DNA of 64,000 nt, taken from IMG/VR virus record IMGVR_UViG_3300030385_002649, positions 62,001 through 126,000 of that record. One strand, 5' to 3'. How positions within the stretch are numbered: position 1 is the stretch's first letter; every line of letters begins with the position of its first letter. Positions 1 to 64,000 of the stretch are shown in pieces. The notes beneath the pieces were generated by a model. It saw only the letters and a program-made list of their open reading frames with translations. It had not been told where the DNA came from and made no database searches. Source of the DNA: a virus. The position numbers and the translations under genes are program-made.

Positions 1-1
1 C

Positions 2-118
2 GTGTTTTACACGGCTGACATGGTCACATCTGGCACGACGATTATAAAAACAAGATCCGGATGCCTTACTGACAAAATCTGGTATTCAGCACTTTTAGGA
101 GCCAACAATATACAATGA
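2..118 (+). CDS. Partial small protein, C-terminal half of the CxC/WYS family
   Basis: The reading frame is open from the left edge to a TGA at 116-118, so the start lies outside the window. The visible 38 residues end with a Cys followed by the segment KIWYSALLG, which resembles the W-[YF]-S-A-x-[IL]-L motif of the small CRCG proteins at 10.0-10.4 kb. The stop overlaps the next ATG (115) as ATGA, the same junction used through this family. Function is unknown. Assignment to the family rests on the short motif only because the CxC knuckle would lie upstream. Confidence 0.45.
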   Translation: MFYTADMVTSGTTIIKTRSGCLTDKIWYSALLGANNIQ

Positions 119-542
119 ATATGTATGATTACAACAACGAAGGTAAAATGCACCTCTAGCCGATATCATTCGAGGCTGGCTTCAAGAGACCTGTCCTGAC
201 TTAACCGTAGTTAAAAACGTCTACGCTAAGCTCCACCTCAAATCAACAATCAACAATCAACAATCAACAATCAAAGAGCATGACTGGCTTCACCTTAACA
301 TAATTGTCAGCAGAGCAACGCTCAACCCCAAGATTATGATCACTGTGGATCGTGATGGCGATGACGAAGTCATGTATTTTCACGAGTTTGTGATTATTGG
401 AGACGGAATCAAGGACTGTAACAATCCTGATGACATCAATTTCGCTTACGACGACGCTTTTCTTGACCGATTTAAGGTTGAGATCGATAAGATCGTAAGC
501 GGAGAATGGTTCGACCAATCCGGGGTCGACGCTGTATCTTGA
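115..542 (+). pseudogene. Hypothetical protein with an apparent -1 frameshift near codon 14
   Basis: An ATG at 115 with an AGGAG-like site about 15 bases upstream begins a reading frame that stops at 157-159 after 14 codons. The frame one base back is open from 147 to the stop at 540-542, has no ATG before 336, and encodes protein-like sequence (for example ADIIRGWLQE and later VDRDGDDEVMYFHEF). The simplest reading is one gene of about 140 codons broken by a one-base change, a sequencing error, or programmed frameshifting. If intact, only the 68 residues from ATG 336 would have a standard start. A heptamer repeat at 241-273 lies inside the open part. No family recognised. Confidence 0.5.
241..273 (+). 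repeat. Tandem heptamer AATCAAC, 4.7 copies
   Basis: Four perfect copies of AATCAAC are followed by a partial fifth copy. The repeat is inside the coding frame of the preceding feature and encodes Ser/Thr/Asn/Gln-rich residues. Seven is not a multiple of three, so loss or gain of one unit would change the reading frame downstream. Confidence 0.9.
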
Positions 543-600
543 CGCTTGGGACTTTCCGTGTTCCAATTTTCTTTCACTTCCAACCCCAAGAGGGTAATCA

Positions 601-1065
601 ATGACTACTGCTAAAATGACCAACGTTGCTGTGGGCCAAGTGTGGTATTGTAACGAGGGCTCAGGCACTCGTTACATCGAAATCACAGGTGTCGTCCCAG
701 GACAAAGCGTCCGATACACAACTTACGCTAAATGGGCCTGGCCTGACCGTAAGCGTTATCCGACCGACTCCACCATGAAAACGCAATCGTTGATCGCTAG
801 CTATAAGTTGGCAACTTCGATTCAAGTGGCAACTTTGTTGCGCCGTCAACCGGTGACCGGAACCAAGACTGCTGGCGCTCCTCCGTATGACGCTGCTCGC
901 CACGTCGCAGCCGAAATGATATCTATCAATAAAAAGCTGGGCGTTATCGGCCAAAACCAAGCTCAATTTCGGGCTGACTTCGCAAACACCATGAAGCGTC
1001 TGCATGACAAACAGAACCGACTTGAAGAGAAGCTCGACAGCCTTCTCGAATCCCTTGGAGGGTAA
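601..1065 (+). CDS. Hypothetical 154-residue protein with C-terminal coiled coil
   Basis: The ATG at 601 has a good ribosome site (AGAGGG) about 8 bases upstream. The N-terminal half is a small, probably beta-rich domain (VGQVWYCNEG, RYIEITGV). The C-terminal 50 residues are a heptad-rich helix (ISINKKLGVIGQNQ to EEKLDSLLESLGG) that should form a coiled coil, so an oligomer is likely. The next gene starts 3 bases after the stop, so the two are probably co-translated. I do not recognise a family, and the function is unknown. Confidence 0.75.
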   Translation: MTTAKMTNVAVGQVWYCNEGSGTRYIEITGVVPGQSVRYTTYAKWAWPDRKRYPTDSTMKTQSLIASYKLATSIQVATLLRRQPVTGTKTAGAPPYDAARHVAAEMISINKKLGVIGQNQAQFRADFANTMKRLHDKQNRLEEKLDSLLESLGG

Positions 1066-1067
1066 TC

Positions 1068-1349
1068 ATGAGAGACACAATGCAAGACCCAATCGTACGG
1101 TACACGTGCGATTGGTGTAAAAAGGTCGACTACGTTCGGAATCTTAAGGACGTCTATAAGAAAACCAGTCCAGAGACGTGGGTTCACAACAACGGGGAGG
1201 GGCCAGGAGAGGATTTCTGCTCCTCCGGGTGTCGATCACAGTCTGAAGTCGCCTGGGAGCAAGGAATAGACGCTGCTCTTAACGCTCAGACTGACAAATG
1301 GGAGACGATCCGAATAGCTAGCGCGCTGGAGCGTCGAGCCTTCAAATGA
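1068..1349 (+). CDS. Small protein with a putative Cys4 zinc site
   Basis: This 93-residue protein has a CDWC pair near residue 14 and a CSSGC cluster about 40 residues later, a spacing that suits a treble-clef or zinc-ribbon fold. A strong GGAGGG site sits inside the end of the preceding gene. The stop overlaps the next gene's ATG (ATGA at 1346-1349). It belongs to a run of short Cys-containing genes, but it lacks the CxC...WYS pattern of the family described below. Function unknown. Confidence 0.7.
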   Translation: MRDTMQDPIVRYTCDWCKKVDYVRNLKDVYKKTSPETWVHNNGEGPGEDFCSSGCRSQSEVAWEQGIDAALNAQTDKWETIRIASALERRAFK

Positions 1350-1567
1350 GCAACATGACTACTAATACAAAGACTGATATGCTTAAACTGTTACGACCTG
1401 ATTGGACCGAAGAGGATCTTGCAGTTCATGGCCCTAATTGTAGGTGCGGACATAGCATTTACAACCATGAGGGCGGTCAATGGCCTATGGAACAATGTTG
1501 TTATCTTGATTGCGATTGTATTACCAACGCTACGTGGTTATCAAGCACGATTAAATGGGAGGCTTAA
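1346..1567 (+). CDS. CxC/WYS-family small protein (CRCG type)
   Basis: The 73-residue product has NCRCGHSIYNHEGG in the middle and ends ATWLSSTIKWEA. This matches the family layout: CRCG, then an aromatic and His, then W-x-S-x-x-[IL]. It carries extra cysteines (CCYLDCDC) between the two motifs, giving up to seven Cys and enough ligands for one or two metal ions. Its start overlaps the previous stop as ATGA. Function unknown; a small zinc-binding protein is the most that can be inferred. Confidence 0.75.
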   Translation: MSNMTTNTKTDMLKLLRPDWTEEDLAVHGPNCRCGHSIYNHEGGQWPMEQCCYLDCDCITNATWLSSTIKWEA

Positions 1568-1620
1568 TATTTATTTTGTTTATGATAAGTATTTAACAAT
1601 TAACCAAAGGAATAATTCCT

Positions 1621-2718
1621 ATGAAACTGGAATCAAGACCATACCAGGAACGGATCCACGCTAAAGCGTTGGGTTTCCTGGAGACTGACACCGGTAACGT
1701 AACCAACTCCGTAATGATCGAATCCCCCACAGGGTCCGGCAAAACCATTATGGGGTTGAAACTTGTCCAGCACCTAGCTGAGCAAGGTATGAACATTGGG
1801 TGGGTTGCGCACAGACGCGAACTTCTCAAACAAGCGATGGGCGCTAACAGGGACTTCTTTGGAATCGAAGGAGTTGAGTATATCTCGCTGTTTACTCGTC
1901 AACCACAGCAATACGCCCATTGCGACGTGATCGTGGTTGACGAGTGCCAGCACGACGCTAGCAAAACAGCAACAATGCTGCACGACGTGATCCGTCCTAA
2001 GATCATTATTGGGTTGTCAGCTACACCCTATAGAACTGACAACGCTCAGTTGTGCTTCTCTAGGGTCATTAGGGACGCTGGAATTCACCAGCTAATCCGA
2101 GAGGGCTTCCTTGCCGAATTTAAGCAATGGATTGTCGAGGACGATTGGACGCCAGAAGTGGTGGCTAATACTTATCTTCAGCAACCTGAGATTTGGGGCA
2201 AGTCGGTCATTTACTTCTTGACTAAGGACGACGCTGAAGCTTGTAACGCTATCTTGGAAGCTAACGGCGTTCGGTCCGGTTGCGTGGTTGGTGATAAGCC
2301 TCGTGACCACCTTTTGGAGGGCTTTCATGGCGACACTCTTGACGTGTTGACAAACGTTATGGTTCTTACTGAGGGTTTCGATTATCCTGCTTTGCAGACT
2401 GTATTTGTTAGGCCCTCTTCGCGGGGTCCGACTGTGCAAATGGCTGGGCGTGGGTTTCGGATTTATCCCGGTCAGGACAGCATCAATATCGTCCAGTCTA
2501 GAGCCACCAAGTATCCGTTCACTCGTCATGCCCGTCCATTGGAGCAGTGGCAGAGACTCCACGGAAAATGGCGAAACGTGAGCCCTAAGGATCTAGCACC
2601 TTTGTTCAAGTCGCAGATCGCGAGAGTCTCTGACGCCCAGGTTGCGTTACCCACTTTTCTGACCAAGCAAATGGGCAAGAAGAACATTTTTGCAAGTATC
2701 ATGGGCCCTCAGAAGTGA
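1621..2718 (+). CDS. SF2 DEAD/DEAH-type helicase
   Basis: This 365-residue protein has the superfamily 2 helicase motifs in order: a Q-motif-like RPYQ at 6-9, Walker A SPTGSGKT at 35-42, Walker B DECQ at 107-110 followed by H111, motif III SAT at 133-135, and motif VI QMAGRGFR at 273-280. It resembles the compact UvsW/RAD25-like helicases of large phages, which remodel branched DNA or R-loops by ATP hydrolysis. DECQ in place of DEAD or DEAH is a tolerated variant. It may act in replication restart or repair with the ligase and UvdE gene nearby. The next small gene starts inside its stop codon (GTGA at 2715). Confidence 0.9.
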   Translation: MKLESRPYQERIHAKALGFLETDTGNVTNSVMIESPTGSGKTIMGLKLVQHLAEQGMNIGWVAHRRELLKQAMGANRDFFGIEGVEYISLFTRQPQQYAHCDVIVVDECQHDASKTATMLHDVIRPKIIIGLSATPYRTDNAQLCFSRVIRDAGIHQLIREGFLAEFKQWIVEDDWTPEVVANTYLQQPEIWGKSVIYFLTKDDAEACNAILEANGVRSGCVVGDKPRDHLLEGFHGDTLDVLTNVMVLTEGFDYPALQTVFVRPSSRGPTVQMAGRGFRIYPGQDSINIVQSRATKYPFTRHARPLEQWQRLHGKWRNVSPKDLAPLFKSQIARVSDAQVALPTFLTKQMGKKNIFASIMGPQK

Positions 2719-2891
2719 ACCCAGACTCCCAGTGTCGCCATTGCGAATATGGGGGCCTTTTTTGTTCCCATTGCATGAATTGTATGAGGGACAATTGCTT
2801 TTGGTATTCTTCAGTTTTAATTCAGAAGAATTACTTTTACTCAACCAAACAATTAACGAGGCCAACATATGAGCGACCAAAACAAGTCTAA
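2715..2891 (+). CDS. CxC/WYS-family small protein with GTG start
   Basis: A GTG overlapping the helicase stop (GTGA) opens a 58-codon frame. The product reads CRHC near residue 7, then CSHC, a further Cys, and CFWYSSVLIQ, so it keeps the family's C-W-Y-S block while the first knuckle is CxxC instead of CxC. Seven cysteines in 58 residues is extreme. The overlapping start and the motif are the main support. A 12-codon mini-frame (ATG 2869) inside its end runs into the ATG of the next gene and might be a leader. Function unknown. Confidence 0.65.
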   Translation: MNPDSQCRHCEYGGLFCSHCMNCMRDNCFWYSSVLIQKNYFYSTKQLTRPTYERPKQV

Positions 2892-2903
2892 AGGAAAACG
2901 ACA

Positions 2904-4061
2904 ATGAGTAACAACATGCAGGACCGGACGGTATCAACTCTCCGATCAGAAGGGCTGACCTTTGGCGAGCATTATGTCAAGCTAGGAGACGTGCTTTGTC
3001 GCAAGACTAAGGACTACAACGAAAAGGCCGGGGCAGGAAGTCGCAACAACCTCCTCAGTACCGCACTCGAATGGAGCAATAGCACTTTCTTCCCAAGCGG
3101 ACGATTCTGGCTCTCATTCTGTGCTAAAGTTGGAATTAGCCCGAGTGTTTTCAACCTTTTCACCCATGAGGAAGTGTTCAACCGTTGCCGAGATCGAAAC
3201 AAGGTCAGCGAGAGCGGCAATATCCGAATCGTAGAGGAAAAGAAGAGCAAAGACCTCCTAGCTATCAGCGATCCCAGCAAGGGCATTATTCATTGGGAGA
3301 ACGCCTATAAGATCGTGGAAGAGAAAAAGGGAACTGGAGTTTATTACAACGAAGGTGTTGTCTCTTCTCTTCACAGGCTCCAGAACGATACCCCGGTCCG
3401 AGTTGGGATTGAGGATTATGAGCCTCGGATTCAGGTCATGATTCCGATTGACGGTTATGGTTCCCCTACTGTCTATCTGGCTCTGGTCAGAAAGGCCAAC
3501 AACGCTGTGATCGTTGCTATGGGCAAGGCTTTCAAGTCTACGGTCAAGGTGTCTAAGAAGAAGAAAGCTGATCCGATTGAATTCTCTTTGGAGCGCATGT
3601 TCGATTCGTTCAGTAATGACGAGGGTTTCGACGCTCTAATCCGACGAATGGACGCTGCTCGCCACGCTCCTTTGTCAGTTCGGGAGTTTCATGAGATTCA
3701 GAAGATCTTGTCCAATCTCCCTAGGGATATTCGGGCTCAGAATGAGATTGATCGAATGATCCGTCCTGAGGTTCGGTTCTTCAACCGTCTAGCTGGCGAT
3801 CTTCACTTGAAGTATGGGCTTGCTCACCTTCAGGAAATGACTGAGAAGCAAATGGGCTTGCTGGAGACTGATATCTCTGTGTATGAGGCTTTCAACTTTA
3901 TCTCAGAATTGACCACTCACCACCTTGATTATCAGAACAATTCTGAGGCTAACGTTGCTGGAAAACTTCAGTCTTGGATTGGTCGTGTTTTGGCTCGTGC
4001 TTATGACCTTGAGGGCACGATCTCCCAGCCTAAGAAGAGCTACCTAGACCGTTACCTGTAA
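2904..4061 (+). CDS. Hypothetical 385-residue protein
   Basis: The ATG at 2904 follows an AAAGGA site. The product is soluble, mixed alpha/beta, with a Lys-rich linker around residue 220 (KVSKKKKADP) and a helical C-terminal half. It has no signal peptide or membrane segment. The stop overlaps the next small gene as TAATG. I do not recognise the family. Its place after the helicase and in an operon-like run suggests an early, nucleic-acid-related role, but no motif proves this. Confidence 0.75.
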   Translation: MSNNMQDRTVSTLRSEGLTFGEHYVKLGDVLCRKTKDYNEKAGAGSRNNLLSTALEWSNSTFFPSGRFWLSFCAKVGISPSVFNLFTHEEVFNRCRDRNKVSESGNIRIVEEKKSKDLLAISDPSKGIIHWENAYKIVEEKKGTGVYYNEGVVSSLHRLQNDTPVRVGIEDYEPRIQVMIPIDGYGSPTVYLALVRKANNAVIVAMGKAFKSTVKVSKKKKADPIEFSLERMFDSFSNDEGFDALIRRMDAARHAPLSVREFHEIQKILSNLPRDIRAQNEIDRMIRPEVRFFNRLAGDLHLKYGLAHLQEMTEKQMGLLETDISVYEAFNFISELTTHHLDYQNNSEANVAGKLQSWIGRVLARAYDLEGTISQPKKSYLDRYL

Positions 4062-4240
4062 TGGTTGATCTAAGCGAAGTTCCCTGGATTTGTAGGTGTA
4101 CCCATGAATGGGAGGATCACACCTACGACACTTCGCCTGGCTTTTGGGCTCCTCGGGGCTGTGAAGTTGAACACTGCATCTGTGACAACTGGCAACCCTG
4201 GCTTTCATGGCAAGTTTATTACGATTGGATTTCGAGATGA
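4061..4240 (+). CDS. CxC/WYS-family small protein
   Basis: This 59-residue product starts at TAATG on the previous stop. It reads WICRCTHEWEDHTY near the N-terminus, CEVEHCICDNW in the middle and WLSWQVYYDW near the end. The CRC knuckle, the following W and H, and the late W-L-S match the family. There are five cysteines and several tryptophans. Its stop overlaps the next ATG (ATGA at 4237-4240). It is too short to be found by ordinary gene-length cut-offs. Function unknown. Confidence 0.75.
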   Translation: MVDLSEVPWICRCTHEWEDHTYDTSPGFWAPRGCEVEHCICDNWQPWLSWQVYYDWISR

Positions 4241-4548
4241 CTGACAACTTTGGGTTTGGGTTTAAATTCAACGATTGGTTTCGTTATTACTCGCCCTCTA
4301 AATTTAACAAATTCTCTAGAGAGCATGATTTAGATATGTACGGAGAAGATATTAACGCACTCCAAGCACTTTTCAAAAAGTACGGATACGATTCTCTCCG
4401 TGGACAACTCGATGAGTTCATGGATCAAGAACCCAAGTCCTTGAAGTTTCCAACGCCGATGAAGAATGTCGAAGTTCCTTACACCGATCCGGACTGTGCT
4501 GGGTGTGGAGTTGGACCCGACGAGGACTGCATCGAATCACGACATTAA
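4237..4548 (+). CDS. Hypothetical 103-residue protein with C-terminal Cys cluster
   Basis: I chose the ATG at 4237 because it overlaps the previous stop as ATGA; an in-frame ATG at 4207 would run 34 bases into the previous gene. The product is aromatic-rich at the start (DWFRYYS), helical in the middle and ends CAGCGVGPDEDC, a possible metal site. It converges with the protease gene, sharing 4 bases. It does not clearly belong to the CxC/WYS family. Function unknown. Confidence 0.65.
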   Translation: MTDNFGFGFKFNDWFRYYSPSKFNKFSREHDLDMYGEDINALQALFKKYGYDSLRGQLDEFMDQEPKSLKFPTPMKNVEVPYTDPDCAGCGVGPDEDCIESRH

Positions 4549-5639
4549 GCTTCCGGAGTCGCAACGTAAGTTATGACAACCTCCTGAACGTTGCCAGTTT
4601 CACGAGCTTTAGCTAGGGCGGCAGTAACAGCTGTCCTGGCCGCGTCAACCCCACTGTAAGAGTTGACCTGAACAACATCATTGTCTTTCACAACGAAAGT
4701 CAACTCTTCAGTGACGTTAACAGTATCAACAATTTCAAGACCGTAAGTCGCTCTTGGATACTTGATTGGATTATGAATCGTAACTGAGTTAGAGCCCGCA
4801 AATAAAAGGCCGACAGCGTTACGATTCATGTCCATCAACAGACTGCCAGAGTCTCCACCCTGGCTCATAACGCCAGTTATGATTTGGTCTTGGAATTTTA
4901 GAGTTCCAATGCCATAATCAACCCAAACTGTGGCGTTAAGACCAATGATATTGCCTGTTGTGTGACCTGTGGTTCGCCCTGTTTTTTGAACTGCCATGCT
5001 CATTGTTGGGTTGTCATTAAAGGCAACGATTGAACCGATGTCTTTAATGGCTTCTTCGACAAGGTTTTCGTTATCAATAACGGCAATGGCGGAGTCTTCC
5101 ACGTTATAACCGTAGATTCTGTGCCAGTTGGCTGCGTCCCATGTCCTTTGTCTAGCATTAATAAGAGGGCGGAAGTACTTGAGGAGACCGATTCTATCTC
5201 TTGTGCCTCCTCCGTCGTACCTGCCTGGTTGAATAGCCATGTGTCCTCTTGAACCACGATTTTCCGCTGCGAGGACGTGATTGTTGGATAGGATGACTAG
5301 GTCGCCTTCACGGTCTCGAAACACTCCGCCGATGGTTCCCGCTGTTACCCAGAGGTGCCCGCATGAGATTCCTGGGGCAGCTGGTCGTTCTTTACTGGTG
5401 TAGGGGTGGGCTGAGATTTTACCGACTCGGCCAACTACGTCGGTTTTAACCCCTTCAATTTCATCTTCAATGATGTCTGAAGGTTTTAACTGGCTCTTTG
5501 GGACTTTTTCACTAACGAGGACAATTAGGGCGTCCTCGTCGGTGGGTTTTCCGTCTACCCATTTCTTGCCTGTAGCAACTGCTACGACGTTCTTTTTCTT
5601 GTGTAGACGATCACCATGGGCTTCAACTAGGTTTTTCAT
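4545..5639 (-). CDS. Trypsin-like serine protease (S1 fold)
   Basis: The 364-residue product carries a chymotrypsin-fold catalytic triad: His121 in SNNHVLA, Asp182 in VEDSAIAVI and Ser264 in GGDSGSLL. An N-terminal domain of about 85 residues has the look of the leader found in bacterial and phage Nal1-like trypsin-like proteases. There is no signal peptide, so it should act in the cytoplasm or in the capsid. It might mature a virion protein or cleave host proteins; the sequence does not decide. It is on the minus strand with the next gene upstream and faces the plus-strand early genes tail to tail. Confidence 0.85.
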   Translation of the reverse strand: MKNLVEAHGDRLHKKKNVVAVATGKKWVDGKPTDEDALIVLVSEKVPKSQLKPSDIIEDEIEGVKTDVVGRVGKISAHPYTSKERPAAPGISCGHLWVTAGTIGGVFRDREGDLVILSNNHVLAAENRGSRGHMAIQPGRYDGGGTRDRIGLLKYFRPLINARQRTWDAANWHRIYGYNVEDSAIAVIDNENLVEEAIKDIGSIVAFNDNPTMSMAVQKTGRTTGHTTGNIIGLNATVWVDYGIGTLKFQDQIITGVMSQGGDSGSLLMDMNRNAVGLLFAGSNSVTIHNPIKYPRATYGLEIVDTVNVTEELTFVVKDNDVVQVNSYSGVDAARTAVTAALAKARETGNVQEVVITYVATPEA

Positions 5640-5653
5640 AACCTATTTTTCAA

Positions 5654-6061
5654 CTAATCGGGTGATTCGACTGCGCCACCTTTAACAGTTCCATACCTAT
5701 TATTGGACGTGCGTTTCTTCTCTTTGTTCAATTTCTTAGGAGAATAACTCTCAAGCCCAAACAGCCGTCTGGCATCGTTTAGCTGAATAACTGGCAGTTC
5801 GTTGTCGGTCACTAAGTCTCTTAGAATGTTAGAGACGGTTTGTTCAAGGTATGTCGGGCCTAGTGACTTCTGCTCGGGGCTGGGGTGAGCTAGACACTCA
5901 CCGTTTTTAATGGCTGCTTGAACATGGTGCAGGGTATATCCTGCTCCATTCAGCAATTTTTTAAGGCGGCTGTCACCTTTATTCAATCTTCGGCTGACTT
6001 TTCTGAACACATATTGTGGGAATGGTTCGCCTGATTGTTCATGTAAGGTGTAGAGCTTCAT
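5654..6061 (-). CDS. Hypothetical basic protein, MKLxxL N-terminus
   Basis: This 135-residue protein begins MKLYTLHEQ, similar to the MKLxxLY start of three structural-module proteins. It has basic stretches (FRKVSRRLNKG, KKLNKEKKR), suggesting nucleic-acid binding or a capsid location. It is the first gene of a two-gene minus-strand unit with the protease, 14 bases apart. The pairing hints that it could be the protease's substrate or partner, which is inference only. Confidence 0.65.
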   Translation of the reverse strand: MKLYTLHEQSGEPFPQYVFRKVSRRLNKGDSRLKKLLNGAGYTLHHVQAAIKNGECLAHPSPEQKSLGPTYLEQTVSNILRDLVTDNELPVIQLNDARRLFGLESYSPKKLNKEKKRTSNNRYGTVKGGAVESPD

Positions 6062-6172
6062 TCATTATATTTATCTTTAGTATTCTAATCGCATGGAGGG
6101 AATGAGGGAATTGATTTTATGTATTTAACTCTTGCGATTAAAGCAACTTCATAAAAAGCAAAGAGAACTAAA
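6062..6172. promoter_or_regulatory. Divergent intergenic region, likely promoters
   Basis: This 111-base AT-rich gap separates divergent genes (minus hypothetical at 6061, plus PARP at 6173) and is among the few gaps large enough for promoters. The minus side contains GATAAATATAATG just upstream of the start, loosely like a late-type TATAAATA box. I cannot define a -10/-35 pair with confidence. Confidence 0.35.
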
Positions 6173-7462
6173 ATGAGCACAGTAACAGAACAACACATGC
6201 TAATCTTCACAGATATCGACAATAACAATAACAAGTTTTGGGAGGGCGTCTTAAAGGATGACAACACTCTTACTTGTCGATGGGGACGGGTTGGAGAACG
6301 AGGACAAAGCCGCGATTTCTCCGGAGGAGCCAAGAAATTGGCAGCCAAGTTGCGTGAGAAAAAGCGCAAGGGCTATGAAGAGGCCATGATCCTTAAAGAG
6401 ACCGGCCCTGCAGTTAGTGTTGGGAAGAGCCGACTTAAAAAGGTCGCGGCCAAGCAGATTGATCACGGATCGTGCGCGGAAACATCAACTCTCATTGAAT
6501 TCCTGGTTAAAGTCAACCGACACCAAATTTCTGCTGCCTCTGGTGGTAAGATTTTCATCGATGACGACGACGGGCTGATCAGAACTCCTCTTGGGGTTGT
6601 CAACCAGGAAGCTATCGATGCTGCTCGGATCTTCCTCACGGACATTGGCGATTGCGTCCAAGTTAAGTCCTACACTACTAAAAAATGGAAGGAAGCGGTC
6701 AACAAGTTCACTAGGCTTATCCCCCAGGACGTCGGTCGTGGTAGGGGGTGGGATAAGAAACTCTTCCCTAACATCTCGGCTGTTCGAAAGCAGAATGATT
6801 TGTTGGATTCGCTGCAGACCACTCTCACTCACGTCTTGGATAACCCTGCCAAGACTAAAGCTGATGCGAAGGAGGAAGATGTCTTCAAGGTTAAGCTTGT
6901 CCCGTTGACTGATGATAAAGTTCTTTCTCACATTAGGAGCTTCTATTATAAGAGTGTGAAGAAGATGCACTCTAGTTATGGGATGAAAATCAGCCGAGCA
7001 TGGGTCGTGGACATCGAGACGATGCGTAAAAAGTACGAAACTGATGGGGCGGGGCTGAGCAACGTCTGGGAGCTTTGGCACGGTACAAAGGCTTCGAACG
7101 TCCTCTCCATCTTAAAGGGTGGCCTGGTTATTCCCCCATCAACAGCAGGTCACGTATGTGGTCGGATGTTCGGCGATGGTCTTTACTTCTCTGACCAGAG
7201 CACGAAGTCTTTGAACTATGCTACTGGTTATTGGGACGGGTCGTCGGAGGAACGTTGTTTCATGTTCATGTCGGACGTGGCGATGGGCGAGACTTACGTT
7301 CCTAAGTCGACCTATTGGGGTCAATCTAACACTAAGAGTTGTCCTAAGGGCTATGATAGCACGTTCGCTAAGGCTAACGTTTCTGGCGTTCAGAATAACG
7401 AAATGATCGTTTATAGGACTTCTCAGGCTAACTTGAGATTTCTCGTTGAATTCGTCCGTTAA
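6173..7462 (+). CDS. WGR-domain poly(ADP-ribose) polymerase-like ADP-ribosyltransferase
   Basis: The 429-residue protein has an N-terminal WGR domain (CRWGRVGERGQ around residues 35-45), a helical regulatory-like middle, and a PARP catalytic domain with the H-Y-E triad: His303 in LWHGTK, Tyr338 in GDGLYFS and Glu410 in NNEMIVY. Such enzymes use NAD+ to attach ADP-ribose; WGR domains bind DNA ends in eukaryotic PARPs. An intact H-Y-E triad predicts chain-forming ability. It has PARP2/3-like architecture without zinc fingers. It lies next to the CxC/WYS gene run and in the same region as another NAD-using enzyme, LigA. It could modify host or phage proteins at DNA breaks; the target is unknown. 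Confidence 0.9.
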   Translation: MSTVTEQHMLIFTDIDNNNNKFWEGVLKDDNTLTCRWGRVGERGQSRDFSGGAKKLAAKLREKKRKGYEEAMILKETGPAVSVGKSRLKKVAAKQIDHGSCAETSTLIEFLVKVNRHQISAASGGKIFIDDDDGLIRTPLGVVNQEAIDAARIFLTDIGDCVQVKSYTTKKWKEAVNKFTRLIPQDVGRGRGWDKKLFPNISAVRKQNDLLDSLQTTLTHVLDNPAKTKADAKEEDVFKVKLVPLTDDKVLSHIRSFYYKSVKKMHSSYGMKISRAWVVDIETMRKKYETDGAGLSNVWELWHGTKASNVLSILKGGLVIPPSTAGHVCGRMFGDGLYFSDQSTKSLNYATGYWDGSSEERCFMFMSDVAMGETYVPKSTYWGQSNTKSCPKGYDSTFAKANVSGVQNNEMIVYRTSQANLRFLVEFVR

Positions 7463-7601
7463 GTGGAGATGCAAATGGTGTGGATACCCCTGGGAACACA
7501 TTAACTCAGACGTTACTTGGAAATGCTCGCCAGAAAATTGTTACAATTACAGAATTTGGTTCTCTTATAATGTGCAAATAGACAGGCCATTCCCGGTATG
7601 A
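7446..7601 (+). CDS. CxC/WYS-family small protein, uncertain start
   Basis: An open frame overlapping the PARP 3' end encodes KWRCKWCGYPWEH, then KCSPENCYNYRIWFSYNV before a stop at 7599-7601. The RC-x-x-C knuckle, the W-E-H and the W-F-S block fit the family. No ATG is in frame; the best candidate start is TTG at 7446, which overlaps PARP by 17 bases. The stop overlaps the next ATG as ATGA, which supports translation of this frame. About 51 residues. Confidence 0.6.
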   Translation: MNSSVKWRCKWCGYPWEHINSDVTWKCSPENCYNYRIWFSYNVQIDRPFPV

Positions 7602-7753
7602 GCGCGTTTAATGATGCTTTTCAGGATTGTAAGTGTGGCACGGTTTGGCATCATTTCCACGTCGGGTTTCACTGCTGGCATAGTTACCAAATTCGAGCCT
7701 GGAGAATAGAACTTTATGAAGAAGACGCAGGAATTGTGATCGATGGCTTGTAA
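7598..7753 (+). CDS. CxC/WYS-family small protein
   Basis: The 51-residue product reads DCKCGTVWHHFH, then FHCWHSYQIRAWR. This is the canonical CxCG plus C-W-[aromatic or His]-S-Y-Q-I pattern. Its start is in an ATGA overlap with the preceding member, and the next member begins 11 bases before its stop. Function unknown; the conserved Cys and His residues suggest one bound zinc. Confidence 0.75.
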   Translation: MSAFNDAFQDCKCGTVWHHFHVGFHCWHSYQIRAWRIELYEEDAGIVIDGL

Positions 7754-7889
7754 TGTGATTGATAATTTTCCTTGTCGGTGCGGACCGGATCCTGATCATT
7801 TCCAAGAAAATTGCTGGTACAGCTACCAAATCAAGTTCTGGGAAGCACCGATCAAGGTTTACCCTTTAATTAGTGGGGAAAAGATCTGA
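7743..7889 (+). CDS. CxC/WYS-family small protein
   Basis: The 48-residue product has FPCRCGPDPDHFQ followed by ENCWYSYQIKFWE. It is the clearest short form of the family: CRCG, a His about 6 residues later, then C-W-Y-S-Y-Q. It starts inside the previous gene and its TGA overlaps the next ATG (TGATG at 7887-7891). Function unknown. Confidence 0.75.
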   Translation: MACNVIDNFPCRCGPDPDHFQENCWYSYQIKFWEAPIKVYPLISGEKI

Positions 7890-8188
7890 TGGAGATAGGT
7901 ATTGACCTTTTCCCGTGTTCTAATCTTATTTCGGGGGACAAAGACATGCTGAAAGATGAAGTTCTCACGTTGTGCAGATGTAAGGAGGAAAGCATCACCC
8001 ATTGGGAAGAAAATTGCTGGTATAGTTATCAACTTCCCAGGTGGTCTAAGGGTGTTGTCCGGCACGATCATTTGAGGTGTGACTTCCCGGCGTGGGCTCG
8101 GCTGTTGGTTGAGGCTCGTGGTAGAGTTGAGGATCCTGCGATTGCGATGGACAAATTGTTGATGGAATTTGAAACTCATGGTTTGTAG
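7889..8188 (+). CDS. CxC/WYS-family protein with C-terminal extension
   Basis: This 99-residue member has TLCRCKEESITHW then ENCWYSYQLPRW, nearly identical in its second half to the preceding gene, which points to recent tandem duplication. A C-terminal extension of about 40 residues (from DFPAWARLL onward) is helical and is not present in the shorter members. Start overlaps the previous stop; the next member begins 11 bases before its TAG. Confidence 0.75.
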   Translation: MEIGIDLFPCSNLISGDKDMLKDEVLTLCRCKEESITHWEENCWYSYQLPRWSKGVVRHDHLRCDFPAWARLLVEARGRVEDPAIAMDKLLMEFETHGL

Positions 8189-8324
8189 ATGCCATTATGA
8201 AGTGTCGATGGTCCATTGGGGGAAAACTTGTTGGATTTCTTATCGAATCCCTAGATATAGGAAGACCGTTAGATTGGATTATCCAACAATTCATCGGCTT
8301 AACAAAGTGAAGGACTTATTATGA
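8178..8324 (+). CDS. CxC/WYS-family small protein
   Basis: The 48-residue frame starts MVCRCHYE, continues to VHWGKTCWISYRIPRYRK and ends at TGA 8322-8324. The CRC at residues 3-5 and the C-W-I-S-Y-R-I-P-R block match the two upstream members. The ATG at 8178 overlaps the end of the upstream gene by 11 bases. Shared tails (SYQLPRW versus SYRIPRY) support a tandem origin. Confidence 0.7.
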   Translation: MVCRCHYEVSMVHWGKTCWISYRIPRYRKTVRLDYPTIHRLNKVKDLL

Positions 8325-8389
8325 AATTTTGCGTATTTTACTCTTTAAGAGTTCCAAAAACGAGGAGGAAACATGGCGGTTACTGCTAA
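8321..8389 (+). pseudogene. Truncated remnant of the CxC/WYS family
   Basis: A 22-codon frame beginning in an ATGA overlap reads MKFCVFYSLRVPKTRRK. This aligns with the CWISYRIPRYRK segment of the preceding gene, but the CRC knuckle is gone. It may be a decayed copy or a mini-protein. The ribosome site AGGAGG of the next gene lies inside it. Confidence 0.4.
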
Positions 8390-8975
8390 CAAGGAACAAT
8401 TTGTGCTCATCTACACGAGCAACAAGAATCACGACAACCTGGTTTACCAAGTCGACAACGTGCATCGTGGGGTGTACCACTTGCGCTGTGTCGAGACTAG
8501 TCGGGTTATCAAGGCTCATAAGAGCCGTATTAGGAAAGTTCTATCCGAGGAGGAAATGATGAACGGAACTGGCGTTATTGAAGATACCGAGGTTGTCAAC
8601 GAGTCGACGACCACGGACAACATCGAAGTGAAGGCTCTAGAGGAAACTGACGAGACAATCGAGGCGATCAAGCCAAAGGCTAAGGTCAAGAAGACTAAAG
8701 CCCAAGCTATCCCCTTCGACTTCGATCAGTTCAAGACCGATGGTTACGAGATTTGGGTTAAGTCCGATCTTGAGTTCGACATCGAGAATGTTAAGGTTGA
8801 CGCGATCTGCCTCATCTACCCGGATGAGGCCAGTTACGAGACTTTCAACATCTACAACGGTTCTCTCGGAAAGAAGGGGTCTCGCGGTCAGAACTATAAG
8901 TTCACCGAGAAGAACACCATCGAGAGGAAGCGTAAGCAGCTGGGCAAGAAGGGCTACACCCAACGTAGCAACTAA
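8373..8975 (+). CDS. Hypothetical 200-residue protein
   Basis: The ATG at 8373 has a near-perfect AGGAGG site 6 bases upstream, the strongest in this stretch, so expression is likely high. The protein has an N-terminal beta-rich domain of about 60 residues (FVLIYTSNKN, VYHLRCVETSR), an acidic linker, a Lys-rich segment (KPKAKVKKTKAQ) and a second domain of about 80 residues ending in basic residues (ERKRKQLGKKGYTQR). The basic tail suggests nucleic-acid binding. No family recognised. The next gene starts on its stop (TAATG). Confidence 0.75.
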   Translation: MAVTANKEQFVLIYTSNKNHDNLVYQVDNVHRGVYHLRCVETSRVIKAHKSRIRKVLSEEEMMNGTGVIEDTEVVNESTTTDNIEVKALEETDETIEAIKPKAKVKKTKAQAIPFDFDQFKTDGYEIWVKSDLEFDIENVKVDAICLIYPDEASYETFNIYNGSLGKKGSRGQNYKFTEKNTIERKRKQLGKKGYTQRSN

Positions 8976-9133
8976 TGACACCAGCCAAGTGTGGGCGCCC
9001 GGGAGGAACAAACCCTCCCGGGCGCCCTCGTATGCTTAGAAACCATAAAGGAAGGTCCTGGCACAGTTTCTGGGTCACCTTAAAAAGGAACATGGATGCG
9101 ATGTACGGCATCGTACGGGTTACGAACTTGTGA
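8975..9133 (+). CDS. Divergent CxC/WYS-like small protein
   Basis: A 52-codon frame starts at TAATG on the preceding stop. It encodes CGRPGGTNPPGRPRM, then KGRSWHSFWVTLKR. The W-H-S-F-W block resembles the family's W-[YFIH]-S, while the CxC knuckle is replaced by a Gly/Pro/Arg loop. That loop is encoded by the long hairpin at 8993-9027. It may be a real diverged member or a chance frame. Confidence 0.45.
   Translation: MTPAKCGRPGGTNPPGRPRMLRNHKGRSWHSFWVTLKRNMDAMYGIVRVTNL
8993..9027 (+). terminator. Perfect 14-bp GC-rich hairpin
   Basis: GGGCGCCCGGGAGG at 8993-9006 pairs with CCTCCCGGGCGCCC at 9014-9027 around a 7-base loop. It lies 18 bases after the stop of the 200-residue gene. No T-run follows, so it is not a textbook intrinsic terminator. 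It could end or attenuate transcription, protect an RNA 3' end, or block ribosomes. It is far more GC-rich than its surroundings. Confidence 0.6.
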
Positions 9134-9357
9134 GAATCTCTGGACCAGTTATCGAATTTATTATCTAAAAAATAATTCTTTTGTAATTAGTGCCAGGTCT
9201 CGGCGATTATAAATTCGCAAGCTGTACCAGGACCATCTGTTTGTTCCTATCCCTCGTGATCCCATGGTAGTGATTCTCTAGGAAATTCGAAAACATCTTC
9301 AGAGTTCAAGAGTTCTCTGAAAACAGCGGATTTGGAAGAAATGAGGAGTAGACGCCA

Positions 9358-9588
9358 ATGACAATCATTTTTCTTTGTGCCGTCCTGTTGATTACAGGAT
9401 TTATTACGCACCGACTGTATCTTAAAAATATCAGTCGGTGGCGTATGAGTAAAGTTGAACAAGATAGCGCAGTGATCGGGTATCATTGGGCTCAAGTAGA
9501 ACTGGATTACCTATATGCTGATTGCACTACCGATGAGTTTAATCGTTGGAATCCTCATCTCACTACGATTGAAAGAAAGAGCCACTAG
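9358..9588 (+). CDS. Small membrane protein, one N-terminal TM helix
   Basis: This 76-residue product begins with a hydrophobic helix (residues 2-17) followed by HRLYLKN, then a soluble tail. A GAGG site precedes the ATG. Its 3' end overlaps the next membrane-protein frame by 56-74 bases. The pair of overlapping small membrane proteins before clpS recalls holin or spanin-like arrangements, but nothing in the sequence proves lysis function. The 224 bases before it (9134-9357) hold no convincing gene. Confidence 0.6.
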   Translation: MTIIFLCAVLLITGFITHRLYLKNISRWRMSKVEQDSAVIGYHWAQVELDYLYADCTTDEFNRWNPHLTTIERKSH

Positions 9589-9679
9589 CGGCATTTTCGA
9601 GCGCATGATGCGCGATCCCAAATTACTAACCACCATTAAACAGCTTGACAAAGCGACAAAGCGATGGAGCGATAAATGA
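9515..9679 (+). CDS. Small membrane protein, TM helix plus basic amphipathic tail
   Basis: The frame from ATG 9515 (or the internal ATG 9533) encodes a short TM helix (LPMSLIVGILISL) and a tail of basic helix (KERATSGIFERMM, KQLDKATKRW). It ends in an ATGA overlap with clpS, which supports its reality. It overlaps the preceding gene in another frame, so one of the two may be spurious. The 54-residue size fits small phage membrane effectors. Function unknown. Confidence 0.55.
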   Translation: MLIALPMSLIVGILISLRLKERATSGIFERMMRDPKLLTTIKQLDKATKRWSDK

Positions 9680-10002
9680 CTGAAACCATTGAACAAACCG
9701 GCACTGTAACCACCACAGACACGGACACCGAAACCCAAGGTAAGAGCGGCTACTATCCAAAGTGGGTCGTCATTTTCCACAATGACGATGGCACTGCCTA
9801 TGATTTCGTCGTCGGGGTTCTCGTCAAGTTCTTCAACAAAGCAATGAAAGACGCCCAGCAATTAGCCGAGGAAGTCCACAAGAACGGTCAAGGCGTTGCT
9901 GGGATTTTCCCTAAGGAACAAGCTGAATTCCGCTCCCATGAGACGATGAAACTCGCCCGAGAACACGGTTATCCCCTGCAACTCTCGGTTGAGCCTGAGT
10001 GA
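9676..10002 (+). CDS. clpS: ClpS, ATP-dependent Clp protease adaptor
   Basis: The 108-residue protein has a disordered Thr/Glu-rich N-terminus of about 25 residues and a full ClpS core. HNDDGTAYDFV at 35-45 and EVHKNGQGVAGIF at 66-78 match the family; Asn36, Asp37 and His68 correspond to the residues that hold the N-degron alpha-amino group. ClpS docks on ClpA and delivers proteins with destabilising N-termini to ClpAP. A phage copy could redirect host N-end-rule degradation, perhaps toward fragments made by the phage trypsin-like protease. It starts in an ATGA overlap. Confidence 0.88.
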   Translation: MTETIEQTGTVTTTDTDTETQGKSGYYPKWVVIFHNDDGTAYDFVVGVLVKFFNKAMKDAQQLAEEVHKNGQGVAGIFPKEQAEFRSHETMKLAREHGYPLQLSVEPE

Positions 10003-10004
10003 GA

Positions 10005-10172
10005 ATGAAGTTCTTATCGCCAGAATGGTGGAAAAACGATCCTTCCTCAACTTGTCGTTGTGGATCACCGCTGAGCATCAACTCAATTGCTACGTGTCCT
10101 TGTGGGTCTATAGCGTGGTTCTCGGCGGAAATACTTAGTGAGGTCAGGTTTTACAACCGATTGGTCCATTAA
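10005..10172 (+). CDS. CxC/WYS-family small protein
   Basis: The 55-residue product reads STCRCGSPLS, then ATCPCGSIAWFSAEILSEVR. It has two CxCG knuckles, which together could form a Cys4 zinc site. The W-F-S-A-E-I-L-S block defines a subgroup shared with the next gene. It begins 2 bases after clpS and ends in TAATG with the next member. Confidence 0.75.
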   Translation: MKFLSPEWWKNDPSSTCRCGSPLSINSIATCPCGSIAWFSAEILSEVRFYNRLVH

Positions 10173-10381
10173 TGTCGTTGTTCGAAAAAGTGACGCATCA
10201 TGACATTGAAGAATGGTTCACTAACTGGAAAGACCCTGCTGAAATGTGCCGGTGTGGGTATAGTCTATATGATCATACTATGCAGAGTCATTTTCATGCT
10301 TGGTATTCCGCAGAAATACTTAGTGATGAACAGTTCAATGAAAATATGAGTGAAAATATGAACGCGAAATCGAACAAATGA
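10172..10381 (+). CDS. CxC/WYS-family small protein
   Basis: The 69-residue product has DPAEMCRCGYSLYDHTM and FHAWYSAEILSDEQF. It shares the SAEILS block with the preceding gene and the W-K-D-P-A-x-x-C-R-C-G block with the next one, indicating tandem duplication. A His-rich spacer (MQSHFHAW) replaces the second CxC of the upstream gene. Starts at TAATG, ends in ATGA. Confidence 0.8.
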   Translation: MSLFEKVTHHDIEEWFTNWKDPAEMCRCGYSLYDHTMQSHFHAWYSAEILSDEQFNENMSENMNAKSNK

Positions 10382-10590
10382 GCGACGCATGGAAACGGAC
10401 ATGGAAAGACCCAGCCAAAATTTGTAGATGCGGCAGCCTTGTGATGGTACCATGGCACAGACACAAACCGTGGATTTCTGCTATCATTTTAAGCGACATT
10501 CAATTCTACAAGATTTATGACATGAAAACGGTTAGGCTCAGAATAAATGAAACTCATCCCATCGATTATAAAAGACCTTCTAAAAGATAG
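10378..10590 (+). CDS. CxC/WYS-family small protein
   Basis: The 70-residue product reads WKDPAKICRCGSLVM, then RHKPWISAIILSDIQFY. It keeps CRCG, W-I-S-A and I-L-S-D-x-Q-F from the upstream gene. The C-terminal 25 residues are basic and differ from its neighbours. The next gene begins 44 bases before its stop in another frame. Confidence 0.75.
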   Translation: MSDAWKRTWKDPAKICRCGSLVMVPWHRHKPWISAIILSDIQFYKIYDMKTVRLRINETHPIDYKRPSKR

Positions 10591-10885
10591 CTGCGAGCTA
10601 GAGGTAGAGGTTCTAGACTGTGGGTGGGTTTCAGACTTGCTAACGCATCTATACGTTCCAGCGGCAGAAATGGACATTGAGATTAGCCTGAATGAAGGAC
10701 TTATCAATGTCCAAGCATGGGGCGACGACAGTGTTTATAATTGTAGAGTATTTGACCCTCACGACATAGAGTTCATAGACGATCTAAGAGAATACTTGAT
10801 TCCTATGTGCGAAAACCATGAAGTACACATGAGGTACCCAGATGAAAAAAGCGGAAATAATCCAGAAGCTAGTAAAACACCTTAA
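10547..10885 (+). CDS. Hypothetical acidic 112-residue protein
   Basis: The acidic product is mixed alpha/beta with paired beta strands (CELEVEVLDCGW, INVQAWGDDSVYNCRVF). It overlaps the previous gene by 44 bases and ligA by 44 bases, so translation of all three is probably coupled. No recognised family. Position directly before ligA suggests co-expression with DNA repair, nothing more. Confidence 0.6.
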   Translation: MKLIPSIIKDLLKDSCELEVEVLDCGWVSDLLTHLYVPAAEMDIEISLNEGLINVQAWGDDSVYNCRVFDPHDIEFIDDLREYLIPMCENHEVHMRYPDEKSGNNPEASKTP

Positions 10886-12779
10886 CCGTTGCGACCTAGC
10901 CTATTACAACCAAACCCCACTCATCAGCGACCAAGACTACGACAAACTCCGAGACAAGCTAACCAGCCTAGACCCAAGCAACCCCTTCCTCGCAAAAGTT
11001 GGGGCTCCCGTCGTCACCACGGACGGACGAAGCAAGCACACACATAAATCGCTCATCGGGTCCCTTGCCAAGTGCAAGACCAAAGAAGAGTTCATGAAAT
11101 GGGCCGAGGGAAAGGGCCCCCTGTGCGTCAGCTACAAGTATGATGGCAGTACAGTAGTCGCCACCTACGAAAGCGGTACGCTGAAAACTCTAGCGACCCG
11201 TGGCGATGGCACCATCGGAGAAGATATCACGGACAATGCCGACCTGATAGGCTCAAAATCCAACACTTACCATTTCATCCCGAAGCAACTTACCTCCGAT
11301 TTTACCGGAGAAATCCGAGGCGAAGCTATCCTGCGTTTAGGTCGGTTTGAAGAGTTCTTCAAGCCCGCTGGTTACAAAAACGCCCGCAACGCCGCCAACG
11401 GAAAAGTCCGCGATATGAAGCGCGACGACCTGATCAAATGGTTGGAAGTGGTGTGGTTCGATATCATCCCCGAGGACCGTGATGTCAAGACTGAGGGAGA
11501 GAAATGGGCTCTCATCCAGGAACTTGTCAACGATGATCGCCCCACCACTAAGAGTCTCGCTATGGCTCAGATCCAGACTGACGCCGAGAAGGCATGGGAG
11601 ATCTTCGAGGAGGTCGGCAAGCTTAGGTCCGGCTTGGACTTTGAGATTGACGGTATAGTCGTCAAGGTAAACGATATTGATGACCAAGAGTCCTTCGGTG
11701 TCACTAGTAACCGGCCCAATGGGGCTATCGCTATCAAGTTCCCCTCTTTGGGAGCAGAAACCTTTTTGGAGAGTATCGAATGGAATCGTGGATTGACAGG
11801 GGTTTACGCCCCGACCGGGATCCTCAAGTCGGTAGATATCGGCGGAGTGACCATAGGAAGAGTCTCCCTGTGCGGCATGGACGAGATCCGCAGGTTGAAG
11901 ATCGCCCCAGGAGACAAGGTCTACATCACCCGGCGAAATGACGTCATCCCCAAGGTTGAATATGTCATCAATCGGACCCCACAGCCGGGGACCATCCGAA
12001 CTCCAGTTAAAGCACCTAAGACGTGTAATGAGTGTGACGCCGACCTGATCCAGAACGGATCCTACCTGATCTGCCGAAACCCGGACTGCCAGGGAGAGAT
12101 TTTCGGTAGTCTCATGACCTGGATTCAGCGTTTGAAGATTAAAGGGCTAGGGTCTTCAGTGCTCCGGTCCCTCATCGACGAGGGCGTCACGGACATCTGC
12201 AAGCTCTACGAAGCTCAAGAGGAAGTCTATGAAAAAGCAACAAGATCCTCAAAGCTTGCAGCTAAGCTCTACGCATCCGTGCAATCAACAACGGAAGTTA
12301 GACTTGGTACTTTCTTATCAGGGCTCTGTATACCGTCTCTCGGGGCTACAAACGGTACGCGGTTGGAAAAGCGATTTAATACGCTTGAAGCAGTTGTCGC
12401 AGCATCCGAAGAAGACCTGGAAGGAGTACCGGGCATCAAAACAAATGCTAAGAAAATCAGAGCAGGACTTGACGCTAAATCCGATCTAATCGAAGGATTA
12501 GCTAAGATCCTAACGATCAAGACTCTAGACACTAGTGGGCCTCTAGCTGGACACACTGTCTGTGTCACCGGGGATTTAACCGTCCCAAGGTCTAAGTTCC
12601 AAGATTGGATTAGGTCTCTAGGAGGGGAAGTTAAGTCGGGCGTCTCTAAGGACCTATCGTATCTTATAACTAACGCTCCTGCAAGCGGCACTTCTAAGAA
12701 CAAGAAAGCGGACAAGTATGGTGTCAGAAAGTGTACTGAAACGGATTTCTATAGTCTTATCGGGTCCTCGCCAGCCTAA
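10842..12779 (+). CDS. ligA: NAD-dependent DNA ligase LigA
   Basis: The 645-residue enzyme seals nicks using NAD+. An N-terminal domain Ia is followed by the adenylation motif SYKYDGST with catalytic Lys99, then an OB-fold, a Cys4 zinc finger (CNECDADL and CRNPDCQG), helix-hairpin-helix repeats and a C-terminal BRCT domain from about residue 565. It is full length for the bacterial family (about 670) and all key residues are present. Large phages usually carry either ATP- or NAD-type ligase; this is the NAD type, as is usual for jumbo phages. Its last 10 codons (YSLIGSSPA and stop) are duplicated after the neighbouring uvdE gene. Confidence 0.95.
   Translation: MKKAEIIQKLVKHLNRCDLAYYNQTPLISDQDYDKLRDKLTSLDPSNPFLAKVGAPVVTTDGRSKHTHKSLIGSLAKCKTKEEFMKWAEGKGPLCVSYKYDGSTVVATYESGTLKTLATRGDGTIGEDITDNADLIGSKSNTYHFIPKQLTSDFTGEIRGEAILRLGRFEEFFKPAGYKNARNAANGKVRDMKRDDLIKWLEVVWFDIIPEDRDVKTEGEKWALIQELVNDDRPTTKSLAMAQIQTDAEKAWEIFEEVGKLRSGLDFEIDGIVVKVNDIDDQESFGVTSNRPNGAIAIKFPSLGAETFLESIEWNRGLTGVYAPTGILKSVDIGGVTIGRVSLCGMDEIRRLKIAPGDKVYITRRNDVIPKVEYVINRTPQPGTIRTPVKAPKTCNECDADLIQNGSYLICRNPDCQGEIFGSLMTWIQRLKIKGLGSSVLRSLIDEGVTDICKLYEAQEEVYEKATRSSKLAAKLYASVQSTTEVRLGTFLSGLCIPSLGATNGTRLEKRFNTLEAVVAASEEDLEGVPGIKTNAKKIRAGLDAKSDLIEGLAKILTIKTLDTSGPLAGHTVCVTGDLTVPRSKFQDWIRSLGGEVKSGVSKDLSYLITNAPASGTSKNKKADKYGVRKCTETDFYSLIGSSPA
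12748..12777 (+). repeat. Left copy of a 30-bp direct repeat (ligA 3' end)
   Basis: This segment encodes the last residues of LigA (YSLIGSSPA). It matches 13757-13786 at 28 of 30 positions; both differences (12752 and 12758) are T/C changes that would be silent in the LigA frame. The two copies flank uvdE. Confidence 0.9.
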
Positions 12780-12824
12780 AGAGATCCGGAAGACTCGAAC
12801 CACGCACAAAATAAAGGAACACAT

Positions 12825-13748
12825 ATGGCCCTCGGATTATGCTGCCAATGGTTAGAAATCAAAAAAGGCAAACCAAAGAATGTGCTCATAAGCAGAAGTC
12901 TTCAATTGGGCCGTTTTAACAGAGGTGAATATAGTCGAGAAAAGATCAAGAAGACATTTATAGACAACCTTCAAAATGTCTTAGACGTTATGCCTAAGAT
13001 TGTAGCATCTGGGGTTCGTTCTCTACGCATTAGCAGTTCAATGTTTCCTCTTTTTGATAAAGTTGACAAAGAATTGGCTGAAAATAAAGAAACCGATTTG
13101 TTACTTGCTGAAATAGGTTCAATGGCATTAATCAATGGCGTTAGAATCACCACTCATCCCGCTCAGTTTACAGTTATTTCAAGCGATAACCCAAAAGTGG
13201 TTGATAATTCTATCCGAGAATTGGAGTATCACGCTTGGATGTTCGATAAAATGGGGCTTCCACAAACCCCTCATTATAGCATCAACATCCATGGAGGTAA
13301 AAGGGACCGAAAAACGCAATTGATATCAGGAATTGAACGTCTTAATGACTCAACTCGTCTCCGCTTAACCTTAGAGAATTGTGAATTTGCGTACAGTGTT
13401 AAAGATTTAGCGTTAGTTGCGAAGGACGTAAAAGTTCCCATTTGTTTTGATAGTCACCATCATCGATTTAACTCTTCGGACCTGTCTGGTGAAAAAGCCA
13501 TGGGTATAGCGATAAAAAGCTGGCCATCCGGCAGCAAACCCATGACCCATTTAAGCAATTCCAAACCAGAATATGTAGAAACTGATTCCGTCACTAAATT
13601 ACGAAAGCATAGTGATTATTTACATCAAGTTCCAGAATATCAATTAAAAGCTAACAACGATGGGTTGATTGATATAGAAATTGAAGCTAAAATGAAAAAC
13701 CTCGCCATCTTTAAAGCTGTAAATGATTTTGGTTTACAGCTTAATTAA
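12825..13748 (+). CDS. uvsE: UV damage endonuclease UvdE/UvsE
   Basis: The 307-residue product is a TIM-barrel UV dimer endonuclease that nicks DNA 5' of photolesions, starting light-independent excision repair. Family blocks appear in order: LRISSSMFP near 66, THPAQFTVISS near 107, HYSINIHGG near 148, LTLENCE near 176, CFDSHHHRF near 200 and THLSNSKPE near 230, providing the His/Glu/Asp metal ligands. Its length is normal. It is more AT-rich in codon choice than ligA (many TTA, AAT, GAA codons), and it is bracketed by duplicated ligA ends, so it was probably acquired by insertion. An AAAGGA site precedes the ATG. Confidence 0.92.
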   Translation: MALGLCCQWLEIKKGKPKNVLISRSLQLGRFNRGEYSREKIKKTFIDNLQNVLDVMPKIVASGVRSLRISSSMFPLFDKVDKELAENKETDLLLAEIGSMALINGVRITTHPAQFTVISSDNPKVVDNSIRELEYHAWMFDKMGLPQTPHYSINIHGGKRDRKTQLISGIERLNDSTRLRLTLENCEFAYSVKDLALVAKDVKVPICFDSHHHRFNSSDLSGEKAMGIAIKSWPSGSKPMTHLSNSKPEYVETDSVTKLRKHSDYLHQVPEYQLKANNDGLIDIEIEAKMKNLAIFKAVNDFGLQLN

Positions 13749-13906
13749 TGCAAAACTCTACAGTCTCATCGGGTCCTCGCCAGCCTGATAGGCGTAAAAG
13801 AGGCGAATCACCACCGCCGGGTTCAAGATGGTATTCATTTTGGATCCGCCGCAAAAGGAAAAGACTTCGAGATGGACCTATTCGACGATTGTTACTGGGG
13901 GAATAA
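13748..13906 (+). CDS. Basic small protein, divergent WYS-like
   Basis: A 52-codon frame starts in TAATG on the uvdE stop. The right copy of the ligA-end repeat lies inside it and is read in a different frame (SSGPRQP). Downstream comes GSRWYSFWIRRKRKRLR, which contains the family's W-Y-S and is very basic. There is no CxC. In an ancestor without uvdE, this gene would have overlapped the end of ligA. Whether it is expressed is uncertain. Confidence 0.45.
   Translation: MQNSTVSSGPRQPDRRKRGESPPPGSRWYSFWIRRKRKRLRDGPIRRLLLGE
13757..13786 (+). repeat. Right copy of the 30-bp direct repeat (duplicated ligA end)
   Basis: This is a second copy of the ligA terminal sequence, still able to encode YSLIGSSPA followed by TGA TAG in the LigA frame, but with no ligase upstream. 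It marks the right edge of the uvdE insertion. Confidence 0.9.
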
Positions 13907-14063
13907 ACAAAAACGCAAGGAATACTACAAGAAATATGTTGAAGGCTGGAAGACCAGACCGTGCTCGGCCTGTGCCGGATCTGGCCATTACGACAGGGGC
14001 GGAAGCCCAAAATGCCAAGGCTGTGAACCGCCAGGGTCTGGAAAAGAAAGATATAAGCCATGA
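13872..14063 (+). CDS. DnaJ-type zinc-finger small protein
   Basis: The 63-residue product has CSACAGSGHYDRGG followed by CQGCEPPGSGK. This is one CxxCxGxG-type pair resembling half of the DnaJ cysteine-rich domain. Such mini zinc fingers are common in phages and may bind RNA or unfolded protein. An AAAGGA site precedes the ATG and the stop overlaps the next start (ATGA at 14060). Confidence 0.75.
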   Translation: MDLFDDCYWGNKQKRKEYYKKYVEGWKTRPCSACAGSGHYDRGGSPKCQGCEPPGSGKERYKP

Positions 14064-14662
14064 AGCTTAAAGCTGCCTTGAAAAGCGAACAAAACCTCAA
14101 GTGCGCAATTTGCAAAGACAATGACGATGGTCTTATGCTATGCGCTAAGTGCAACACTGTTCAGCACGCTTCATGCATGATCGAATTTAAAGGCTGTTCT
14201 GGCTGTGGAAATAGCGACCCTCATGCCGAGAAGCCTGCCAAAAAGAAAACAGAAACCAAAACGAGCAGTGCTCACACTTTGTCTAGACAGGATTCAGGTG
14301 TGCTCTGCGACCCCTCATTCGGTTATTGTCATTATCCAATGGGAACGCAACATTTTTGTCCATACCACAGAATTACGACGACCGATGATTATCAAGTTCC
14401 TAAAAGGAATGATGGGCCGCACGGATCACACAGACCGTGTCGGTCTTGTGGTCCCCACACTTATTCTCCTGGCGACATGCAGTCTAAAAGAACACACGGT
14501 TGCTGCTGTTGCTCCTGTTGGCGTTATAGGTCCTCAGAAGAACGAGACCGAGTCATGCCAGAGATGGAGATATCTGGCATGTTTGTTAATGCCGCTAAGC
14601 TATTCGTTTTTTCACTAATAGTTTTCTCTCTTGCGGACCTCCTTGTGGCGTTAAGTATCTAA
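14060..14662 (+). CDS. Membrane-anchored C4HC3 zinc-finger (RING-variant/PHD-like) protein
   Basis: The 200-residue product has an N-terminal finger with ligands Cys15, Cys18, Cys28, Cys31, His36, Cys39, Cys46 and Cys49. This order (C4HC3) and spacing fit RING-variant or PHD fingers. A second Cys/His-rich part follows (RPCRSCGPHTY and THGCCCCSCW). One C-terminal TM helix (LFVFSLIVFSLADLLVAL) makes it a tail-anchored protein with the fingers in the cytoplasm. Prokaryotic RING-like proteins exist, some beside ubiquitin-like systems, but no E1, E2 or ubiquitin-like gene is seen here. The role is unknown. Confidence 0.7.
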   Translation: MKLKAALKSEQNLKCAICKDNDDGLMLCAKCNTVQHASCMIEFKGCSGCGNSDPHAEKPAKKKTETKTSSAHTLSRQDSGVLCDPSFGYCHYPMGTQHFCPYHRITTTDDYQVPKRNDGPHGSHRPCRSCGPHTYSPGDMQSKRTHGCCCCSCWRYRSSEERDRVMPEMEISGMFVNAAKLFVFSLIVFSLADLLVALSI

Positions 14663-14681
14663 ACTGAAGCGAGAGAGAATA

Positions 14682-15083
14682 ATGGAAGACCCAGGCCAAA
14701 TCGTCACTTTAATGGATTACCAACAGTTCTGCGACCAGAGATCGGGATACGAATTCTCAGCTCTGATTGGTCGAGGCGACCCGTGCTTACAAGTTGGGCA
14801 CGAGTTGGTTTATAATTCATTAGGTCTAGCTGGGGAAGCTGGGGAGTTCGTCGAGAAGATTAAAAAGGCCATTCGTATGGCCAACATCGACAGTTTTTAC
14901 GGTACCATCGACGATGAAAAAAGATTGGCTTGCCTAAAGGAATTAGGGGATGTGATGTATTATGTCTCTCGGTGCGCCAATCTTTTAGACTCTAGCTTGG
15001 AAGAGGTCGCTGAAATCCACAAGGTAAAGCTCCTAGACCGGATTGAGCGTGGAGTTGTTAAGGGAGAAGGCGATGACCGATAA
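14682..15083 (+). CDS. mazG: MazG-type nucleotide pyrophosphohydrolase
   Basis: The 133-residue all-alpha protein has the metal-binding pair of helices: GLAGEAGEFVEKIKK (ExxE-type) and KELGDVMYYVS (ExxD-type). MazG enzymes hydrolyse NTPs or dNTPs to monophosphate and pyrophosphate. In phages they are thought to adjust host nucleotide or alarmone pools. The size fits a single MazG domain. The next gene overlaps its 3' end by 11 bases. Confidence 0.88.
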   Translation: MEDPGQIVTLMDYQQFCDQRSGYEFSALIGRGDPCLQVGHELVYNSLGLAGEAGEFVEKIKKAIRMANIDSFYGTIDDEKRLACLKELGDVMYYVSRCANLLDSSLEEVAEIHKVKLLDRIERGVVKGEGDDR

Positions 15084-15480
15084 GCCTGAGGACGATGACG
15101 ACGAGTACCAAAACTTGGATGAATTTCTAAAAGACTTTTACGGACGCAAATCAGAACAAGAGCTAGAAGAATTGCTAGCTAAAATAACAGAAGGTGAAGA
15201 GATGGACGAAGATGACGATCTAGACATTATTGTGCACGGCCCTTTACACGTGCCCATGATTGACCTCACAGAAGAGATCGGAATGGCATTTGTTCACAGC
15301 GGAAGCTCCGTGGGAATTGTCATGAAGGATTCTTTCGCTAGAGAAAAGTTCATCAACGCTATCACCACCTGGGCTCTAGAGTCTGACTTAAAGAAGCACT
15401 TCATCATCTCCCCTAAGGGTGAAGACGAAGACCATATCAAGTGTATCGAACACATTATTACTGACCATTTCGATCAGTAA
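15073..15480 (+). CDS. Hypothetical acidic 135-residue protein
   Basis: I chose ATG 15073 because it has an AGGGAGAAGG site and overlaps mazG by only 11 bases; a farther ATG at 15043 is less likely. The N-terminal 60 residues are very acidic (DDDDEY, EEMDEDDDLD) and the rest is a compact alpha/beta domain (VGIVMKDSFAREKFINAITTW). Such acidic leaders can mimic DNA or mediate protein contacts. No family recognised. Confidence 0.7.
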   Translation: MTDKPEDDDDEYQNLDEFLKDFYGRKSEQELEELLAKITEGEEMDEDDDLDIIVHGPLHVPMIDLTEEIGMAFVHSGSSVGIVMKDSFAREKFINAITTWALESDLKKHFIISPKGEDEDHIKCIEHIITDHFDQ

Positions 15481-15501
15481 CTACAAGAGAGGAGAATCAT
15501 C

Positions 15502-15747
15502 ATGGTCGATAGAAAACAATCAGTCTGGACAGAGGTCGGAGCCGTAGAACTTGACGGAGGTATCACTGAAACCACAAGCCACATGCGAGTCATGGGCGGT
15601 TTTATGTACCGAATCTCAACCTCATGGAAAGGCGACGAGGACCGCCCAGGCGGCAGAGCAGAAGCCCTAGCGTTCGTTCCAGTTGACCCAGAAGTCACTA
15701 AGAACCTGCGCCCACAAGTTCGACGCGCCCCGACTCGATCTAGATGA
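15502..15747 (+). CDS. Hypothetical 81-residue protein
   Basis: It begins MVDRKQSVWTEVGAVELDGG after a GAGAGGAG site. It is likely a small beta-rich fold with a basic, disordered end (RRAPTRSR). Its stop overlaps the next ATG as ATGA. No recognised family. Confidence 0.65.
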   Translation: MVDRKQSVWTEVGAVELDGGITETTSHMRVMGGFMYRISTSWKGDEDRPGGRAEALAFVPVDPEVTKNLRPQVRRAPTRSR

Positions 15748-15950
15748 CATTGGGTGAAGTAACCAAAGCATTATCAGCTTTGAGGGATAAGCTTCCAAAC
15801 GACCCGGACTTAAAAGTTAGGTTAATTGGTCACGACGACAGTTTTCATTTCGCGCCAACTTATGAAATTCTGGTGACTGACGGGGAAGTGGTGCTCAGCG
15901 GAGTGCCACCAGAGTTGGCGAAAGCATATGGCCTCGATGAGCGTAACTGA
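15744..15950 (+). CDS. Hypothetical 68-residue protein
   Basis: This small alpha/beta protein (VTKALSALRDKLP, LKVRLIGHDDSFHF, YEILVTDGEVVLSG) starts in an ATGA overlap, and its 3' end overlaps the next gene. It resembles small phage proteins that have a helix then a beta-hairpin, but I do not recognise a specific family. Confidence 0.65.
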   Translation: MTLGEVTKALSALRDKLPNDPDLKVRLIGHDDSFHFAPTYEILVTDGEVVLSGVPPELAKAYGLDERN

Positions 15951-17010
15951 ATACACCTATGCACCTTATAGGTTCCAACATGCCTCAGCCGTGTGCGCAT
16001 TAAAAGAACCAGCTAAAAACCACGGGTCCCAAAAATCGGGGGCCCTGGTTGCGTTTTACGCAGGGTTATCCGAATGCCACGAGTCTCAGCACGTCTGCCT
16101 AGCCTTCAACGGTGAAGTGTTCCACGAGCTAGAGCCGTACACTGGCAATCCTGTTCTTTTCTCCACAAGCGAGACAGAAGCTGTTCTAATTTACTCCAAG
16201 TTCGAAGACTTGCCAGCAAACAGGATAAGATGGTGGCAATATTGTTCCCTGTGGGCCCGCAAGATTTCCACCCTGGACGATGGAGTGCTTTGCGTTTCAG
16301 ACCCTGAGCAGATCATAGTGGAAATGGAAGACCTCCCAACAGGAAAAGGTCTTCTTACTAGGTGCCACCCTGTCAAGACAGAAATCCCGGGGTTCACAGA
16401 AGAAAAGTGGTGCTTACCAGTCTATCGTGAACACGACCCAACCCACCACGGTGCTCTCCTGATCAGCGATGACGGGTTTAAATGGGAAACCCATAGTCTT
16501 ATTGGGCACGATTCCACCTCCAATAGGGGCCTTCCCATTAGAAGCATCCAACCTACCTTCTGGAAGCAGAATGGAGAATTGCACGCTCTACTTCGAAACT
16601 TCAATTATTCGAGCAAGGGCCCTAGATTGGCTTATCATTCTAGGCTTGATGCAGACGGAAAATGGAAGCCTCTTGTAGAGTCCACACTCTACAATGCTAA
16701 TAATAGCTTAGTGGTCTTGCCCCACAATGACCGCAGTTTTGTGCTATGGAACCATGACCCTAAAGGCAGAAATAACTTGTTTCTTGGAGTGTTGAACACG
16801 CATGGTACAGGGGTTCCAAACGGTGGAGTGATTGCTAAAGTTTCTGATTATGGCCATTACCCTTCGATGGCTGTTATCGAGGGGAAGTTGCACATATTGT
16901 TCACAACTTCGATAGCTCACGTTGATTCCTTCACAGCCAAGTCATGCATCAAACATCGCATTTTCGACTTGGACTCAATGGAAATGTTTTTAAAAGCTAA
17001 GGGATTCTAA
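15937..17010 (+). CDS. Sialidase-like (BNR) beta-propeller protein
   Basis: The roughly 357-residue protein has the layout of BNR_2-type exo-sialidases: a first blade with GALVAFYAGLSECHES, then GNPVLF, RWWQYCSLWARKI, a shortened Asp box (ISDDGFKW), RSIQPTFWKQNGELHALLR and NANNSLVVLPH. It lacks a signal peptide, so it would be cytoplasmic, virion-bound, or released at lysis. It could cleave or bind an acidic surface sugar. The same window encodes enzymes for making CMP-ulosonates and a GT29 transferase, which makes the pairing interesting. Catalytic residues cannot be confirmed by eye. ATG 15928 is an alternative start. Confidence 0.65.
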   Translation: MSVTEYTYAPYRFQHASAVCALKEPAKNHGSQKSGALVAFYAGLSECHESQHVCLAFNGEVFHELEPYTGNPVLFSTSETEAVLIYSKFEDLPANRIRWWQYCSLWARKISTLDDGVLCVSDPEQIIVEMEDLPTGKGLLTRCHPVKTEIPGFTEEKWCLPVYREHDPTHHGALLISDDGFKWETHSLIGHDSTSNRGLPIRSIQPTFWKQNGELHALLRNFNYSSKGPRLAYHSRLDADGKWKPLVESTLYNANNSLVVLPHNDRSFVLWNHDPKGRNNLFLGVLNTHGTGVPNGGVIAKVSDYGHYPSMAVIEGKLHILFTTSIAHVDSFTAKSCIKHRIFDLDSMEMFLKAKGF

Positions 17011-17026
17011 AGTCCAAATATAAAGC

Positions 17027-17524
17027 ATGACAAAATTCATGCTTTATCTGGTTGTCCCTTTTGTATTGTTATTTAGTTCGTGTTCAACGCAAGAATTATC
17101 TAGCGACTGGTACCCATTAACAACATTAGTTGAACGTCCGGACATTGGGAATGAACGTGTTGTCACAACCGTTTCCCCTTACCTGTATACCTCTAGCCTA
17201 GATTGGTTTAATGAGACCTATACTCCGGGTTCTGTCCCTTATGAGGCCCTCAGACGACACGAGGTGACGCACGCTAAAAGGCAAGAAGCTTCTTCTAGTA
17301 AGACGCTCTGGCTTCAACGTTACCTAACTGACAAAAAATTCCGATACGAAGAGGAAAAGGCCGGATATAAGGCTGGGATAGAGTATTATATCAAGAGCGG
17401 GTGGGCTGCGAGCCCCGAGGGCCTGGCAGAAACCCTGTCTGGAAAAGCTTACGGCAGTATGGTTTCCTACGATGAAGCCTTGATCTGGACTAAGAAGATG
17501 ATTGCAGATGCAAAAGCCAAGTAG
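17027..17524 (+). CDS. HExxH lipoprotein, paralogue 1
   Basis: The 165-residue product has a lipoprotein signal (lipobox LFSSC, Cys19) and a zinc-metallopeptidase-like motif RRHEVTHAKRQE with His78, Glu79 and His82; Glu87 could be a third ligand. A paralogue on the minus strand at 21709-22218 shares TVSPYxY, PGSV, HExxHAxRQE, TDxKF, EEKxGY and VSYxxALxW. It should sit in the outer or inner membrane facing the periplasm. It could be an endopeptidase that acts on the envelope or a receptor-masking lipoprotein. No close family recognised. Confidence 0.75.
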   Translation: MTKFMLYLVVPFVLLFSSCSTQELSSDWYPLTTLVERPDIGNERVVTTVSPYLYTSSLDWFNETYTPGSVPYEALRRHEVTHAKRQEASSSKTLWLQRYLTDKKFRYEEEKAGYKAGIEYYIKSGWAASPEGLAETLSGKAYGSMVSYDEALIWTKKMIADAKAK

Positions 17525-17542
17525 TGGGCTGTAAATAGAAGG

Positions 17543-18184
17543 ATGAAAGTAAAAACAAGCGCATTCTGCGGTCTATCCCGCAACAAGGATTGGCAATTGT
17601 GGTTAAAAGACCAAGCGCCGGACTTAAATAAAGAATTGGATATAACGATTAAGTCCATGAAGGGTTGTCGAGCTAATAGCAACAAGATGATGGACATCTA
17701 TTACGAGCTTTACAAAAGAAATAAGGGTCAAAAATTCGAAGATTTCATCAGAGGTCGATTCCCATGGCTCGTAGAGGAAGAAGAGAAGAACACTAGGAAA
17801 GAGATTCGGAAAAAGGTCTCAGATCTAAAAAAGAAGGGAATCATTAAAAAGGTCAACATGATGGACCATGACGCGGTCAACAAACACCGTGTCTTCACCC
17901 TTTATCGCCCACATATTTTGAGTTTTCCCCAAAAGTTAATCATTGTTGGGGACGACCTCTTCAATAAAACTCAAGAGTTCTTAAAAAACAAAATCGGAGC
18001 TGATTACCTTATTGTTGAGGACAGGTCATATATCGAGTATTTCGAGCAGAAATACGCTAATGTTGTCGACAAGATCCCAAGAAAAAACCGGGAGATATAT
18101 AAATACAGGCAGAAGAATAGTCAGAATGCAACAAGCAATACTCCTAACGAGTCTGAACTTCAAGAACCCGAGCAATCTAGCTAA
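17543..18184 (+). CDS. Hypothetical 213-residue lysine-rich protein
   Basis: A helical, Lys-rich N-terminal half (RKEIRKKVSDLKKKGIIKK) is followed by an alpha/beta part (KLIIVGDDLFNKTQEF) and a Gln/Asn/Ser-rich tail. The helical half looks like a winged-helix-like DNA-binding region, but that is a guess. Its 3' end overlaps the glycosyltransferase start at 18126 by 59 bases. Confidence 0.65.
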   Translation: MKVKTSAFCGLSRNKDWQLWLKDQAPDLNKELDITIKSMKGCRANSNKMMDIYYELYKRNKGQKFEDFIRGRFPWLVEEEEKNTRKEIRKKVSDLKKKGIIKKVNMMDHDAVNKHRVFTLYRPHILSFPQKLIIVGDDLFNKTQEFLKNKIGADYLIVEDRSYIEYFEQKYANVVDKIPRKNREIYKYRQKNSQNATSNTPNESELQEPEQSS

Positions 18185-19298
18185 CTTAGAATTGTACAAA
18201 CTATTCAACAACTTCTCGGACTACGACACATACATCTATTACGAAGGGTCAGAGAAGTCTAAAATCTGGAATCAAGTTTCAAACTCCAAGATCATATCCA
18301 AGAGTCCGAGCGCATTTAAAGATGCCCTCATCCTATTATGTGGATATAACCCATCCTTAGCGAACCTAGATAGATCTAATAGGGTTTTTTACTTCGTACA
18401 AGGCAGAAAACTAGAAAGCAGGGAGCTAACGCTCCTTCCAATCCTCGACACGGTAGTGGTCGATTCTCTTGATTCTGCTTACATTGTCCAATCCCAAATG
18501 GGGCCATATAAGAATAAGGTTAGAGTTGTGGTTCTCCCCGCCTGGTGGGACACCCAGCCAGAAGAATATCCTTCGGTAGTAAATGCGAAGGTTTGCAACT
18601 ATGACGAAATATTCGGACACGCCTTAAACAGCATCCCGAGATGTAAGGAAGACCATAAAGCTTGGATGATAGTAAACCCCGAAACCGTTGAAGTTCTAAA
18701 GTATATGGCCATGGGGAAACCAGTTTTAGCCCCGGATAAGACCCCGTATTCTAGTCTTATCATCAACGGTTTCAACGGTTTTCTGATATCAAAACCTGGG
18801 GATGTATCAACATCAATACGGCAACTCAAGAGAAACCGAAAAGAAATTTCCCTTAACGCCAAAGCTGCAGCTAGAGCAATACTGTCTCCTGCCAAATACC
18901 TTGATAAGCTATTAAATTCTGTTGGTGTAGAACCCCTCCCGGAGCCGTCAAAGCCAAGTAGGTGGGTTATAAAGGAGAGGTATTTTGCTGACGGCGGGAT
19001 TGGTTTTCGGCCCGAGACTATTGGTGCTGAGTTTAGAGATGCTGAAGTGTACGATCTAATTGAAATTCTAGAGTTCTTGGCTATTAAGAAGTTTCGTGAC
19101 GCTTTCGTGTTCGGTTTTGATTTTCCCATTTATGACGCTATCGAGATGGGTAGGGTGAAGACCCTTCTCAAAATTCTTGGGGAAAATTCTCTTAATATTA
19201 GGTTCTGTCTGGATGGCGATATTCCACCAGAGTGGGTAAATATTTTCAAAAAATTAAGTGTTGTGTCAGTTGAAGAAGGACTGAAACAAGTCCGGTAA
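18126..19298 (+). CDS. Glycosyltransferase, GT4/GT-B like
   Basis: I chose ATG 18126 (MQQAILLTSLNF) rather than a farther upstream ATG, giving 390 residues. A GT-B C-terminal motif of the E-x7-E kind appears as NPETVEVLKYMAMGKPVLAP, followed by NGFNGFLI, which is the usual nucleotide-sugar site of GT4 enzymes. The 100 residues after that form an extra C-terminal domain. It probably adds a sugar to a surface polysaccharide or to a phage component. Donor and acceptor are not predictable. Confidence 0.7.
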   Translation: MQQAILLTSLNFKNPSNLANLELYKLFNNFSDYDTYIYYEGSEKSKIWNQVSNSKIISKSPSAFKDALILLCGYNPSLANLDRSNRVFYFVQGRKLESRELTLLPILDTVVVDSLDSAYIVQSQMGPYKNKVRVVVLPAWWDTQPEEYPSVVNAKVCNYDEIFGHALNSIPRCKEDHKAWMIVNPETVEVLKYMAMGKPVLAPDKTPYSSLIINGFNGFLISKPGDVSTSIRQLKRNRKEISLNAKAAARAILSPAKYLDKLLNSVGVEPLPEPSKPSRWVIKERYFADGGIGFRPETIGAEFRDAEVYDLIEILEFLAIKKFRDAFVFGFDFPIYDAIEMGRVKTLLKILGENSLNIRFCLDGDIPPEWVNIFKKLSVVSVEEGLKQVR

Positions 19299-19317
19299 AA
19301 ATAAGTTAGAGGCTACG

Positions 19318-20619
19318 ATGGACAATGATATCTTAAAGATCGCCAGCATGTTGGGCGAAGACCCAGACGACATCAAGGAGATGGCACTCACTACAGGTGC
19401 CATTCCTGCTGGCCCATTTGGAGACGCTGGCTTCGTTAACAAGAAGAAGTCAAAGGCCAACAAAAAACGGAGCCGCAAAAAGAAGAAATCCGGATCCGAT
19501 AACAAAGAAGGTTCAGTTCTATACTCCGGAATAGAGGACGATAAGCACATCGAAGAGGCTAGCAGAGTAAAGAAACAAGTCGCCGCGCCGACAAGATTGA
19601 TGACTCCAGAAGAGAGAAAAGCGAAAAAGAAACAAGAGGTTAACCTTCACCTTAAGCAAAAAGCGCAACATCTATCCCCATCCAACATCAGAAGACCAAA
19701 TTCGATCATCTTCAACGGTGGGATCGACGTTAACCCAATGGAGGTTCCTGATTCCACTGAAATGCAAGGAATCAACGCTAGGGTAGAAAAGGCCGAAAGC
19801 TCACTTGGCGAATCATGGAAAAAACTCACTAATATCTTTAACGCCCTAAGACACTTAGAAATGTACGATGGCAAGATCCAGATCTTCGATAAGAACAAGT
19901 GTCACTTTTACAGACAATATCGAATCTTGAATGACATTTATTCCAGCGGACACTCAGCATATGAAGAGGCTCAAAATGAATGGGGCGGAGGGATTTCGCC
20001 GGGTCTAAGCATGCTTCCTCCCGTTAAAGGTTGGAGGGGGATCCACAATTGGAACAAAAACGCACTCGAACGTAGTCGCTACGTCAAGAATTACGTTCGT
20101 CAAATTGCTTACGTCTATTTGAAGCACATTGGTGAAAATGTTCTGATCACTCATATGGGCAGTTGCAGTAAAGCTGACTGTCTGAAATCCAACCACGCTC
20201 ATTTCCTTATTAAAGGATACTGCGATGGTTTCAAAGAGGACGGGCAAGTCTGGAATATGACTAGAGCGGTGAAAAAGGTATTCAAGATCCGCCAGAAAGC
20301 TCTGCAAGACTTCGCAGCTAAGAGAAGGAAGAAAAAGGAAAAACCACCAGCCCCTACTCTGAGCCCAGGAGACCAAGCACGCTATGATGAAGAAATCGCC
20401 ACTCATGGTAGGGTTAGAGGTGGACAAATGGCTTACGTCTTCCAAGACTACTATTATGACCTTATCCACAAGAACGATAAGGATGAGATGCCCGAAGTTG
20501 GCCCAGAAACTGCAGCCAAGCAGGGGCAAGCTCAAGCGCCTAACCCCACACAAGTTGACGAGTGGGCACCTTTTGATATCTCAGGGTATCTAACAGAAGA
20601 CCCGGATTTGTTTATATGA
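19318..20619 (+). CDS. Hypothetical 433-residue protein with TEDPD tags at both ends
   Basis: The protein starts ILKIASMLGEDPDD and ends ISGYLTEDPDLFI, the same short tag that ends two structural-module proteins at 38.5-39.8 kb. Between them are a Lys-rich segment (KKKSKANKKRSRKKKK) and a central domain (FYRQYRILNDIY, HIGENVLITHMGSCSKADC, SNHAHFLIKGYC). No known family seen. The tag suggests it belongs with virion or prohead proteins despite lying 18 kb away. Its stop overlaps the aminotransferase start (ATGA). Confidence 0.7.
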   Translation: MDNDILKIASMLGEDPDDIKEMALTTGAIPAGPFGDAGFVNKKKSKANKKRSRKKKKSGSDNKEGSVLYSGIEDDKHIEEASRVKKQVAAPTRLMTPEERKAKKKQEVNLHLKQKAQHLSPSNIRRPNSIIFNGGIDVNPMEVPDSTEMQGINARVEKAESSLGESWKKLTNIFNALRHLEMYDGKIQIFDKNKCHFYRQYRILNDIYSSGHSAYEEAQNEWGGGISPGLSMLPPVKGWRGIHNWNKNALERSRYVKNYVRQIAYVYLKHIGENVLITHMGSCSKADCLKSNHAHFLIKGYCDGFKEDGQVWNMTRAVKKVFKIRQKALQDFAAKRRKKKEKPPAPTLSPGDQARYDEEIATHGRVRGGQMAYVFQDYYYDLIHKNDKDEMPEVGPETAAKQGQAQAPNPTQVDEWAPFDISGYLTEDPDLFI

Positions 20620-21719
20620 TACCAGTATATCAGCCATGGCTAACATCTAAAGAAAAGAACAACGTCCACGAAGCAATGGAGTCAGGTTGGATCTCATCAA
20701 CCGGCAAATACGTGGAGAAAGCCGAAGAGTTATTCGCAGACTTTGTAGGAACGAAACACGCTATAACAACCACCTCCGGAACTACAGCACTTCATTTATG
20801 CTTAAGAGCAATGAAAATCGAAGACCCTAAGAAATACGTTATCGTCCCGAACATTACGTTCATTGCTACCGCCTTCGCCGCCTCTTATGAAAGGATGGGA
20901 GTATTGATTGCTGAAGTTGATCCAAGAACGTGGAATATCGATCCATTACAAGTTGAACATTTCTGCTCTAATTATGATGTCGCAGCGGTAATTCCAGTAC
21001 ATTTATATGGGAATCCGGCTGACATGATTGCGCTTAAAGTCCTACAGGAAACCTGGGGTTTTGCGCTGATTGAAGACGCTTGCGAGTCTCTTGGTGCCAA
21101 AATCGGGGATAAAATGACGGGTTCTCTGGGCGACATGTCTTGCTTCTCCTTCTACGGGAACAAGACCTTCACTAGCGGAGAAGGCGGGATGGTCACGACG
21201 GATGATGACGAGTATGCTGAAAGGGCTCGGTTGCTACGAGGACAGGCTCAGGATCCGAACAAACGCTACTGGCACGTGGACGTGGGTCACAATTATCGCA
21301 TGACTAATATCCAAGCGGCTATCTTATGCGCCCAACTTGAGAGAGCGGACCAAATACTAGCCGAGAAGAAAAGAGTCTCTGACCGCTACTTGGCTAACTT
21401 GGGCGACATGGACGAATTGAAGTTCCAGAAGGTCTTCGAGGACCATGAACACTCTAATTGGTTAGTAAGCACTGAGCTTCTAACCACTAAAAATCACATT
21501 TTCTCAACTTGGATGCGGGAGAACGGGGTAGACACTAGAAAAGTCTTCTACCCGATTTCTGACATGCCGACGTATAAGGACTGTGAAACGCGAGAGCCTC
21601 CCCGAATATCGAGGAGGCTCTCTGAGCACGGTGTGTCGTTTCCATCTTATCCAGAATTGAGCAATAAAGAGGTCGACCACATTTGTGATCTAGTAAAGAA
21701 CTTTTTACTTAAGGCTTAG
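20616..21719 (+). CDS. DegT/DnrJ/EryC1-type sugar aminotransferase
   Basis: This 367-residue PLP enzyme has the fold-type I blocks of sugar aminotransferases: TTTSGTTALHLCLRA near 51, VIVPNITFIATA near 75, LIEDACESLGAKIG near 151, and SFYGNKTFTSGEGGMVTT with the PLP-binding Lys183. These enzymes add an amino group from glutamate to a nucleotide-linked keto-sugar. It fits the surface-sugar island around it and could feed an amino-sugar pathway with the NeuD-like acyltransferase 4 kb away. Confidence 0.9.
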   Translation: MIPVYQPWLTSKEKNNVHEAMESGWISSTGKYVEKAEELFADFVGTKHAITTTSGTTALHLCLRAMKIEDPKKYVIVPNITFIATAFAASYERMGVLIAEVDPRTWNIDPLQVEHFCSNYDVAAVIPVHLYGNPADMIALKVLQETWGFALIEDACESLGAKIGDKMTGSLGDMSCFSFYGNKTFTSGEGGMVTTDDDEYAERARLLRGQAQDPNKRYWHVDVGHNYRMTNIQAAILCAQLERADQILAEKKRVSDRYLANLGDMDELKFQKVFEDHEHSNWLVSTELLTTKNHIFSTWMRENGVDTRKVFYPISDMPTYKDCETREPPRISRRLSEHGVSFPSYPELSNKEVDHICDLVKNFLLKA

Positions 21720-22218
21720 GATGCCATTGTCCGCTTCGTACCAGTCTAGCCCAAGTTAGAGCGTCCTCATAAGAGACAATCCCTCCAGTGAAGATCTTAT
21801 ACTTGGACAGCGCAGATGCGACATTTTCAGGTCGCAGTGAACCATCTAGTTTCATCTGGTGATAATACCCAATTTTCTCTTCCGCTAAAGCGAACTTAGC
21901 ATCCGTCATATATTGTCCGACCCAGGAGAAAACTCCTGTCTTCTCCTGGCGTTGTGCATGAATTCGTTCATGAGTCATGATAGACCTGAACTTCACAGAG
22001 CCGGGTGGCTTCAGCTTGAGGTAGTAATCGAGGTCCGTTACGTAACAATACGGGGAAACAGTGGTGATATTGGATTTGGAGGGAACGACCAATGCTGCCA
22101 TTTTAGAACGTTGTTTAATTTCCTTCAGGGGAAGCCATTCATCGTCCAGTTCGTAAGATTTAGCGTTGGTACAACCCGAGAAAACCAAGACTGCGAGAAT
22201 TAACAAATACTTTTTCAT
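21709..22218 (-). CDS. HExxH lipoprotein, paralogue 2
   Basis: The 169-residue lipoprotein (lipobox VFSGC, Cys16) has THERIHAQRQE with His83, Glu84 and His87. It is a diverged copy of the lipoprotein at 17027-17524 and conserves the same blocks along its length. It is the last gene of the minus-strand run that contains malate synthase and isocitrate lyase, 17 bases after the latter. A periplasmic-side metallopeptidase is plausible. It converges with the aminotransferase gene, overlapping 11 bases. Confidence 0.75.
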   Translation of the reverse strand: MKKYLLILAVLVFSGCTNAKSYELDDEWLPLKEIKQRSKMAALVVPSKSNITTVSPYCYVTDLDYYLKLKPPGSVKFRSIMTHERIHAQRQEKTGVFSWVGQYMTDAKFALAEEKIGYYHQMKLDGSLRPENVASALSKYKIFTGGIVSYEDALTWARLVRSGQWHPKP

Positions 22219-22235
22219 ATAGCACCTAGATATTT

Positions 22236-23522
22236 TTAGTGAAACTGTTCTGTTTCGGTTGAGCCTGCAAGAGCAGACGTTGATGGGTCCACGCCAATGG
22301 TTTTCTTGATATCGTCATAATATCCGGTACCAACAAATCCTTGGTGCTTGACAGCCTTGTAACCATCCGATTCCGCAAGAGCGAATTCTTCTTCCTGAAG
22401 AGTAGAGTACGCTGCCATTCCAGAATCTTTATAGTCATGAGCTAGCTTGTACATCGACGTGTTCAATGAGTGGAAGCCAGCAAGGGTGATGAATTGAAAC
22501 ACATAACCCATTTTGGCTAGTTCATTCTGAAATTCAGACAATTCTCCGGTCCGGTCCTTGTTAGATTCCCAATTGAAGGATGGAGAACAATTATACGCCA
22601 ACATCTTGTGTGGGTATTTGTCGTGAATTGCCGTGGCAAATTGACGGGCCTCTTCGAGGTCGGGTCTAGCTGTTTCTACCCATACCATGTCAGCGTAAGG
22701 AGCGTAAGCTAGACCTCTAGCGATTGCCATGTCCAACCCGCCAGTGACGCCATAGAATTGGCCTTGGCTTTCTCCGGTTAGGAAGGGCTTATCGCGGTCG
22801 TCGATGTCTGAAGTCATGAGTTTAGCGCTGTTGGCATCAGTTCTAGCAATGATCACAGTGTTAGCACCGACCACGTCTGCTGCTAACCTAGCGACTTTTA
22901 GTTTTTCGATGAATTCGCTGGTTGGGACTAGAACTTTACCGCCGAGGTGGCCACATTTCTTTTCGGAGGACAGTTGGTCTTCCAGGTGGACCCCTGCTGC
23001 TCCAGCTTCGATCATCCCTTTTACAACTTCGAAGGTGCACTGGACTCCGCCGAATCCGGCTTCAGCGTCAGCTACGATTGGCTGGACATAATTGTAACGG
23101 GGTTTCCCGTCTGTCTCTCCGAATTCGATCTGGTCTGCTCTTATCATGGCGTTGTTCAATTTCTGAACGTGGAAGGCCATGCTGTTGTTGGCGTAGAGGC
23201 TTAGGTCTGGGTACATCTGGCCGGACAGGTTGTTATCTGCGGCGACTTGCCATCCACTTGCGTAGACCGCCCTGAGGCCAGCTTGCGTCATTTGGATAGC
23301 TTGGTTTCCTGTTACTGCTCCGAGTGCTCTAACGGCGGGGCCTTCTTTTCGGAAGGCTTTTTGGCATTCTTTGTGCAATTGATCAGACATTTCCTCAGCT
23401 AGAAACCGTGGGTCTTTTGTGCCTCTCAGTCGGACGACATCTTGCTCGCTATAATCTCGTTGAACTTCTTTCCATCTGGGATCTGACCATTCGTTTTTTA
23501 AGTCTTCTGCTGATTTGTTCAT
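22236..23522 (-). CDS. aceA: Isocitrate lyase AceA
   Basis: The 428-residue enzyme splits isocitrate into glyoxylate and succinate. It has normal bacterial length and the signature KKCGHLGGK with catalytic Cys190, the metal-binding region VADAEAGFGG near 150-159, VHLEDQ at 178-183, and the typical C-terminal STETEQFH. The bacterial ICL1 type is the closest match by motif. It lies 8 bases after malate synthase in the order aceB-aceA, as in many bacteria. All key residues are intact, so activity is expected. It lets two-carbon units bypass the CO2-losing steps of the TCA cycle. Confidence 0.95.
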   Translation of the reverse strand: MNKSAEDLKNEWSDPRWKEVQRDYSEQDVVRLRGTKDPRFLAEEMSDQLHKECQKAFRKEGPAVRALGAVTGNQAIQMTQAGLRAVYASGWQVAADNNLSGQMYPDLSLYANNSMAFHVQKLNNAMIRADQIEFGETDGKPRYNYVQPIVADAEAGFGGVQCTFEVVKGMIEAGAAGVHLEDQLSSEKKCGHLGGKVLVPTSEFIEKLKVARLAADVVGANTVIIARTDANSAKLMTSDIDDRDKPFLTGESQGQFYGVTGGLDMAIARGLAYAPYADMVWVETARPDLEEARQFATAIHDKYPHKMLAYNCSPSFNWESNKDRTGELSEFQNELAKMGYVFQFITLAGFHSLNTSMYKLAHDYKDSGMAAYSTLQEEEFALAESDGYKAVKHQGFVGTGYYDDIKKTIGVDPSTSALAGSTETEQFH

Positions 23523-23530
23523 GGTTCTCC

Positions 23531-25033
23531 TTAAGCGGGGTTGTGTTGTTGAGAGTAAATGAGTTGTTTGGTTTCTTCGGCGGCTTGTCTTAGTGTAGCC
23601 TCTGTGCCCAGTTCGCCAGTATCATGTGCTAATGCGATGATCGAATCGAGTACTTGAGCGAAGCACTGTTCAACTTGTTTCTTGGAAACAACCTCGTGTT
23701 GTAGTCTTTGAGCGACCATCAGCCTGCAGATTCTGTCCGTCGCGAGGTCTTCCATATACCCATCGAGCAAGACGGCTCCTCTACCATTAATGACGCCATT
23801 TCGGTATCTTACAGACACTCGGATGCAGTCCTGGAGCCCTTCTATAGTCATCGGAAGTGGAGTGGCCCGATCCCACATATCTGAAACATCCAGAAGATCA
23901 GGGATCGGACAATCAGGAATAATGTCTAGCTGATTAAATGCCGGGAATGCGCCAACTGCGATGTCATTCTGATCCGGATGTCCAGTCCAAGCTCCATCGA
24001 ACCCACAAGAGGCTTCATTAGCCTTATCCTTAGCCAGAAGTGTCAAAGCTCGGTCGTTCAATTCCTTATCGGAACGGCTTGGGTAAAGAGCGGTCATCCC
24101 GCCGATAGCGAGAATCCCAAATTCGTGGCATGTTTGGACAAGGTGGTGACGGAGGTTCTGAAAGAAAGCAGCGTCGTGGGGGATGCTGTTTCGGTCTGGG
24201 AGGAGGAATTCCTTCTCGCTATTCCAATCGATCCAGCTAGCCATATAATCCCATCGGCCAAGATTTAAGCCAAGTAGATGGTCTCGCAATTGGCCGATGA
24301 ATCCTCTTAAGTCACATGCCATTGGGTAGGATTCTACAAGGGCCATACATTTGATGTAGTTATCTTCTAGACCAACGGACCTAGCGGCGTGTTTTAGCAC
24401 TTCTGACCACCAGGCAGCTTCGGCTGGGTGTTCAGTCTTTGGAATGTAAATGCATAATGGTTTGTCCATTAGGTCGGGTTTGATGCGCCAAACGAGGTTG
24501 GCGATATCGAAGAGCGGGGCTGAAGTCAATCTACCGTTCACAACTTGGGTTAGGTGTAAGCCTCTGACTCTGCTCCAGACGACTGGATTGCCCGTGATCT
24601 CGTGAGTCTCTCCTCTTTTTTCATAAGATAAGGAGCCATGTAGGGCTTGGACAATGTTATCGTACCCTGTTTGGAGGGACTCCCAATTGTTAGCCATGGA
24701 ATCCTCTAAGTCGAGCATAACGCCTGGCGACCCGGAGTTGATCATTTTAACAACTAGTTCAGCGCTATCCGCTGGTCCGGTCATTTGGTTTCTTTGGTCT
24801 CGACACCAGGTTGGAAGGCTTACTTTCCAGGTTGATTTGCGTCTTGGCGGGGAGCCCGCTTTTTCACATTCACCCCTGGCCTTGGGCTTCCAATCTGGGA
24901 ACTTTTTGGTGCGTTCTAGAATCTCTCTACGTTGTTCTATCGCTTTGAAGGCATGGGCGGAGAATTTACTGTGAAATGACTCGTAGAATTCTAGAAATTC
25001 TGGGTCTACTAAATTGCCAACGTTAGGTTTCAT
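23531..25033 (-). CDS. aceB: Malate synthase A (AceB)
   Basis: The 500-residue protein condenses glyoxylate and acetyl-CoA to malate. Seen blocks: VMLDLEDS near 105-112, SRVRGLHL with Arg157 in the RPRG-like site, the signature RDHLLGLNLGRWDY at 250-263, GFDGAWTGHP at 344-353, and GYMEDLAT at 425-432 with the catalytic Asp429. It is slightly short (the usual length is about 530), so it lacks a few N-terminal residues. Its ATG overlaps the preceding gene by 11 bases. It shares an operon with AceA, which makes its substrate. Confidence 0.94.
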   Translation of the reverse strand: MKPNVGNLVDPEFLEFYESFHSKFSAHAFKAIEQRREILERTKKFPDWKPKARGECEKAGSPPRRKSTWKVSLPTWCRDQRNQMTGPADSAELVVKMINSGSPGVMLDLEDSMANNWESLQTGYDNIVQALHGSLSYEKRGETHEITGNPVVWSRVRGLHLTQVVNGRLTSAPLFDIANLVWRIKPDLMDKPLCIYIPKTEHPAEAAWWSEVLKHAARSVGLEDNYIKCMALVESYPMACDLRGFIGQLRDHLLGLNLGRWDYMASWIDWNSEKEFLLPDRNSIPHDAAFFQNLRHHLVQTCHEFGILAIGGMTALYPSRSDKELNDRALTLLAKDKANEASCGFDGAWTGHPDQNDIAVGAFPAFNQLDIIPDCPIPDLLDVSDMWDRATPLPMTIEGLQDCIRVSVRYRNGVINGRGAVLLDGYMEDLATDRICRLMVAQRLQHEVVSKKQVEQCFAQVLDSIIALAHDTGELGTEATLRQAAEETKQLIYSQQHNPA

Positions 25034-25310
25034 CGTCTTCCTCTTTTTCGATAATTTTTAGAAACCCAATTTTGTGAGCTATTGCTGCCCACAGCTGATC
25101 ACATATTGGTGCATGTGCGACCTCTTGGTATTTCCCGGTTTTAATGTCTTTTCTTAGGGTTTTTAGGTCTAGAACGTTCTTAACTGAACGAGTTACTAGA
25201 ACGTTCTCTTCTTTTTCCACCCAGCCTTTGGGTGTTTCTACAGCGAAATGTCTCCCGTTTCGTTTTACAACTAGTAGGGAGATAGGTTTTGTGAACACCC
25301 ATTCTTTCAT
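25023..25310 (-). CDS. Hypothetical 95-residue protein
   Basis: A small alpha/beta protein (KPISLLVVKRNGRHFAVETP) with an acidic tail (EKEEDDET). It lies between the DUF4254-like gene (which ends at 25311, next to its ATG) and malate synthase (11-base overlap), so it is part of the same operon. No family recognised. Confidence 0.6.
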   Translation of the reverse strand: MKEWVFTKPISLLVVKRNGRHFAVETPKGWVEKEENVLVTRSVKNVLDLKTLRKDIKTGKYQEVAHAPICDQLWAAIAHKIGFLKIIEKEEDDET

Positions 25311-25751
25311 TTAGTAATTCTTCCATTTAGGCTGGTAGAGCTTTTTTTTCTCCTCTTCAGTCATAGAGAGTTGTTCGACGTTGAGCTTGTCGATTTCGTC
25401 CATTAGTTGGTTACGCTGAAGGTTGAGGTCGCACGCTCTTTTTAAAATATGGCGGACACGATCTGGGTCATCTCCAAATTCTTCAGCCCACTCGTCCGGG
25501 GTCATTCTGCGAAACCTGTAGAGGTCGTCTTGAGCGTGCCACATTCTTACAGTAACAATTGAAAGTTTGTCAGTTAAGGAGCCAATTGTGTCCATTTCTT
25601 CCCTCTTGCCTTCTAATTCTACCGGGTTGCACGGGCTGTCATTGAACAAATTATGTAGAGTGGAATGAAACCACTCTACAAGGTGCTCGGAGTCTAATTT
25701 TTTAACTGCTGCGCTCTCAGCGCGCTCTGCCAAAATTGAGTAGTTTAACAT
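25311..25751 (-). CDS. DUF4254-like protein
   Basis: The 146-residue helical protein has the features of DUF4254: TIGSLTDKLSIVTVRMWHAQ followed by DDLYRFR, and a later segment LKRACDLNLQRNQLMDEID. DUF4254 genes often sit beside surface-polysaccharide glycosyltransferases, consistent with this island. It is the first gene of the minus-strand aceB-aceA operon. The identification is by eye and needs a profile search to confirm. Confidence 0.6.
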   Translation of the reverse strand: MLNYSILAERAESAAVKKLDSEHLVEWFHSTLHNLFNDSPCNPVELEGKREEMDTIGSLTDKLSIVTVRMWHAQDDLYRFRRMTPDEWAEEFGDDPDRVRHILKRACDLNLQRNQLMDEIDKLNVEQLSMTEEEKKKLYQPKWKNY

Positions 25752-25769
25752 TAGGACAACCAGTATCTG

Positions 25770-26438
25770 ATGGCTATGAAATCAGAATCTAAGATATTTA
25801 TTCTCGGTTCGAGTGGGTTCGCCCATGAAATTAAGGACTATTTCTTAGAGTATTACAGAGCTAAGAGACCGAAGGGGCAAATAGCGGACCTTTACGTTAA
25901 TCATGTTGGGTTGCACGAACCTGAGTTCTATTTTGTTGGTCCTGACGGCATGTCTGTGAAAGAATATCACGCGGCCCTAAATGCCAGTCTGTCCAAGCCT
26001 ACCTTCTCTATTATGGGGTCTGGCAAGTGTTCTGTTAAGATTAAAATGCTAGAAGAGATTAGGGGACATATTATTAGTATGGTGCACCCTACCTCGCATG
26101 TTATTTCCGCTAAGATCGGTTCTGGGAGCATCATTGCCCCCGGAAGCGTGGTAGCCCCTAGAGCGGTGGTCGGAGACCATTGTCTTGTAAATTACAACGC
26201 CACAATCGGCCATGATGCTATTGTTGGAGATCTATCTGTTGTGTCTCCTAACGCGTCTATCGGAGGATCTTGTGTGCTGGGTCGCGGTGTCCATATTGGT
26301 TCTAATGCTTCGGTACGAGAAGGATTAAAAATTGGTGAAGGCGCAACGGTGGGTATGGGAGCGGTAGTAATTAAAGATGTCCCCTCTGGTGTAACCGTCG
26401 TTGGCGTGCCCGCTAGAACACTTATAAAGGAGAATTAA
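25770..26438 (+). CDS. NeuD/PglD-type sugar acyltransferase
   Basis: The 222-residue protein has an N-terminal Rossmann-like half (FILGSSGFAHEIKDYF) and a left-handed beta-helix of hexapeptide repeats (IGSGSIIAPGSVVAPRAVVG, VGDLSVVSPNASIGG, IGEGATVGMGAVV). This is the NeuD/PglD layout; they acetylate amino sugars or sialic acids using acetyl-CoA. It begins 18 bases from a divergent gene. It fits the neighbouring aminotransferase and CMP-ulosonate genes. Confidence 0.85.
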   Translation: MAMKSESKIFILGSSGFAHEIKDYFLEYYRAKRPKGQIADLYVNHVGLHEPEFYFVGPDGMSVKEYHAALNASLSKPTFSIMGSGKCSVKIKMLEEIRGHIISMVHPTSHVISAKIGSGSIIAPGSVVAPRAVVGDHCLVNYNATIGHDAIVGDLSVVSPNASIGGSCVLGRGVHIGSNASVREGLKIGEGATVGMGAVVIKDVPSGVTVVGVPARTLIKEN

Positions 26439-26663
26439 ATGAGTGACGAGGAAACTGTTGTTGAAGTTGATAAGTTGGCCGGAACAAAGCTCGGAGAGCT
26501 ACGTGATTTGGTCGCTAGTTTAGAAGAGGATTACCTCAAGGGTTGCGCAGGCGTTAAGACAGCCGCACGACGAGTAAGAAAAGGAGTCCAAAGCTTGGAC
26601 ACTATGCGTTCTGACATTCGTACCGAGCTTTTGTCCGCTATGAAGAAAGACAAAGAAGATTAA
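26439..26663 (+). CDS. Histone H1-like Hc1-type small protein
   Basis: The 74-residue helical protein has LGELRDLVASLEEDYLKG, then GVKTAARRVRKGVQSLDTM and IRTELLSAMKK. This closely resembles the Hc1 (PF07432-type) histone H1-like family of bacteria, which compacts DNA; here the basic region is short and the C-terminal repeats are missing. It could organise phage DNA. The start has an AAGGAG site and abuts the NeuD stop. Confidence 0.7.
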   Translation: MSDEETVVEVDKLAGTKLGELRDLVASLEEDYLKGCAGVKTAARRVRKGVQSLDTMRSDIRTELLSAMKKDKED

Positions 26664-27273
26664 CCTTCTACCTTACATAACTCCTGCGCTCAGTTTAGAA
26701 GACTCCATTGCTATAGTGGGTTCTAGTGGGAGACTGCTAGAAACCGATTTTGGTGATAGAATCGACAAATACGCAGAAATAGTAAGGTTTAATAGAGCCC
26801 CCGTAGAGGGCTGGGAAGCAAAAGTCGGATCTAAAACGACCCTAAGAGTTCTGAATAGGCCGACTTTTGCTTCTGCTCCCCTTCTTCGCTGGTCCGACGA
26901 CATTGAGTTCGCTAAAAAGATAAAAGATTCTAGGATCCTTGTTGGCGCTCATACTCAAGGTCTAGTAAAAGCAAGAGACAAATACGTTGACCCTAGTAAC
27001 GAATTATATGTGTTTAACCACGGAAAAGTGGTACAAGCCGCCCATAAAGCGAAATACATATTGACATCACCAACCATTGGATTCCAAATCGTCTTTCTGC
27101 TAGTTGCAGCAGGATTGAAACCCCACTTGTATGGTTTCGATTTTGAAGAAGGACGACCAAGAGACCATTATTGGCACGAACGACCACCTGGCTCTTGGTC
27201 TCACAATTTAGAAGCCGAAATGAAAGTAATGAGGGACCTAGTCTCCAAAGGAAAGGTTAATTTAATCCAATGA
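26659..27273 (+). CDS. GT29 sialyltransferase-like glycosyltransferase
   Basis: The reading frame is open from 26644, but no ATG lies before the conserved core. GTG 26716 would give 185 residues and cut the first beta strand (SIAIV), so ATT 26659 or another non-standard start is possible. The core shows an L-type sialylmotif (IAIVGSSGRLLETDFGDRI, then VRFNRAP and VGSKTT) and an S-type motif (SPTIGFQIVFLLVAAGLK, YGFDF, with HYWH and a terminal SHNLEAE). This is the eukaryote-like GT29 fold, which uses CMP-activated acidic sugars. It is 1.0 kb from the CMP-ulosonate synthesis genes, so it is the likely transferase for that sugar. Only a few bacterial or phage examples are known to me. Confidence 0.72.
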   Translation: MNLLPYITPALSLEDSIAIVGSSGRLLETDFGDRIDKYAEIVRFNRAPVEGWEAKVGSKTTLRVLNRPTFASAPLLRWSDDIEFAKKIKDSRILVGAHTQGLVKARDKYVDPSNELYVFNHGKVVQAAHKAKYILTSPTIGFQIVFLLVAAGLKPHLYGFDFEEGRPRDHYWHERPPGSWSHNLEAEMKVMRDLVSKGKVNLIQ

Positions 27274-27671
27274 AGAAATTTCTAATCGCGGCTCTCGCCG
27301 CCATGTGCATCGGCACTCTCACTATAGCAGCAACGTCCCCCTCAAGGAGCGGCGCACGAAGTAGTGGTGCCGTTGATGTAGCACAAATTGCCAGCAATTG
27401 TGTTGTTACTGGCCTCATATCAGGCCCTAAAATCAAGCACAGCGCTATTGTTAACGATACGATCATATGGCAAGGAAAAATTTATGCCGTTGACGCCAAA
27501 ACCGGAAAGATCCGTGCATGGCTTAAAAGCGATAAGAAAGCTCGTACAACATCTGTCGAATTGACAAACGTTTCAGGGAAAAAAGCAACTTTTATCGTCA
27601 CGGAAAGGTTTAAAGACGACTTCGTGATCAATCATTTTTTTCATAAAGTTATTAAGCGGTCAAAACGATAA
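27270..27671 (+). CDS. Secreted hypothetical protein
   Basis: The 133-residue product has a Sec signal peptide (KKFLIAALAAMCIGTLTIAA) and a small beta-rich domain (CVVTGLISGPKIKHSAIVND, ATFIVTERF). The start overlaps the GT29 stop (ATGA). It is probably periplasmic or exported. Function unknown. It converges with the methyltransferase gene over 20 bases. Confidence 0.65.
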   Translation: MKKFLIAALAAMCIGTLTIAATSPSRSGARSSGAVDVAQIASNCVVTGLISGPKIKHSAIVNDTIIWQGKIYAVDAKTGKIRAWLKSDKKARTTSVELTNVSGKKATFIVTERFKDDFVINHFFHKVIKRSKR

Positions 27672-28272
27672 AAGCGATTTTCTGGCCGCTGGCTGGAGCG
27701 ATAGATTCTTTCCAGTAAGTTATCTTATGCTCTGGCAGAGCTTCTTTAATTTGTTTTCGGCCAAGATGTAAACCATTAAGATAATTGCGAGCAGCGAAAT
27801 AATTCTTGCTCTCAACGACTTTATCGGCTAACTTAATCTGGATAGCGATATGCTTGGGTGAAAGTTCCCTCCACTTTTGGGACACTTTCACCCAATATTC
27901 GTATGAAGGAAAGTGCTGGATTACGGAATAGCACAAAATCAGGTCGATCTTGTCCTCGACTTCAACATCTTCGGGGTTTCCGACATGTATCGTCTTGCAT
28001 TCCTTGCCTATAAAACGTTGAGCCTCAGTTAAACTAGCCTCACTAATATCCACAAGAGTGACATCAAAATGTTGAGAAAGCTCTTTAGCCAAAAGACCGC
28101 CGCCACAGCCCCAGTCCAAGGCAGTTTTAACTTCATCAAGATCAATCTGACTCAATACGTGAGATCTAACCCTATTGATGTGATCAGCAACCTTTTTCAT
28201 GGGCATGTGATCCACAAAGTGCTTATGGTTTAGGGTGACTTTAGTGTCCCAGTGTTTTCTTAGTTTATCCAT
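27652..28272 (-). CDS. Class I SAM-dependent methyltransferase
   Basis: The 206-residue protein has the SAM-binding motif I (ALDWGCGGGLLA), motif II-like (VTLVDISEASL) and motif IV-like (ILCYSVIQHFP). The substrate is not defined by sequence. Its ATG overlaps the CMP-ulosonate cytidylyltransferase stop by 8 bases, so it may methylate the acidic sugar or its product. Confidence 0.8.
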   Translation of the reverse strand: MDKLRKHWDTKVTLNHKHFVDHMPMKKVADHINRVRSHVLSQIDLDEVKTALDWGCGGGLLAKELSQHFDVTLVDISEASLTEAQRFIGKECKTIHVGNPEDVEVEDKIDLILCYSVIQHFPSYEYWVKVSQKWRELSPKHIAIQIKLADKVVESKNYFAARNYLNGLHLGRKQIKEALPEHKITYWKESIAPASGQKIAFIVLTA

Positions 28273-28951
28273 TTAATATTAGCTCAGCAATCTTAAAATC
28301 TAGTAAAGTGTCGATATCGACAGAATCTTCTATAGGCATGTGGTAGTTCGCTACTCTACCTTTAAAGAAATTACGGTCTCTGATGAATGATTCCATTCTA
28401 CGCAAATAGATCGCACCGTTTGGCCTTATAACTGAAGAATGGTCTTGAGACCTAGTGTTTCCAGTTATAAAAGGCAAAGACTGGTCGGAACAATGAACGA
28501 AACCGTCTGGATCAACTACAAGCCCTAAAGTTGGTGGAAATTCATAGTCCGTTGTACTAATAACTCCGTCTAAACTAGGGTCTTCCTCTAACAAAGCCAT
28601 GGCATCCATCACATCCACTTGACCTCGAAACGGAGCAGTGGGAAGAAACAATCCAACAACATCGTAATCATTGTACTCTTGAGATGCGACAAGATTGATA
28701 ACAGTTTCAAGGACCGTCGACTTATCTCCTGATAAAGCAGCGCTACGCTTTAAAGGAGTAACCCCTTCTATAGATCCTCCTACTTTTAGAATGTCGTCAG
28801 AGTCTGATGTTAGGATGACCGTGTGCGCTTCATCAACGACGGCCTCTAGGGTCCACTGAATTAGCGGCTTTCCTCCTAGAGGCCGGATGTTTTTGCCGGG
28901 CAACCTTTTTGACCCACCTCGGGCGGGCACTATTGCTAGGAGCTTAACCAT
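28265..28951 (-). CDS. CMP-acyl-ulosonate cytidylyltransferase (NeuA/KdsB superfamily)
   Basis: The 228-residue enzyme starts LLAIVPARGGSKRLPGKN with the cytidylyltransferase signature, then GGKPLIQWTL. It is more like NeuA (CMP-sialate or related 3-deoxy-ulosonate) than KdsB, whose signature is PARYASTRLPGKP. It activates an eight- or nine-carbon acidic sugar with CTP. It overlaps kdsA by 16 bases upstream, so the two are one unit. The sugar is either Kdo or a related ulosonate. Confidence 0.85.
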   Translation of the reverse strand: MVKLLAIVPARGGSKRLPGKNIRPLGGKPLIQWTLEAVVDEAHTVILTSDSDDILKVGGSIEGVTPLKRSAALSGDKSTVLETVINLVASQEYNDYDVVGLFLPTAPFRGQVDVMDAMALLEEDPSLDGVISTTDYEFPPTLGLVVDPDGFVHCSDQSLPFITGNTRSQDHSSVIRPNGAIYLRRMESFIRDRNFFKGRVANYHMPIEDSVDIDTLLDFKIAELILNG

Positions 28952-29730
28952 TTCTGTGTTGCCAAAACCTTTTCAACTTCATCATAAGTCTTTATTAGAT
29001 TTTCGACTTTATCCAGGTACAACTGGCAGTCTCCATCAGAAACAGCCTTCCGAGGCTCCGGGTGGCATTCAGCGAAAATACCGCTATACTCATAAGCGAG
29101 AGAAGCGATCATATACTTAGCGGCAAGTTCTCTGTCCCCACCGGTAAAATCGCCCTTTTTGCGTTGAGTAGAGTGGGTGCAATCTAGGATCACTCTATCA
29201 TAGTGCTTCGACATTTCTTCGGCAGCGCCAAAATCAACGATTAATTGATTATACCCAAAGAACGTACCTCTTTCAGTGATCCAAACTTCACAGTCAGGGT
29301 TCTCGGCTTTTACCTTGCCAACAAAGTGTTTCGTGCTGTCCGGATTAATCCATTGGCCCTTCTTGATGTTCACCTTGTCGAAGCATTTTCCGGACTCGAT
29401 TAGAAGGTCGGTTTGGCGGCACAGAAAGGCTGGGATCTGGCATAGTTCGACGCCTTGGTCGGCAATGAGCTTAGCTTGATGACACTCGTGGATGTCCGTG
29501 GTCAGTCTAATTCCTGGAAACTCTTCTCGGACTTTTTCCATTAATCGGAGGGACTCGTCGATACCAGGACCCCTACCTCCATCAACTGCGGTTCTGTTGG
29601 CCTTGTCGAAAGAAGCTTTGTAGTACCAGTCTCTCCCATCCATGAACTTGGTTAGTTCTTCGGCACACTTCAAGTAAAGATGCTCGTTTTCCATGGAGCA
29701 TGGCCCCAAAATCCAGACTTTATCCGACAT
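28936..29730 (-). CDS. kdsA: 3-deoxy-8-phosphooctulonate synthase (KdsA), metal-dependent type
   Basis: I chose the start MSDKVWILGPC at 29730, which gives 264 residues; an upstream in-frame ATG would add 11. The enzyme condenses arabinose 5-phosphate with PEP to Kdo-8-phosphate. Blocks: GPCSMENE with Cys11, KASFDKANRT, GPGIDESLRL, TTDIHE, QIPAFLCRQTDLL, VNIKKGQW and ITERGTFFGY. Cys11 in the GPC position is the metal ligand of class II KDO8P synthases; metal-independent enzymes have Asn there. The C-terminal metal ligands His and Asp also appear (AECHPEP). It overlaps the aldolase gene by 11 bases. Confidence 0.9.
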   Translation of the reverse strand: MSDKVWILGPCSMENEHLYLKCAEELTKFMDGRDWYYKASFDKANRTAVDGGRGPGIDESLRLMEKVREEFPGIRLTTDIHECHQAKLIADQGVELCQIPAFLCRQTDLLIESGKCFDKVNIKKGQWINPDSTKHFVGKVKAENPDCEVWITERGTFFGYNQLIVDFGAAEEMSKHYDRVILDCTHSTQRKKGDFTGGDRELAAKYMIASLAYEYSGIFAECHPEPRKAVSDGDCQLYLDKVENLIKTYDEVEKVLATQKWLSS

Positions 29731-30637
29731 ATGAATCCCATCTTCTTTCAATATCATCAACAACGCCTCTTACTCTGAGTTGTTGTTCTCTTGTAACTTC
29801 GCTAAAAGGCGCCCTATTTTCAGTAGGCAGCAATTGTTTATAATTTAGAGCGGATTGCAACGCTTTATGCCATCCGATTTTCTTGAACACATTAAACAAA
29901 GGTTCTTCAAATTTAGTAACAATGTCGTGTGCTACCGCCAAATCACCAGCCGTAAACTCTTCCAAAAACCGGTCTTCAATTTCAGGAAAAATGTTTCCAA
30001 TCCCGCCAAGGAAAGTCTGCGCACCAGCGGGCCCTGTCAGCAAGAATCTCCTGCAGCTACCGCCAGCGGGGAAGATGAGAAAATCATCATCGGCCAATCT
30101 AGAAACATCATAGGCGAGCGCGAGCTTAGAACTTTCCTCTTTCATGCCTATGATGTTAGGGTGTTTTTTCAGTTTTTCGACTATTTGTGGTGTATAATCG
30201 TACATGCCGCCTAGAGCGTGTCGCATAAACATTCCGTGAATCATAACTGGCACTTCAGAACGGTCAGCGGCCCAATAGAAGTAATTCACAACGCTTTCAT
30301 CGTCGTAATACCTGTCAGGATAAAACAGGAGAATCGCATCTGGCTTGATTGCGTTAGCGAACTCTAGTTCTCTAGATAAGTGTTTGTTAGCTAATGGCGG
30401 GAGACCCATAATGAACGAACCTTGAAACTCTGAGCATAGCTCGTTCATTTCTTGGAGTTCAAATTCGTCCAGCAAGTTAAATCTTGTAGTTCCGGCTGTT
30501 GTTAGGATTGTTTTGGCTCCTTCTCTGTGAAGGTAATTGAGGTATCCTTTTATAGAGGCGCTGGACAATTCCCTTTCGCTAAATGCGGGGGGAATTGGAT
30601 ATATAACGCCTTCGCTCAATTTTTCAATGTTGGACAT
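29720..30637 (-). CDS. DapA/NanA-type class I aldolase
   Basis: This 305-residue TIM-barrel enzyme forms a Schiff base at Lys166 in NIIGMKEES. GTTRFNLLDEFE near 50 is the altered GTTGE loop. The conserved YN after the strand near residue 133 (as in PxLLYN) is replaced here by IH (VPVMIHGMF), so a catalytic Tyr seems to be missing. N-acetylneuraminate lyase or a 2-keto-3-deoxy aldolase is plausible. It is co-transcribed with KdsA and a HAD phosphatase, so it may make or remove a pathway intermediate. Confidence 0.72.
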   Translation of the reverse strand: MSNIEKLSEGVIYPIPPAFSERELSSASIKGYLNYLHREGAKTILTTAGTTRFNLLDEFELQEMNELCSEFQGSFIMGLPPLANKHLSRELEFANAIKPDAILLFYPDRYYDDESVVNYFYWAADRSEVPVMIHGMFMRHALGGMYDYTPQIVEKLKKHPNIIGMKEESSKLALAYDVSRLADDDFLIFPAGGSCRRFLLTGPAGAQTFLGGIGNIFPEIEDRFLEEFTAGDLAVAHDIVTKFEEPLFNVFKKIGWHKALQSALNYKQLLPTENRAPFSEVTREQQLRVRGVVDDIERRWDSYVG

Positions 30638-31082
30638 GAGTAGCGATCACCTTTGAAACCGTCTTGGCAACTTTAATGTTTTCAAGTTTGTCATCGTAAA
30701 AGTAAATCTCATCGTATTCTTCGCTGGCGCACTTTTGAAGGACCTCAAGTTTCTTTTGAGGCACGTCTTCTCTTGTTCCTAGTCCTACGAGAATGTCGAA
30801 TAGATTTCCTTTTTTGTTTTCCGCTAGCCAGTAGGCAATTTGTTTAGCGCTTCGCCCAGATAGGATCATGTTATCACCCATTTTGCTGGTTGCGGCTACT
30901 TGTTTCCACATTTTTTGATACGGTTTGCATAAGTCCGCAACTTTGTATCCTATATCGCTATCAGCGAAACATAGGGCACCGGCTTTCGCCTCGTCCATCC
31001 AATCGTTCTCAATCAACACATCGTGAGTATTGACAAGGGTGTCATCGAAATCATATACATACAATCTTGATTTTGGATCCAT
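30624..31082 (-). CDS. HAD-family phosphatase
   Basis: The 152-residue protein has nucleophile motif DFDDTLV (Asp11, Asp13), the motif II-like MILSGRS and motif IV FYDDKLENI. HAD phosphatases of this compact size include KdsC (Kdo-8-P phosphatase) and nucleic-acid repair phosphatases (Swiss-army-knife or PNKP type). Since it is the first gene of the kdsA unit, KdsC-like function is an attractive guess, but the sequence alone does not separate the two. It overlaps the aldolase gene by 14 bases. Confidence 0.75.
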   Translation of the reverse strand: MDPKSRLYVYDFDDTLVNTHDVLIENDWMDEAKAGALCFADSDIGYKVADLCKPYQKMWKQVAATSKMGDNMILSGRSAKQIAYWLAENKKGNLFDILVGLGTREDVPQKKLEVLQKCASEEYDEIYFYDDKLENIKVAKTVSKVIATHVQH

Positions 31083-31136
31083 AAACTAAATACTCAGGAA
31101 ACACGCAAAGTTAAATTAAACCCCTAAAGAGGACAC

Positions 31137-31973
31137 ATGAAAATTTCAGTAGGAATGCTAGTCGTCAACGGACGCCCCTTCATTGAAGCGCAACTGAAAA
31201 ACCTATACGACATCGCACACGAAATCGTAATCTGCGAAGGAGGAGACAAGTTCTGGCATGCCAGACATGGTTATTGGAGATCCACAGACGGCACAATAGA
31301 CATTATCAAAAACTTCCCAGACCCGGACAAAAAGATTAAACTGATCCAAAAGAATTGGAAAAACAAAAACGAAATGTCCCACACCTTCAGCGAAGGCATG
31401 ACAGGAGACATAATTTATAGCGTAGACTTAGACGAATTCATGAACCCAACCGAACTAGTGGCAGTGTGCAAAAAACTCATGACACAGCCATTCACTTCAG
31501 TCACAATCCCACATTACGTCTTTTATGGAGATTTCGAAACTCTAATGGCAATGGAGCATTCACCAACATGGGTGCAAGTACCACGCATCTTCAAAAGACA
31601 AAAGAATTCATTGATCCATCATCTCCCAATGGCATATTGGAACATGACAACAAAAACACCATACAACCCTAAGAAAATGCCCCACAAAATGGTACCAGAC
31701 GTGTTCATCTACCACTATTCTTGGGTGTATCGCAAATCCGTCAGAGACAAAATCGCATATTACGCTCATCGCATTCCTGGTTGCATTAGAAAAGACTGGC
31801 TAGACAAATACTTCGAAGACTTCGCCAGCAAAAAAGACGCTCTTCTAAAATCCAAAGAGAACATCAGACCAACAGAAGGCGCAAAACAGTTCTTGCTACC
31901 ATTTAAAGGGAAACACCCAGAAATCGTTTCTGAAATTCAGAAGGATATAGCGCTACTTGACGCGGTAAAGTGA
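31137..31973 (+). CDS. GT2-like glycosyltransferase
   Basis: The 278-residue protein starts ISVGMLVVNG, an early GT-A strand, with a metal site IIYSVDLDEFM (DLD as the DxD). The C-terminal half has several aromatic residues (YHYSWVYRKSVRDKIAYY). Its codon usage favours A-ending codons (CCA, ACA, CAA) more than neighbours, suggesting separate origin. It probably adds a sugar to surface glycan. Divergent from the HAD gene by 54 bases. Confidence 0.75.
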   Translation: MKISVGMLVVNGRPFIEAQLKNLYDIAHEIVICEGGDKFWHARHGYWRSTDGTIDIIKNFPDPDKKIKLIQKNWKNKNEMSHTFSEGMTGDIIYSVDLDEFMNPTELVAVCKKLMTQPFTSVTIPHYVFYGDFETLMAMEHSPTWVQVPRIFKRQKNSLIHHLPMAYWNMTTKTPYNPKKMPHKMVPDVFIYHYSWVYRKSVRDKIAYYAHRIPGCIRKDWLDKYFEDFASKKDALLKSKENIRPTEGAKQFLLPFKGKHPEIVSEIQKDIALLDAVK

Positions 31974-33122
31974 TAATTTCCTGCCGCCAGGATAACTGCT
32001 AATTCGTTTCACCAATTCTAAGCCATGCTTGATTAACGCCTTTTCATAAACCTCGGCTGTGTTTATATCCTCTAAGATTAAGAACTTCTTGGTAAGGTTA
32101 GCTAACAGCTTGGCAAATATTTCATGCTTAAATGTTATATGGTGCACAATCGCTAAAGCAATCACAAGTTCAGAAGAGTATCTCTCGATTTCACGATACT
32201 CATTTCTAATAAGCCTTTCGATGTCAGAATAAACAAACGTTGCCGGAAGACTCTTATCAAATCCGTCAGCGTCGTCAATGCAAGGTTCAACATAATCGAA
32301 ACCAACCGCTGATTCTACGCCGCCCTGCTGTTTATCAATAGCCAAGAAAGTGTAATACCCCTTATTACAAGCGACATCAGTTACAGTTTTGTACTCTAAC
32401 TCATCCAATAAATCAGAGACTATCTTAGCCTTTGGATTAACTTTCTCAGGATGTTTCACATCCATGATGTTAGAGTAGTTGTTGTACCAATGGTTTTTCT
32501 TCTGAGGAAGTTTAATCGTCTTAACCCAAGTTAACAATTCATCCCAAAACTCTTTACTTTGGCAATTTCCTTTATAGCGCTTGTGATGGTTAGCTAACCA
32601 TCCGCCGTGGCCGTTGACTGATTTTCCATTATATTTCGAGTATCCACCTTGGACATCTTTCTTAAAAACATAACTGTTGATGATATACGCCAGTTTTACA
32701 AAAGAATAAGAAGCATAATTCGAGTCAATTTCAGCAACCGCATTGTAGTCTAACCAAACAAATTCGCCTCTTGAGTAAGCTATGTTGCCTTCATGAATAT
32801 CAAATAAGACGATTCCTTTCTTCAATAACTCTACGTTCATCTCACAAAGGCCAACCACTATCTTGAGAGATTGCTTACATGTCAATTCTTGGATTTTTAT
32901 TAAGTGTTCAATTATAGGATGCTCAATGACAGTCCTTAATTCTTTACCCCATCTTAATTTGATGTCAGTTTTTGAATATGGTTGAGTGTATTTGCAGGAG
33001 CTAATAGCGTCTAAAAACTGCAGTTCTCTACTCTGTAAACCCCTGTACAGTTTCTCTTTGTGGTAAAACAGTGTCGATGAAGAATCAGGGTGTCTTTTAA
33101 TGTCTTTTTTAGTAAGGATCAT
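31953..33122 (-). CDS. Kinase-methyltransferase fusion (WbdD-like)
   Basis: The 389-residue protein has an N-terminal protein-kinase-like half with a catalytic loop LLKKGIVLFDIHEGNIAY (Asp and Asn) and WLDYNAV (DFG-like Asp), and a C-terminal SAM methyltransferase half (TVTDVACNKGYYTFLA as motif I, VGFDYVE, ALAIVHHITF). A related fusion, with the methyltransferase first, is WbdD, which caps O-antigen chains by adding phosphate then methyl. Here the order is reversed. It could terminate a surface polysaccharide. It is next to a GT2 gene (14-base overlap). Confidence 0.7.
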   Translation of the reverse strand: MILTKKDIKRHPDSSSTLFYHKEKLYRGLQSRELQFLDAISSCKYTQPYSKTDIKLRWGKELRTVIEHPIIEHLIKIQELTCKQSLKIVVGLCEMNVELLKKGIVLFDIHEGNIAYSRGEFVWLDYNAVAEIDSNYASYSFVKLAYIINSYVFKKDVQGGYSKYNGKSVNGHGGWLANHHKRYKGNCQSKEFWDELLTWVKTIKLPQKKNHWYNNYSNIMDVKHPEKVNPKAKIVSDLLDELEYKTVTDVACNKGYYTFLAIDKQQGGVESAVGFDYVEPCIDDADGFDKSLPATFVYSDIERLIRNEYREIERYSSELVIALAIVHHITFKHEIFAKLLANLTKKFLILEDINTAEVYEKALIKHGLELVKRISSYPGGRKLSLYRVK

Positions 33123-33792
33123 TTTTCAGCTTTTTCATCGTTTTTTTATCTTTAACTCTATATTTGGCATTGCGCTCTAAACTAGATTGCCTATTAGCAT
33201 ATATTCCGAGAAACTTAGGAATATGACCCCAAGAGATATCACCAGCAGCTAGTTTAGTCCAAAATAGGGCATCTCCATATATTTCAAGTCTCTCCTCAAA
33301 AAAGCCAAATTCATCGTGAAGGCTCTTCCTCCACATGGGGAAAGGACCTAGCCCATTTCCTGGTGAGTACCCTTCATCTGAACACTTATAATAGTCATGA
33401 GCGGCTTTGTACCCTTCTTGCCATGTTGGTTTATAAGCGGAAAGTTTGTAGTCGAAGTAAGCAATGTCGGATCCTTCGTCCATTTTTTCAACTTGTGCCT
33501 TATATCCATTTGGGTGCACATAGTCATCAGTATTAGCTTGAACAACATAAGGAGTGTCTGCTAATCTTATGCCAAGGTTCATGGCTGCCCACACCGAGAT
33601 TCTCTCGTTAATAATGACTTTAACAAATTGCGGGGTGTTTGTTATATTCTCTACTAGCTTTAGTTCTTTTCCTCCTGTACAATCGATCAATATGATTTTT
33701 ATTGGCACAGCGGATTCTAGTAGGTTTAATATCTTATTTCTGATGAATTTGTCAGAATTGTAAATAGAAACAATCGCTGTGGCTTTATACAT
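33109..33792 (-). CDS. GT2-family glycosyltransferase
   Basis: The 227-residue GT-A enzyme has ATAIVSIYNSDKFI at the start, AAMNLGIRLADTPYVVQANT near the middle, and the metal-binding DDY in NTDDYVHPNG. Later FGFFEERLEIYGD fits a GT2 acceptor-side motif. It is the first gene of the minus-strand pair with the kinase-methyltransferase. It starts 23 bases from a divergent gene, so the promoter must be within the upstream gene region or shared. Confidence 0.82.
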   Translation of the reverse strand: MYKATAIVSIYNSDKFIRNKILNLLESAVPIKIILIDCTGGKELKLVENITNTPQFVKVIINERISVWAAMNLGIRLADTPYVVQANTDDYVHPNGYKAQVEKMDEGSDIAYFDYKLSAYKPTWQEGYKAAHDYYKCSDEGYSPGNGLGPFPMWRKSLHDEFGFFEERLEIYGDALFWTKLAAGDISWGHIPKFLGIYANRQSSLERNAKYRVKDKKTMKKLKNDPY

Positions 33793-33815
33793 AGTGGTCT
33801 ACCAATAAATATTTT

Positions 33816-34646
33816 ATGAAAAAGGCTGTCATCGCTATATTTCACGGTCTTGGGGATTGCATAAACGCAACTTCCATAATTAAGCCCCTGAAAGCTAAAC
33901 ACCCAAACTGCGAAATAACGTGGGTTAGTTCTAAGGCTTACTTGCCAATAGTTGAACACAACCCTCTAATTGCACACACTGAAGGTATCCCCGGAAACGT
34001 TTGGGCCGCTGACGAGCAATACAAAAACCTCAGGAAAAAACACGGAAAGTCGCTAATAGTTCCAGCCCCATATCTCAACTCATTAGCGCAAGACAAAACC
34101 CTATTGGGCTCATACAAAGAACGGATTAAAGTGATAACTGGTGGGAAAAACCTCAATTTCACGCCTGAACCGTTATTGTTTTTAACCCCTAAAGAAGTAA
34201 AAGACGTGGACGATTGGCTAGAGGAACGGAAAATAGAAAAATTCGTAATGCTTGAGGCTATTTTCACATCCAGTCAATCATTTTGGGGTAGAGCCCATAC
34301 CGATGAAGCATTAAGAATTTGCGCTGCCAAAGGCTATACTGTATTAATGACGCACAGAGAAGACGTCAACTTACATGAATATAATAAAATATGTCCAACA
34401 TTTTGTTTAGACGTTGGTTTTAGATATATGCCAGCTTTCTACAACAAATCGTCTGGTTTCATAGGGGTTAGTAGTGGTATAACGTGCGTTGTTCATACGC
34501 ACCAGTGCCGAAAAAATATACCACACCTTGAATTTGTAAGCGGAGAGCACTGGTGCACCCGTCATTACGTCAAGAAAAACAAAGTGATCAGCTTTGACAA
34601 AAAAGTTGAATCTGTAGGAAAGCTGATACAAGAGAGAATTAAATGA
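33816..34646 (+). CDS. GT9-like (heptosyltransferase fold) glycosyltransferase
   Basis: The 276-residue GT-B protein starts AVIAIFHGLGDCINATSIIK, a GT9 N-terminal motif with a Gly-Asp-Cys loop, and ends with GFIGVSSGITCVVHT, the family's donor-site Gly/Ser motif. GT9 enzymes include LPS heptosyltransferases. A second GT9-like gene lies 0.6 kb further on. It should modify a core-like surface sugar. The stop overlaps the next start (ATGA). Confidence 0.75.
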   Translation: MKKAVIAIFHGLGDCINATSIIKPLKAKHPNCEITWVSSKAYLPIVEHNPLIAHTEGIPGNVWAADEQYKNLRKKHGKSLIVPAPYLNSLAQDKTLLGSYKERIKVITGGKNLNFTPEPLLFLTPKEVKDVDDWLEERKIEKFVMLEAIFTSSQSFWGRAHTDEALRICAAKGYTVLMTHREDVNLHEYNKICPTFCLDVGFRYMPAFYNKSSGFIGVSSGITCVVHTHQCRKNIPHLEFVSGEHWCTRHYVKKNKVISFDKKVESVGKLIQERIK

Positions 34647-35209
34647 GCCTAGAAATTGAACCGTTTGTGGAGACCAAGGATATCATCTTTAAAGGAGACG
34701 ACCCTCTTTATTTTAAAGATGATTTGAAGAGGAAATACTATAATTTCTATTTCAGTTATGGAAGGCACTTCAAACCAAGAAATATCTTCGAAATCGGAGT
34801 CAGAACAGGCTACACTGCGTATTTCTTGCTTCTAGGGTCCAAGGCTGAAAAGTTCAGAGGCATCGACCTAGAAACCTACAAAGTGAACTCTAGTCAATTG
34901 GCTATCGGGTTAATCCGAAAAGTATGCGAAGACAGTAGCGTTGCGATTGGCGATAGCCACAAGTTGACGGCTCTAGATGAGGCTTATGATCTTGTCCATA
35001 TTGATGGTGACCACAGTTATGACGGAAAGGTCCAAGACCTAGAACTTGCCTTTGGCAGCTTGAGTCCAGACGGAGTCATCGTTGTGGATGATTACAACCC
35101 TAATCTTGGCATTGAAGTTAAGAGAGCAACTGATGATTTCGCTAAAAAACATGACCTAAAGGTTACCGTTTTACCAACCTTTACCGGCCACGCGCTACTC
35201 CAGAGGTAA
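34643..35209 (+). CDS. SAM-dependent methyltransferase (Methyltransf_24-like)
   Basis: The 188-residue enzyme has FEIGVRTGYTAYFLLLG as the SAM motif, FRGIDLE as the acidic strand 2 and DLVHIDGDHSYDG as the metal-site motif of sugar or antibiotic O-methyltransferases. It lies between two GT9-like genes, so a sugar methylation role is likely. It ends 2 bases before the next ATG. Confidence 0.8.
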   Translation: MSLEIEPFVETKDIIFKGDDPLYFKDDLKRKYYNFYFSYGRHFKPRNIFEIGVRTGYTAYFLLLGSKAEKFRGIDLETYKVNSSQLAIGLIRKVCEDSSVAIGDSHKLTALDEAYDLVHIDGDHSYDGKVQDLELAFGSLSPDGVIVVDDYNPNLGIEVKRATDDFAKKHDLKVTVLPTFTGHALLQR

Positions 35210-35211
35210 GA

Positions 35212-36144
35212 ATGCAATCGAAAATTTATCCAATAGCTAACTTTCCAAACTGGAAGGCAGCTTGTGACGCAGCCCACAAATGGCTACGTGAAAGTGGTAA
35301 AGAAACCACTCTTCTTTTCGAACAAAACAGAAATCTAGGGGACACTCTACATTTAACGCCAATCATACGGCATTATAGGTTAGAAAACCCAGACGCCGCT
35401 ATTGTTTTCCTAGTAGGTAGACCATATTCTGGCGCTCACGAGTTTAATCCGGATATTGATAAAATCTTTTGTGTTCCAGTTCTTAAACCTAAAGACAGGG
35501 TTGCGCTCCGAAAACACATTATTAGTTTCAAGGATGTTACGAAGGTGATTGCTCCATCTATTTTCCCGTATGCTGACATTTGGAAAGAATTATCTTGGTC
35601 ATATGCTGACATTGCTAGTCAATATTTTGCAAACGCTGAAATTGAAGGCATTGAACCGAAAGGTGGTCGCAACTTGATTGTGAAAATCACGGATGCGGAC
35701 CGAAAATGGGCTAAAGGTTTCATGAAGAGGCATAACTTAAAAAGGAAAACCTCTTGTGTTTTAGAGTATAACTCTTATTCCGCTCAGCCTGTTTGGCGTG
35801 CGCCGAAGTTTACTAAATTTGTACAACATGCCAAGAAACATGGCATTAAGTGCATCAGCATTGCTGGTAAGAAAGAGAAAGCTATTCCTGGTACGATTGA
35901 CGCTACTGGTATTTCTTGGCGTCAATCGGTCGCTCTATTCAATGAAGTTGGTAGTTTTATTGGTGTTGGTTCGGGTCTTACGATGCTAGCTGCATCTGCT
36001 GATAATTCACCTAACATTCTGGAGATCGCAGTAGATGACCCAGTAAATATGAACGGTTGCGGCTATGCTACTAGCATCAAGATACTCAATCCTGATCCTG
36101 TCAACGTCGCTGATCATTTATGGTTTAAGGTACTAAATGGCTAA
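35212..36144 (+). CDS. GT9-like glycosyltransferase
   Basis: The 310-residue protein has LLFEQNRNLGDTLHLTPII, a GT9 N-terminal motif (Gly-Asp-x-Leu-His), and ends with FIGVGSGLTMLAASAD, the donor-site motif. It is a second GT9-like enzyme in the cluster, with a longer N-terminal lead. It overlaps the next gene by 8 bases. Confidence 0.75.
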   Translation: MQSKIYPIANFPNWKAACDAAHKWLRESGKETTLLFEQNRNLGDTLHLTPIIRHYRLENPDAAIVFLVGRPYSGAHEFNPDIDKIFCVPVLKPKDRVALRKHIISFKDVTKVIAPSIFPYADIWKELSWSYADIASQYFANAEIEGIEPKGGRNLIVKITDADRKWAKGFMKRHNLKRKTSCVLEYNSYSAQPVWRAPKFTKFVQHAKKHGIKCISIAGKKEKAIPGTIDATGISWRQSVALFNEVGSFIGVGSGLTMLAASADNSPNILEIAVDDPVNMNGCGYATSIKILNPDPVNVADHLWFKVLNG

Positions 36145-36538
36145 GAATAAGAATGATAATTTTACTTTCAAAGAAAAGGAGGAAATGCCTTTTGCTAAAG
36201 TAACAAAGAAGGGTGAAGCTCGAAAAGACTTCCATCCCAAGAACACATGGGAGTTCGACATCACTGAATTTCTAGAAGATGTGATTCCAAAGGACTACTT
36301 CGCCACTACTGGAGAAGCTGTAGTAAAAATGCGCAAGCTTGAAAATGATTTGTTCGCTCAGGCTGGCCTGGCACGCAAACTTGGAAACACTTTGGAGAAA
36401 CTGAAGGGTGAGAACATTTACATGGAGACTTGCTGGACCGGAGGAAGGTTACTTCTGAAGGCGAAGAATCCACGTAAAAACCGCGAAGCTAAGCTTGAGG
36501 CATTGTGGGAGAACTTTGAAGGCGGGAAGAAACAATGA
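36137..36538 (+). CDS. Hypothetical 133-residue basic protein
   Basis: A basic, mostly helical product (NKNDNFTFKEKEEMPF, KMRKLENDLFAQAGL, LLKAKNPRKNREAKL). It overlaps both neighbours by a few bases (ATGA with the next). No family recognised. Confidence 0.6.
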   Translation: MAKNKNDNFTFKEKEEMPFAKVTKKGEARKDFHPKNTWEFDITEFLEDVIPKDYFATTGEAVVKMRKLENDLFAQAGLARKLGNTLEKLKGENIYMETCWTGGRLLLKAKNPRKNREAKLEALWENFEGGKKQ

Positions 36539-36762
36539 GCCCCGAAGAAGCCTCGTTTCCCATTAGATTAGCTCAAGCCGAGCATCTTTTGGCGGCTCTT
36601 GAAACACTTCCCCCGGATCAGAAGATCTCTGTTACTCACACGGATCTGGTCAAGCGTATCTCACGAGTCAGGGATACCTGGAAGAAATCTGAGGTTGCAC
36701 GCAAAGACCGTCGCGCCCCAGTTAAAACCAAGTCTCAGTTCAAGAGAAAGCCAAAGCCTTAA
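36535..36762 (+). CDS. Hypothetical 75-residue basic protein
   Basis: A helical N-terminus (PIRLAQAEHLLAALETLP) is followed by a basic tail (KDRRAPVKTKSQFKRKPKP). It starts in an ATGA overlap and ends in TAATG with thymidylate kinase. The basic tail suggests nucleic-acid binding. No family recognised. Confidence 0.6.
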   Translation: MSPEEASFPIRLAQAEHLLAALETLPPDQKISVTHTDLVKRISRVRDTWKKSEVARKDRRAPVKTKSQFKRKPKP

Positions 36763-37424
36763 TGAGCGGAAAATTTGTAGTCTTTGAAGGTGTCGACAAT
36801 AGCGGGAAGACCACCGTAGCAACACGCATAAAAGAATGGCTAGAAAGCAGAAAAGTGCAAGCGATTCTAACGAAGCATCCTGGATCCACAGCTGTTGGGC
36901 AGGAGCTTCGTCAGATTCTAAAGCACTCAGAGCACCCTATTGACCCAAATTCACAAGCATTACTTTTCGCTGCTGACAACAGTCTGTTTATTAACAACAT
37001 TCTGAAGCCCGCTAAGAAGACCGGATGCTGGATTCTGTGCGACCGAAACAACTTCATCAGTTCCCTCGCCTACCAGATCGCCTCAGGGTGTGATTTCGAC
37101 CACCTAGACAACGTCCACGCGGCCACGGGAAATACCGAAGATACAAAAATCGACGTGCTCTTCGTCTTTTACTGCTCGTGGGAAAACACGAAGCTCCGTA
37201 AGTCTCTAGCGGGTGATGAAGTGCCCGACCGATACGAAGATCAGGGCAGGGATTACTTTAACAAACTTCACGATTGTTATGATAAATTGCTGTCCGAGCA
37301 ATCCGGGCGTCTTCAGAAGTTTGTCAAGGACTTAGACAACGTCCATTACATCGACGCTAATCGAACTCTAGATGAAGTAATCGGCGAGATTAAAGGGATC
37401 CTAGAAGTTAATCTTCGAGGATGA
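36762..37424 (+). CDS. tmk: Thymidylate kinase
   Basis: The 220-residue enzyme phosphorylates dTMP to dTDP for DNA synthesis. It has a P-loop FEGVDNSGKTT at 8-18, the DR-x motif CDRNNFISSLAYQ, and the dTMP-site Tyr/Arg region PDRYEDQGRDYF. The length is normal. It pairs functionally with dUTPase at 37757. It converges with a membrane-protein gene, overlapping 24 bases. Confidence 0.9.
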   Translation: MSGKFVVFEGVDNSGKTTVATRIKEWLESRKVQAILTKHPGSTAVGQELRQILKHSEHPIDPNSQALLFAADNSLFINNILKPAKKTGCWILCDRNNFISSLAYQIASGCDFDHLDNVHAATGNTEDTKIDVLFVFYCSWENTKLRKSLAGDEVPDRYEDQGRDYFNKLHDCYDKLLSEQSGRLQKFVKDLDNVHYIDANRTLDEVIGEIKGILEVNLRG

Positions 37425-37730
37425 GATCATTAGAGTCGCAATGATTAACACTACCGTAACGTATCCCCAATCGATGTTCCATCTTGCTGACTTTGGCTCT
37501 ACGGGCTGAGGCACAAATGATGGCTCTTCGTCACGGAACTCTAGCTTACCTTTTAACTTCCTCAGGCGGTCTATTTTGTCGTCTGTGGGACCAGCTGCTA
37601 CCACTTCAATTGGGTATAGCCGCATCTTGTAAATCTTGGCTAAAAAGCCTTCGTAGTTTGGAGCCTCGATGACGCCTTCATGGACTTTGTCCTTAGCGTC
37701 GACGGCTTTGTACTTGAACTTTCTCATCAC
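37401..37730 (-). CDS. GspF-N-like domain with C-terminal TM helix
   Basis: The 109-residue product has FKYKAVDAKDKVHEGVIEAP and YPIEVVAAG, resembling the N-terminal repeat of type II secretion / pilus GspF-PilC proteins, and a C-terminal TM helix (VTVVLIIATLMISS). It is a single-pass tail-anchored protein with its domain in the cytoplasm. It might interfere with or mimic a secretion platform. The match is by eye only. Confidence 0.55.
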   Translation of the reverse strand: MMRKFKYKAVDAKDKVHEGVIEAPNYEGFLAKIYKMRLYPIEVVAAGPTDDKIDRLRKLKGKLEFRDEEPSFVPQPVEPKSARWNIDWGYVTVVLIIATLMISSSKINF

Positions 37731-37756
37731 TATATTGTACGCTTAAGGAAACATCG

Positions 37757-38200
37757 ATGAACGAAATTGACACAGTATCCCTCGAATATATGCTAATTCA
37801 TGAAGACGCTATTCTTCCAAGTAAGAAACGCCAAGAAGATGCTGGATATGACATCTACACAATTGAAACTAAGATCATTCCGGCTAGGAGTATCTTATCA
37901 TTTAGCACTGGTATTAGAGCGGCGTGCCCTTTAGGCTGGTTTATGAGCATTCGTGGCAGATCCAGTCTTGGGTTTAAAGGGATCAAACCATTTATCGGTA
38001 CATTAGACGCAGGCTACAATGGAGAACTAAAAGTCTTGCTAGAAAATTTTGGAGATGAGCCTTACCAAGTAAATAAGGGTGACAGAATTGCTCAACTAAT
38101 CTTAGAGCGTCAAACAGAAGTAAAGTTTGTTGAAATAGAAGAGTTCTCTCCAGAGTACAACAAGCGCGGAACTGATGGATTCGGAAGCAGTGGAAAATAA
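37757..38200 (+). CDS. dut: dUTP diphosphatase (dUTPase)
   Basis: The 147-residue trimeric dUTPase has all five motifs: DAGYDIY (1), GRSSLGFKGI (2), GTLDAGYNGELKV (3), GDRIAQLIL (4) and RGTDGFGSSG (5). It converts dUTP to dUMP and PPi, preventing uracil in phage DNA and feeding dTMP synthesis with thymidylate kinase. Start is 26 bases from the divergent gene. Confidence 0.93.
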   Translation: MNEIDTVSLEYMLIHEDAILPSKKRQEDAGYDIYTIETKIIPARSILSFSTGIRAACPLGWFMSIRGRSSLGFKGIKPFIGTLDAGYNGELKVLLENFGDEPYQVNKGDRIAQLILERQTEVKFVEIEEFSPEYNKRGTDGFGSSGK

Positions 38201-38535
38201 TGCTAATAATCGTATACGCTAGAATAATCGACAACAAGAAGAACGGTCTAGAGATGGAAGGGCCATTCCTTGGTCCGGAGTCTTCGACTATGGAAGAAGC
38301 ACATGCTCATTGCTCAGATCTAGTGACTGAAAGCAAGAATCATACTATTGTTCGTATTTATAACTTGGATGAGTTTAGCGAAAAGGGCGCTTTGGAAAAG
38401 GCCACCGAAAGCTTTGATAAGATCTATTCGGATATGCAACGAGCTTCTCGTATTATTGAGAAGCCCATTATTAAACGAAAAAGAAAAAAGAAGATTGTCG
38501 CTAGTACGCCTAGCGTTGTTCCCCAAAAAAGTTAA
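38200..38535 (+). CDS. Hypothetical 111-residue protein
   Basis: An alpha/beta protein (IIVYARIIDNKKNG, HTIVRIYNLDEF) with a basic tail (KRKRKKKIVAS). It starts in TAATG with dut. It converges on the structural module with a 26-base overlap. No family recognised. Confidence 0.6.
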   Translation: MLIIVYARIIDNKKNGLEMEGPFLGPESSTMEEAHAHCSDLVTESKNHTIVRIYNLDEFSEKGALEKATESFDKIYSDMQRASRIIEKPIIKRKRKKKIVASTPSVVPQKS

Positions 38536-39277
38536 TATCTTCCGAAATTAACCTTGCGATGCTGGTTATGTTCCTGGAAATACTCTCGAATTCGATCTCT
38601 TCCTCTTGGGGCATGAGATCTTCTTCTGGTTGAGCAGGACCGGGTTCCCCACCTGGTGGTGGTTCTAGGTCGTCTAGACCTTCTCCGTCATCTGGTGCTG
38701 GCTCTTCTGGGAGTCCTAGATTTTCATCATCCACACCAAGTTCTCCCATGTCTGGGAGTGCGTCTTCTTCTTCCTCTGGTGGTTCTTCGACTTTGTCGAT
38801 TTTAACCACTGTGATCATTGGAAGAATGTCTTTACGCTTAATTTTAGAGTTAGGCCCGACGTCAATCTTTTGGTGACTAACTTCGAGACCTAACTCTCCA
38901 CGCACAGCATTGCCGAATTCTTTGTTCATGGCTTGGTAAAGGTTAACCTTTAGCTCATGCTCAAATTTATGCCTTATCTCTTGGTCTTCTAATTGCTTAG
39001 ATAGACGTTGTGCGAGGTCGCGCTGCTGTTGGATGTCGGGACAATGTAAGGATACGTTTTTGATGATGAAACCTGGTGGAATGAGCTTAACGGTCAGTCT
39101 CTTGATATCAAGCTCGCATCCATTGTCCTCGGCCACCTTTTTTAGAAGCCCGACCACATTATAGTAGTCGGACAATTCTAAACAGGATTCCCTTTTCCAG
39201 GCATCTGAGTACGCAGACATAACATTAGGATCCTCTGTTAAGAGTACAGCGATTTCCCTAATTTTATTATCTGCCAC
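38510..39277 (-). CDS. Structural-module protein with tags at both ends
   Basis: The 255-residue protein begins IREIAVLLTEDPNVMSAY and ends ITSIARLISEDINFFGEQR, two copies of the module's short tag. The centre is alpha/beta (LTVKLIPPGFIIKNV) and the tail is acidic and Pro-rich (EEPPEEEEDALPD, PGGEPGPAQPEED). A capsid, prohead core or scaffold role is suggested by the tag but not shown. Confidence 0.65.
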   Translation of the reverse strand: MADNKIREIAVLLTEDPNVMSAYSDAWKRESCLELSDYYNVVGLLKKVAEDNGCELDIKRLTVKLIPPGFIIKNVSLHCPDIQQQRDLAQRLSKQLEDQEIRHKFEHELKVNLYQAMNKEFGNAVRGELGLEVSHQKIDVGPNSKIKRKDILPMITVVKIDKVEEPPEEEEDALPDMGELGVDDENLGLPEEPAPDDGEGLDDLEPPPGGEPGPAQPEEDLMPQEEEIEFESISRNITSIARLISEDINFFGEQR

Positions 39278-39288
39278 AGATGGTTCCC

Positions 39289-39783
39289 TTATCTGCGCCT
39301 GCGAGGACGAGGACGACGACCGCTAAAGACATCTGGGTCTTCAGTCAGTAAGTTAGCGATGCGATTGACGCTTTCGCCATAACATTCGCCAGCAACTTCT
39401 TCGCCACCGCCGAAGTCATCAAGACCTTCCTCAGTGTCATCGAGGTCGAGTGCTGCGTCTCCGTCAGCTTCTAGACCACCCATTTCGTCTCCGCCGAGAT
39501 CAAGGCCACCTTCGTCGCCTCCACCAGCTAGAGCGCCCCAGGCACTATCTACTGCACTCATGACTGCGTCTTCGAACTCTTGGCGAGTACACGTTACGCT
39601 TTCTTCTTCTTCGGCTCCGAGGTCGTCGCCCATGTCACCCATCTCTTCGTCTCCGCCGAGATCGAGGCCGCCTTCGTCGCCTCCGAGGTCCATGTCGTCG
39701 TCGCCTTCGTCGCCCATGTCTAGATCGAAATCATCGTCCATTTCATTCATAGGTCCCATTCCGATACCGCCCATTCCAGTCAT
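39289..39783 (-). CDS. Acidic Gly/Asp-rich protein with basic tail
   Basis: The 164-residue product is mostly Asp/Gly/Glu/Met (repeats such as DLGGDEGGLDLGGDE) and ends VNRIANLLTEDPDVFSG then RRPRPRRRR. The acidic body and basic end suggest a scaffold or assembly chaperone that is later removed. It carries the same tag as its neighbour. Confidence 0.65.
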   Translation of the reverse strand: MTGMGGIGMGPMNEMDDDFDLDMGDEGDDDMDLGGDEGGLDLGGDEEMGDMGDDLGAEEEESVTCTRQEFEDAVMSAVDSAWGALAGGGDEGGLDLGGDEMGGLEADGDAALDLDDTEEGLDDFGGGEEVAGECYGESVNRIANLLTEDPDVFSGRRPRPRRRR

Positions 39784-39844
39784 ATTATCTGACCCTTCTT
39801 AGATTTATTTTTGTGTGGTTCACTGTTTATCTACTTGGGATTAA

Positions 39845-39869
39845 TGTAGCTCTTATACAAAGAGCTACA
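39845..39869 (-). terminator. Hairpin at the end of the 938-residue gene
   Basis: TGTAGCTCTT (39845-39854) pairs with AAGAGCTACA (39860-39869) around a 5-base loop. The stop codon of the minus-strand gene (39865-39867) is inside the stem. No strong U-run follows on the minus strand. It could be a weak terminator or an RNA-processing hairpin between the 938-residue gene and the acidic protein gene. Confidence 0.45.
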
Positions 39870-42681
39870 CTGACCGCCCAGCTTGATGCAATAACTTAAT
39901 TATTAAACTAAAAGACTTAGGATCCAAAAGACTAGTTGTTTCACCAACTTGATTAGGATTGTGACTTTGCTCACTCGTATTTTGTTTTACGAATTGTGCA
40001 AGATTACCATTAGAAACAGCCTTCAAGAGTCCTCCTAATAAATAATAAGTCTCGACTGACATATTGCCGTTATTGTGCGTCTTCTCAACATACTGATAAA
40101 ACGCTTTCATGGCTTCAGGTTTTGCGATGCCGGAGGATTTAACAGCATTGAGAATAACAGATTGTTTTCTTCTTGCCTCACGAGTGCTCGGGGTGGCCAA
40201 AGGCGCTTTACTTCTTATCCTTTCTTTTTCCTGATGATCTTTACTATGTCCTAAGGACCGCGTGACAAGGTCTTCATCCTTCTCATCTTCAGACTTAAAT
40301 ATGTCCTTCTCAGCTTGAGCCATCCTATTATTGGTTTTATTGCCCATAAAGTTCTTGTTTTTATACGCTTTATGCCCTCCAGCTTTATTGATAGTATTAA
40401 TTGCCGTCTTAAAGTGCTTGTGGTTCCCCAGTCCGTCTTCTTTGTCATTTAAAGAATTCTTGACAAATTCTATAAGGTTGTTTTCTCCCATAGCTTTCGA
40501 AACTTTATACATTAGGCTATAAGCCTCAGTAGATAAAGACTGTCCCAAATTACGATGAAGAAAATTATCAAAGCTGCGCCTAGCTTTAGGAGACGCAGCT
40601 ATTCCAGACAGTTTGACTGCGTCTAAGAAAACCTTTTGTGCTCTAGATTCTTTTTCCCTTTTTGGAGCCTTTTCTCTAAAGCGAGCCTGCCTACCAGCTG
40701 TAAAATCACCAGCGCCTGGCTGATCCGAAGCGAATTCCCTTTTCTTTTGGGCCAATTCTTTAGGACTCAACACACTCCCCCTGACGTCTTTGCCCCATGC
40801 GGCCTGGCCTTTTCTCTTGGCAATTTTCTGATCTTTATCCTTAGCTGTTTGTTCAGCCTTCTCTAGCTCATCAGGATTAGTGGCTTGTAAAGCCTCACGA
40901 GCTTCTTCTCCGCCTCTCATCTTGACATATTCTTGATAGGCTGGAGAGCCGGATTTTTTCAAAACCCTATGTAACATGCCAGGATCTCTAGCAAGAGACT
41001 TAGCAAGCTTCTGATATATTAACGACATTTGAGCAAGACGAATGTCCGCTTTTGAAAGAGGGCCTCCAAAAGCTTTAGCGATTGCCTTCAATTTCTTCTC
41101 TAATATCATTTCCTCGACGGACTTTTCAAGAATAACCCTATCAATGGACTCATTCACTTGAGACGATCTTTGATATTCAACAACACGAGCTGTCACAAAA
41201 TTGAGGATGTCATTAAAATCCACAACTTTGTTCATGTCTTTAACATCACCATTAGAATACTTCATCAAAAGCTGAGGTTTCCTAGCGACTTTTAATAATG
41301 TTTCAAGATCCTTATTAGCAAGAGACGAAATGATGCCAGAGAGGCTCCCATTATCACTTGGATCAGCCCTTTGGTAAGCTTTTAGAAGGCGGTCTTTAGG
41401 TGTACCGCCGATATACTGTGTAAAGTACGCTCTTGCATTGCCAGGGGTTTCTTCAGTTTTAGAGACAGCATGTCTTAGATTAGGAGAAAATAATTGATTA
41501 TATTCCTGCGCTGCCTGAGCGTCTTCCCCGCTCTTGGCCATATTGCTTGCTGCAGACAAGTATTCCCAGACGTGACTTTCATTAGGAGATTCTATGTTCG
41601 TCCAATAAGGCGCGGAAAGGTCAATGTTAGCGAACTTATAAGCTGGTATTTTAGTGCCATCTGGGCCTTTTTTAAGCCCTCTAACCCTTACAACCAAATT
41701 AGTTGGAGCACGCTTGATGATGTCGATTCTTTTTCTAGCGTGCTCCGAGGCTTTTTGATCGTTTTGAGCCTCAATAGACCCTCCAACTTCGACGCCGTCG
41801 TCACGGGCGTCAGACTTGACAGGCCCTCCGACTGTTCCTTTTGGCTTTTCTTTACTAAACGCCTTAGCGCCTCTCGCCAGATTTCTAGCTTTAACATCTT
41901 CTGGATTAAATTGCAGACCGCGATTTTTCTGCTTGATTGGTGAACCCGGCTCAACATTAGGCTCAGTTGGTCTGGGTGATGCTTTAACTTTAGACTTACG
42001 GTCGCTGAGACTTTGGTTCCTATCTAGTCTAGGAGTCGCTCTAATTTTTTCAATTTCGCTCTGAGTTGGATCTTCGGATTCTTCCTCTTCAGGTGCTTCT
42101 TCAGCCTGCTCTATACCAAGCTGTTTAGCGTAACCTTTGAAAAAATCATTGTTGATACCTATGCTCTTAGCGTCAGAAGACGTTAAGAGACCATAAAATC
42201 CTCCGAGCTGGTTCTTAAAGTTCTCATTGTCTAAAAGATCTGGATTTTCAACTATATTGCCCCAGAGGTCTTTGCCAAATCCAGAAGCGGCCTTAGCCAG
42301 AGCCTTGGTCACCTTTCCTTTTGCGCTATTTCCTCCCCATGACCTTGCAAGAAGAGTAGCAATTTTATCGCGTTTGCTAGGGTTTAGAATGTCCGAGAAG
42401 AATCCGATTAATCTTAGGGAATTTTCGCTATCGCCAGCTTTTAGAACTGCGTCGTGGACTCTCTTGAACCCACCTTTTTCTTTTAGCATGCCGTTGATTA
42501 TGCCGACGCTGGACATTTTTCCTTTTAGCAAGGCACTTAGTGCTTCTACCTTACCAGTATAAGGTGTAGTAGGTTCCTTATCATCTTCTTCTTTGAGAAG
42601 GTCCATATACTCATTGACGATAGAGCTTGCAACAACCCCATTTTCAATGAATGATTTATTAAGCTTGTCTAGAAAATCCAT
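39865..42681 (-). CDS. Large hypothetical structural-module protein
   Basis: The 938-residue protein is very basic and helical with many Lys/Arg/Ala/Ser-rich low-complexity segments. It has no signal peptide and no recognised family. Its position inside the structural module and between proteins with the module tags suggests an internal virion or head protein. It starts 1 base from the small MKLNKLY gene. Confidence 0.65.
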   Translation of the reverse strand: MDFLDKLNKSFIENGVVASSIVNEYMDLLKEEDDKEPTTPYTGKVEALSALLKGKMSSVGIINGMLKEKGGFKRVHDAVLKAGDSENSLRLIGFFSDILNPSKRDKIATLLARSWGGNSAKGKVTKALAKAASGFGKDLWGNIVENPDLLDNENFKNQLGGFYGLLTSSDAKSIGINNDFFKGYAKQLGIEQAEEAPEEEESEDPTQSEIEKIRATPRLDRNQSLSDRKSKVKASPRPTEPNVEPGSPIKQKNRGLQFNPEDVKARNLARGAKAFSKEKPKGTVGGPVKSDARDDGVEVGGSIEAQNDQKASEHARKRIDIIKRAPTNLVVRVRGLKKGPDGTKIPAYKFANIDLSAPYWTNIESPNESHVWEYLSAASNMAKSGEDAQAAQEYNQLFSPNLRHAVSKTEETPGNARAYFTQYIGGTPKDRLLKAYQRADPSDNGSLSGIISSLANKDLETLLKVARKPQLLMKYSNGDVKDMNKVVDFNDILNFVTARVVEYQRSSQVNESIDRVILEKSVEEMILEKKLKAIAKAFGGPLSKADIRLAQMSLIYQKLAKSLARDPGMLHRVLKKSGSPAYQEYVKMRGGEEAREALQATNPDELEKAEQTAKDKDQKIAKRKGQAAWGKDVRGSVLSPKELAQKKREFASDQPGAGDFTAGRQARFREKAPKREKESRAQKVFLDAVKLSGIAASPKARRSFDNFLHRNLGQSLSTEAYSLMYKVSKAMGENNLIEFVKNSLNDKEDGLGNHKHFKTAINTINKAGGHKAYKNKNFMGNKTNNRMAQAEKDIFKSEDEKDEDLVTRSLGHSKDHQEKERIRSKAPLATPSTREARRKQSVILNAVKSSGIAKPEAMKAFYQYVEKTHNNGNMSVETYYLLGGLLKAVSNGNLAQFVKQNTSEQSHNPNQVGETTSLLDPKSFSLIIKLLHQAGRSV

Positions 42682-42881
42682 TACTTAGACTTACCCTTCT
42701 TCTTTTTTTTCTCGCCTTGAATGACGTTTAAGAACCTATCACGATCTTCATGACCACCTTTTAAGTGGCTCAAATTGCTTCGGCCCTTAACTTTAGGCTT
42801 GGCTTTACCTTTTGGATCCCCGTAGAAATCTTCTGAGGATTGGATGACATCGAGATCTTCGTACAACTTATTTAATTTCAT
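42681..42881 (-). CDS. Small MKLNKLY-start protein
   Basis: I chose ATG 42881, which overlaps the previous stop (ATGA) and gives 66 residues, over a farther upstream ATG. It begins MKLNKLYEDLD and ends in a Lys-rich tail (GEKKKKKGKSK). The N-terminal motif is shared with the genes at 43948 and 60720. Function unknown. Confidence 0.65.
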   Translation of the reverse strand: MKLNKLYEDLDVIQSSEDFYGDPKGKAKPKVKGRSNLSHLKGGHEDRDRFLNVIQGEKKKKKGKSK

Positions 42882-43948
42882 CCTGGGTACTTGAACTGTT
42901 CCTTGAGTGGAACGCAAGTTCCCCTTCTTTCGTCAACAATAGCGGCACCAGCTGGTTCTTTGCTATTGTAACGGTTCTTAGATTCATTGAAAGCGCCAAG
43001 GTTTTTCTTGCGCCCACTTGGAACGTCCGTCCAACCGCATTCAACCATAGTTACGCCAGGCTTGTTTCCAGCGTCCTTCATGTCAGCCTCGATGAGGCCC
43101 TCATTAGAATCAACGGACATCATGTCAAGACCAAGGCCACCGCTACCCTGCGTTTTCAATCGGTTAATGTCATCGACAGAGATTTCTAGTTTATGCCTAA
43201 GATCACGATCAGTAACGATCATATACTTGAGAGGCTTTCTTCCAGAATCACCGGCTTTAATGTGTGACATGAGACCAAGAGCACCATTTACTGAATCGGA
43301 GATCCCAAAAGAGATTGTTGGTTGTACTCTTCTTTCTGGAGACCATCCCTCATGGTGGAAACCTTGACCAGCCAGAGTGTTGGACATTAGAATACAACGT
43401 TTAATAACGTCAGCGAAAATCCTCTGTGCCCTATCCTTGTCCGTATCACCCACATAGACGCTGACGGCGAATGTATCACCACCCAATCGGTAACACTCTG
43501 CTCTACTTGAACCGCCAAATTGGCTAGTGATGAGGTTTCCGATATATCCAATGACTGAATTGACTCCAATAGTTCCTAGACCGCTCTTTTCGTTAAGGTG
43601 CCTAGCATCGTCAACGTCGCCAACAACATAAATGAAGTTTTTCAGACCGTTTTCGTTGACATCATCGCTCGCCTCAGCATGCAGGGCCTTGAAAACGTGC
43701 CCGCCCTTTAAGCCAGTTACCACGTCTTTTTCTACTAGGTCTCTTAGCTCTTTATAAGCACTACCCGGGTTAGACTTGGACAAATCGTCTAGTCTTTCTA
43801 ATTCCTCGCACATATTGATGGCTAGGGAATTTTCTACTGGCCTATGTCCTGATACCGGTGGGTACCTGATAGGGTCTAAAGGAAGGTCTGAACTTTCTTT
43901 TAGTACTCCTCGGTAGCTTCTCTTGCCGTATAGGTCTTCTAATTTCAT
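42878..43948 (-). CDS. GGDEF-like domain protein in the structural module
   Basis: The 356-residue product starts MKLEDLYGKR. Residues about 105-190 look like a GGDEF domain: FIYVVGDVDDARHLNE (DxDxx..xN), a helix, then YRLGGDTFAVSVY with GGDTF in place of GGDEF at 156-160. The signature Glu is Thr, so diguanylate cyclase activity is doubtful, but the fold and GTP or c-di-GMP binding may remain. A GGDEF-like domain among phage structural genes is unusual. The last 150 residues are not recognised. Confidence 0.65.
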   Translation of the reverse strand: MKLEDLYGKRSYRGVLKESSDLPLDPIRYPPVSGHRPVENSLAINMCEELERLDDLSKSNPGSAYKELRDLVEKDVVTGLKGGHVFKALHAEASDDVNENGLKNFIYVVGDVDDARHLNEKSGLGTIGVNSVIGYIGNLITSQFGGSSRAECYRLGGDTFAVSVYVGDTDKDRAQRIFADVIKRCILMSNTLAGQGFHHEGWSPERRVQPTISFGISDSVNGALGLMSHIKAGDSGRKPLKYMIVTDRDLRHKLEISVDDINRLKTQGSGGLGLDMMSVDSNEGLIEADMKDAGNKPGVTMVECGWTDVPSGRKKNLGAFNESKNRYNSKEPAGAAIVDERRGTCVPLKEQFKYPG

Positions 43949-43974
43949 ACGTTATGTCCCAACCTTATGTTTAA

Positions 43975-45272
<1,298 letters not shown>

Positions 45273-45273
<1 letters not shown>

Positions 45274-48200
45274 TAGCTGCCACCGAATCCACCTCCGCCA
45301 AAGTCTTCTCCGCCAAAATCATCGTCCACAGTAACTGTACCGCTAGTTACGTTACGAATTTCAAAAGCTATGTCATCGACAATATTGTTGTCTAAGAAGA
45401 AAGCGAAAGGATTGTTAAATGTTTCATCACCACATCCGAATGTGGTCTGAAATCTTTTTATTTCTTGAGAGCCACCTTCAGCAAGGACCATAAAGCCCTG
45501 ATCGGTAACCTGAATAATCTGACGTTCTACAGTCTCAACTCCGTCTTTAAAGACGCGACGGTTGATAACCTCACCAGATATTTCTTGGCCAGGGACCCTA
45601 GGGTCTTGGACCTGGAGTGTGTAGTCCAACCTGTCGTTGAACGTTTCGAAGATTACTCTATAAATAATGCCATAATCATCGATGAACTTAAATGACCCTT
45701 CTTGAGGGAATCGTTCATCGAAGTCCGTGAGAGGCCCACTGAATACCTCTTTTTCATCCTCGAACATCATCATGTTATTAATGGCGCCGTCCATAATGCA
45801 GGTCTGAGCGCGATATTGCTCATCCAGAATCATTGTGGAGATCAAGTCGACTCTATCACAGTTAAAATCATATGATCCGTCTGGAAGTTCGAAATGGCTT
45901 AAGTGACATCTTTCGATTGTGAGGGTTTCTGGTTCTGCTGTGACATCCGCACTGGTTCCCGTTCCCGTTCCGCCCGAATCGTCTGGGCATTCGAAACTCG
46001 TGCAGCCACAGTCCATTCTGTGTGGCCTATAATCTTCATAATCAAAATCACCAGGTCTGACGCGGACGCCAGAGCCCAGCCTAAATCTTAAAGAAGGGGC
46101 CCCTTCTCCAGTGACAATCAGAGGAAGTCCGAGAGCGATAGCTGGGCCCAATATCGTAATCCCGCCTTCAGCGCTATACAAGTCCTCGTCATATAACGAG
46201 AAACCATACCCTTCAATAGTCTCCCTTGGGAAATCGAAGTCCGTCAGATCTTCCATGTAAGAGCCGAATTCCGCAGGGTATCCGTCGATAAAGTCCGCGC
46301 CCCCGGTTGGCGTCACGCCACCCGTGATGGCTGTCGGGTCGGCTCCGGTTGTTTCGATATTTTCGAGATCCTGTGCTGTCCACACGTCATCCCCTTCAGG
46401 ACATGGGCAGTTACGATCCGCAGACTCGAAAATCGGGTCCTGGAGATCAGTGAAACAAATGAAGTTCTTCTGCTCCCCAAGAGCCTCCTCAGAGAATCTA
46501 AGAGCATCGCTTTTATGGTCGATAGCGTAGACAGGTTGACTACCAAGAGAAAAACCAGTGCTATAACAGAGGCCAGGATCTGCAGAAGACCAAACCGAGT
46601 GCGTCACATCATTCTGAGGGATCAAAGACCCATCATGAACGTCCATGTTTGGAATGTCCGCTGCGATGCCATTTCCGACATAGATCAGATCAGCGTCATC
46701 ATAAGCGATGACTTCCTCTCCGTCAGTTCCAATTTCAATCCTAGCGTTAATTTCCGGAACAGTCAATCCTGATGGGACATCTTCTGGACAATCGTAGTTG
46801 AACACATAATCCCAAGGACGCAACCGATACTCAGGGTGGTTCAGATCACTGATAAGATTGGCCATTGAAACAAACCGATGGCCAGGATAAAACATGTTAT
46901 CCTTGTCAATTTCAAGAGACGGTCTACGAGTGGCGAAGAACCTATTGTTAATAGTGTCTTCGATGTCATCTACGTATGCCCTATCAGTATAATGCAATTC
47001 AGGATTACTGAAAGCCATGACTCTAGTATAACCCTGGTCATGCCCGCTCCGGCGATAATTGGCTATGTTGGTTAAGTCAGGAGCGTTAGGGCCTTGATCC
47101 CCACATGAGAATTCATCGTTTTGTATGAGCGGTGTTAAATAATACAGCCCCAGCCCTGGCATTAGGTCGCAAGGACGGCATCTCCAGGACTCCGGAAGAA
47201 TCATGGTCAGTTCGGTCTCAGCAACCTGTTCTACTCTGCCCTTATAGCAATAGTCGGCAACGTTATTTTCAACATCACAGAGCTTGGCACGATCATCTTC
47301 AAAGTGATCAAAGTCTTTCTCTCCATTGCTGACAATTCTGTCTTGTCCGAAAGGGTTAAACTGGCAAGAATCGCCATCTGGTTGTCTAATTTGGATTCTT
47401 GAGGCCGATTGTAGAATTGGGAGAAGAGCGTCTGGAACTTCATGAGTCCCGTCTAAGTTCTTCCATGCTGCATGTTCTTGCTCGAGGAGGTCGAGGATTT
47501 CATCTCTGTGGTCTGTATCGGAGCCTTTGAAGCCTCTATCTAATGAGAACTCCGAACAGACGAAATCTGGATCATCCAGGTCGGGGATGTCGTTAGGGAT
47601 AACCGGAGGGGGTATTTGGATGTTTCCGAGATCGCTATCTGCGTCTTGGGCTAAACGGCCTCCAACACAGAAATCTTGAACGTTATAAATCTCTGGACAT
47701 TCGACTGTGAAGGTGATTTTTCTGAGCAACGAGTGGAATGCCTTGAACTTGAACAAGAATTCAAGAAGGAACTCGTAGACGTCTGATGTTGGTTGTTCCC
47801 CATTCTTGAACAACAAAATGTTAATGTCGAAGCGGTTGCTTCTCAAATCGGCCAACGCTGTAGGAAGAACGATCTTAGTTCTTTCATACGTGGCAAAGAC
47901 GTAAACCACTGTATCTCTATCGAACGAGAAATAATGGTCTAGGTCTAGGCTTACTTCATTAGTGTCAGGATTAAATCCAATACCTTCAGTACTAACAACA
48001 GGAATTCCACGTTGTGTTTCGTCGATACCTCCAACATCTTGTGAAATCAGAACGGTCGAATGACCGATTGACCCTACAGCAATTGACTCTTGAAAGTCCG
48101 ATAATTGGAAGCCTTCTGGAGTCAGAGAGCATCTTCCGGTGCTGAAAGACTCTACGTCAGTAGCAGTAGCATCCAAGGCATTTTGGAGGGCTATTTCTTG

Positions 48201-49409
48201 CGGTGTTCCTCTTGTCACAAAATAAGCATCAAGAGTGATATTACCAAGAGCTTTGAATAAAAGTGGAACGGTTAGTTGTCCGAAGCCTGGAGAGGAATAA
48301 TCGGCTATCAGAGGCTCGGAGACGCATAGCGTTTCTGTCGTGATCTCTTGATCTTCAATATCGCTTGGCAGTTGCTCGTCTGGAGCAATGAACCTTTGTC
48401 CATCCTTGCTAAACCATAAGTTAGCAACATCGATAGTGAATCCGAAAATATCGAAAAGTTCCCTAATCGCCCTCTTGGACCCTTTTAGTTGTTGGAGTTT
48501 TCTGCCATTTCTCAACATTGAACGGCGAACTTGGTCCGTTGTGCTTGGGAAATACGGTAGATCCAACCCGATGAGGTTGGCTAGGTACGGGATGTACTGC
48601 ACTGGGATCTTATCGATCCAGTTAACGCCTCTTAATAGTTCTTGCTCGTCGAAAATGTCCTGAAGGGCATCTGCGAATGGCCTATAGAAAGCAACTGTTC
48701 CGTCTTTGTCAATCGATGGGCTGTTAAAATAGAGCGCTGGGCTCCTGCGGATCATTGCGAAGTGAAGGTCGCCCGGGTGATTGATATAACTTGAAAAACG
48801 TGACTTGATAGCGCGGCTAGTATCAATACAAACCAATTCGCCGTTGGATGAAATGATTCTCTTGTAGTAAGAGCATTCCCAAACGAAATTGTACTTTCCT
48901 TCTGGGAGATCTACAGTCTCAATAATGAACGGAGTAACGTCATAATAATCGGCATCGTAATAATATGGAATTCTGTCTTTTGAACCTGGCCCTGATCTGC
49001 CGAATGCGCCGATGACGCCTCTCATTAGAGTGATCTCCATGAGGTCGCCGTTGTTGACGTCGCTATAAGTTTTTTCGTCTCCTGTTGCTGGATCGAAAAA
49101 GCGTTGGCCTGTGACGTCTATCTTTACTGATGACAGTTCTTCTGTACTAACTTCTCTTCTGAATCTTTCAAAGTTCGGTACGAAGATTCCTTGGTTTTGA
49201 ACTCCAGCTACTGGAACCTTTCCGGGTGCGTCTTCAATGTAGAAAGCGCAGTCGGTGAGGCCAGTGTCATTGATCGGAATACCGTCAATAGTACGCCTAA
49301 ATGGTACTACAAGCACTAACGGCAGGTTTACAGGCTGATAACCTGTCCTGTTTGTATTGATTGGAAATAATGAGAAGGTAGGTTGGTACCTATCAACAAC
49401 TTCTGCCAT
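45273..49409 (-). CDS. Giant baseplate protein with P2 gpI-like domain
   Basis: The 1378-residue protein contains, at about residues 255-330, the gpI-type tail protein motif ([17 protein letters not shown], then [20 protein letters not shown]). This is the KG-x-[KR] loop region of baseplate wedge proteins. The rest is beta-rich and includes an Asp/Gly-rich C-terminus ([12 protein letters not shown]). It probably ties the tail tube or fibres to the baseplate. Its position next to the collagen-like fibre supports a baseplate role. Confidence 0.78.
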
Positions 49410-49716
49410 TACTTGATTTCTTTATCCTAAGTTGAGTATATTGCTGCCGAGGTATATTTACCCAGAAGGAATTGAAGGTCGGATAAACTTGACCATTAAG
49501 TTCCCATTTATTAGTATCTGTGCCCTGCTTAGTGGCAGTCAGAGGTTGTAATGGGTTTCTTTGTTTTTGAGTTGGAGTTGGGCCCGTTGGAGTCGGGTTA
49601 GGTTTTGGTTTGCACTTTTCTAATTTACAAATAGGGCCCACGGGGAACAGCCCGGAGCCCTTAATGTTGTTATATCTAACGTCTTTTGGATTTGTGCGCC
49701 GTACTTTTAAACTCAT
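49393..49716 (-). CDS. Small Pro/Lys-rich protein
   Basis: The 107-residue product has a basic N-terminus (MSLKVRRTNPKDV), a Pro/Thr linker (PNPTPTGPTPTQKQRN) and an aromatic C-terminal part (FNSFWVNIPRQQY). It overlaps the gpI-like gene by 17 bases, so it is likely a tail component. No family recognised. Confidence 0.6.
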   Translation of the reverse strand: MSLKVRRTNPKDVRYNNIKGSGLFPVGPICKLEKCKPKPNPTPTGPTPTQKQRNPLQPLTATKQGTDTNKWELNGQVYPTFNSFWVNIPRQQYTQLRIKKSSNGRSC

Positions 49717-49736
49717 TGTGCGGTATATTTGGTGTC

Positions 49737-50207
49737 CTAGACTGGTTGACCGTCTCCTGTGCCAGACATTTTCTTTTTAGCGAGTTCTTTAACACCAGTC
49801 AATGGAAGGTAAGCCCCACCGACAGCAAGAAGAATCTCCCACCATCCGAGAGGATCTCCAGATTTGTCGTTCTTAGCCTTGATTTCTTTTACAAGAGCTA
49901 GAGTCTCAACGCCGCTAATCTGACCGTCCTTGTTGGCGTCAAATTCTTCGACTTTAACTCCGATTCTTTCCAGTTTTCCTTCGCTCTCTAGTTTGTATTT
50001 ATCAAGCTGGATTACGGCAGCGGCTACTGCAGCTTCTTGGGCTTCTCCTGCTAGACCCTTAGCTTCTGCTATAAGTTGCGGTTTCCATTCTTCTTGCCAT
50101 TTAAGACGCATTTTTTGGTCAGCCGAATCAATGGCATCGCTAACAGCGCTAGAAACACACCCAGTAAAGGTGAGGAGCAATACAATTAAAATAGCGATTT
50201 TCTTCAT
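49737..50207 (-). CDS. EF-hand lipoprotein with C-terminal TM segment
   Basis: I chose MKKIAILIVL at 50207; an upstream ATG at 50342 lacks a signal. The 156-residue product has lipobox TFTGC (Cys17), a helix, a canonical EF-hand loop DANKDGQISGVE at 90-101 (DxNxDGxIxxxE), and a possible C-terminal TM helix (GWWEILLAVGGAYLPLTGV). It may be a Ca2+-responsive envelope protein. It is placed between tail genes, which could reflect lysis or superinfection functions. Confidence 0.72.
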   Translation of the reverse strand: MKKIAILIVLLLTFTGCVSSAVSDAIDSADQKMRLKWQEEWKPQLIAEAKGLAGEAQEAAVAAAVIQLDKYKLESEGKLERIGVKVEEFDANKDGQISGVETLALVKEIKAKNDKSGDPLGWWEILLAVGGAYLPLTGVKELAKKKMSGTGDGQPV

Positions 50208-50217
50208 ATTATAAATT

Positions 50218-51825
50218 TCACTGAGGGTTGTTGAAACTTCTATCGATTCTTTGTGATATAGGAATTGAAGCCGCTGCTGAGGGCATAGGAAAAGCCCTAA
50301 AATATACTGGGTCATAATCAACATTAAAAATGTTGATATCAATACTTAGCAAAGCAGCAAGCGAGAACGCAAAAGATCTATCATCAAGTGTACCACCGGT
50401 AACAGTTTCAATTCCTGCTACTTCTGTTGTAGTCCCGGCATTATACACACGAACTTCAGTGTCTTCACGCATTCCGGTTAACGTTAGTGTTACGTTGTTC
50501 AGAATATTGACAGTAGCGCCACCAAGTTTCTTAAATGTTGGAGTTGTGCCACCATCGATAGTTAGATTATATGTTCCGGTAGCGGCTGTAAGGTCCAGAG
50601 CGGCGCTATCGGTCGTGTCAGCGCCGTAGCCGGTCCATGTCATTTCAGTGAATGTATAGTTGCCCGCAGTTGCTATTTCAACTGCGTGTCCTGCCCCACC
50701 TTGAATAAATTCAGTGTTGTTGAGATCGGTAGTAGTTCCAAAAGTAGGATCCTGTAGAGTTGCAATACTAGTAAGAGACACGGTCGTCACGACACACCCC
50801 TCGACATTTGCACTACCCTGTGTAAATGCTGCCGTTTCGATATTGCATGATGCAATATCGACTTTACTTGTAGCAATAAAGTCTGCTAAATTTTGAAAAT
50901 TACAACCAGTAATGTCCGCCTGTGCCGTTGCTGTAGTCCCAATAAATTCAACAATGGCACGGGTATCGACAGTACCACCCGTTGTTCCCCGACTAATGAA
51001 CGTGCTGTTGGAAATGCTGATAACGGTGCTGGCATTCTCAAGGTTGATGTCCAGACCAAAGAAACCGACCGAATTGAGGAACTCAGCATCAGGCCAAACG
51101 ACAACCTCTCCCGAACTCGTGAACTCGGCTCCGGTTCCGCTATCACCAACGGTGAGGACACCGGTAACGAAAAGAATACCGTTGCGCGTCGAGACGATCC
51201 CCCAGCGATTAGTGCCCGCAGAGTCCTCGTCGGTCGTAGCGAAGAGGGCGAAGTTGCCGTCAGTGCCTCCGATTCCGTCAAGGCAGGTCAGCCCGGTACC
51301 GCTAGTGATGTTGTCAACCGCATCACTAGCAACATTCTCTGATTTACTAGTAGCGCTGAAATCACATGTCCACGAGTAGAAGTCGATAGACGAAAGTGTT
51401 AAGCCACCATTAACAGCGCTAGCGTTGCCCCCATTTGGATCAATCGGAATGATAAGCCAACCACCCAGTAGCGGATAATCATCATTTCCAGCCACGTAGT
51501 AATCATCAGAGTTACCAGCACCTCCTGTTCCAATAGATAATACGCCTCCAGGTGCAGCTTTAGCTAGCAAAGATGACGAGTTAGTAGCAATACATTTTGC
51601 TATCCAGACTAATGGAGTCGTATAATCAGTTGCTGCTCCTAAATTCAATTGCTGACCACGCAGCGAAGTACCAACCTTACTAGAAATAGAGAATGATCCT
51701 TGATAGACAAAGTCGGGCTCGGCGACGGCCTTGGCGCCACCACCACCAATGCCTGTCCAGACCGTTCCGACAGCGTCAGCGTCGTTGACGCGTGTTCCGT
51801 CGAACGTGACAGCAGCAGCAGCCAT
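50218..51825 (-). CDS. Beta-rich tail adhesin/fibre-like protein
   Basis: The 535-residue product is Gly/Thr/Ser/Asp-rich with repeating beta strands (VDIASCNIETAAF, ITGCNFQNLADFI), typical of right-handed beta-helix fibres. It ends with a small domain (VYFRAFPMPSAAASIPISQ). It likely forms a fibre or tailspike. It starts in TAATG with the YkgJ-like gene. Confidence 0.65.
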   Translation of the reverse strand: MAAAAVTFDGTRVNDADAVGTVWTGIGGGGAKAVAEPDFVYQGSFSISSKVGTSLRGQQLNLGAATDYTTPLVWIAKCIATNSSSLLAKAAPGGVLSIGTGGAGNSDDYYVAGNDDYPLLGGWLIIPIDPNGGNASAVNGGLTLSSIDFYSWTCDFSATSKSENVASDAVDNITSGTGLTCLDGIGGTDGNFALFATTDEDSAGTNRWGIVSTRNGILFVTGVLTVGDSGTGAEFTSSGEVVVWPDAEFLNSVGFFGLDINLENASTVISISNSTFISRGTTGGTVDTRAIVEFIGTTATAQADITGCNFQNLADFIATSKVDIASCNIETAAFTQGSANVEGCVVTTVSLTSIATLQDPTFGTTTDLNNTEFIQGGAGHAVEIATAGNYTFTEMTWTGYGADTTDSAALDLTAATGTYNLTIDGGTTPTFKKLGGATVNILNNVTLTLTGMREDTEVRVYNAGTTTEVAGIETVTGGTLDDRSFAFSLAALLSIDINIFNVDYDPVYFRAFPMPSAAASIPISQRIDRSFNNPQ

Positions 51826-52325
51826 TATTCAACCCCTCGGCCGATAAGACGCATGGGGTAGCGCTCGGGGTAGGAGCAGACGAGCACAGTCTGGTTCCGC
51901 TCGCGGCTTACCCTCTCAACCGCTAGCCGGGCCTCGTGCGTATCCTGTGCGCCCTCAGAGGTAGGAATTGCCCGCAGCGCGTTTTCAATTGGCAGTACGT
52001 CGTCAAGTACAACGCCAACGAGGTCAGGCCGATCCTCTTCCGCACCATAGCCTCGAATCCACATGCAGGTGTAGCCGCAGGCAGGCTTTGGCCTATTGGC
52101 ATAGTCTGTACAGTTAAGGCCGTCGTCACAGATCTCGTCCTTGAGCTTGCTGCACGGAACAAGTGGAGGTTTTTTGAGGGCTTCAATCGAGAAATAGGTA
52201 CAGCATACTGTGCAACTACCGCAGTTTCGGCCTTTAACAGGCTCAAATGCTTTCTTGATTGCCGCAAGCTGCAATTTTCTACCTTTAGACTTTTTACTTG
52301 GCATGGGGATCTCCAATCCTTCCAC
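51825..52325 (-). CDS. YkgJ-type Cys-cluster protein
   Basis: The product has NCGSCTVCCTYF, CSKLKDEIC, a further Cys and CGYTCMW, the CxxCxxCC arrangement of the YkgJ (zinc/iron-chelating) family. MPSKKSKGRK is the more likely start, 7 codons in. YkgJ proteins bind an Fe-S or zinc cluster; the role is not well known. It lies within tail-fibre genes, an unexpected place. Confidence 0.7.
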   Translation of the reverse strand: MEGLEIPMPSKKSKGRKLQLAAIKKAFEPVKGRNCGSCTVCCTYFSIEALKKPPLVPCSKLKDEICDDGLNCTDYANRPKPACGYTCMWIRGYGAEEDRPDLVGVVLDDVLPIENALRAIPTSEGAQDTHEARLAVERVSRERNQTVLVCSYPERYPMRLIGRGVE

Positions 52326-52334
52326 AATCTATTT

Positions 52335-53147
52335 TTAAATCAATCCGGGAATGAGAGAAGTGCGATTTCCAATGATGTTGACTAACTCTCCGTAGCTTCC
52401 AACAGTTGTTGGAGTAGTCGCAATAGTCCAAACCGCATTTGCGATAGCGTTATTGTCAACTGCAGCTGTGGCGGTTCTAGCTAGAACCACCATTTGGTCT
52501 CCTGCTGAAGGCGCAAGAGGAAAATCAGGACTGACGAAAATTGTTCCATCAGATGTGTAATCCGAGATAGTCCGAGCAAGGATTATAGGAGCGGTTCCAA
52601 GAGTTCCAATCCAAATGACCAATTGACCATTGAAAAAGTCATCAGGATAATCAGCGTTCCCAGTAGGAATGACTCCCTCGCTAAGGCTCGTAGATGCTAT
52701 AACGGTAAATTGCTCCGATATGAGAGTTGCAAAAATCGTCGAAACATCGCTTTCGATATCGGTAACAATGTTTTCCACATTATTAAGAGAAGTCTGGATA
52801 TCAGTAATCGTTGTAGCACCTGCAATATCGTTCAGATCTTTTTCAGCTACATTTAATACTTTACTAAATGCCGTTCTAATTTTCGGTTTTACAGATGAAT
52901 CAATTTGAACAACAACACCATAATCACCTATCCCATTGGCCAATAAAAAAGCTGAAGTAACATTAAAATAATAAAACCCAGCCTTCTGCGTAGATTCTGC
53001 AACTACAAAAGCATCAGTTGCAGAATCATCTCCGTCAACTATGGTAGCAATAAAGTCAGAAGGTATCATCCCAGTTCTGAGATTGCCTTTAGAATCTATG
53101 ACAGAAAACCAACCTCTAAATCCAGTTGAATCCTTAGTAAACCACAT
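52335..53147 (-). CDS. Tail-associated hypothetical protein
   Basis: The 270-residue protein has a beta-rich N-terminus (GFRGWFSVIDSKGN) and a C-terminal half with repeated Val/Ile-rich strands. A coiled-coil-like middle (DIQTSLNNVENIVTDIESDV) points to a trimer. It lies in the fibre-gene run. No family recognised. Confidence 0.6.
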   Translation of the reverse strand: MWFTKDSTGFRGWFSVIDSKGNLRTGMIPSDFIATIVDGDDSATDAFVVAESTQKAGFYYFNVTSAFLLANGIGDYGVVVQIDSSVKPKIRTAFSKVLNVAEKDLNDIAGATTITDIQTSLNNVENIVTDIESDVSTIFATLISEQFTVIASTSLSEGVIPTGNADYPDDFFNGQLVIWIGTLGTAPIILARTISDYTSDGTIFVSPDFPLAPSAGDQMVVLARTATAAVDNNAIANAVWTIATTPTTVGSYGELVNIIGNRTSLIPGLI

Positions 53148-53944
53148 TAAGACACCCCTCCCCTATTGACATCATGTTTGTTAAGTATAATTATCGAAGC
53201 GCCATCTGACGGGACAAAAGGAAGAGGATCAATCAAATCAATTTGTCCCGTTGAGAAATACTGGTCTATTTGGCGAGTTGCCACATTATTTCCAACTGAA
53301 TCAATGACAATTATAGAAGAATCGTCATAATATCCGTCGGGTTTAATTAATAACGTTTGTAAGGACGAGTTTGTGCTCACATTGGTACCAGCATTATCAA
53401 CCATGCTTGTGCCTGAAATTATAGCATCCTGTAAATTTAAAACAACATCTCCGATCGATCCAGCGATAATGCTATTAACGCTAACGTCCCAAACAGCCTG
53501 AGAAATTTCAGCAGCTGTTATTGTAGCTTCAACAAGGTTATCAACAACCAGAGTAGAAACTGTTGAAGTAGCAAAGGGAACATCCCCAACCGTAATAAAA
53601 GGAGGGTCGCCGGACTCGGTGAAAAGGTTACCAGTGAAGTTGATACCGTGATCCAACACAATGCGCCAGCCGTTAATAAGGAAGAACGTTCTTCCTAGAA
53701 ATTCACCGCCGGGCAACGGGTCACCACCAGTTGACCTAAAAGCAGCGACCCACTTCATGTTGATCGCGCTCGCGATCAACATCCATTCTTTCCATGCGGA
53801 ATAAAGGTCGATTCTAACGTCAATTTCGGTAATATCAATAGGTATAGTTATAAGACGGTTAAAACCATCAAAGTTGACTTTATGAGCTAAATCCCAAAAG
53901 TCCCAGAAGTATCCATAGGTATGATGCATAACACTAGATATCAA
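53147..53944 (-). CDS. Tail-associated hypothetical protein
   Basis: The 265-residue protein starts with aromatic-rich residues (YGYFWDFWDLAHKVNF) and ends with beta strands and IVIDSVGNNVATRQIDQYF. An internal start at MHHTYGYF (residue 6) is possible. It ends in TAATG with the next gene and overlaps the preceding gene by 11 bases. It looks like a tail fibre or tail-assembly protein, without a recognised domain. Confidence 0.6.
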   Translation of the reverse strand: MISSVMHHTYGYFWDFWDLAHKVNFDGFNRLITIPIDITEIDVRIDLYSAWKEWMLIASAINMKWVAAFRSTGGDPLPGGEFLGRTFFLINGWRIVLDHGINFTGNLFTESGDPPFITVGDVPFATSTVSTLVVDNLVEATITAAEISQAVWDVSVNSIIAGSIGDVVLNLQDAIISGTSMVDNAGTNVSTNSSLQTLLIKPDGYYDDSSIIVIDSVGNNVATRQIDQYFSTGQIDLIDPLPFVPSDGASIIILNKHDVNRGGVS

Positions 53945-55553
53945 TCCCTGTAAAGCTAAATTTTACTGTAGTATCACCTGCTGTAGGCTCTAAGGATTCC
54001 ATTGTTATTGTTAAATTATCTTGGCTATCGTCAGCATTTAATCTGCCAGCAGTGCCAAGAAGATTGAAATTTGGCGGCATGGGCAAATTATGGCCGCCAG
54101 GAGCCAAATACCAATCATATATTAAGTATCCTCCGCCAAATGTACCAGTTAAATTAACATCTCCCGCATTGTCAATGTCTATTTGACTCCATACCCCACC
54201 AGTTACAGTAGAGAATGTGTACATTTGAATATGGCACGCCTGTCCGGTAACAAAACATCTTAACGATTCAGGAACAATCGTCTTATTGTTCCTAATCCCA
54301 TTTATTGCCAATGTTGGTCGCCAAGATGCAGCAAAAGCCTCTCCACTAAATGTTCCAGCGCTTTTTACTGTCCATTTGACAGATCGCCTCTCTAAAGTAG
54401 GAACAATCTTTCCTTCCACTTCAACTTGAGCGCAAGTAAGCTTTAGCCTACTTGGGCTCACGACAGGAGTTATGTTCTCTATTTCTAATCTAATTGGCAA
54501 CGTGCCAGAAGTCATATAAGGGCGATCTAATGAGTTTGGGTTATGAAAATCATGTATTAAGATTCTCTCTCCAGCAGGCGAGAAAATCCCAAAGCGTACA
54601 CGGCCAGCGCCGAGCCAGGCAAAGTCAATCCAGTAAATGTTGACATTTGTTACATCTAGCAGAACATTGCTGGCATTGGCCTCGTCCCTACTGCCATCAA
54701 GTTTGTCTTCCCCCCAGCTGCCTTGAAGCACTCTAGTTTCTATTACAGACCCAGATGTGTTCGACCTTTGAACTACACAAAGGTCGGCGCCAAGTTGCTC
54801 AAAATACAACCCATTAAAATCATCGAAATACCCCCAACGCCTACGAAGCCCAGCCTTCCCGTTATCTCCACATGTGACAGTCATCTCAATAAGCTGTCCA
54901 AATCCAGGCTGGTAAATGTGGTAACGGTCTGTAGTAGATCTTACCATATCGCCAGAATCTATACCTATATCTAATGCAATGGAAGACTCATCTGGTAAAT
55001 GAGTAACATCTACTGCTGGAGCTGTCCCACTTACCTCGTGGCTCCACTCTGTGCTATCCATATCATAGTGAAAAGTATAAGCAGCCAGCTGTTCGCTAGG
55101 GGCTACTTTAGATGCTCCGAAAGCACTTAATTGTTGAGAACCGTCAGTAAATCTAACAAAAGCTGACCCATTTCTGTCAACTCTTTGCCCGAATGTTGGA
55201 TTATTGGCTCCAAGCACAATGTGGCCTGGAGGGTAAAATGGGATACTAGTTGTAACTTCGGCGTACTTGGTAGCATTAACATTTAAATCGTCATTGGGCG
55301 TAACATCTTGGACCGTAGATGTTATGCTGGGATTTACATAGATTGTGCCGCTAGCAGTTAAATTGCCAGGTCTTAGAGCTATTACTGTTCCAACGAAGTT
55401 ATTTCCTGGTGCTGTAATTTCATCATCAACAACGAAGTCTGTGACGCCGTTCTTGTAATCTATAGCTAGATATACACCTGTGACCATCCTCTTGCCAGCT
55501 CCATCTGGCGGGATTCTGATATAAGAATTTGGTCCAGTGTCGAGATCTGCCAT
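53934..55553 (-). CDS. Tail-fibre-like hypothetical protein
   Basis: The 539-residue protein has a beta-rich N-terminal part (GVYLAIDYKNGVTDFVVDDE) and a concanavalin-like middle (WGYFDDFNGLYFEQLGADLC, RFGIFSPAGERILIHDFHN). It may be a receptor-binding or virion-surface protein. It is next to the 914-residue gene. No named family assigned. Confidence 0.62.
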   Translation of the reverse strand: MADLDTGPNSYIRIPPDGAGKRMVTGVYLAIDYKNGVTDFVVDDEITAPGNNFVGTVIALRPGNLTASGTIYVNPSITSTVQDVTPNDDLNVNATKYAEVTTSIPFYPPGHIVLGANNPTFGQRVDRNGSAFVRFTDGSQQLSAFGASKVAPSEQLAAYTFHYDMDSTEWSHEVSGTAPAVDVTHLPDESSIALDIGIDSGDMVRSTTDRYHIYQPGFGQLIEMTVTCGDNGKAGLRRRWGYFDDFNGLYFEQLGADLCVVQRSNTSGSVIETRVLQGSWGEDKLDGSRDEANASNVLLDVTNVNIYWIDFAWLGAGRVRFGIFSPAGERILIHDFHNPNSLDRPYMTSGTLPIRLEIENITPVVSPSRLKLTCAQVEVEGKIVPTLERRSVKWTVKSAGTFSGEAFAASWRPTLAINGIRNNKTIVPESLRCFVTGQACHIQMYTFSTVTGGVWSQIDIDNAGDVNLTGTFGGGYLIYDWYLAPGGHNLPMPPNFNLLGTAGRLNADDSQDNLTITMESLEPTAGDTTVKFSFTGIDI

Positions 55554-55565
55554 AGGCTACCAGCT

Positions 55566-58310
55566 TTATGTGCTATAGTTACGTTCGAGAGCGTTACCAA
55601 CCGCAATTGTCTGGGAGTTAACCTTTCCAATAGTTTCGTTGACCAGAACGTATTGGGCCAAGTCATCGCCGATTGCTACTACAACAACGTTAGCATCAGT
55701 ATCCGGAGTTCTACCTCCCTGAGCGTTGTTGGTATAATCGAAAGATCGACTAATGTTTCCAGCAATTGTGGTGAAGTCCATGTCGACATTGCTAGCATCG
55801 TCAACGATGATTGCTCCGTTACTATCGAATTCATCACCGTTAGCTGGTGTTCCATCGGGATCAGCGAAGAATGCAACTAATCTCTTGAAGCTGGAGTTGA
55901 TCAAGTTGTTGTTAACAGCGAAGATCAATCCAACAAGGAAAGCGTTGTTTCTATCATCACCAGTCAAGTCACGGAACGTAACATTGTTAGACTCAGTTGT
56001 TGAAAGATCATCTGGGAAGAGGTCAAGCGTGGTACCGTTAGGAGAAGCGAAGCTCATCAATAGGGCAGTAATGTCTCCACGTTCAATCCCAGTCGATCCG
56101 TCAATATCAGATGTCAAGCGCAGCTTCCACTGTAAATATTGGAAAATCTGTGATAGGTCACCAGAGTTAGCGAACAACCTCCAGTGGAAAGGATATGCTA
56201 CAGAGTTAATCGTTCTAACAATGCCGGTCTCATAAGCAAGAACCGCTGCGGTGTCCGTAGCATCTGCTGTAAGAAGTTCCTCAGCAATCAACGTTATAGT
56301 TAACGCTACGCTTGCTGAGATAACAAACTGTCCATCGTTAGCAGAAACTGTAGCGCTTGTAACTGTTACAGCGCCACCGACATCATAACCGTCCGTGACC
56401 CAAGACCCAGCAGCACGTGTAATCGTGTCAGGGTTGGAATCAACGAATGACGGATCGTTGGCAACATCACCTTGAGTAGTCTCGAAACGCTGCAGGAACA
56501 TTCCTGGGCGGAAAACCCTGAAAGACTGAGCAGTCTGGGTGGTAAAGACTTGGTCACTAGTGTCGAGAGTAATAACTGTCGCGGTCGCACTAATCACCTT
56601 GTAATAGCCAACATGCGCAGCTACACCAGAGTAAATCTCAACAATGTCGTCTGCTACAACAATTCGGTCACCGATAGCTGTATCAGTAGTGAATGTTCCA
56701 CCAGCATCAGTTAGAGTACCAGTAACCCCGGTAGCGTCCGCGATAGCGCCAATAGCGCTACCAACATCTTGCAATGGAGTCCTGGCATCATAAGTCTGAG
56801 TCGACTCACCGCCAGTATAAGTAAGCAGAGGATCCTTCCAAAGAGTTACTACTGTATCAGAGTCTACACTCTTTACAACATAGCTGCCTGCGTCAGAACC
56901 AGTAGAGATGACAAAAGCATCTCCAGTTCTTAGAATAGCAAGCGTACGAGCAACTGTGGCAGTAAATCCGCCAGTGGCACTAGTAAATGTGAAGGCTGTA
57001 GTGTCAGCGGTTGGCGCTGTTTCAGTAACACCATCAGTAGTAGTTAGAAGCGACTCTGATTGTTGAAAAATCTCACCAGTAGCCGTACCATCGCCAGCCA
57101 TGACGCCATCTTCTAAAAGAATAGCGGGGTCTACGGCGTGCGATAGAGGAAAACGGTTAACAAGAGCTTCAAGAACCGTAACGCCAATTTCTGTTAGGCC
57201 AGCTTGAGCGTATGTACGAGCTTTCTTACGAACACGAAGTTCTAAGAAACGTCTGTGGTCAACTTGGACCACAGCTAGAGTGTCGGCACCGTTTGCGGTA
57301 AACGTGGCAGCACCGAATGTCATTGTAGAGTCGGTTCCAGTAGGTACTGTAAGGATTGGCCCAAACGTGCCATCATTAGCGACATTCTCTGCCGCACGAA
57401 TGATGACGTAATCGCCAACACGATAATTATCTGTTTCCCAACTACCACCATCTTGTCGTTGCAGAGTGGTGGTACCGAAGATGAACCCAGTACCACTATC
57501 AGGACCAACATCTGGCCCGGTAACTAGAACAGCCTGGTTAGCAGGACCTGTAAGTTTCATGTCTGTAGGAGTAGCTGTCGTATCACCTTGCTGGTAATAA
57601 ATCTGAGCGTCAGCGTCGACGGTACCAAGAGTAGCAACCCCAATATAACGACGAAGAATGTTGCCAGTGGTATCTTGCTCCTGCCATCCACCAGTTCTAA
57701 CTAGGTCGCGAGGAACACCCTCATCATCAGAAGTCTCCACGGCGTTAACAGCAGCGAAAGACCAAGCTGATGTAGCATCACCGTTAACACCACCAAGAAT
57801 CATCTGCTCACGAGTAATAGCGGTAAATGGGAACGTGAACTGGATCAAGTCCTCAGCGTTCCCCAAGCCTCCAGCAAGTTCACGCCACTCTTCCTTAAGG
57901 AAGGAATAAAGAGCCTGTAGAGTAACACCATCTGAAACTGCAACCGGAGTTCCACCTGTAGCAAGCTTAGCATTAACTCTATACGTCAGGTCAGCCGCCG
58001 TTGAAGCCGGAATTGTTCGATCGACCACGAATGAAGTAGCTGCAATGGTGCTGACTACTCGATAATGACCGATAATCAAGCCGTCGTCAGCAGGATCACT
58101 GATAATAGTCAGTACATCACCTACCTCGACACTATCGGTGACGTAATCGCCATTAGTAGTATCAGTAAAAGTAGTGGTGCCATCAGAGTCGCCCGTTTGT
58201 TGGAGCGTACCTCTTATTGTATCTTGACCTCTTAGAGAGATAGTTTGTGCAATTGGGTCGACGGCTACTTGATAGCGGTCTAGTGAGTCTGGGTCTGTTA
58301 CAATTGTCAT
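55566..58310 (-). CDS. Beta-repeat structural protein
   Basis: The 914-residue protein contains several related units of the form [ST]W-x-T-x-x-[YF]-x-VGD-x-[VI] (for example YRVGDYVII and YDVGGAVTV), each followed by NDG-x-F and beta strands. At least four are visible. The repeats suggest a stack of beta domains in a long fibre, sheath-like or tail-surface protein. Function is not certain. Confidence 0.65.
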   Translation of the reverse strand: MTIVTDPDSLDRYQVAVDPIAQTISLRGQDTIRGTLQQTGDSDGTTTFTDTTNGDYVTDSVEVGDVLTIISDPADDGLIIGHYRVVSTIAATSFVVDRTIPASTAADLTYRVNAKLATGGTPVAVSDGVTLQALYSFLKEEWRELAGGLGNAEDLIQFTFPFTAITREQMILGGVNGDATSAWSFAAVNAVETSDDEGVPRDLVRTGGWQEQDTTGNILRRYIGVATLGTVDADAQIYYQQGDTTATPTDMKLTGPANQAVLVTGPDVGPDSGTGFIFGTTTLQRQDGGSWETDNYRVGDYVIIRAAENVANDGTFGPILTVPTGTDSTMTFGAATFTANGADTLAVVQVDHRRFLELRVRKKARTYAQAGLTEIGVTVLEALVNRFPLSHAVDPAILLEDGVMAGDGTATGEIFQQSESLLTTTDGVTETAPTADTTAFTFTSATGGFTATVARTLAILRTGDAFVISTGSDAGSYVVKSVDSDTVVTLWKDPLLTYTGGESTQTYDARTPLQDVGSAIGAIADATGVTGTLTDAGGTFTTDTAIGDRIVVADDIVEIYSGVAAHVGYYKVISATATVITLDTSDQVFTTQTAQSFRVFRPGMFLQRFETTQGDVANDPSFVDSNPDTITRAAGSWVTDGYDVGGAVTVTSATVSANDGQFVISASVALTITLIAEELLTADATDTAAVLAYETGIVRTINSVAYPFHWRLFANSGDLSQIFQYLQWKLRLTSDIDGSTGIERGDITALLMSFASPNGTTLDLFPDDLSTTESNNVTFRDLTGDDRNNAFLVGLIFAVNNNLINSSFKRLVAFFADPDGTPANGDEFDSNGAIIVDDASNVDMDFTTIAGNISRSFDYTNNAQGGRTPDTDANVVVVAIGDDLAQYVLVNETIGKVNSQTIAVGNALERNYST

Positions 58311-58311
58311 A

Positions 58312-58548
58312 TTAAACCTCTGCCAATTCTATGGGTTCGCCGCGCTGGTCGGCCTTTTTTCTAGCGTAACGCAAGCACTTTCCACATTGTAAACAAAGGG
58401 ATGTTCCATCTTTCAGAAGATCAATATAGTATTGTTCACTAGATTGGATGAATGTAGGACATAACTTGTCGCTACATTCTTTCTCGCCACCACCATTTAT
58501 GAGGGGCTTCATTCCAAAAAAGGTTCCTTCTTCTTGTTCTTCATTCAT
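58312..58548 (-). CDS. Small Cys-rich protein
   Basis: The 78-residue product has ECSDKLC and CLQCGKCLRYARKKADQRG, five Cys in a pattern like a 4Fe-4S or zinc site. It overlaps the upstream Cys-rich gene by 4 bases. It may act with that protein. Function unknown. Confidence 0.6.
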   Translation of the reverse strand: MNEEQEEGTFFGMKPLINGGGEKECSDKLCPTFIQSSEQYYIDLLKDGTSLCLQCGKCLRYARKKADQRGEPIELAEV

Positions 58549-59036
58549 TCGGTTACAACCTCTGTCACAATCTGATATTTTTTATATAAAGCGCGACGTT
58601 GCACTATCAAATTATTCACAATATTTTTGTACGCAGACTCTTTAGAAAGACCTTGGGCCCAGGCTCTCTTAAAAACCCTAATTTCTCTATCATGGACGTC
58701 GCATAACTTGCATGGTTCATCTCGAATCGGTTTCCCAGATTTGATCATATGAACAAAACATTGATCTCCGCCAGGAGGCCAGCTTTCATACTTCCTATGC
58801 TTACCAGAACACACCATGCATAAATTACAAGACTCACATTTCGCAGCTACTCTTCTAATATCGACTTCTTGCGTTAGTCCTACCCTACCTTTATATGCTG
58901 TTTTTACTGTCCCTTTAGTATCTTCTATTTTCTTGTTTAATTCAATGAGTTCTTTGGTTGGTATCTCAGCCACAACTGGAATTTTAGAAAATTCACCATC
59001 AGGCCCTCTAAAAAACAGCATAGAGATAGTATTCAT
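58545..59036 (-). CDS. Cys-rich tail-module protein
   Basis: The 163-residue product has CESCNLCMVCSG and later CFVH and CKLCDVHD, seven Cys and two His, a likely metal or Fe-S binding protein. The C-terminal half is helical and basic (REIRVFKRAWAQGLS, RALYKKYQIV). Placed in the tail module beside another Cys-rich gene. No family recognised. Confidence 0.6.
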   Translation of the reverse strand: MNTISMLFFRGPDGEFSKIPVVAEIPTKELIELNKKIEDTKGTVKTAYKGRVGLTQEVDIRRVAAKCESCNLCMVCSGKHRKYESWPPGGDQCFVHMIKSGKPIRDEPCKLCDVHDREIRVFKRAWAQGLSKESAYKNIVNNLIVQRRALYKKYQIVTEVVTE

Positions 59037-59692
59037 GCAATGGTCTCCACAGAAATCAGTCTTGAACCAGAATATATTAGAGCTTTGCTGAGAGTAGCTC
59101 CATCCGACGCCCTTGTTAACAACGTGGACGTCAGATTGTTCCCAGTATACGCCAACGATTTGGCAAATAACAAAGTTGTTTTGGTATTATCCTCATAAAT
59201 GTTTACTGAGATCAAATTGTTCCCAGTATACAATAACTCTTTAAAATTAGAGAGATTACTTAGTTTAAATTCTAACTCTAACTCTAAATCTAATTTATTA
59301 TCTATAGACCATAATGATTGCAATCTCCAATCGCCACTTGCTTTATGAGTTAGAAGATAATCTCCAACATCGCTGATGGTCGCTGAAGCCGCGTCATTTA
59401 CAGTCCCAGAAGATGTAAATGTGAGACTGTTACTTTCAATATCGTCATTTTCAACGTGTAGGAAGAACAGTCTCCCAGGAAGTTCTGTAGCGTCTAAAGT
59501 AAGGGTGCGGTCTGCTGATAAATTCCCGGAAGAGCCCAAATAAATTGGTGCGTCTTCTTCTAAGTTAGATGTTGCTGCATTTTGTAGTAATGAGTCGCAG
59601 ACGCCGTCAACCTGAGGTCCAACATTTAGGTCATAAAATTGACCAGATAGACCTCCATGAATTTGGACCGACTCAAGAAACGACTTGGCCAT
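59033..59692 (-). CDS. Beta-repeat tail protein
   Basis: The 219-residue protein has an N-terminal beta-rich part with GSSGNLSADRTLTLDATELP, common in tail fibres, and a C-terminal run of three related strands (LLYTGNNLISVNI, LAYTGNNLTSTLL, LIYSGSRLISVET). The repeats look like a small beta-helix cap. A tail-fibre or chaperone role is likely. Confidence 0.65.
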   Translation of the reverse strand: MAKSFLESVQIHGGLSGQFYDLNVGPQVDGVCDSLLQNAATSNLEEDAPIYLGSSGNLSADRTLTLDATELPGRLFFLHVENDDIESNSLTFTSSGTVNDAASATISDVGDYLLTHKASGDWRLQSLWSIDNKLDLELELEFKLSNLSNFKELLYTGNNLISVNIYEDNTKTTLLFAKSLAYTGNNLTSTLLTRASDGATLSKALIYSGSRLISVETIA

Positions 59693-59701
59693 ATCTTATT
59701 T

Positions 59702-60355
59702 TTAGCTGATTATTACTCGACCACTAAATGTGGGCGCTAAAGGAGCCTTGATTAGTCTAATCAGCCCAGTTACAAGGTTGACCGACACTTCTAAATCGAC
59801 TCCGACAATTATTGGGCTACCATCGCTTCTCCATACATTTAAGTGAAATGAGCGATTTGTCCCATATTCATGTGGCCCAATATCGCCAGGCACTAAAGGG
59901 CCCTCGTTTGGAATATGAATTTGGTTAACAGTGCCATCTGTCCAATCTGAAGCGGCAAATGTGAATTCGCTAGCTTGTCCAGTAAGTAACTCTAAAATAG
60001 AAACTCTGCGGTTTAGATCAGAGCATTCTAAAAGCCAGTCAATGGTATCGCACATATTTTGTTGTAAAACTGTTTGATAAACTAGCTGTGCTCGTGGGCC
60101 TTCTAGATTAACTCCAAACCTACCGCCGCCTGGGACTGTACTATCTGGGATGAAACCGTAGAGGTATTCAACGTTCACACCGTCAGAAAATGTGATAGTT
60201 CCCCCACCGCCGCGAACTAAAATGTCGGTTACTTTCACTCCAGATTTTACAGGCAACAAAGAATTGTTGATGCCGCTAAAGTTTTTCGAGGTGGCTGCAA
60301 ATTTCCAAAAGTCTTCTGGACATGGCTGCATGGTAGTACTCCGACTTAAGTACAA
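59702..60355 (-). CDS. Tail-module hypothetical protein
   Basis: The 217-residue protein has a beta-rich core with Gly loops (ILVRGGGGTITFSDGV) and a helix-rich middle (LNRRVSILELLTGQ). It overlaps the upstream gene by 10 bases. No recognised family; position suggests a tail or baseplate role. Confidence 0.6.
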   Translation of the reverse strand: MYLSRSTTMQPCPEDFWKFAATSKNFSGINNSLLPVKSGVKVTDILVRGGGGTITFSDGVNVEYLYGFIPDSTVPGGGRFGVNLEGPRAQLVYQTVLQQNMCDTIDWLLECSDLNRRVSILELLTGQASEFTFAASDWTDGTVNQIHIPNEGPLVPGDIGPHEYGTNRSFHLNVWRSDGSPIIVGVDLEVSVNLVTGLIRLIKAPLAPTFSGRVIIS

Positions 60356-60720
60356 CTAATTAGATTAATCAACAATCCTAATAGTTGTTTTACTTCTGAT
60401 CTCGAAACAGGACCATCGTCTTCTTTAATCTCGTTGAACCGGGCCCTAGCGCCTTGGACGCCAGCTTGCTCCATGCCTTTAAGCATTTGTTCAACCCATT
60501 GATTGTCTTTAAAATTGCCAAGTTCTTTAGCGCCGTCAATGAATTTAACTTTGGTATCCTCTGGAATCCCTCTGTTCTTTTCGTCATCATCAATAGTGAT
60601 TGTTATTTTGGCTTCGTTTAAAACCCCGGCGCCTGACTTCAAGACATAATCCTGAAGCTTGGACATATATTCCAAGAAAACCTTTTTGTCAGTCTCCTTA
60701 TATAATTTATCCAGTTTCAT
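60346..60720 (-). CDS. MKLDKLY-start small protein
   Basis: The 124-residue product begins MKLDKLYKETDKKVFLEYM, sharing the MKLxxLY start with two proteins at 42.7-43.9 kb. The rest is helical (VEQMLKGMEQAGVQGARARF). The shared N-terminus may be a targeting signal. Function unknown. Confidence 0.65.
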   Translation of the reverse strand: MKLDKLYKETDKKVFLEYMSKLQDYVLKSGAGVLNEAKITITIDDDEKNRGIPEDTKVKFIDGAKELGNFKDNQWVEQMLKGMEQAGVQGARARFNEIKEDDGPVSRSEVKQLLGLLINLISCT

Positions 60721-60733
60721 GCTTTATCTTTCA

Positions 60734-63700
60734 TTAAAGGGAAGGGAAGAGAATAAACGGAATCTCAGAACCAGGGTTTCCAATTATTTTACTCGCCGAA
60801 CCGCCGTTTATAATCCCAAGGAAAGCGTCAGACATCGCCTGATCCTTCATAAAGTTTACAAACCCACTAGTAGGGAGCCCAAGAAACTCTTCCCCGCCAC
60901 CGCCAGGAATATTACCAACAGCCCCAACAAAAGGAGGTGTTGTAGTGGGCCAAGCGATAGCCGGGTGGCCATCTCCAGAGTCTATGAATTGCCTCACACA
61001 AGGTGTGCTTTCGCTCTCGCCACCGCCACAAGTCGTGTCGATACCGATGGACCGTTTCACGATAACCCACCAGTTGTCTGTGCCAACTTCGATCAGAGCG
61101 CCACAGCAAGCACCAATTCTCCAGCCTCTTTCATACCATTCCACCTGCTTATAGTGCATTTGGCACCCAGAGCCAGGTGGAATAGGCGAGAAAATGACCC
61201 TATTAGGATTCTGGCCAACTCCGCCAACACTCTTACCATTTCCAGAAGCGGTCCAGGTGCTATTTGTTGGAACTTTATTGTCAGGTTCTGCACCCGGAAC
61301 TGGTGGGACAGGGCTTTCTGTAACTTCAACAACTCGTGCGTTAACCGTTTGACCCGCGCCGCCAATCTGGAGAGTAGAAAGAACAACGTAGAGGGCCTCG
61401 ACGCCTAGATCTGATTTAGGAGGAAGCGTGTTTCCGAAGTTGATCGCAAAGATCCCCTCATCGCCCTCAGCTCGGTATACCGTCTTGATTCTGGGTAGAC
61501 TCGTGTCTGGATCGATATCATCAACATCAATTCTCTTAATTCTAGTTCCAGAAGGAATAGGAGTAGAACCCCTGTCGTTAGTGATGTAATAAATGTCCTT
61601 AGTCACAGGGTTTATTTTAAGTCCGAAACCATTCTCAGGAATATCTCTGAAAAGAACTCTAGCACCATTGCTGGACACCACAGTATAGATAGCATTATCT
61701 TCAATGGAGAAGACACTATATTGGTTAAATTCTAAGTCTAGCTCCTCTTGGATGGCTTCAACATGAAACTGGTTAATCTGCTCACTTGGGACTGGAAGCG
61801 TTGGTTGTGGGTTAGCAGGCTTGCTAGAAGTGACAGCGACCCCTGAGAATCCTGTCCCAAAAAGTTGGATTGATTCGGAATTTCTAAGGCGTCCTGCAAC
61901 TGCAACAGTTCTCCCTGATCCCGGTGGATTTCCAACTCCGAAACAACATCTTGGAGTCGTCACATCATCTCTAAACGCTGAACCGTTGGAGAAGTAAGTC
62001 TTGCTCATGCCCTTCGCGAGATACCAATTACTACCAATTCCGATGTACAGTTCTTGATTCAAGTTCGGCCCGGCTTGGACGTGGTCTCCTAGAGCGATGC
62101 TAACATTGTTTGAAGTTGGGAGACCTTCTTCCATGGTGATGACCGTATTAGCAGCCAGACCGTTAGCGTCACCAAATGAGGTGTTGCGAATCAAGCTGTT
62201 GGACGCCAAGAATGAAATGATGGTTCCTGCTGGGCCGTCTACAATATAGACAACGCCGTGATCATCTACTGCCATGCAATCGCCTGAAACCGAACCACTA
62301 ACTGTGTTTAATACTCGGTTGTCATTGTTCACCAAGTCATTAAAACCGCTGCTCACATTCAGGTGAGTGACACGTTGGTTGCCTGCTTCATTGAACAAGA
62401 AATGATTATTGCCGTTGAAATTGATTCCACGTTTTAGTACGGTGTCGAATCCCTCGTAATCGCCATAATAAGAGCCTAGGCTGCTATAAAGAAGACCAGT
62501 GTTTAAGCTATCAGTGCCAACTTTGGTACCAACCACTCTCTTGATTCTACCTAGTACAAAGTTCTCACCTTGCGCTAAGCCAGTCTGAGGCAGATTGAAA
62601 TCATCAATTATTACTTCTATGGACGACCCTGGAATTCCGATTGTTGCGGTGATCACGCCAATGGCTACCGTGCCAATAGGAGCGTTTTGATACTCTATTT
62701 CGATGTCGGTCATCACTCGGCCGCTAGCGGCTTTTTCAACAGGAGTCCCAAGAAGACCCTGGACGTAAGTTAGCCTAGCAATGCCTTCTAGTCGGATCGC
62801 TCTTCTGAGTTGATTCGCCGTTAAAGAACTCTTGATAGCCGATTCTTCAATAGTCTTTTGTGCTATGACGGTCTCGGTGAAGATGTCAGGAGGTGAAAGA
62901 ACCTGCACTGGCATACCGAGAGACAAAGAACTTAAAACCCCAACGCTCTCCGGGCCCACTGTATGAAACGCCGAGTAGTATTTGTTTCCAGAAATATCAG
63001 TAAGAATATATCGAAGGCTAACAGAGCTTGATGATTGAATGCTGATACTAATATCTAGAATACATGGGTCTTGAGGCGATCCTGGTGTACCTCTTGGAAG
63101 CATCGAAGCTTCTTCTGAAACAATCGGAACGCCTGGGATGACGATTAAACCGCCCTTTACGGTGGTCGGAACGTCTTCTGGATCGTCACCGTCGTCCTCT
63201 GGAACGTCTTTTGGATCGTCTCCATCAGGAACGTCTCTAGGATCATCTCCGTCAGGAGGTGTAAGACCCTCTGGAATAGGAGCAGGAATGATCGTTTCTT
63301 CTGGAGTGGACCCAGGAACCGCTGCAGGAACTTCAATGTTGATCGGTCGGGTTACAGTATAGTTCTGGCCAGCTACGTTGTTTTCTGATTCAATAGCGAA
63401 TTCGTTTCCGCCACCATAACGAGATTCATCTTCTGAACTAGAACCAACCGTAACGTCATAAAGCGCTACCGATACCACATCGCGCACTTGAGAGGTCTGA
63501 GGGCCAAGTCCTTCAGTTCCACCTTGCGCCAGGAGGATTTCACCCTGATCAGGGTCGGCTACCAGCCAACTTCTCATAGTATCTAGGTTAAGCGGATCGA
63601 AGACAATAGACCAGTTAAGTCCATCTAGTTCTCCAATAGCGAACCCGGAAGAGCTAGCAATGTTTACGCCGCCTTCAAAGGCGGTCTCACTAGACTGAAG

Positions 63701-64000
63701 AATGGTGCTTCCAGGGCTTTGAGCTGCTATAGATGTCGAAAGGGCGTTATCGTTAACTTCTAAGGCCACTTGCATATTGGCAGTGAAGTCAGCTTCGTCG
63801 TTCCCAGTACCAGGAACTGCGCCGCCAACAAAGAAGAAACTAAGACCATCAGTTCCCAAGTGGAAGAAGTTTTGAGCAGTGGTTTCTACTAGGGTTAGGC
63901 CAGACGGGTTAACGTTTCCGTCTCCATCAACGGCCAAATAATCCGCAGCGGTTCCTCCGCTCACGAATGGGACAACTCTAGCTACGAAACTATCTGTTGA
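60734..64000 (-). CDS. Giant structural protein, 5' end beyond the window
   Basis: The frame is open from the stop at 60734 to the right edge, so the start lies outside. The visible 1088 residues are beta-rich with Gly/Asn/Asp turns, an Asp/Pro linker (PDGDDPRDVPDGDDPKDVP), and a section with propeller-like strands (VYIVDGPAGTIISF). A few Cys and Trp occur at the C-terminus (QMHYKQVEWYERGWRIGACC). It is probably a tail-fibre or tail-tip protein; no family assigned. Confidence 0.65.
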   Translation of the reverse strand, partial: STDSFVARVVPFVSGGTAADYLAVDGDGNVNPSGLTLVETTAQNFFHLGTDGLSFFFVGGAVPGTGNDEADFTANMQVALEVNDNALSTSIAAQSPGSTILQSSETAFEGGVNIASSSGFAIGELDGLNWSIVFDPLNLDTMRSWLVADPDQGEILLAQGGTEGLGPQTSQVRDVVSVALYDVTVGSSSEDESRYGGGNEFAIESENNVAGQNYTVTRPINIEVPAAVPGSTPEETIIPAPIPEGLTPPDGDDPRDVPDGDDPKDVPEDDGDDPEDVPTTVKGGLIVIPGVPIVSEEASMLPRGTPGSPQDPCILDISISIQSSSSVSLRYILTDISGNKYYSAFHTVGPESVGVLSSLSLGMPVQVLSPPDIFTETVIAQKTIEESAIKSSLTANQLRRAIRLEGIARLTYVQGLLGTPVEKAASGRVMTDIEIEYQNAPIGTVAIGVITATIGIPGSSIEVIIDDFNLPQTGLAQGENFVLGRIKRVVGTKVGTDSLNTGLLYSSLGSYYGDYEGFDTVLKRGINFNGNNHFLFNEAGNQRVTHLNVSSGFNDLVNNDNRVLNTVSGSVSGDCMAVDDHGVVYIVDGPAGTIISFLASNSLIRNTSFGDANGLAANTVITMEEGLPTSNNVSIALGDHVQAGPNLNQELYIGIGSNWYLAKGMSKTYFSNGSAFRDDVTTPRCCFGVGNPPGSGRTVAVAGRLRNSESIQLFGTGFSGVAVTSSKPANPQPTLPVPSEQINQFHVEAIQEELDLEFNQYSVFSIEDNAIYTVVSSNGARVLFRDIPENGFGLKINPVTKDIYYITNDRGSTPIPSGTRIKRIDVDDIDPDTSLPRIKTVYRAEGDEGIFAINFGNTLPPKSDLGVEALYVVLSTLQIGGAGQTVNARVVEVTESPVPPVPGAEPDNKVPTNSTWTASGNGKSVGGVGQNPNRVIFSPIPPGSGCQMHYKQVEWYERGWRIGACCGALIEVGTDNWWVIVKRSIGIDTTCGGGESESTPCVRQFIDSGDGHPAIAWPTTTPPFVGAVGNIPGGGGEEFLGLPTSGFVNFMKDQAMSDAFLGIINGGSASKIIGNPGSEIPFILFPSL

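Follow-up and report, generated by a model that had tools for sequence, protein, structure and literature searches.

Here we report that the genome of a large phage carries, side by side, genes for the two enzymes specific to the glyoxylate bypass, isocitrate lyase (aceA) and a malate synthase A-like protein (aceB), and that this pair is probably an auxiliary metabolic operon with which the phage diverts isocitrate and retains acetyl-CoA carbon for biosynthesis. The window analysed is the whole 64-kb stretch that spans bases 62001 to 126000 of a virus record 370,804 bases long, and positions refer to it unless another sequence is named. A phage aceBA operon has been known since 2017 (Nishimura et al. 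2017, PMC5332604); what is new here is its occurrence in a 371-kb phage, a separate malate synthase lineage and a census of viral carriers. Phage genes that reroute central carbon metabolism reveal limits on virus production, and in the bypass the alternatives are clear and can be tested: carbon is either burned or kept.

Gene arrangement and phage origin

The aceA gene (22236-23522, minus strand, 428 amino acids) and the aceB gene (23531-25033, minus strand, 500 amino acids) both have intact reading frames. Their coordinates bear out the first-pass annotation of this DNA, which placed the two genes eight bases apart on the same strand with aceB followed by aceA, let the start of aceB overlap an upstream frame by 11 bases, and set a gap of 17 bases between aceA and an HExxH lipoprotein gene. 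The upstream frame (25023-25310, minus strand, 95 amino acids) has no family match, and the frame next to it (25311-25751, minus strand, 146 amino acids), with a weak match to DUF4254 that stays under the cut-off, probably opens the leftward gene run. A ribosome-binding site for aceA (AAGGAG, 23527-23532, minus strand), read from the sequence, overlaps the aceB stop codon (23531-23533), and one for aceB (GAGG, 25040-25043, minus strand) lies six bases 5' of the aceB ATG, within the upstream frame. Spacing and ribosome-binding sites together suit co-translation, judging from the sequence, and the pair can be called an operon in the sense of adjacent genes on the same strand with a layout of this kind.

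The putative lipoprotein encoded 3' of aceA (21709-22218, minus strand) has a paralogue at 17.0 kb (17027-17524, plus strand), as had been proposed; the relationship is genuine (37% identity, E 3e-30) and ties the flank of aceA to the rest of the phage. Neither of the two proteins matches a family in Pfam, PHROGs or NCBIfam. The aceBA genes sit within a surface-glycan gene cluster, which also includes an aldolase, glycosyltransferases and methyltransferases. Annotated in this neighbourhood are a LegC/PseC-like sugar aminotransferase of the DegT family (20616-21719, plus strand; Pfam, NCBIfam), a NeuD-like hexapeptide acyltransferase (25770-26438, plus strand), a GT29 sialyltransferase-like protein (26716-27273, plus strand; Pfam E 3e-19) close to the gene of a PseF/KdsB-like CMP-sugar synthetase (28265-28951, minus strand), and a KdsA-like 3-deoxy-8-phosphooctulonate (KDO8P) synthase (28936-29763, minus strand), a consumer of phosphoenolpyruvate. 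Elsewhere, the window encodes a poly(ADP-ribose) polymerase with WGR, regulatory and catalytic domains (6173-7462, plus strand; catalytic domain Pfam E 5e-27), which is unusual on a phage, a full NAD-dependent DNA ligase (10842-12779, plus strand) beside the gene of a UV-damage endonuclease, UvdE (12825-13748, plus strand; Pfam E 8e-48), and a collagen-repeat protein adjoining a tail gene (43975-45273, minus strand).

The description of the DNA as a phage genome was borne out by the rest of the record, which encodes a gp23-type (T4-type) major head protein (E 8.5e-80), a portal protein (phrog_213, E 3e-68) and a terminase large subunit (E 2e-30; L009:5747-9439, minus strand, equivalent to G000 165747-169439), together with a ribonucleotide reductase, a tail protein and a virion structural protein; a tail sheath was not detected in the record with PF04984. 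The 1230-amino-acid terminase frame also matches an endonuclease family and appears to hold an endonuclease-like insert, possibly an intein. The aceBA genes thus lie on a genuine phage genome, as is expected of auxiliary metabolic genes.

The main alternative raised by the first-pass annotation was chimeric assembly, in which a piece of bacterial DNA with aceBA would have been fused to phage sequence; the contig comes from an environmental assembly. Several observations point away from this alternative: codon use of both genes agrees with that of the other window genes (z-scores +0.18 for aceA and +0.23 for aceB), the 4-mer distance of aceBA is average for the window, the flank of aceA holds the paralogue of a gene 5 kb off on the same contig, and aceBA is seen again on independent phage contigs, including one (L234) with the same malate synthase subtype. 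Moreover, the nearest bacterial malate synthases share only about 50-56% identity with the window AceB, which forms a long separate branch, unlike a recent host fragment. Because codon use and 4-mers fit the contig, the flank holds a paralogue and the pair recurs on other viral contigs, a chimeric join or host contamination appears unlikely, and as an account of the whole locus we give it a very slight probability.

The two enzymes

Both proteins are full length with the catalytic residues that had been named for them. AceA matches the Pfam ICL family (PF00463) with E 6e-104, passes the cut-off of the NCBIfam isocitrate lyase equivalog (NF011645; 615.2 bits, cut-off 562) and aligns with isocitrate lyases of the PDB over nearly its full length (residues 7-428). 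In its KKCGH catalytic motif, Cys190 and His192 are invariant in comparison with Salmonella AceA and two phage AceA sequences. Methylisocitrate lyase was rejected as an assignment, since the NCBIfam scores fall far under the cut-offs of those models.

AceB meets the domain cut-offs of Pfam (PF01274, E 5e-47; PF20659, E 9e-9) and matches solved malate synthase A proteins in sequence comparison; its score against the malate synthase A equivalog of NCBIfam (TIGR01344) is 258.8 bits, under the cut-off of 594.5, and it is therefore termed malate synthase A-like here. The catalytic and metal residues Arg157, Glu234, Asp262 and Asp429 are invariant in alignments of 27-28 sequences from bacteria and phages, and the protein represents a divergent subtype with the marker motif DQRNQMTGPAD. 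An AlphaFold model (mean pLDDT 87.3, pTM 0.87) has its best PDB matches in the malate synthase A proteins of E. coli and B. anthracis (TM 0.82-0.84), and the malate synthase A fold is thus predicted to be intact. PHROGs contains no family matching AceA or AceB, and the predicted viral structures of BFVD gave no convincing match to AceB.

The long branches of the window sequences in both protein trees and the score of AceB under the equivalog cut-off would agree with genes that are inert passengers or whose products have changed substrate. This explanation has little probability in our view, given that all catalytic residues tested are invariant and the frames open, that AceA lies over the isocitrate lyase cut-off and far under those for methylisocitrate lyase, and that the modelled AceB retains its fold.

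The first-pass annotation had spoken of a complete glyoxylate bypass. This holds for the two bypass-specific enzymes and not for the whole cycle, as citrate synthase was undetected in the record; none was detected in any of the 44 records examined, the present one included. AceK, the isocitrate dehydrogenase kinase/phosphatase that belongs to the operon in its enterobacterial form, likewise had no match in the present record or in 22 other aceBA records. Its absence is not unusual, because among 14 control genomes only that of E. coli was positive. With citrate synthase and AceK undetected, the phage has to rely on isocitrate from the host, and on either the host or enzyme dose for control of the branch point.

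Occurrence in other viruses

A search of viral databases for adjacent aceB-aceA, which had been suggested as a check, returned 49 other IMG/VR contigs. A scan with single sequences found nothing, and alignment-based queries were needed. These confirmed at least 492 isocitrate lyase stretches in IMG/VR, of which 80 were kept, and 53 malate synthase loci, to which a further scan added L234. The two genes are adjacent and on the same strand in 49 of the 55 malate synthase loci examined, and in 44 of these 49 pairs aceB precedes aceA. Nine of the contigs with adjacent aceBA have a terminase or gp23 match (G001, G003, G014, G023, G026, G028, G032, G041 and G048), a marker test that is uninformative on short contigs, and some contigs may be bacterial. 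The implied uniqueness of the pair did not survive these results, nor the literature: besides the aceBA operon published in 2017 (PMC5332604), aceA and aceB were reported from ocean viromes in 2013 (PMC4053976), and viral isocitrate lyase appears in later virome studies (PMC10721903; PMC12783922). The aceB-aceA pair is far more common in viruses than has been reported.

Isocitrate lyase alone is commoner still. Among 35 records bearing this enzyme, malate synthase was found only in three carriers already known, and about 30 viral contigs with isocitrate lyase, some longer than 300 kb, have no detectable malate synthase; among the matches listed, gp23 occurs in eight records with isocitrate lyase only, the longest of 337 kb. 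In GenBank, the only convincing phage with isocitrate lyase is C48C1 (OQ984149.1, filed under Kyanoviridae), in which the gene (L020:14995-16236) is annotated as hypothetical. Most other strong AceA or AceB matches filed as phage in GenBank were rejected, as they appear to be misfiled Salmonella or E. coli sequence. The many contigs without malate synthase indicate that selection in many phages is not for the full bypass.

These carriers bear on a second reading of aceBA, in which succinate or glyoxylate would be the wanted product, meeting a need for energy, redox or glycine, and the malate synthase would merely clear toxic glyoxylate. The frequency of isocitrate lyase without malate synthase, also in gp23-bearing jumbo phages and C48C1, speaks for it, and raised expression of glyoxylate genes has been taken as a means of energy supply (PMC7082346). 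However, the present phage retains both genes in a co-translated layout, the order B-A prevails in 44 of 49 adjacent pairs, and phages with isocitrate lyase only could use the malate synthase of the host. We therefore consider this reading rather unlikely, though worth keeping in mind, and prefer that of an operon that saves carbon. With pairs on dozens of viral contigs and isocitrate lyase on more, the branch point appears to be the object of a recurring phage strategy and not of a single curiosity, and the census yields several independent enzyme sets for testing.

Phylogeny

A phylogeny of both proteins had been proposed in the first-pass annotation, and its outcome differed between the two. 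In a tree of 128 malate synthases, 43 viral sequences group with the Salmonella type, and the window AceB and the viral sequences of L104 and L234 fall among those of Acidobacteriota, Vulcanimicrobiota, Eiseniibacteriota and related bacteria. A smaller tree computed with a mixture model kept the split of the two types (support 100/100) and left the window AceB as a long branch on the margin of the bacterial sequences; a single clade of the three viral sequences (window, L104 and L234) was neither demonstrated nor rejected (AU p 0.57). The two viral malate synthase types are clearly distinct by sequence, and that of the window, the Acidobacteriota/Vulcanimicrobiota type, was found on only two further phage contigs. 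In the AceA tree, the window protein sits on a long branch amid viral sequences and is left unplaced. Another candidate, L103, was rejected as a phage relative, since its malate synthase groups with Vulcanimicrobiota and the locus looks chromosomal, beside a prophage. In L104, glycosyltransferase-like frames with long intein-like inserts (L104:2172-5045 and L104:7422-9824) were seen by eye near the malate synthase gene, and a GIY-YIG-like frame follows that gene.

We lean towards the view that there were two or more captures of the bypass pair by large phages: one involved a Salmonella-like malate synthase, which T4-like phages commonly carry, and another an Acidobacteriota-type enzyme, present in a distinct set of large phages to which this one belongs; bacterial sampling around the Salmonella-type sequences was minimal, and the number of captures depends on it. 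If two captures took place, the glyoxylate branch point would be a repeatedly selected and largely uncharacterised target of phage takeover.

Proposed role

Under the favoured reading, aceB and aceA would have been acquired from bacteria by a jumbo tailed phage whose capsid protein is of the T4 type, and would be retained as co-translated genes. In the infected cell, AceA would convert host isocitrate to succinate and glyoxylate, and AceB would form malate from glyoxylate and acetyl-CoA. Isocitrate would be drawn from isocitrate dehydrogenase and the two CO2-releasing (decarboxylating) steps would be bypassed, and the acetyl-CoA carbon saved as four-carbon acids could enter nucleotides, amino acids and sugars, perhaps also the surface glycans encoded around aceBA. 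We infer expression of the genes, activity in the infected cell, this direction of flux and a benefit to the phage. Carbon for biosynthesis and growth on acetate or fatty acids are both plausible roles of aceBA. In Pseudoalteromonas infected with phage HP1, the aceA and aceB genes of the host were the top-expressed TCA genes and rose about threefold (PMC7082346), which makes a role of aceBA in infection credible and phage-carried copies reasonable. No paper with a biochemical characterisation of any phage isocitrate lyase or malate synthase was found in the literature searched.

The glycan genes around aceBA also suit a proposal that Nishimura et al. made together with surface-sugar genes, namely that the pair aids the fitness of a long-lived or pseudolysogenic infected host; LPS and capsule genes are reported for their phage as well. 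In the annotated parts of the present record no integrase or lysogeny gene was identified, and KdsA-type genes are rare in other phages with isocitrate lyase or aceBA (2 of 46 records), which leaves this proposal improbable here. The same count led us to reject the idea that phages generally carry the pair to provide phosphoenolpyruvate for KdsA-type sugar synthesis; a link to KdsA would be at most specific to the present phage. Almost none of the other window proteins match the 10-kb flanks of other viral loci with isocitrate lyase or aceBA, and neighbours that are not conserved lend no support to one particular use of carbon. This lack of conservation, the viral contigs with isocitrate lyase only and the score of AceB under the TIGR01344 cut-off are the points that count against the diversion of isocitrate for biosynthesis, which nevertheless remains our preferred explanation.

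Comparison with known systems

The aceBAK operon of Escherichia coli and Salmonella has the same enzymes in the order aceB then aceA, but includes AceK, undetected in the phage record, and its malate synthase is only 34% identical. Closer in malate synthase subtype, and often with an adjacent aceA, are the genes of Acidobacteriota, Eiseniibacteriota, Vulcanimicrobiota and relatives; these lie on bacterial genomes and share 46-56% identity, whereas the phage copy occupies a long separate branch.

Among viruses, the published T4-like marine genome TARA_ERS478052_N000008 (Nishimura et al. 2017), compared here by its published description only, resembles the present phage in being a large genome with an aceBA operon, T4-like structural genes and surface-polysaccharide genes, for which NeuA, KdsA and WaaG are listed (PMC5332604), and differs in its size of 179 kb against 371 kb here. 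IMG/VR contigs such as L023/G001 (201 kb), L061/G014 (267 kb) and L098/G023 (178 kb) carry the same pair, mostly in the same order, and several have gp23 and a terminase, but their malate synthases belong to the other lineage, their AceA is about 55-61% identical and their flanking genes differ; in the gp23-bearing aceBA contigs found here, the malate synthase is Salmonella-like and shares only about 29-34% identity with the window AceB. The viral contig L234/G048 (3300038379_000173, 167 kb) differs in that its enzymes are only 44-51% identical, gp23 was not detected and the glycosyltransferase neighbourhood is another one, although its aceBA genes also lie, by eye, among glycosyltransferase-like frames. 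It shares with the present phage the malate synthase type and an aceA directly downstream, encodes a terminase and a DnaB-like helicase, and has distant homologues of some two dozen proteins from the present record (E <1e-5); a remote relationship between these two large phages is possible.

Follow-up and report, generated by a model that had tools for sequence, protein, structure and literature searches.

The internal head proteins of bacteriophage T4 begin with a short capsid targeting sequence (CTS), an N-terminal propeptide of 10-19 residues that can direct foreign proteins to the core of the head; for this, ten residues are enough (PMC9026906; also PMC3012670). The T4 prohead protease gp21 cuts after L/I-X-E; an Asp at position 10 of the CTS blocks processing and still allows targeting, and in the T4 protein Alt both termini undergo processing (PMC9026906; also PMC3012670). 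The giant phages phiKZ and SPN3US contain many head-internal proteins, which a prohead protease cleaves behind a short x-x-E motif (PMC9026906). Here we describe a short peptide tag that recurs at the ends of otherwise unrelated proteins in an uncultured lineage of giant phages with T4-type head genes. A search of the open-access literature yielded no description of a comparable peptide from jumbo phages. We infer that the tag is probably a capsid-targeting (cargo-loading) signal of the T4 CTS kind, and that it may also be cleaved.

The window, a stretch of 64,000 nucleotides, comprises bases 62001-126000 of a 370,804-base IMG/VR virus record, here named G000. The initial annotation had described a motif, IAxLLTEDPDxF, in five copies in three proteins of the window, and all five were found in frame and at the protein ends described (Table 1). 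A scan of the whole record with a profile of these five copies returned the same five (E 1e-10 to 4e-9) and a sixth (G000:C1:210622-210663(-), E = 4e-4); this copy, MNNKFVDYIAKMVTEDPDLLNE, opens a 109-aa disordered-looking protein (MNNKFVDYIAKMVTEDPDLLNEKQ...). G000 has six tag copies in four proteins in total, none of them more than about 20 residues away from a protein end, and no further terminus-near copies were seen in the record. A candidate for a seventh copy, RIADTIAEDVTAVVF, in the 1,106-aa head protein of G000 was dropped, the relatives' versions having no matching stretch, and an extra LTEDP DNA match at G000:244344 was set aside with the rest of the motif missing. Pfam and PHROGs scans of the tagged window proteins gave nothing significant, the 255-aa protein having no PHROG match and no significant Pfam match. 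This protein also had no relatives in viral_contigs, among GenBank phages or in 15 related genomes, and the 433-aa protein had none in viral_contigs. An AlphaFold2 model of the 255-aa protein, made without an alignment, was discarded (mean pLDDT 46).

Table 1. Tagged proteins, tag copies, head genes and other N-terminal peptides. Coordinates are those of the window unless a record is named.
Feature	Coordinates	Strand	Remarks
433-aa protein, tag at both ends	19318..20619	+	N-terminal ILKIASMLGEDPDD, C-terminal ISGYLTEDPDLF
N-terminal tag of 433-aa protein, DNDILKIASMLGEDPDDIKEMA	19321..19386	+	profile E 1.9e-10
C-terminal tag of 433-aa protein, EWAPFDISGYLTEDPDLFI	20560..20616	+	profile E 3.5e-9
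255-aa protein, tag at both ends, middle domain without known family, acidic linker	38510..39277	-	N-terminal IREIAVLLTEDPN, C-terminal ITSIARLISEDINFF
C-terminal tag of 255-aa protein, NITSIARLISEDINFFGEQR	38513..38578	-	profile E 3e-10
N-terminal tag of 255-aa protein, DNKIREIAVLLTEDPNVMSAY	39209..39271	-	profile E 1.7e-10
164-aa acidic, low-complexity protein, C-terminal tag VNRIANLLTEDPDVF	39289..39783	-	
C-terminal tag of 164-aa protein, ESVNRIANLLTEDPDVFSGRR	39313..39378	-	profile E 1.2e-10
T4-type major capsid protein (MCP)	G000 157272-158804	-	
Scaffold-like, repeated VLAES / VLDES / VVSES	G000 158825-159577	-	gene order and sequence reading
Prohead protease, Pfam Peptidase_S77 (PF03420)	G000 159714-160388	-	E 3.8e-20, above curated cut-off
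1,106-aa acidic protein	G000 160431-163748	-	gene order and sequence reading
Portal-like	G000 163790-165739	-	gene order and sequence reading
66-aa protein, start MKLNKLYEDLD (MKLxxL[YH]E)	42684..42881	-	few genes upstream of the tagged pair
356-aa protein, start MKLEDLYG, variant of second peptide	42878..43948	-	E 8e-5; among seed sequences
MKLxxL[YH][ED] copies in window	5996-6061, 42819-42881, 43886-43948, 60655-60720	-	
MKLxxL[YH][ED] copies elsewhere in G000	G000 139578, 188736, 230291, 263917, 334001, 334230		
LSSxQRR...(L/I)(S/A)E form	G000 228614-228949, 276652-277080; G001 143151-143987		

The genes of the 164-aa and 255-aa proteins come after tail genes on the same strand, and near two proteins that open with a different peptide, MKLxxL[YH]E (see below). 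On either side of the tagged 433-aa gene, two lipoprotein-like proteins of 165 and 169 residues with similar ends, probably paralogues, are encoded at 17027-17524(+) and 21709-22218(-) of the window. A gene run at about 20616-36100, judged by eye, resembles surface-sugar biosynthesis and includes a DegT-type aminotransferase, a sugar-nucleotide cytidylyltransferase-like protein (start MVKLLAIVPARGGSKRLPGKN) and glycosyltransferases.

The distribution of the tag was then followed among relatives and in databases. With the five-copy profile, about 18 copies were found in G001 (395 kb), 15 in G005 and one or two each in seven further genomes (G002, G003, G004, G006, G010, G011 and G014), and the tag was absent from six other relatives searched in this way. 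Relatives with the same T4-type MCP use it much more heavily than G000. A strict DNA pattern for IAxxITEDPD matched 41 IMG/VR stretches, several of which held more than one copy, whereas the reversed-peptide control matched four, once each. A search of 257 Gb of bacterial genomes with this pattern gave nine matches, every one internal to an ORF and none at an N-terminus, and a 25-residue consensus gave one weak match only against 50,697 GenBank phage records. On these search results the tag is confined to the uncultured lineage and related-looking contigs. Among 17 further tag-bearing contigs, one had a full MCP (81% identical) and three had short MCP pieces; most of the others were short fragments. 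Three tag-bearing contigs, G019, G021 and G017, contain the major capsid gene in pieces only (L192 2245-17255, L193 10606-11097, L194 8463-9041). In G019 some 14 kb separate the N-terminal and C-terminal pieces, a sign that the gene may be split or contain introns.

An extended profile was used to collect 98 distinct tag copies, 82 of which (about 84%) are N-terminal, six C-terminal and ten internal or unclear. In N-terminal copies the start codon mostly lies 10-13 codons ahead of the T of TEDP. The tag is roughly 15 residues long, with the consensus M-x-[PI]-x-x-I-A-x-[LM]-[IL]-T-[ED]-D-P-D-[VI]-[FL]-x-E, and the extent of the motif first proposed had to be revised: the conserved unit begins earlier and ends later, running from -8 to +8 around the T. 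Column counts over 74 non-redundant N-terminal copies (T = 0) showed P, I or V at -8, I at -5 (64/74), A at -4 (72/74), L, M or F at -2 and I or L at -1 (72/74). From the T on, position 0 is T or S, +1 is E in 60, D in 13 and Y in one of the 74 copies, +2 is D in 72 and +3 is P in all; +4 is D or N, +5 V or I, +6 hydrophobic and +8 E in 35, and background level is reached from +9. The best-conserved residues are I-A...T-[ED]-D-P. Since the strict pattern and the seeds bias these core columns, a seed-free test was made, in which 557 genes predicted in G001 were examined for gapped four-residue words at their N-termini and the counts compared with shuffles. The tag was the sole word to exceed the shuffles, being counted in 14 proteins where shuffles reached 5-6 at most, and DP.V..E, a word containing the +8 Glu, was among the top words (12). 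Occurrence at the rate expected by chance, which the initial annotation had named as speaking against a functional signal, was thus not seen in this test, nor in the 41 stretches against four for the reversed pattern. Across 17 G001 copies all four Pro codons, all four Ala codons and three Thr codons are in use; codons vary freely at conserved residues, and selection therefore acts on the protein.

The genome of G000 contains a T4-type head module (Table 1). The MCP of G000 is at most 40% identical to that of any GenBank phage and 74-90% identical to 80 IMG/VR loci, and the order portal, acidic protein of about 1,000 residues, protease, scaffold and MCP is kept in relatives wherever the sequence suffices. 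Peptidase_S77 exceeds its cut-off also in G001-G006, G026 and the 30-kb fragment G016; it gave no match in the tag-bearing contigs G017, G019, G021 and G032 (81-147 kb), which may be fragments. At the maturation site of the relatives' capsid protein, predicted by position, the sequence is (I/L)-(L/F)-E|D with an invariant Glu, usually followed by Asp. Between portal and protease, nearly all relatives examined encode a protein of about 1,000-1,300 residues, with a conserved N-terminal part of some 430 residues and a long, acidic and fast-changing C-terminal part. We consider this protein (160431-163748 in G000) a candidate core protein and tag receptor.

The tag itself contains putative sites for such a protease. 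At the first, ITE|D, which has the same form as the capsid site, P3 is I or L in 72 and P1 is E in 60 of the 74 non-redundant N-terminal copies; in about 18% P1 is Asp instead. A second candidate site, V-[FL]-x-E|, is often present, and many of the copies with D have it instead. A second hydrophobic-x-E site occurred in 11 of the 14 copies without the first-site Glu, compared to 27 of the 60 with it (Fisher p 0.036, ignoring shared ancestry); we count this association as weak. Three of the 74 copies have neither candidate site. The E/D alternation and the second-site pattern would be compatible with a targeting peptide removed in most but not all cases.

To characterize the tagged proteins, 79 of them were scanned, yielding 18 Pfam and 34 PHROGs families. 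Each listed family was matched by exactly one protein, and the tag is therefore an appendage on unrelated proteins. The domains include a Nudix hydrolase, an AAA ATPase, an AAA_33/polynucleotide-kinase-like domain, an aspartoacylase-like domain together with a C39 peptidase in one protein, and a cyclic-phosphate receiver domain (cREC). A rubrerythrin/ferritin-like protein has the tag at its C-terminus (L161:5348-5722), and a PARP-like match in a tagged protein was weak and below cut-off (E 0.0006). Several tagged ORFs belong to head modules, just upstream of the protease (L043), between protease and scaffold (L035, L036, L066) or downstream of the MCP (L029, L072). Most others are scattered across the genomes outside the head module, in 19 places along G001, and some form tandem paralogue clusters (G005, G021). 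The tagged protein at L066 3690-4856, one of those encoded between protease and scaffold, is made of repeated units of about 30 residues (GRWPEGEE.IKKDPEWAYEYSLNIVK).

Directly supported are the recurrence of the tag, its modularity and terminal position and its conservation at the protein level. The same holds for the presence of genes for a T4-type protease, scaffold and capsid, and for the agreement of the tag with the motif known for this protease in T4. The proposal of a short functional signal holds as far as a modular signal is concerned. Of the roles suggested for it, prohead targeting combined with processing is favoured by the prohead protease in the genome, the L/I-x-E sites in the tag and the tagged genes in the head modules of relatives. 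In such a scheme, a short, probably amphipathic N-terminal peptide of about 12 residues (M-x-P-x-x-I-A-x-L-I-T-E) would form a helix with affinity for the core or scaffold of the prohead during its assembly, and the unrelated proteins attached to it would thereby enter the head as cargo. On N-terminal copies the phage's Peptidase_S77 protease would cut after ITE|D and/or V-[FL]-x-E|, and the freed cargo might be ejected together with the DNA into the next host. The same route may serve copies at the C-terminus, at both ends or inside a protein, and those at both ends could bridge core subunits.

Compared to the CTS of the T4 internal proteins IPI-IPIII, the tag is likewise a short, mostly N-terminal peptide on otherwise unrelated proteins, in which the stretch from Met to hydrophobic-I-T-E spans about a dozen residues. 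Both contain an L/I-x-E site that matches a prohead protease of the Peptidase_S77 type, and both occur together with a T4-type head module with gp20/22/23-type genes. The tolerance of T4 targeting for Asp at the cleavage position is paralleled by the E/D alternation. However, the tag differs in sequence (M-x-P-x-x-I-A-x-L-I-T-E-D-P-D-V), its conservation continues past the scissile bond, it occurs also in C-terminal, double-ended and internal positions and in up to about 18 copies per genome, and it is missing from sequenced GenBank phages save the one weak consensus match. The likeness in sequence, which we take to stop at hydrophobic-I-T-E, is too short to establish homology or kinship by descent. 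If targeting is correctly assigned, the tag would work like the T4 CTS. In Alt the protease removes a peptide from each end, and the 255-aa and 433-aa proteins are tagged at both ends, but here the two end tags resemble each other and no Alt-like domain was found in either protein. Encapsulin and bacterial microcompartment cargo-loading peptides are short, terminal and sort unrelated enzymes into a protein shell, and the C-terminal tag on the ferritin-like protein is reminiscent of them; the shell in question here, in contrast, is of neither kind but a phage head of the T4 type that comes with a maturation protease. The giant phages phiKZ and SPN3US offer a further parallel in their many head-internal proteins processed at x-x-E motifs, but phiKZ cutting follows S/A-x-E and the lineage is a separate one.

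The scatter of most tagged genes outside the head module speaks against capsid targeting and suits a different reading, in which the tag is a docking peptide for a non-capsid partner such as a replication or transcription complex, a membrane, an infection-stage compartment or a host factor. Many tagged genes encode enzymes (Nudix, kinase-like, peptidase) able to act in the infected cell, and N-terminal, C-terminal and internal positions are also found in docking motifs. Owing to this gene placement and these enzymes, docking deserves consideration, but it appears less likely than capsid targeting: L/I-x-E sites are present in the tag and a prohead protease of the T4 type is encoded by the phages concerned, some tagged genes sit between protease and scaffold, and an alternative partner is not indicated. 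Further points against capsid targeting are the conservation of D-P-D-V past the putative scissile bond, beyond the needs of a T4-like cleavage site, the C-terminal copies, which would leave the predicted helix on the cargo, the few N-terminal copies with neither candidate site, and the four contigs, maybe fragments, that gave no S77 match.

A role as prohead-protease cleavage site only, cleavage being among the functions suggested at the outset, would agree with the T4 protease motif L/I-x-E (PMC9026906), with the VLAES, VLDES and VVSES repeats of the scaffold and with (I/L)(L/F)E|D in the MCP. However, about 17 positions are conserved, including I-A at -5/-4 and D-P at +2/+3, both of which are missing from the scaffold and MCP sites. 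Because conservation extends well beyond L/I-x-E and some 18% of the copies have Asp at the first site, cleavage alone cannot be the whole function, and we consider this reading very improbable. Even less credit is due to a translated DNA-level feature, that is, a recombination or regulatory cassette at gene starts. Most copies do lie at gene starts, some of them in the tandem clusters, but the free codon variation and the C-terminal and internal copies argue against it. Chance likeness, conceivable for a short motif, is refuted by the seed-free enrichment, the reversed-pattern control and the wholly internal bacterial matches.

Most proteins of uncultured jumbo phages lack an assigned function. 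Should the tag indeed be a signal for capsid targeting, it would supply a rule, based on sequence, by which the proteins injected by giant phages could be recognized, and the candidate list would already hold Nudix, kinase-like, peptidase, ferritin-like and PARP-like proteins. Such a signal would further offer a label, ready for use, with which proteins could be loaded into large phage heads. More tentatively, a lineage of uncultured T4-type giant phages might possess an address label of its own that differs in sequence from described phage CTS and functions at either end of a protein or within it. With this label each virion would bring a large and rapidly changing set of enzymes and effectors, up to about 20, into the host, and related genomes would swap in other labels.

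Two other recurrent N-terminal peptides were observed. MKLxxL[YH][ED] opens ten G000 proteins, compared to 0.15 expected from shuffles, is nearly absent from the relatives searched and contains L-x-E in most copies; MKLxxL[YH]E may be G000's own label. A third form, LSSxQRR...(L/I)(S/A)E, runs to a hydrophobic-x-E site and occurs in G000 and G001 (MKLSSVQRRRLLSEED, MGRLSSVQRRNNQGLIAEAG, LSSRQRRLLAEAIGED).
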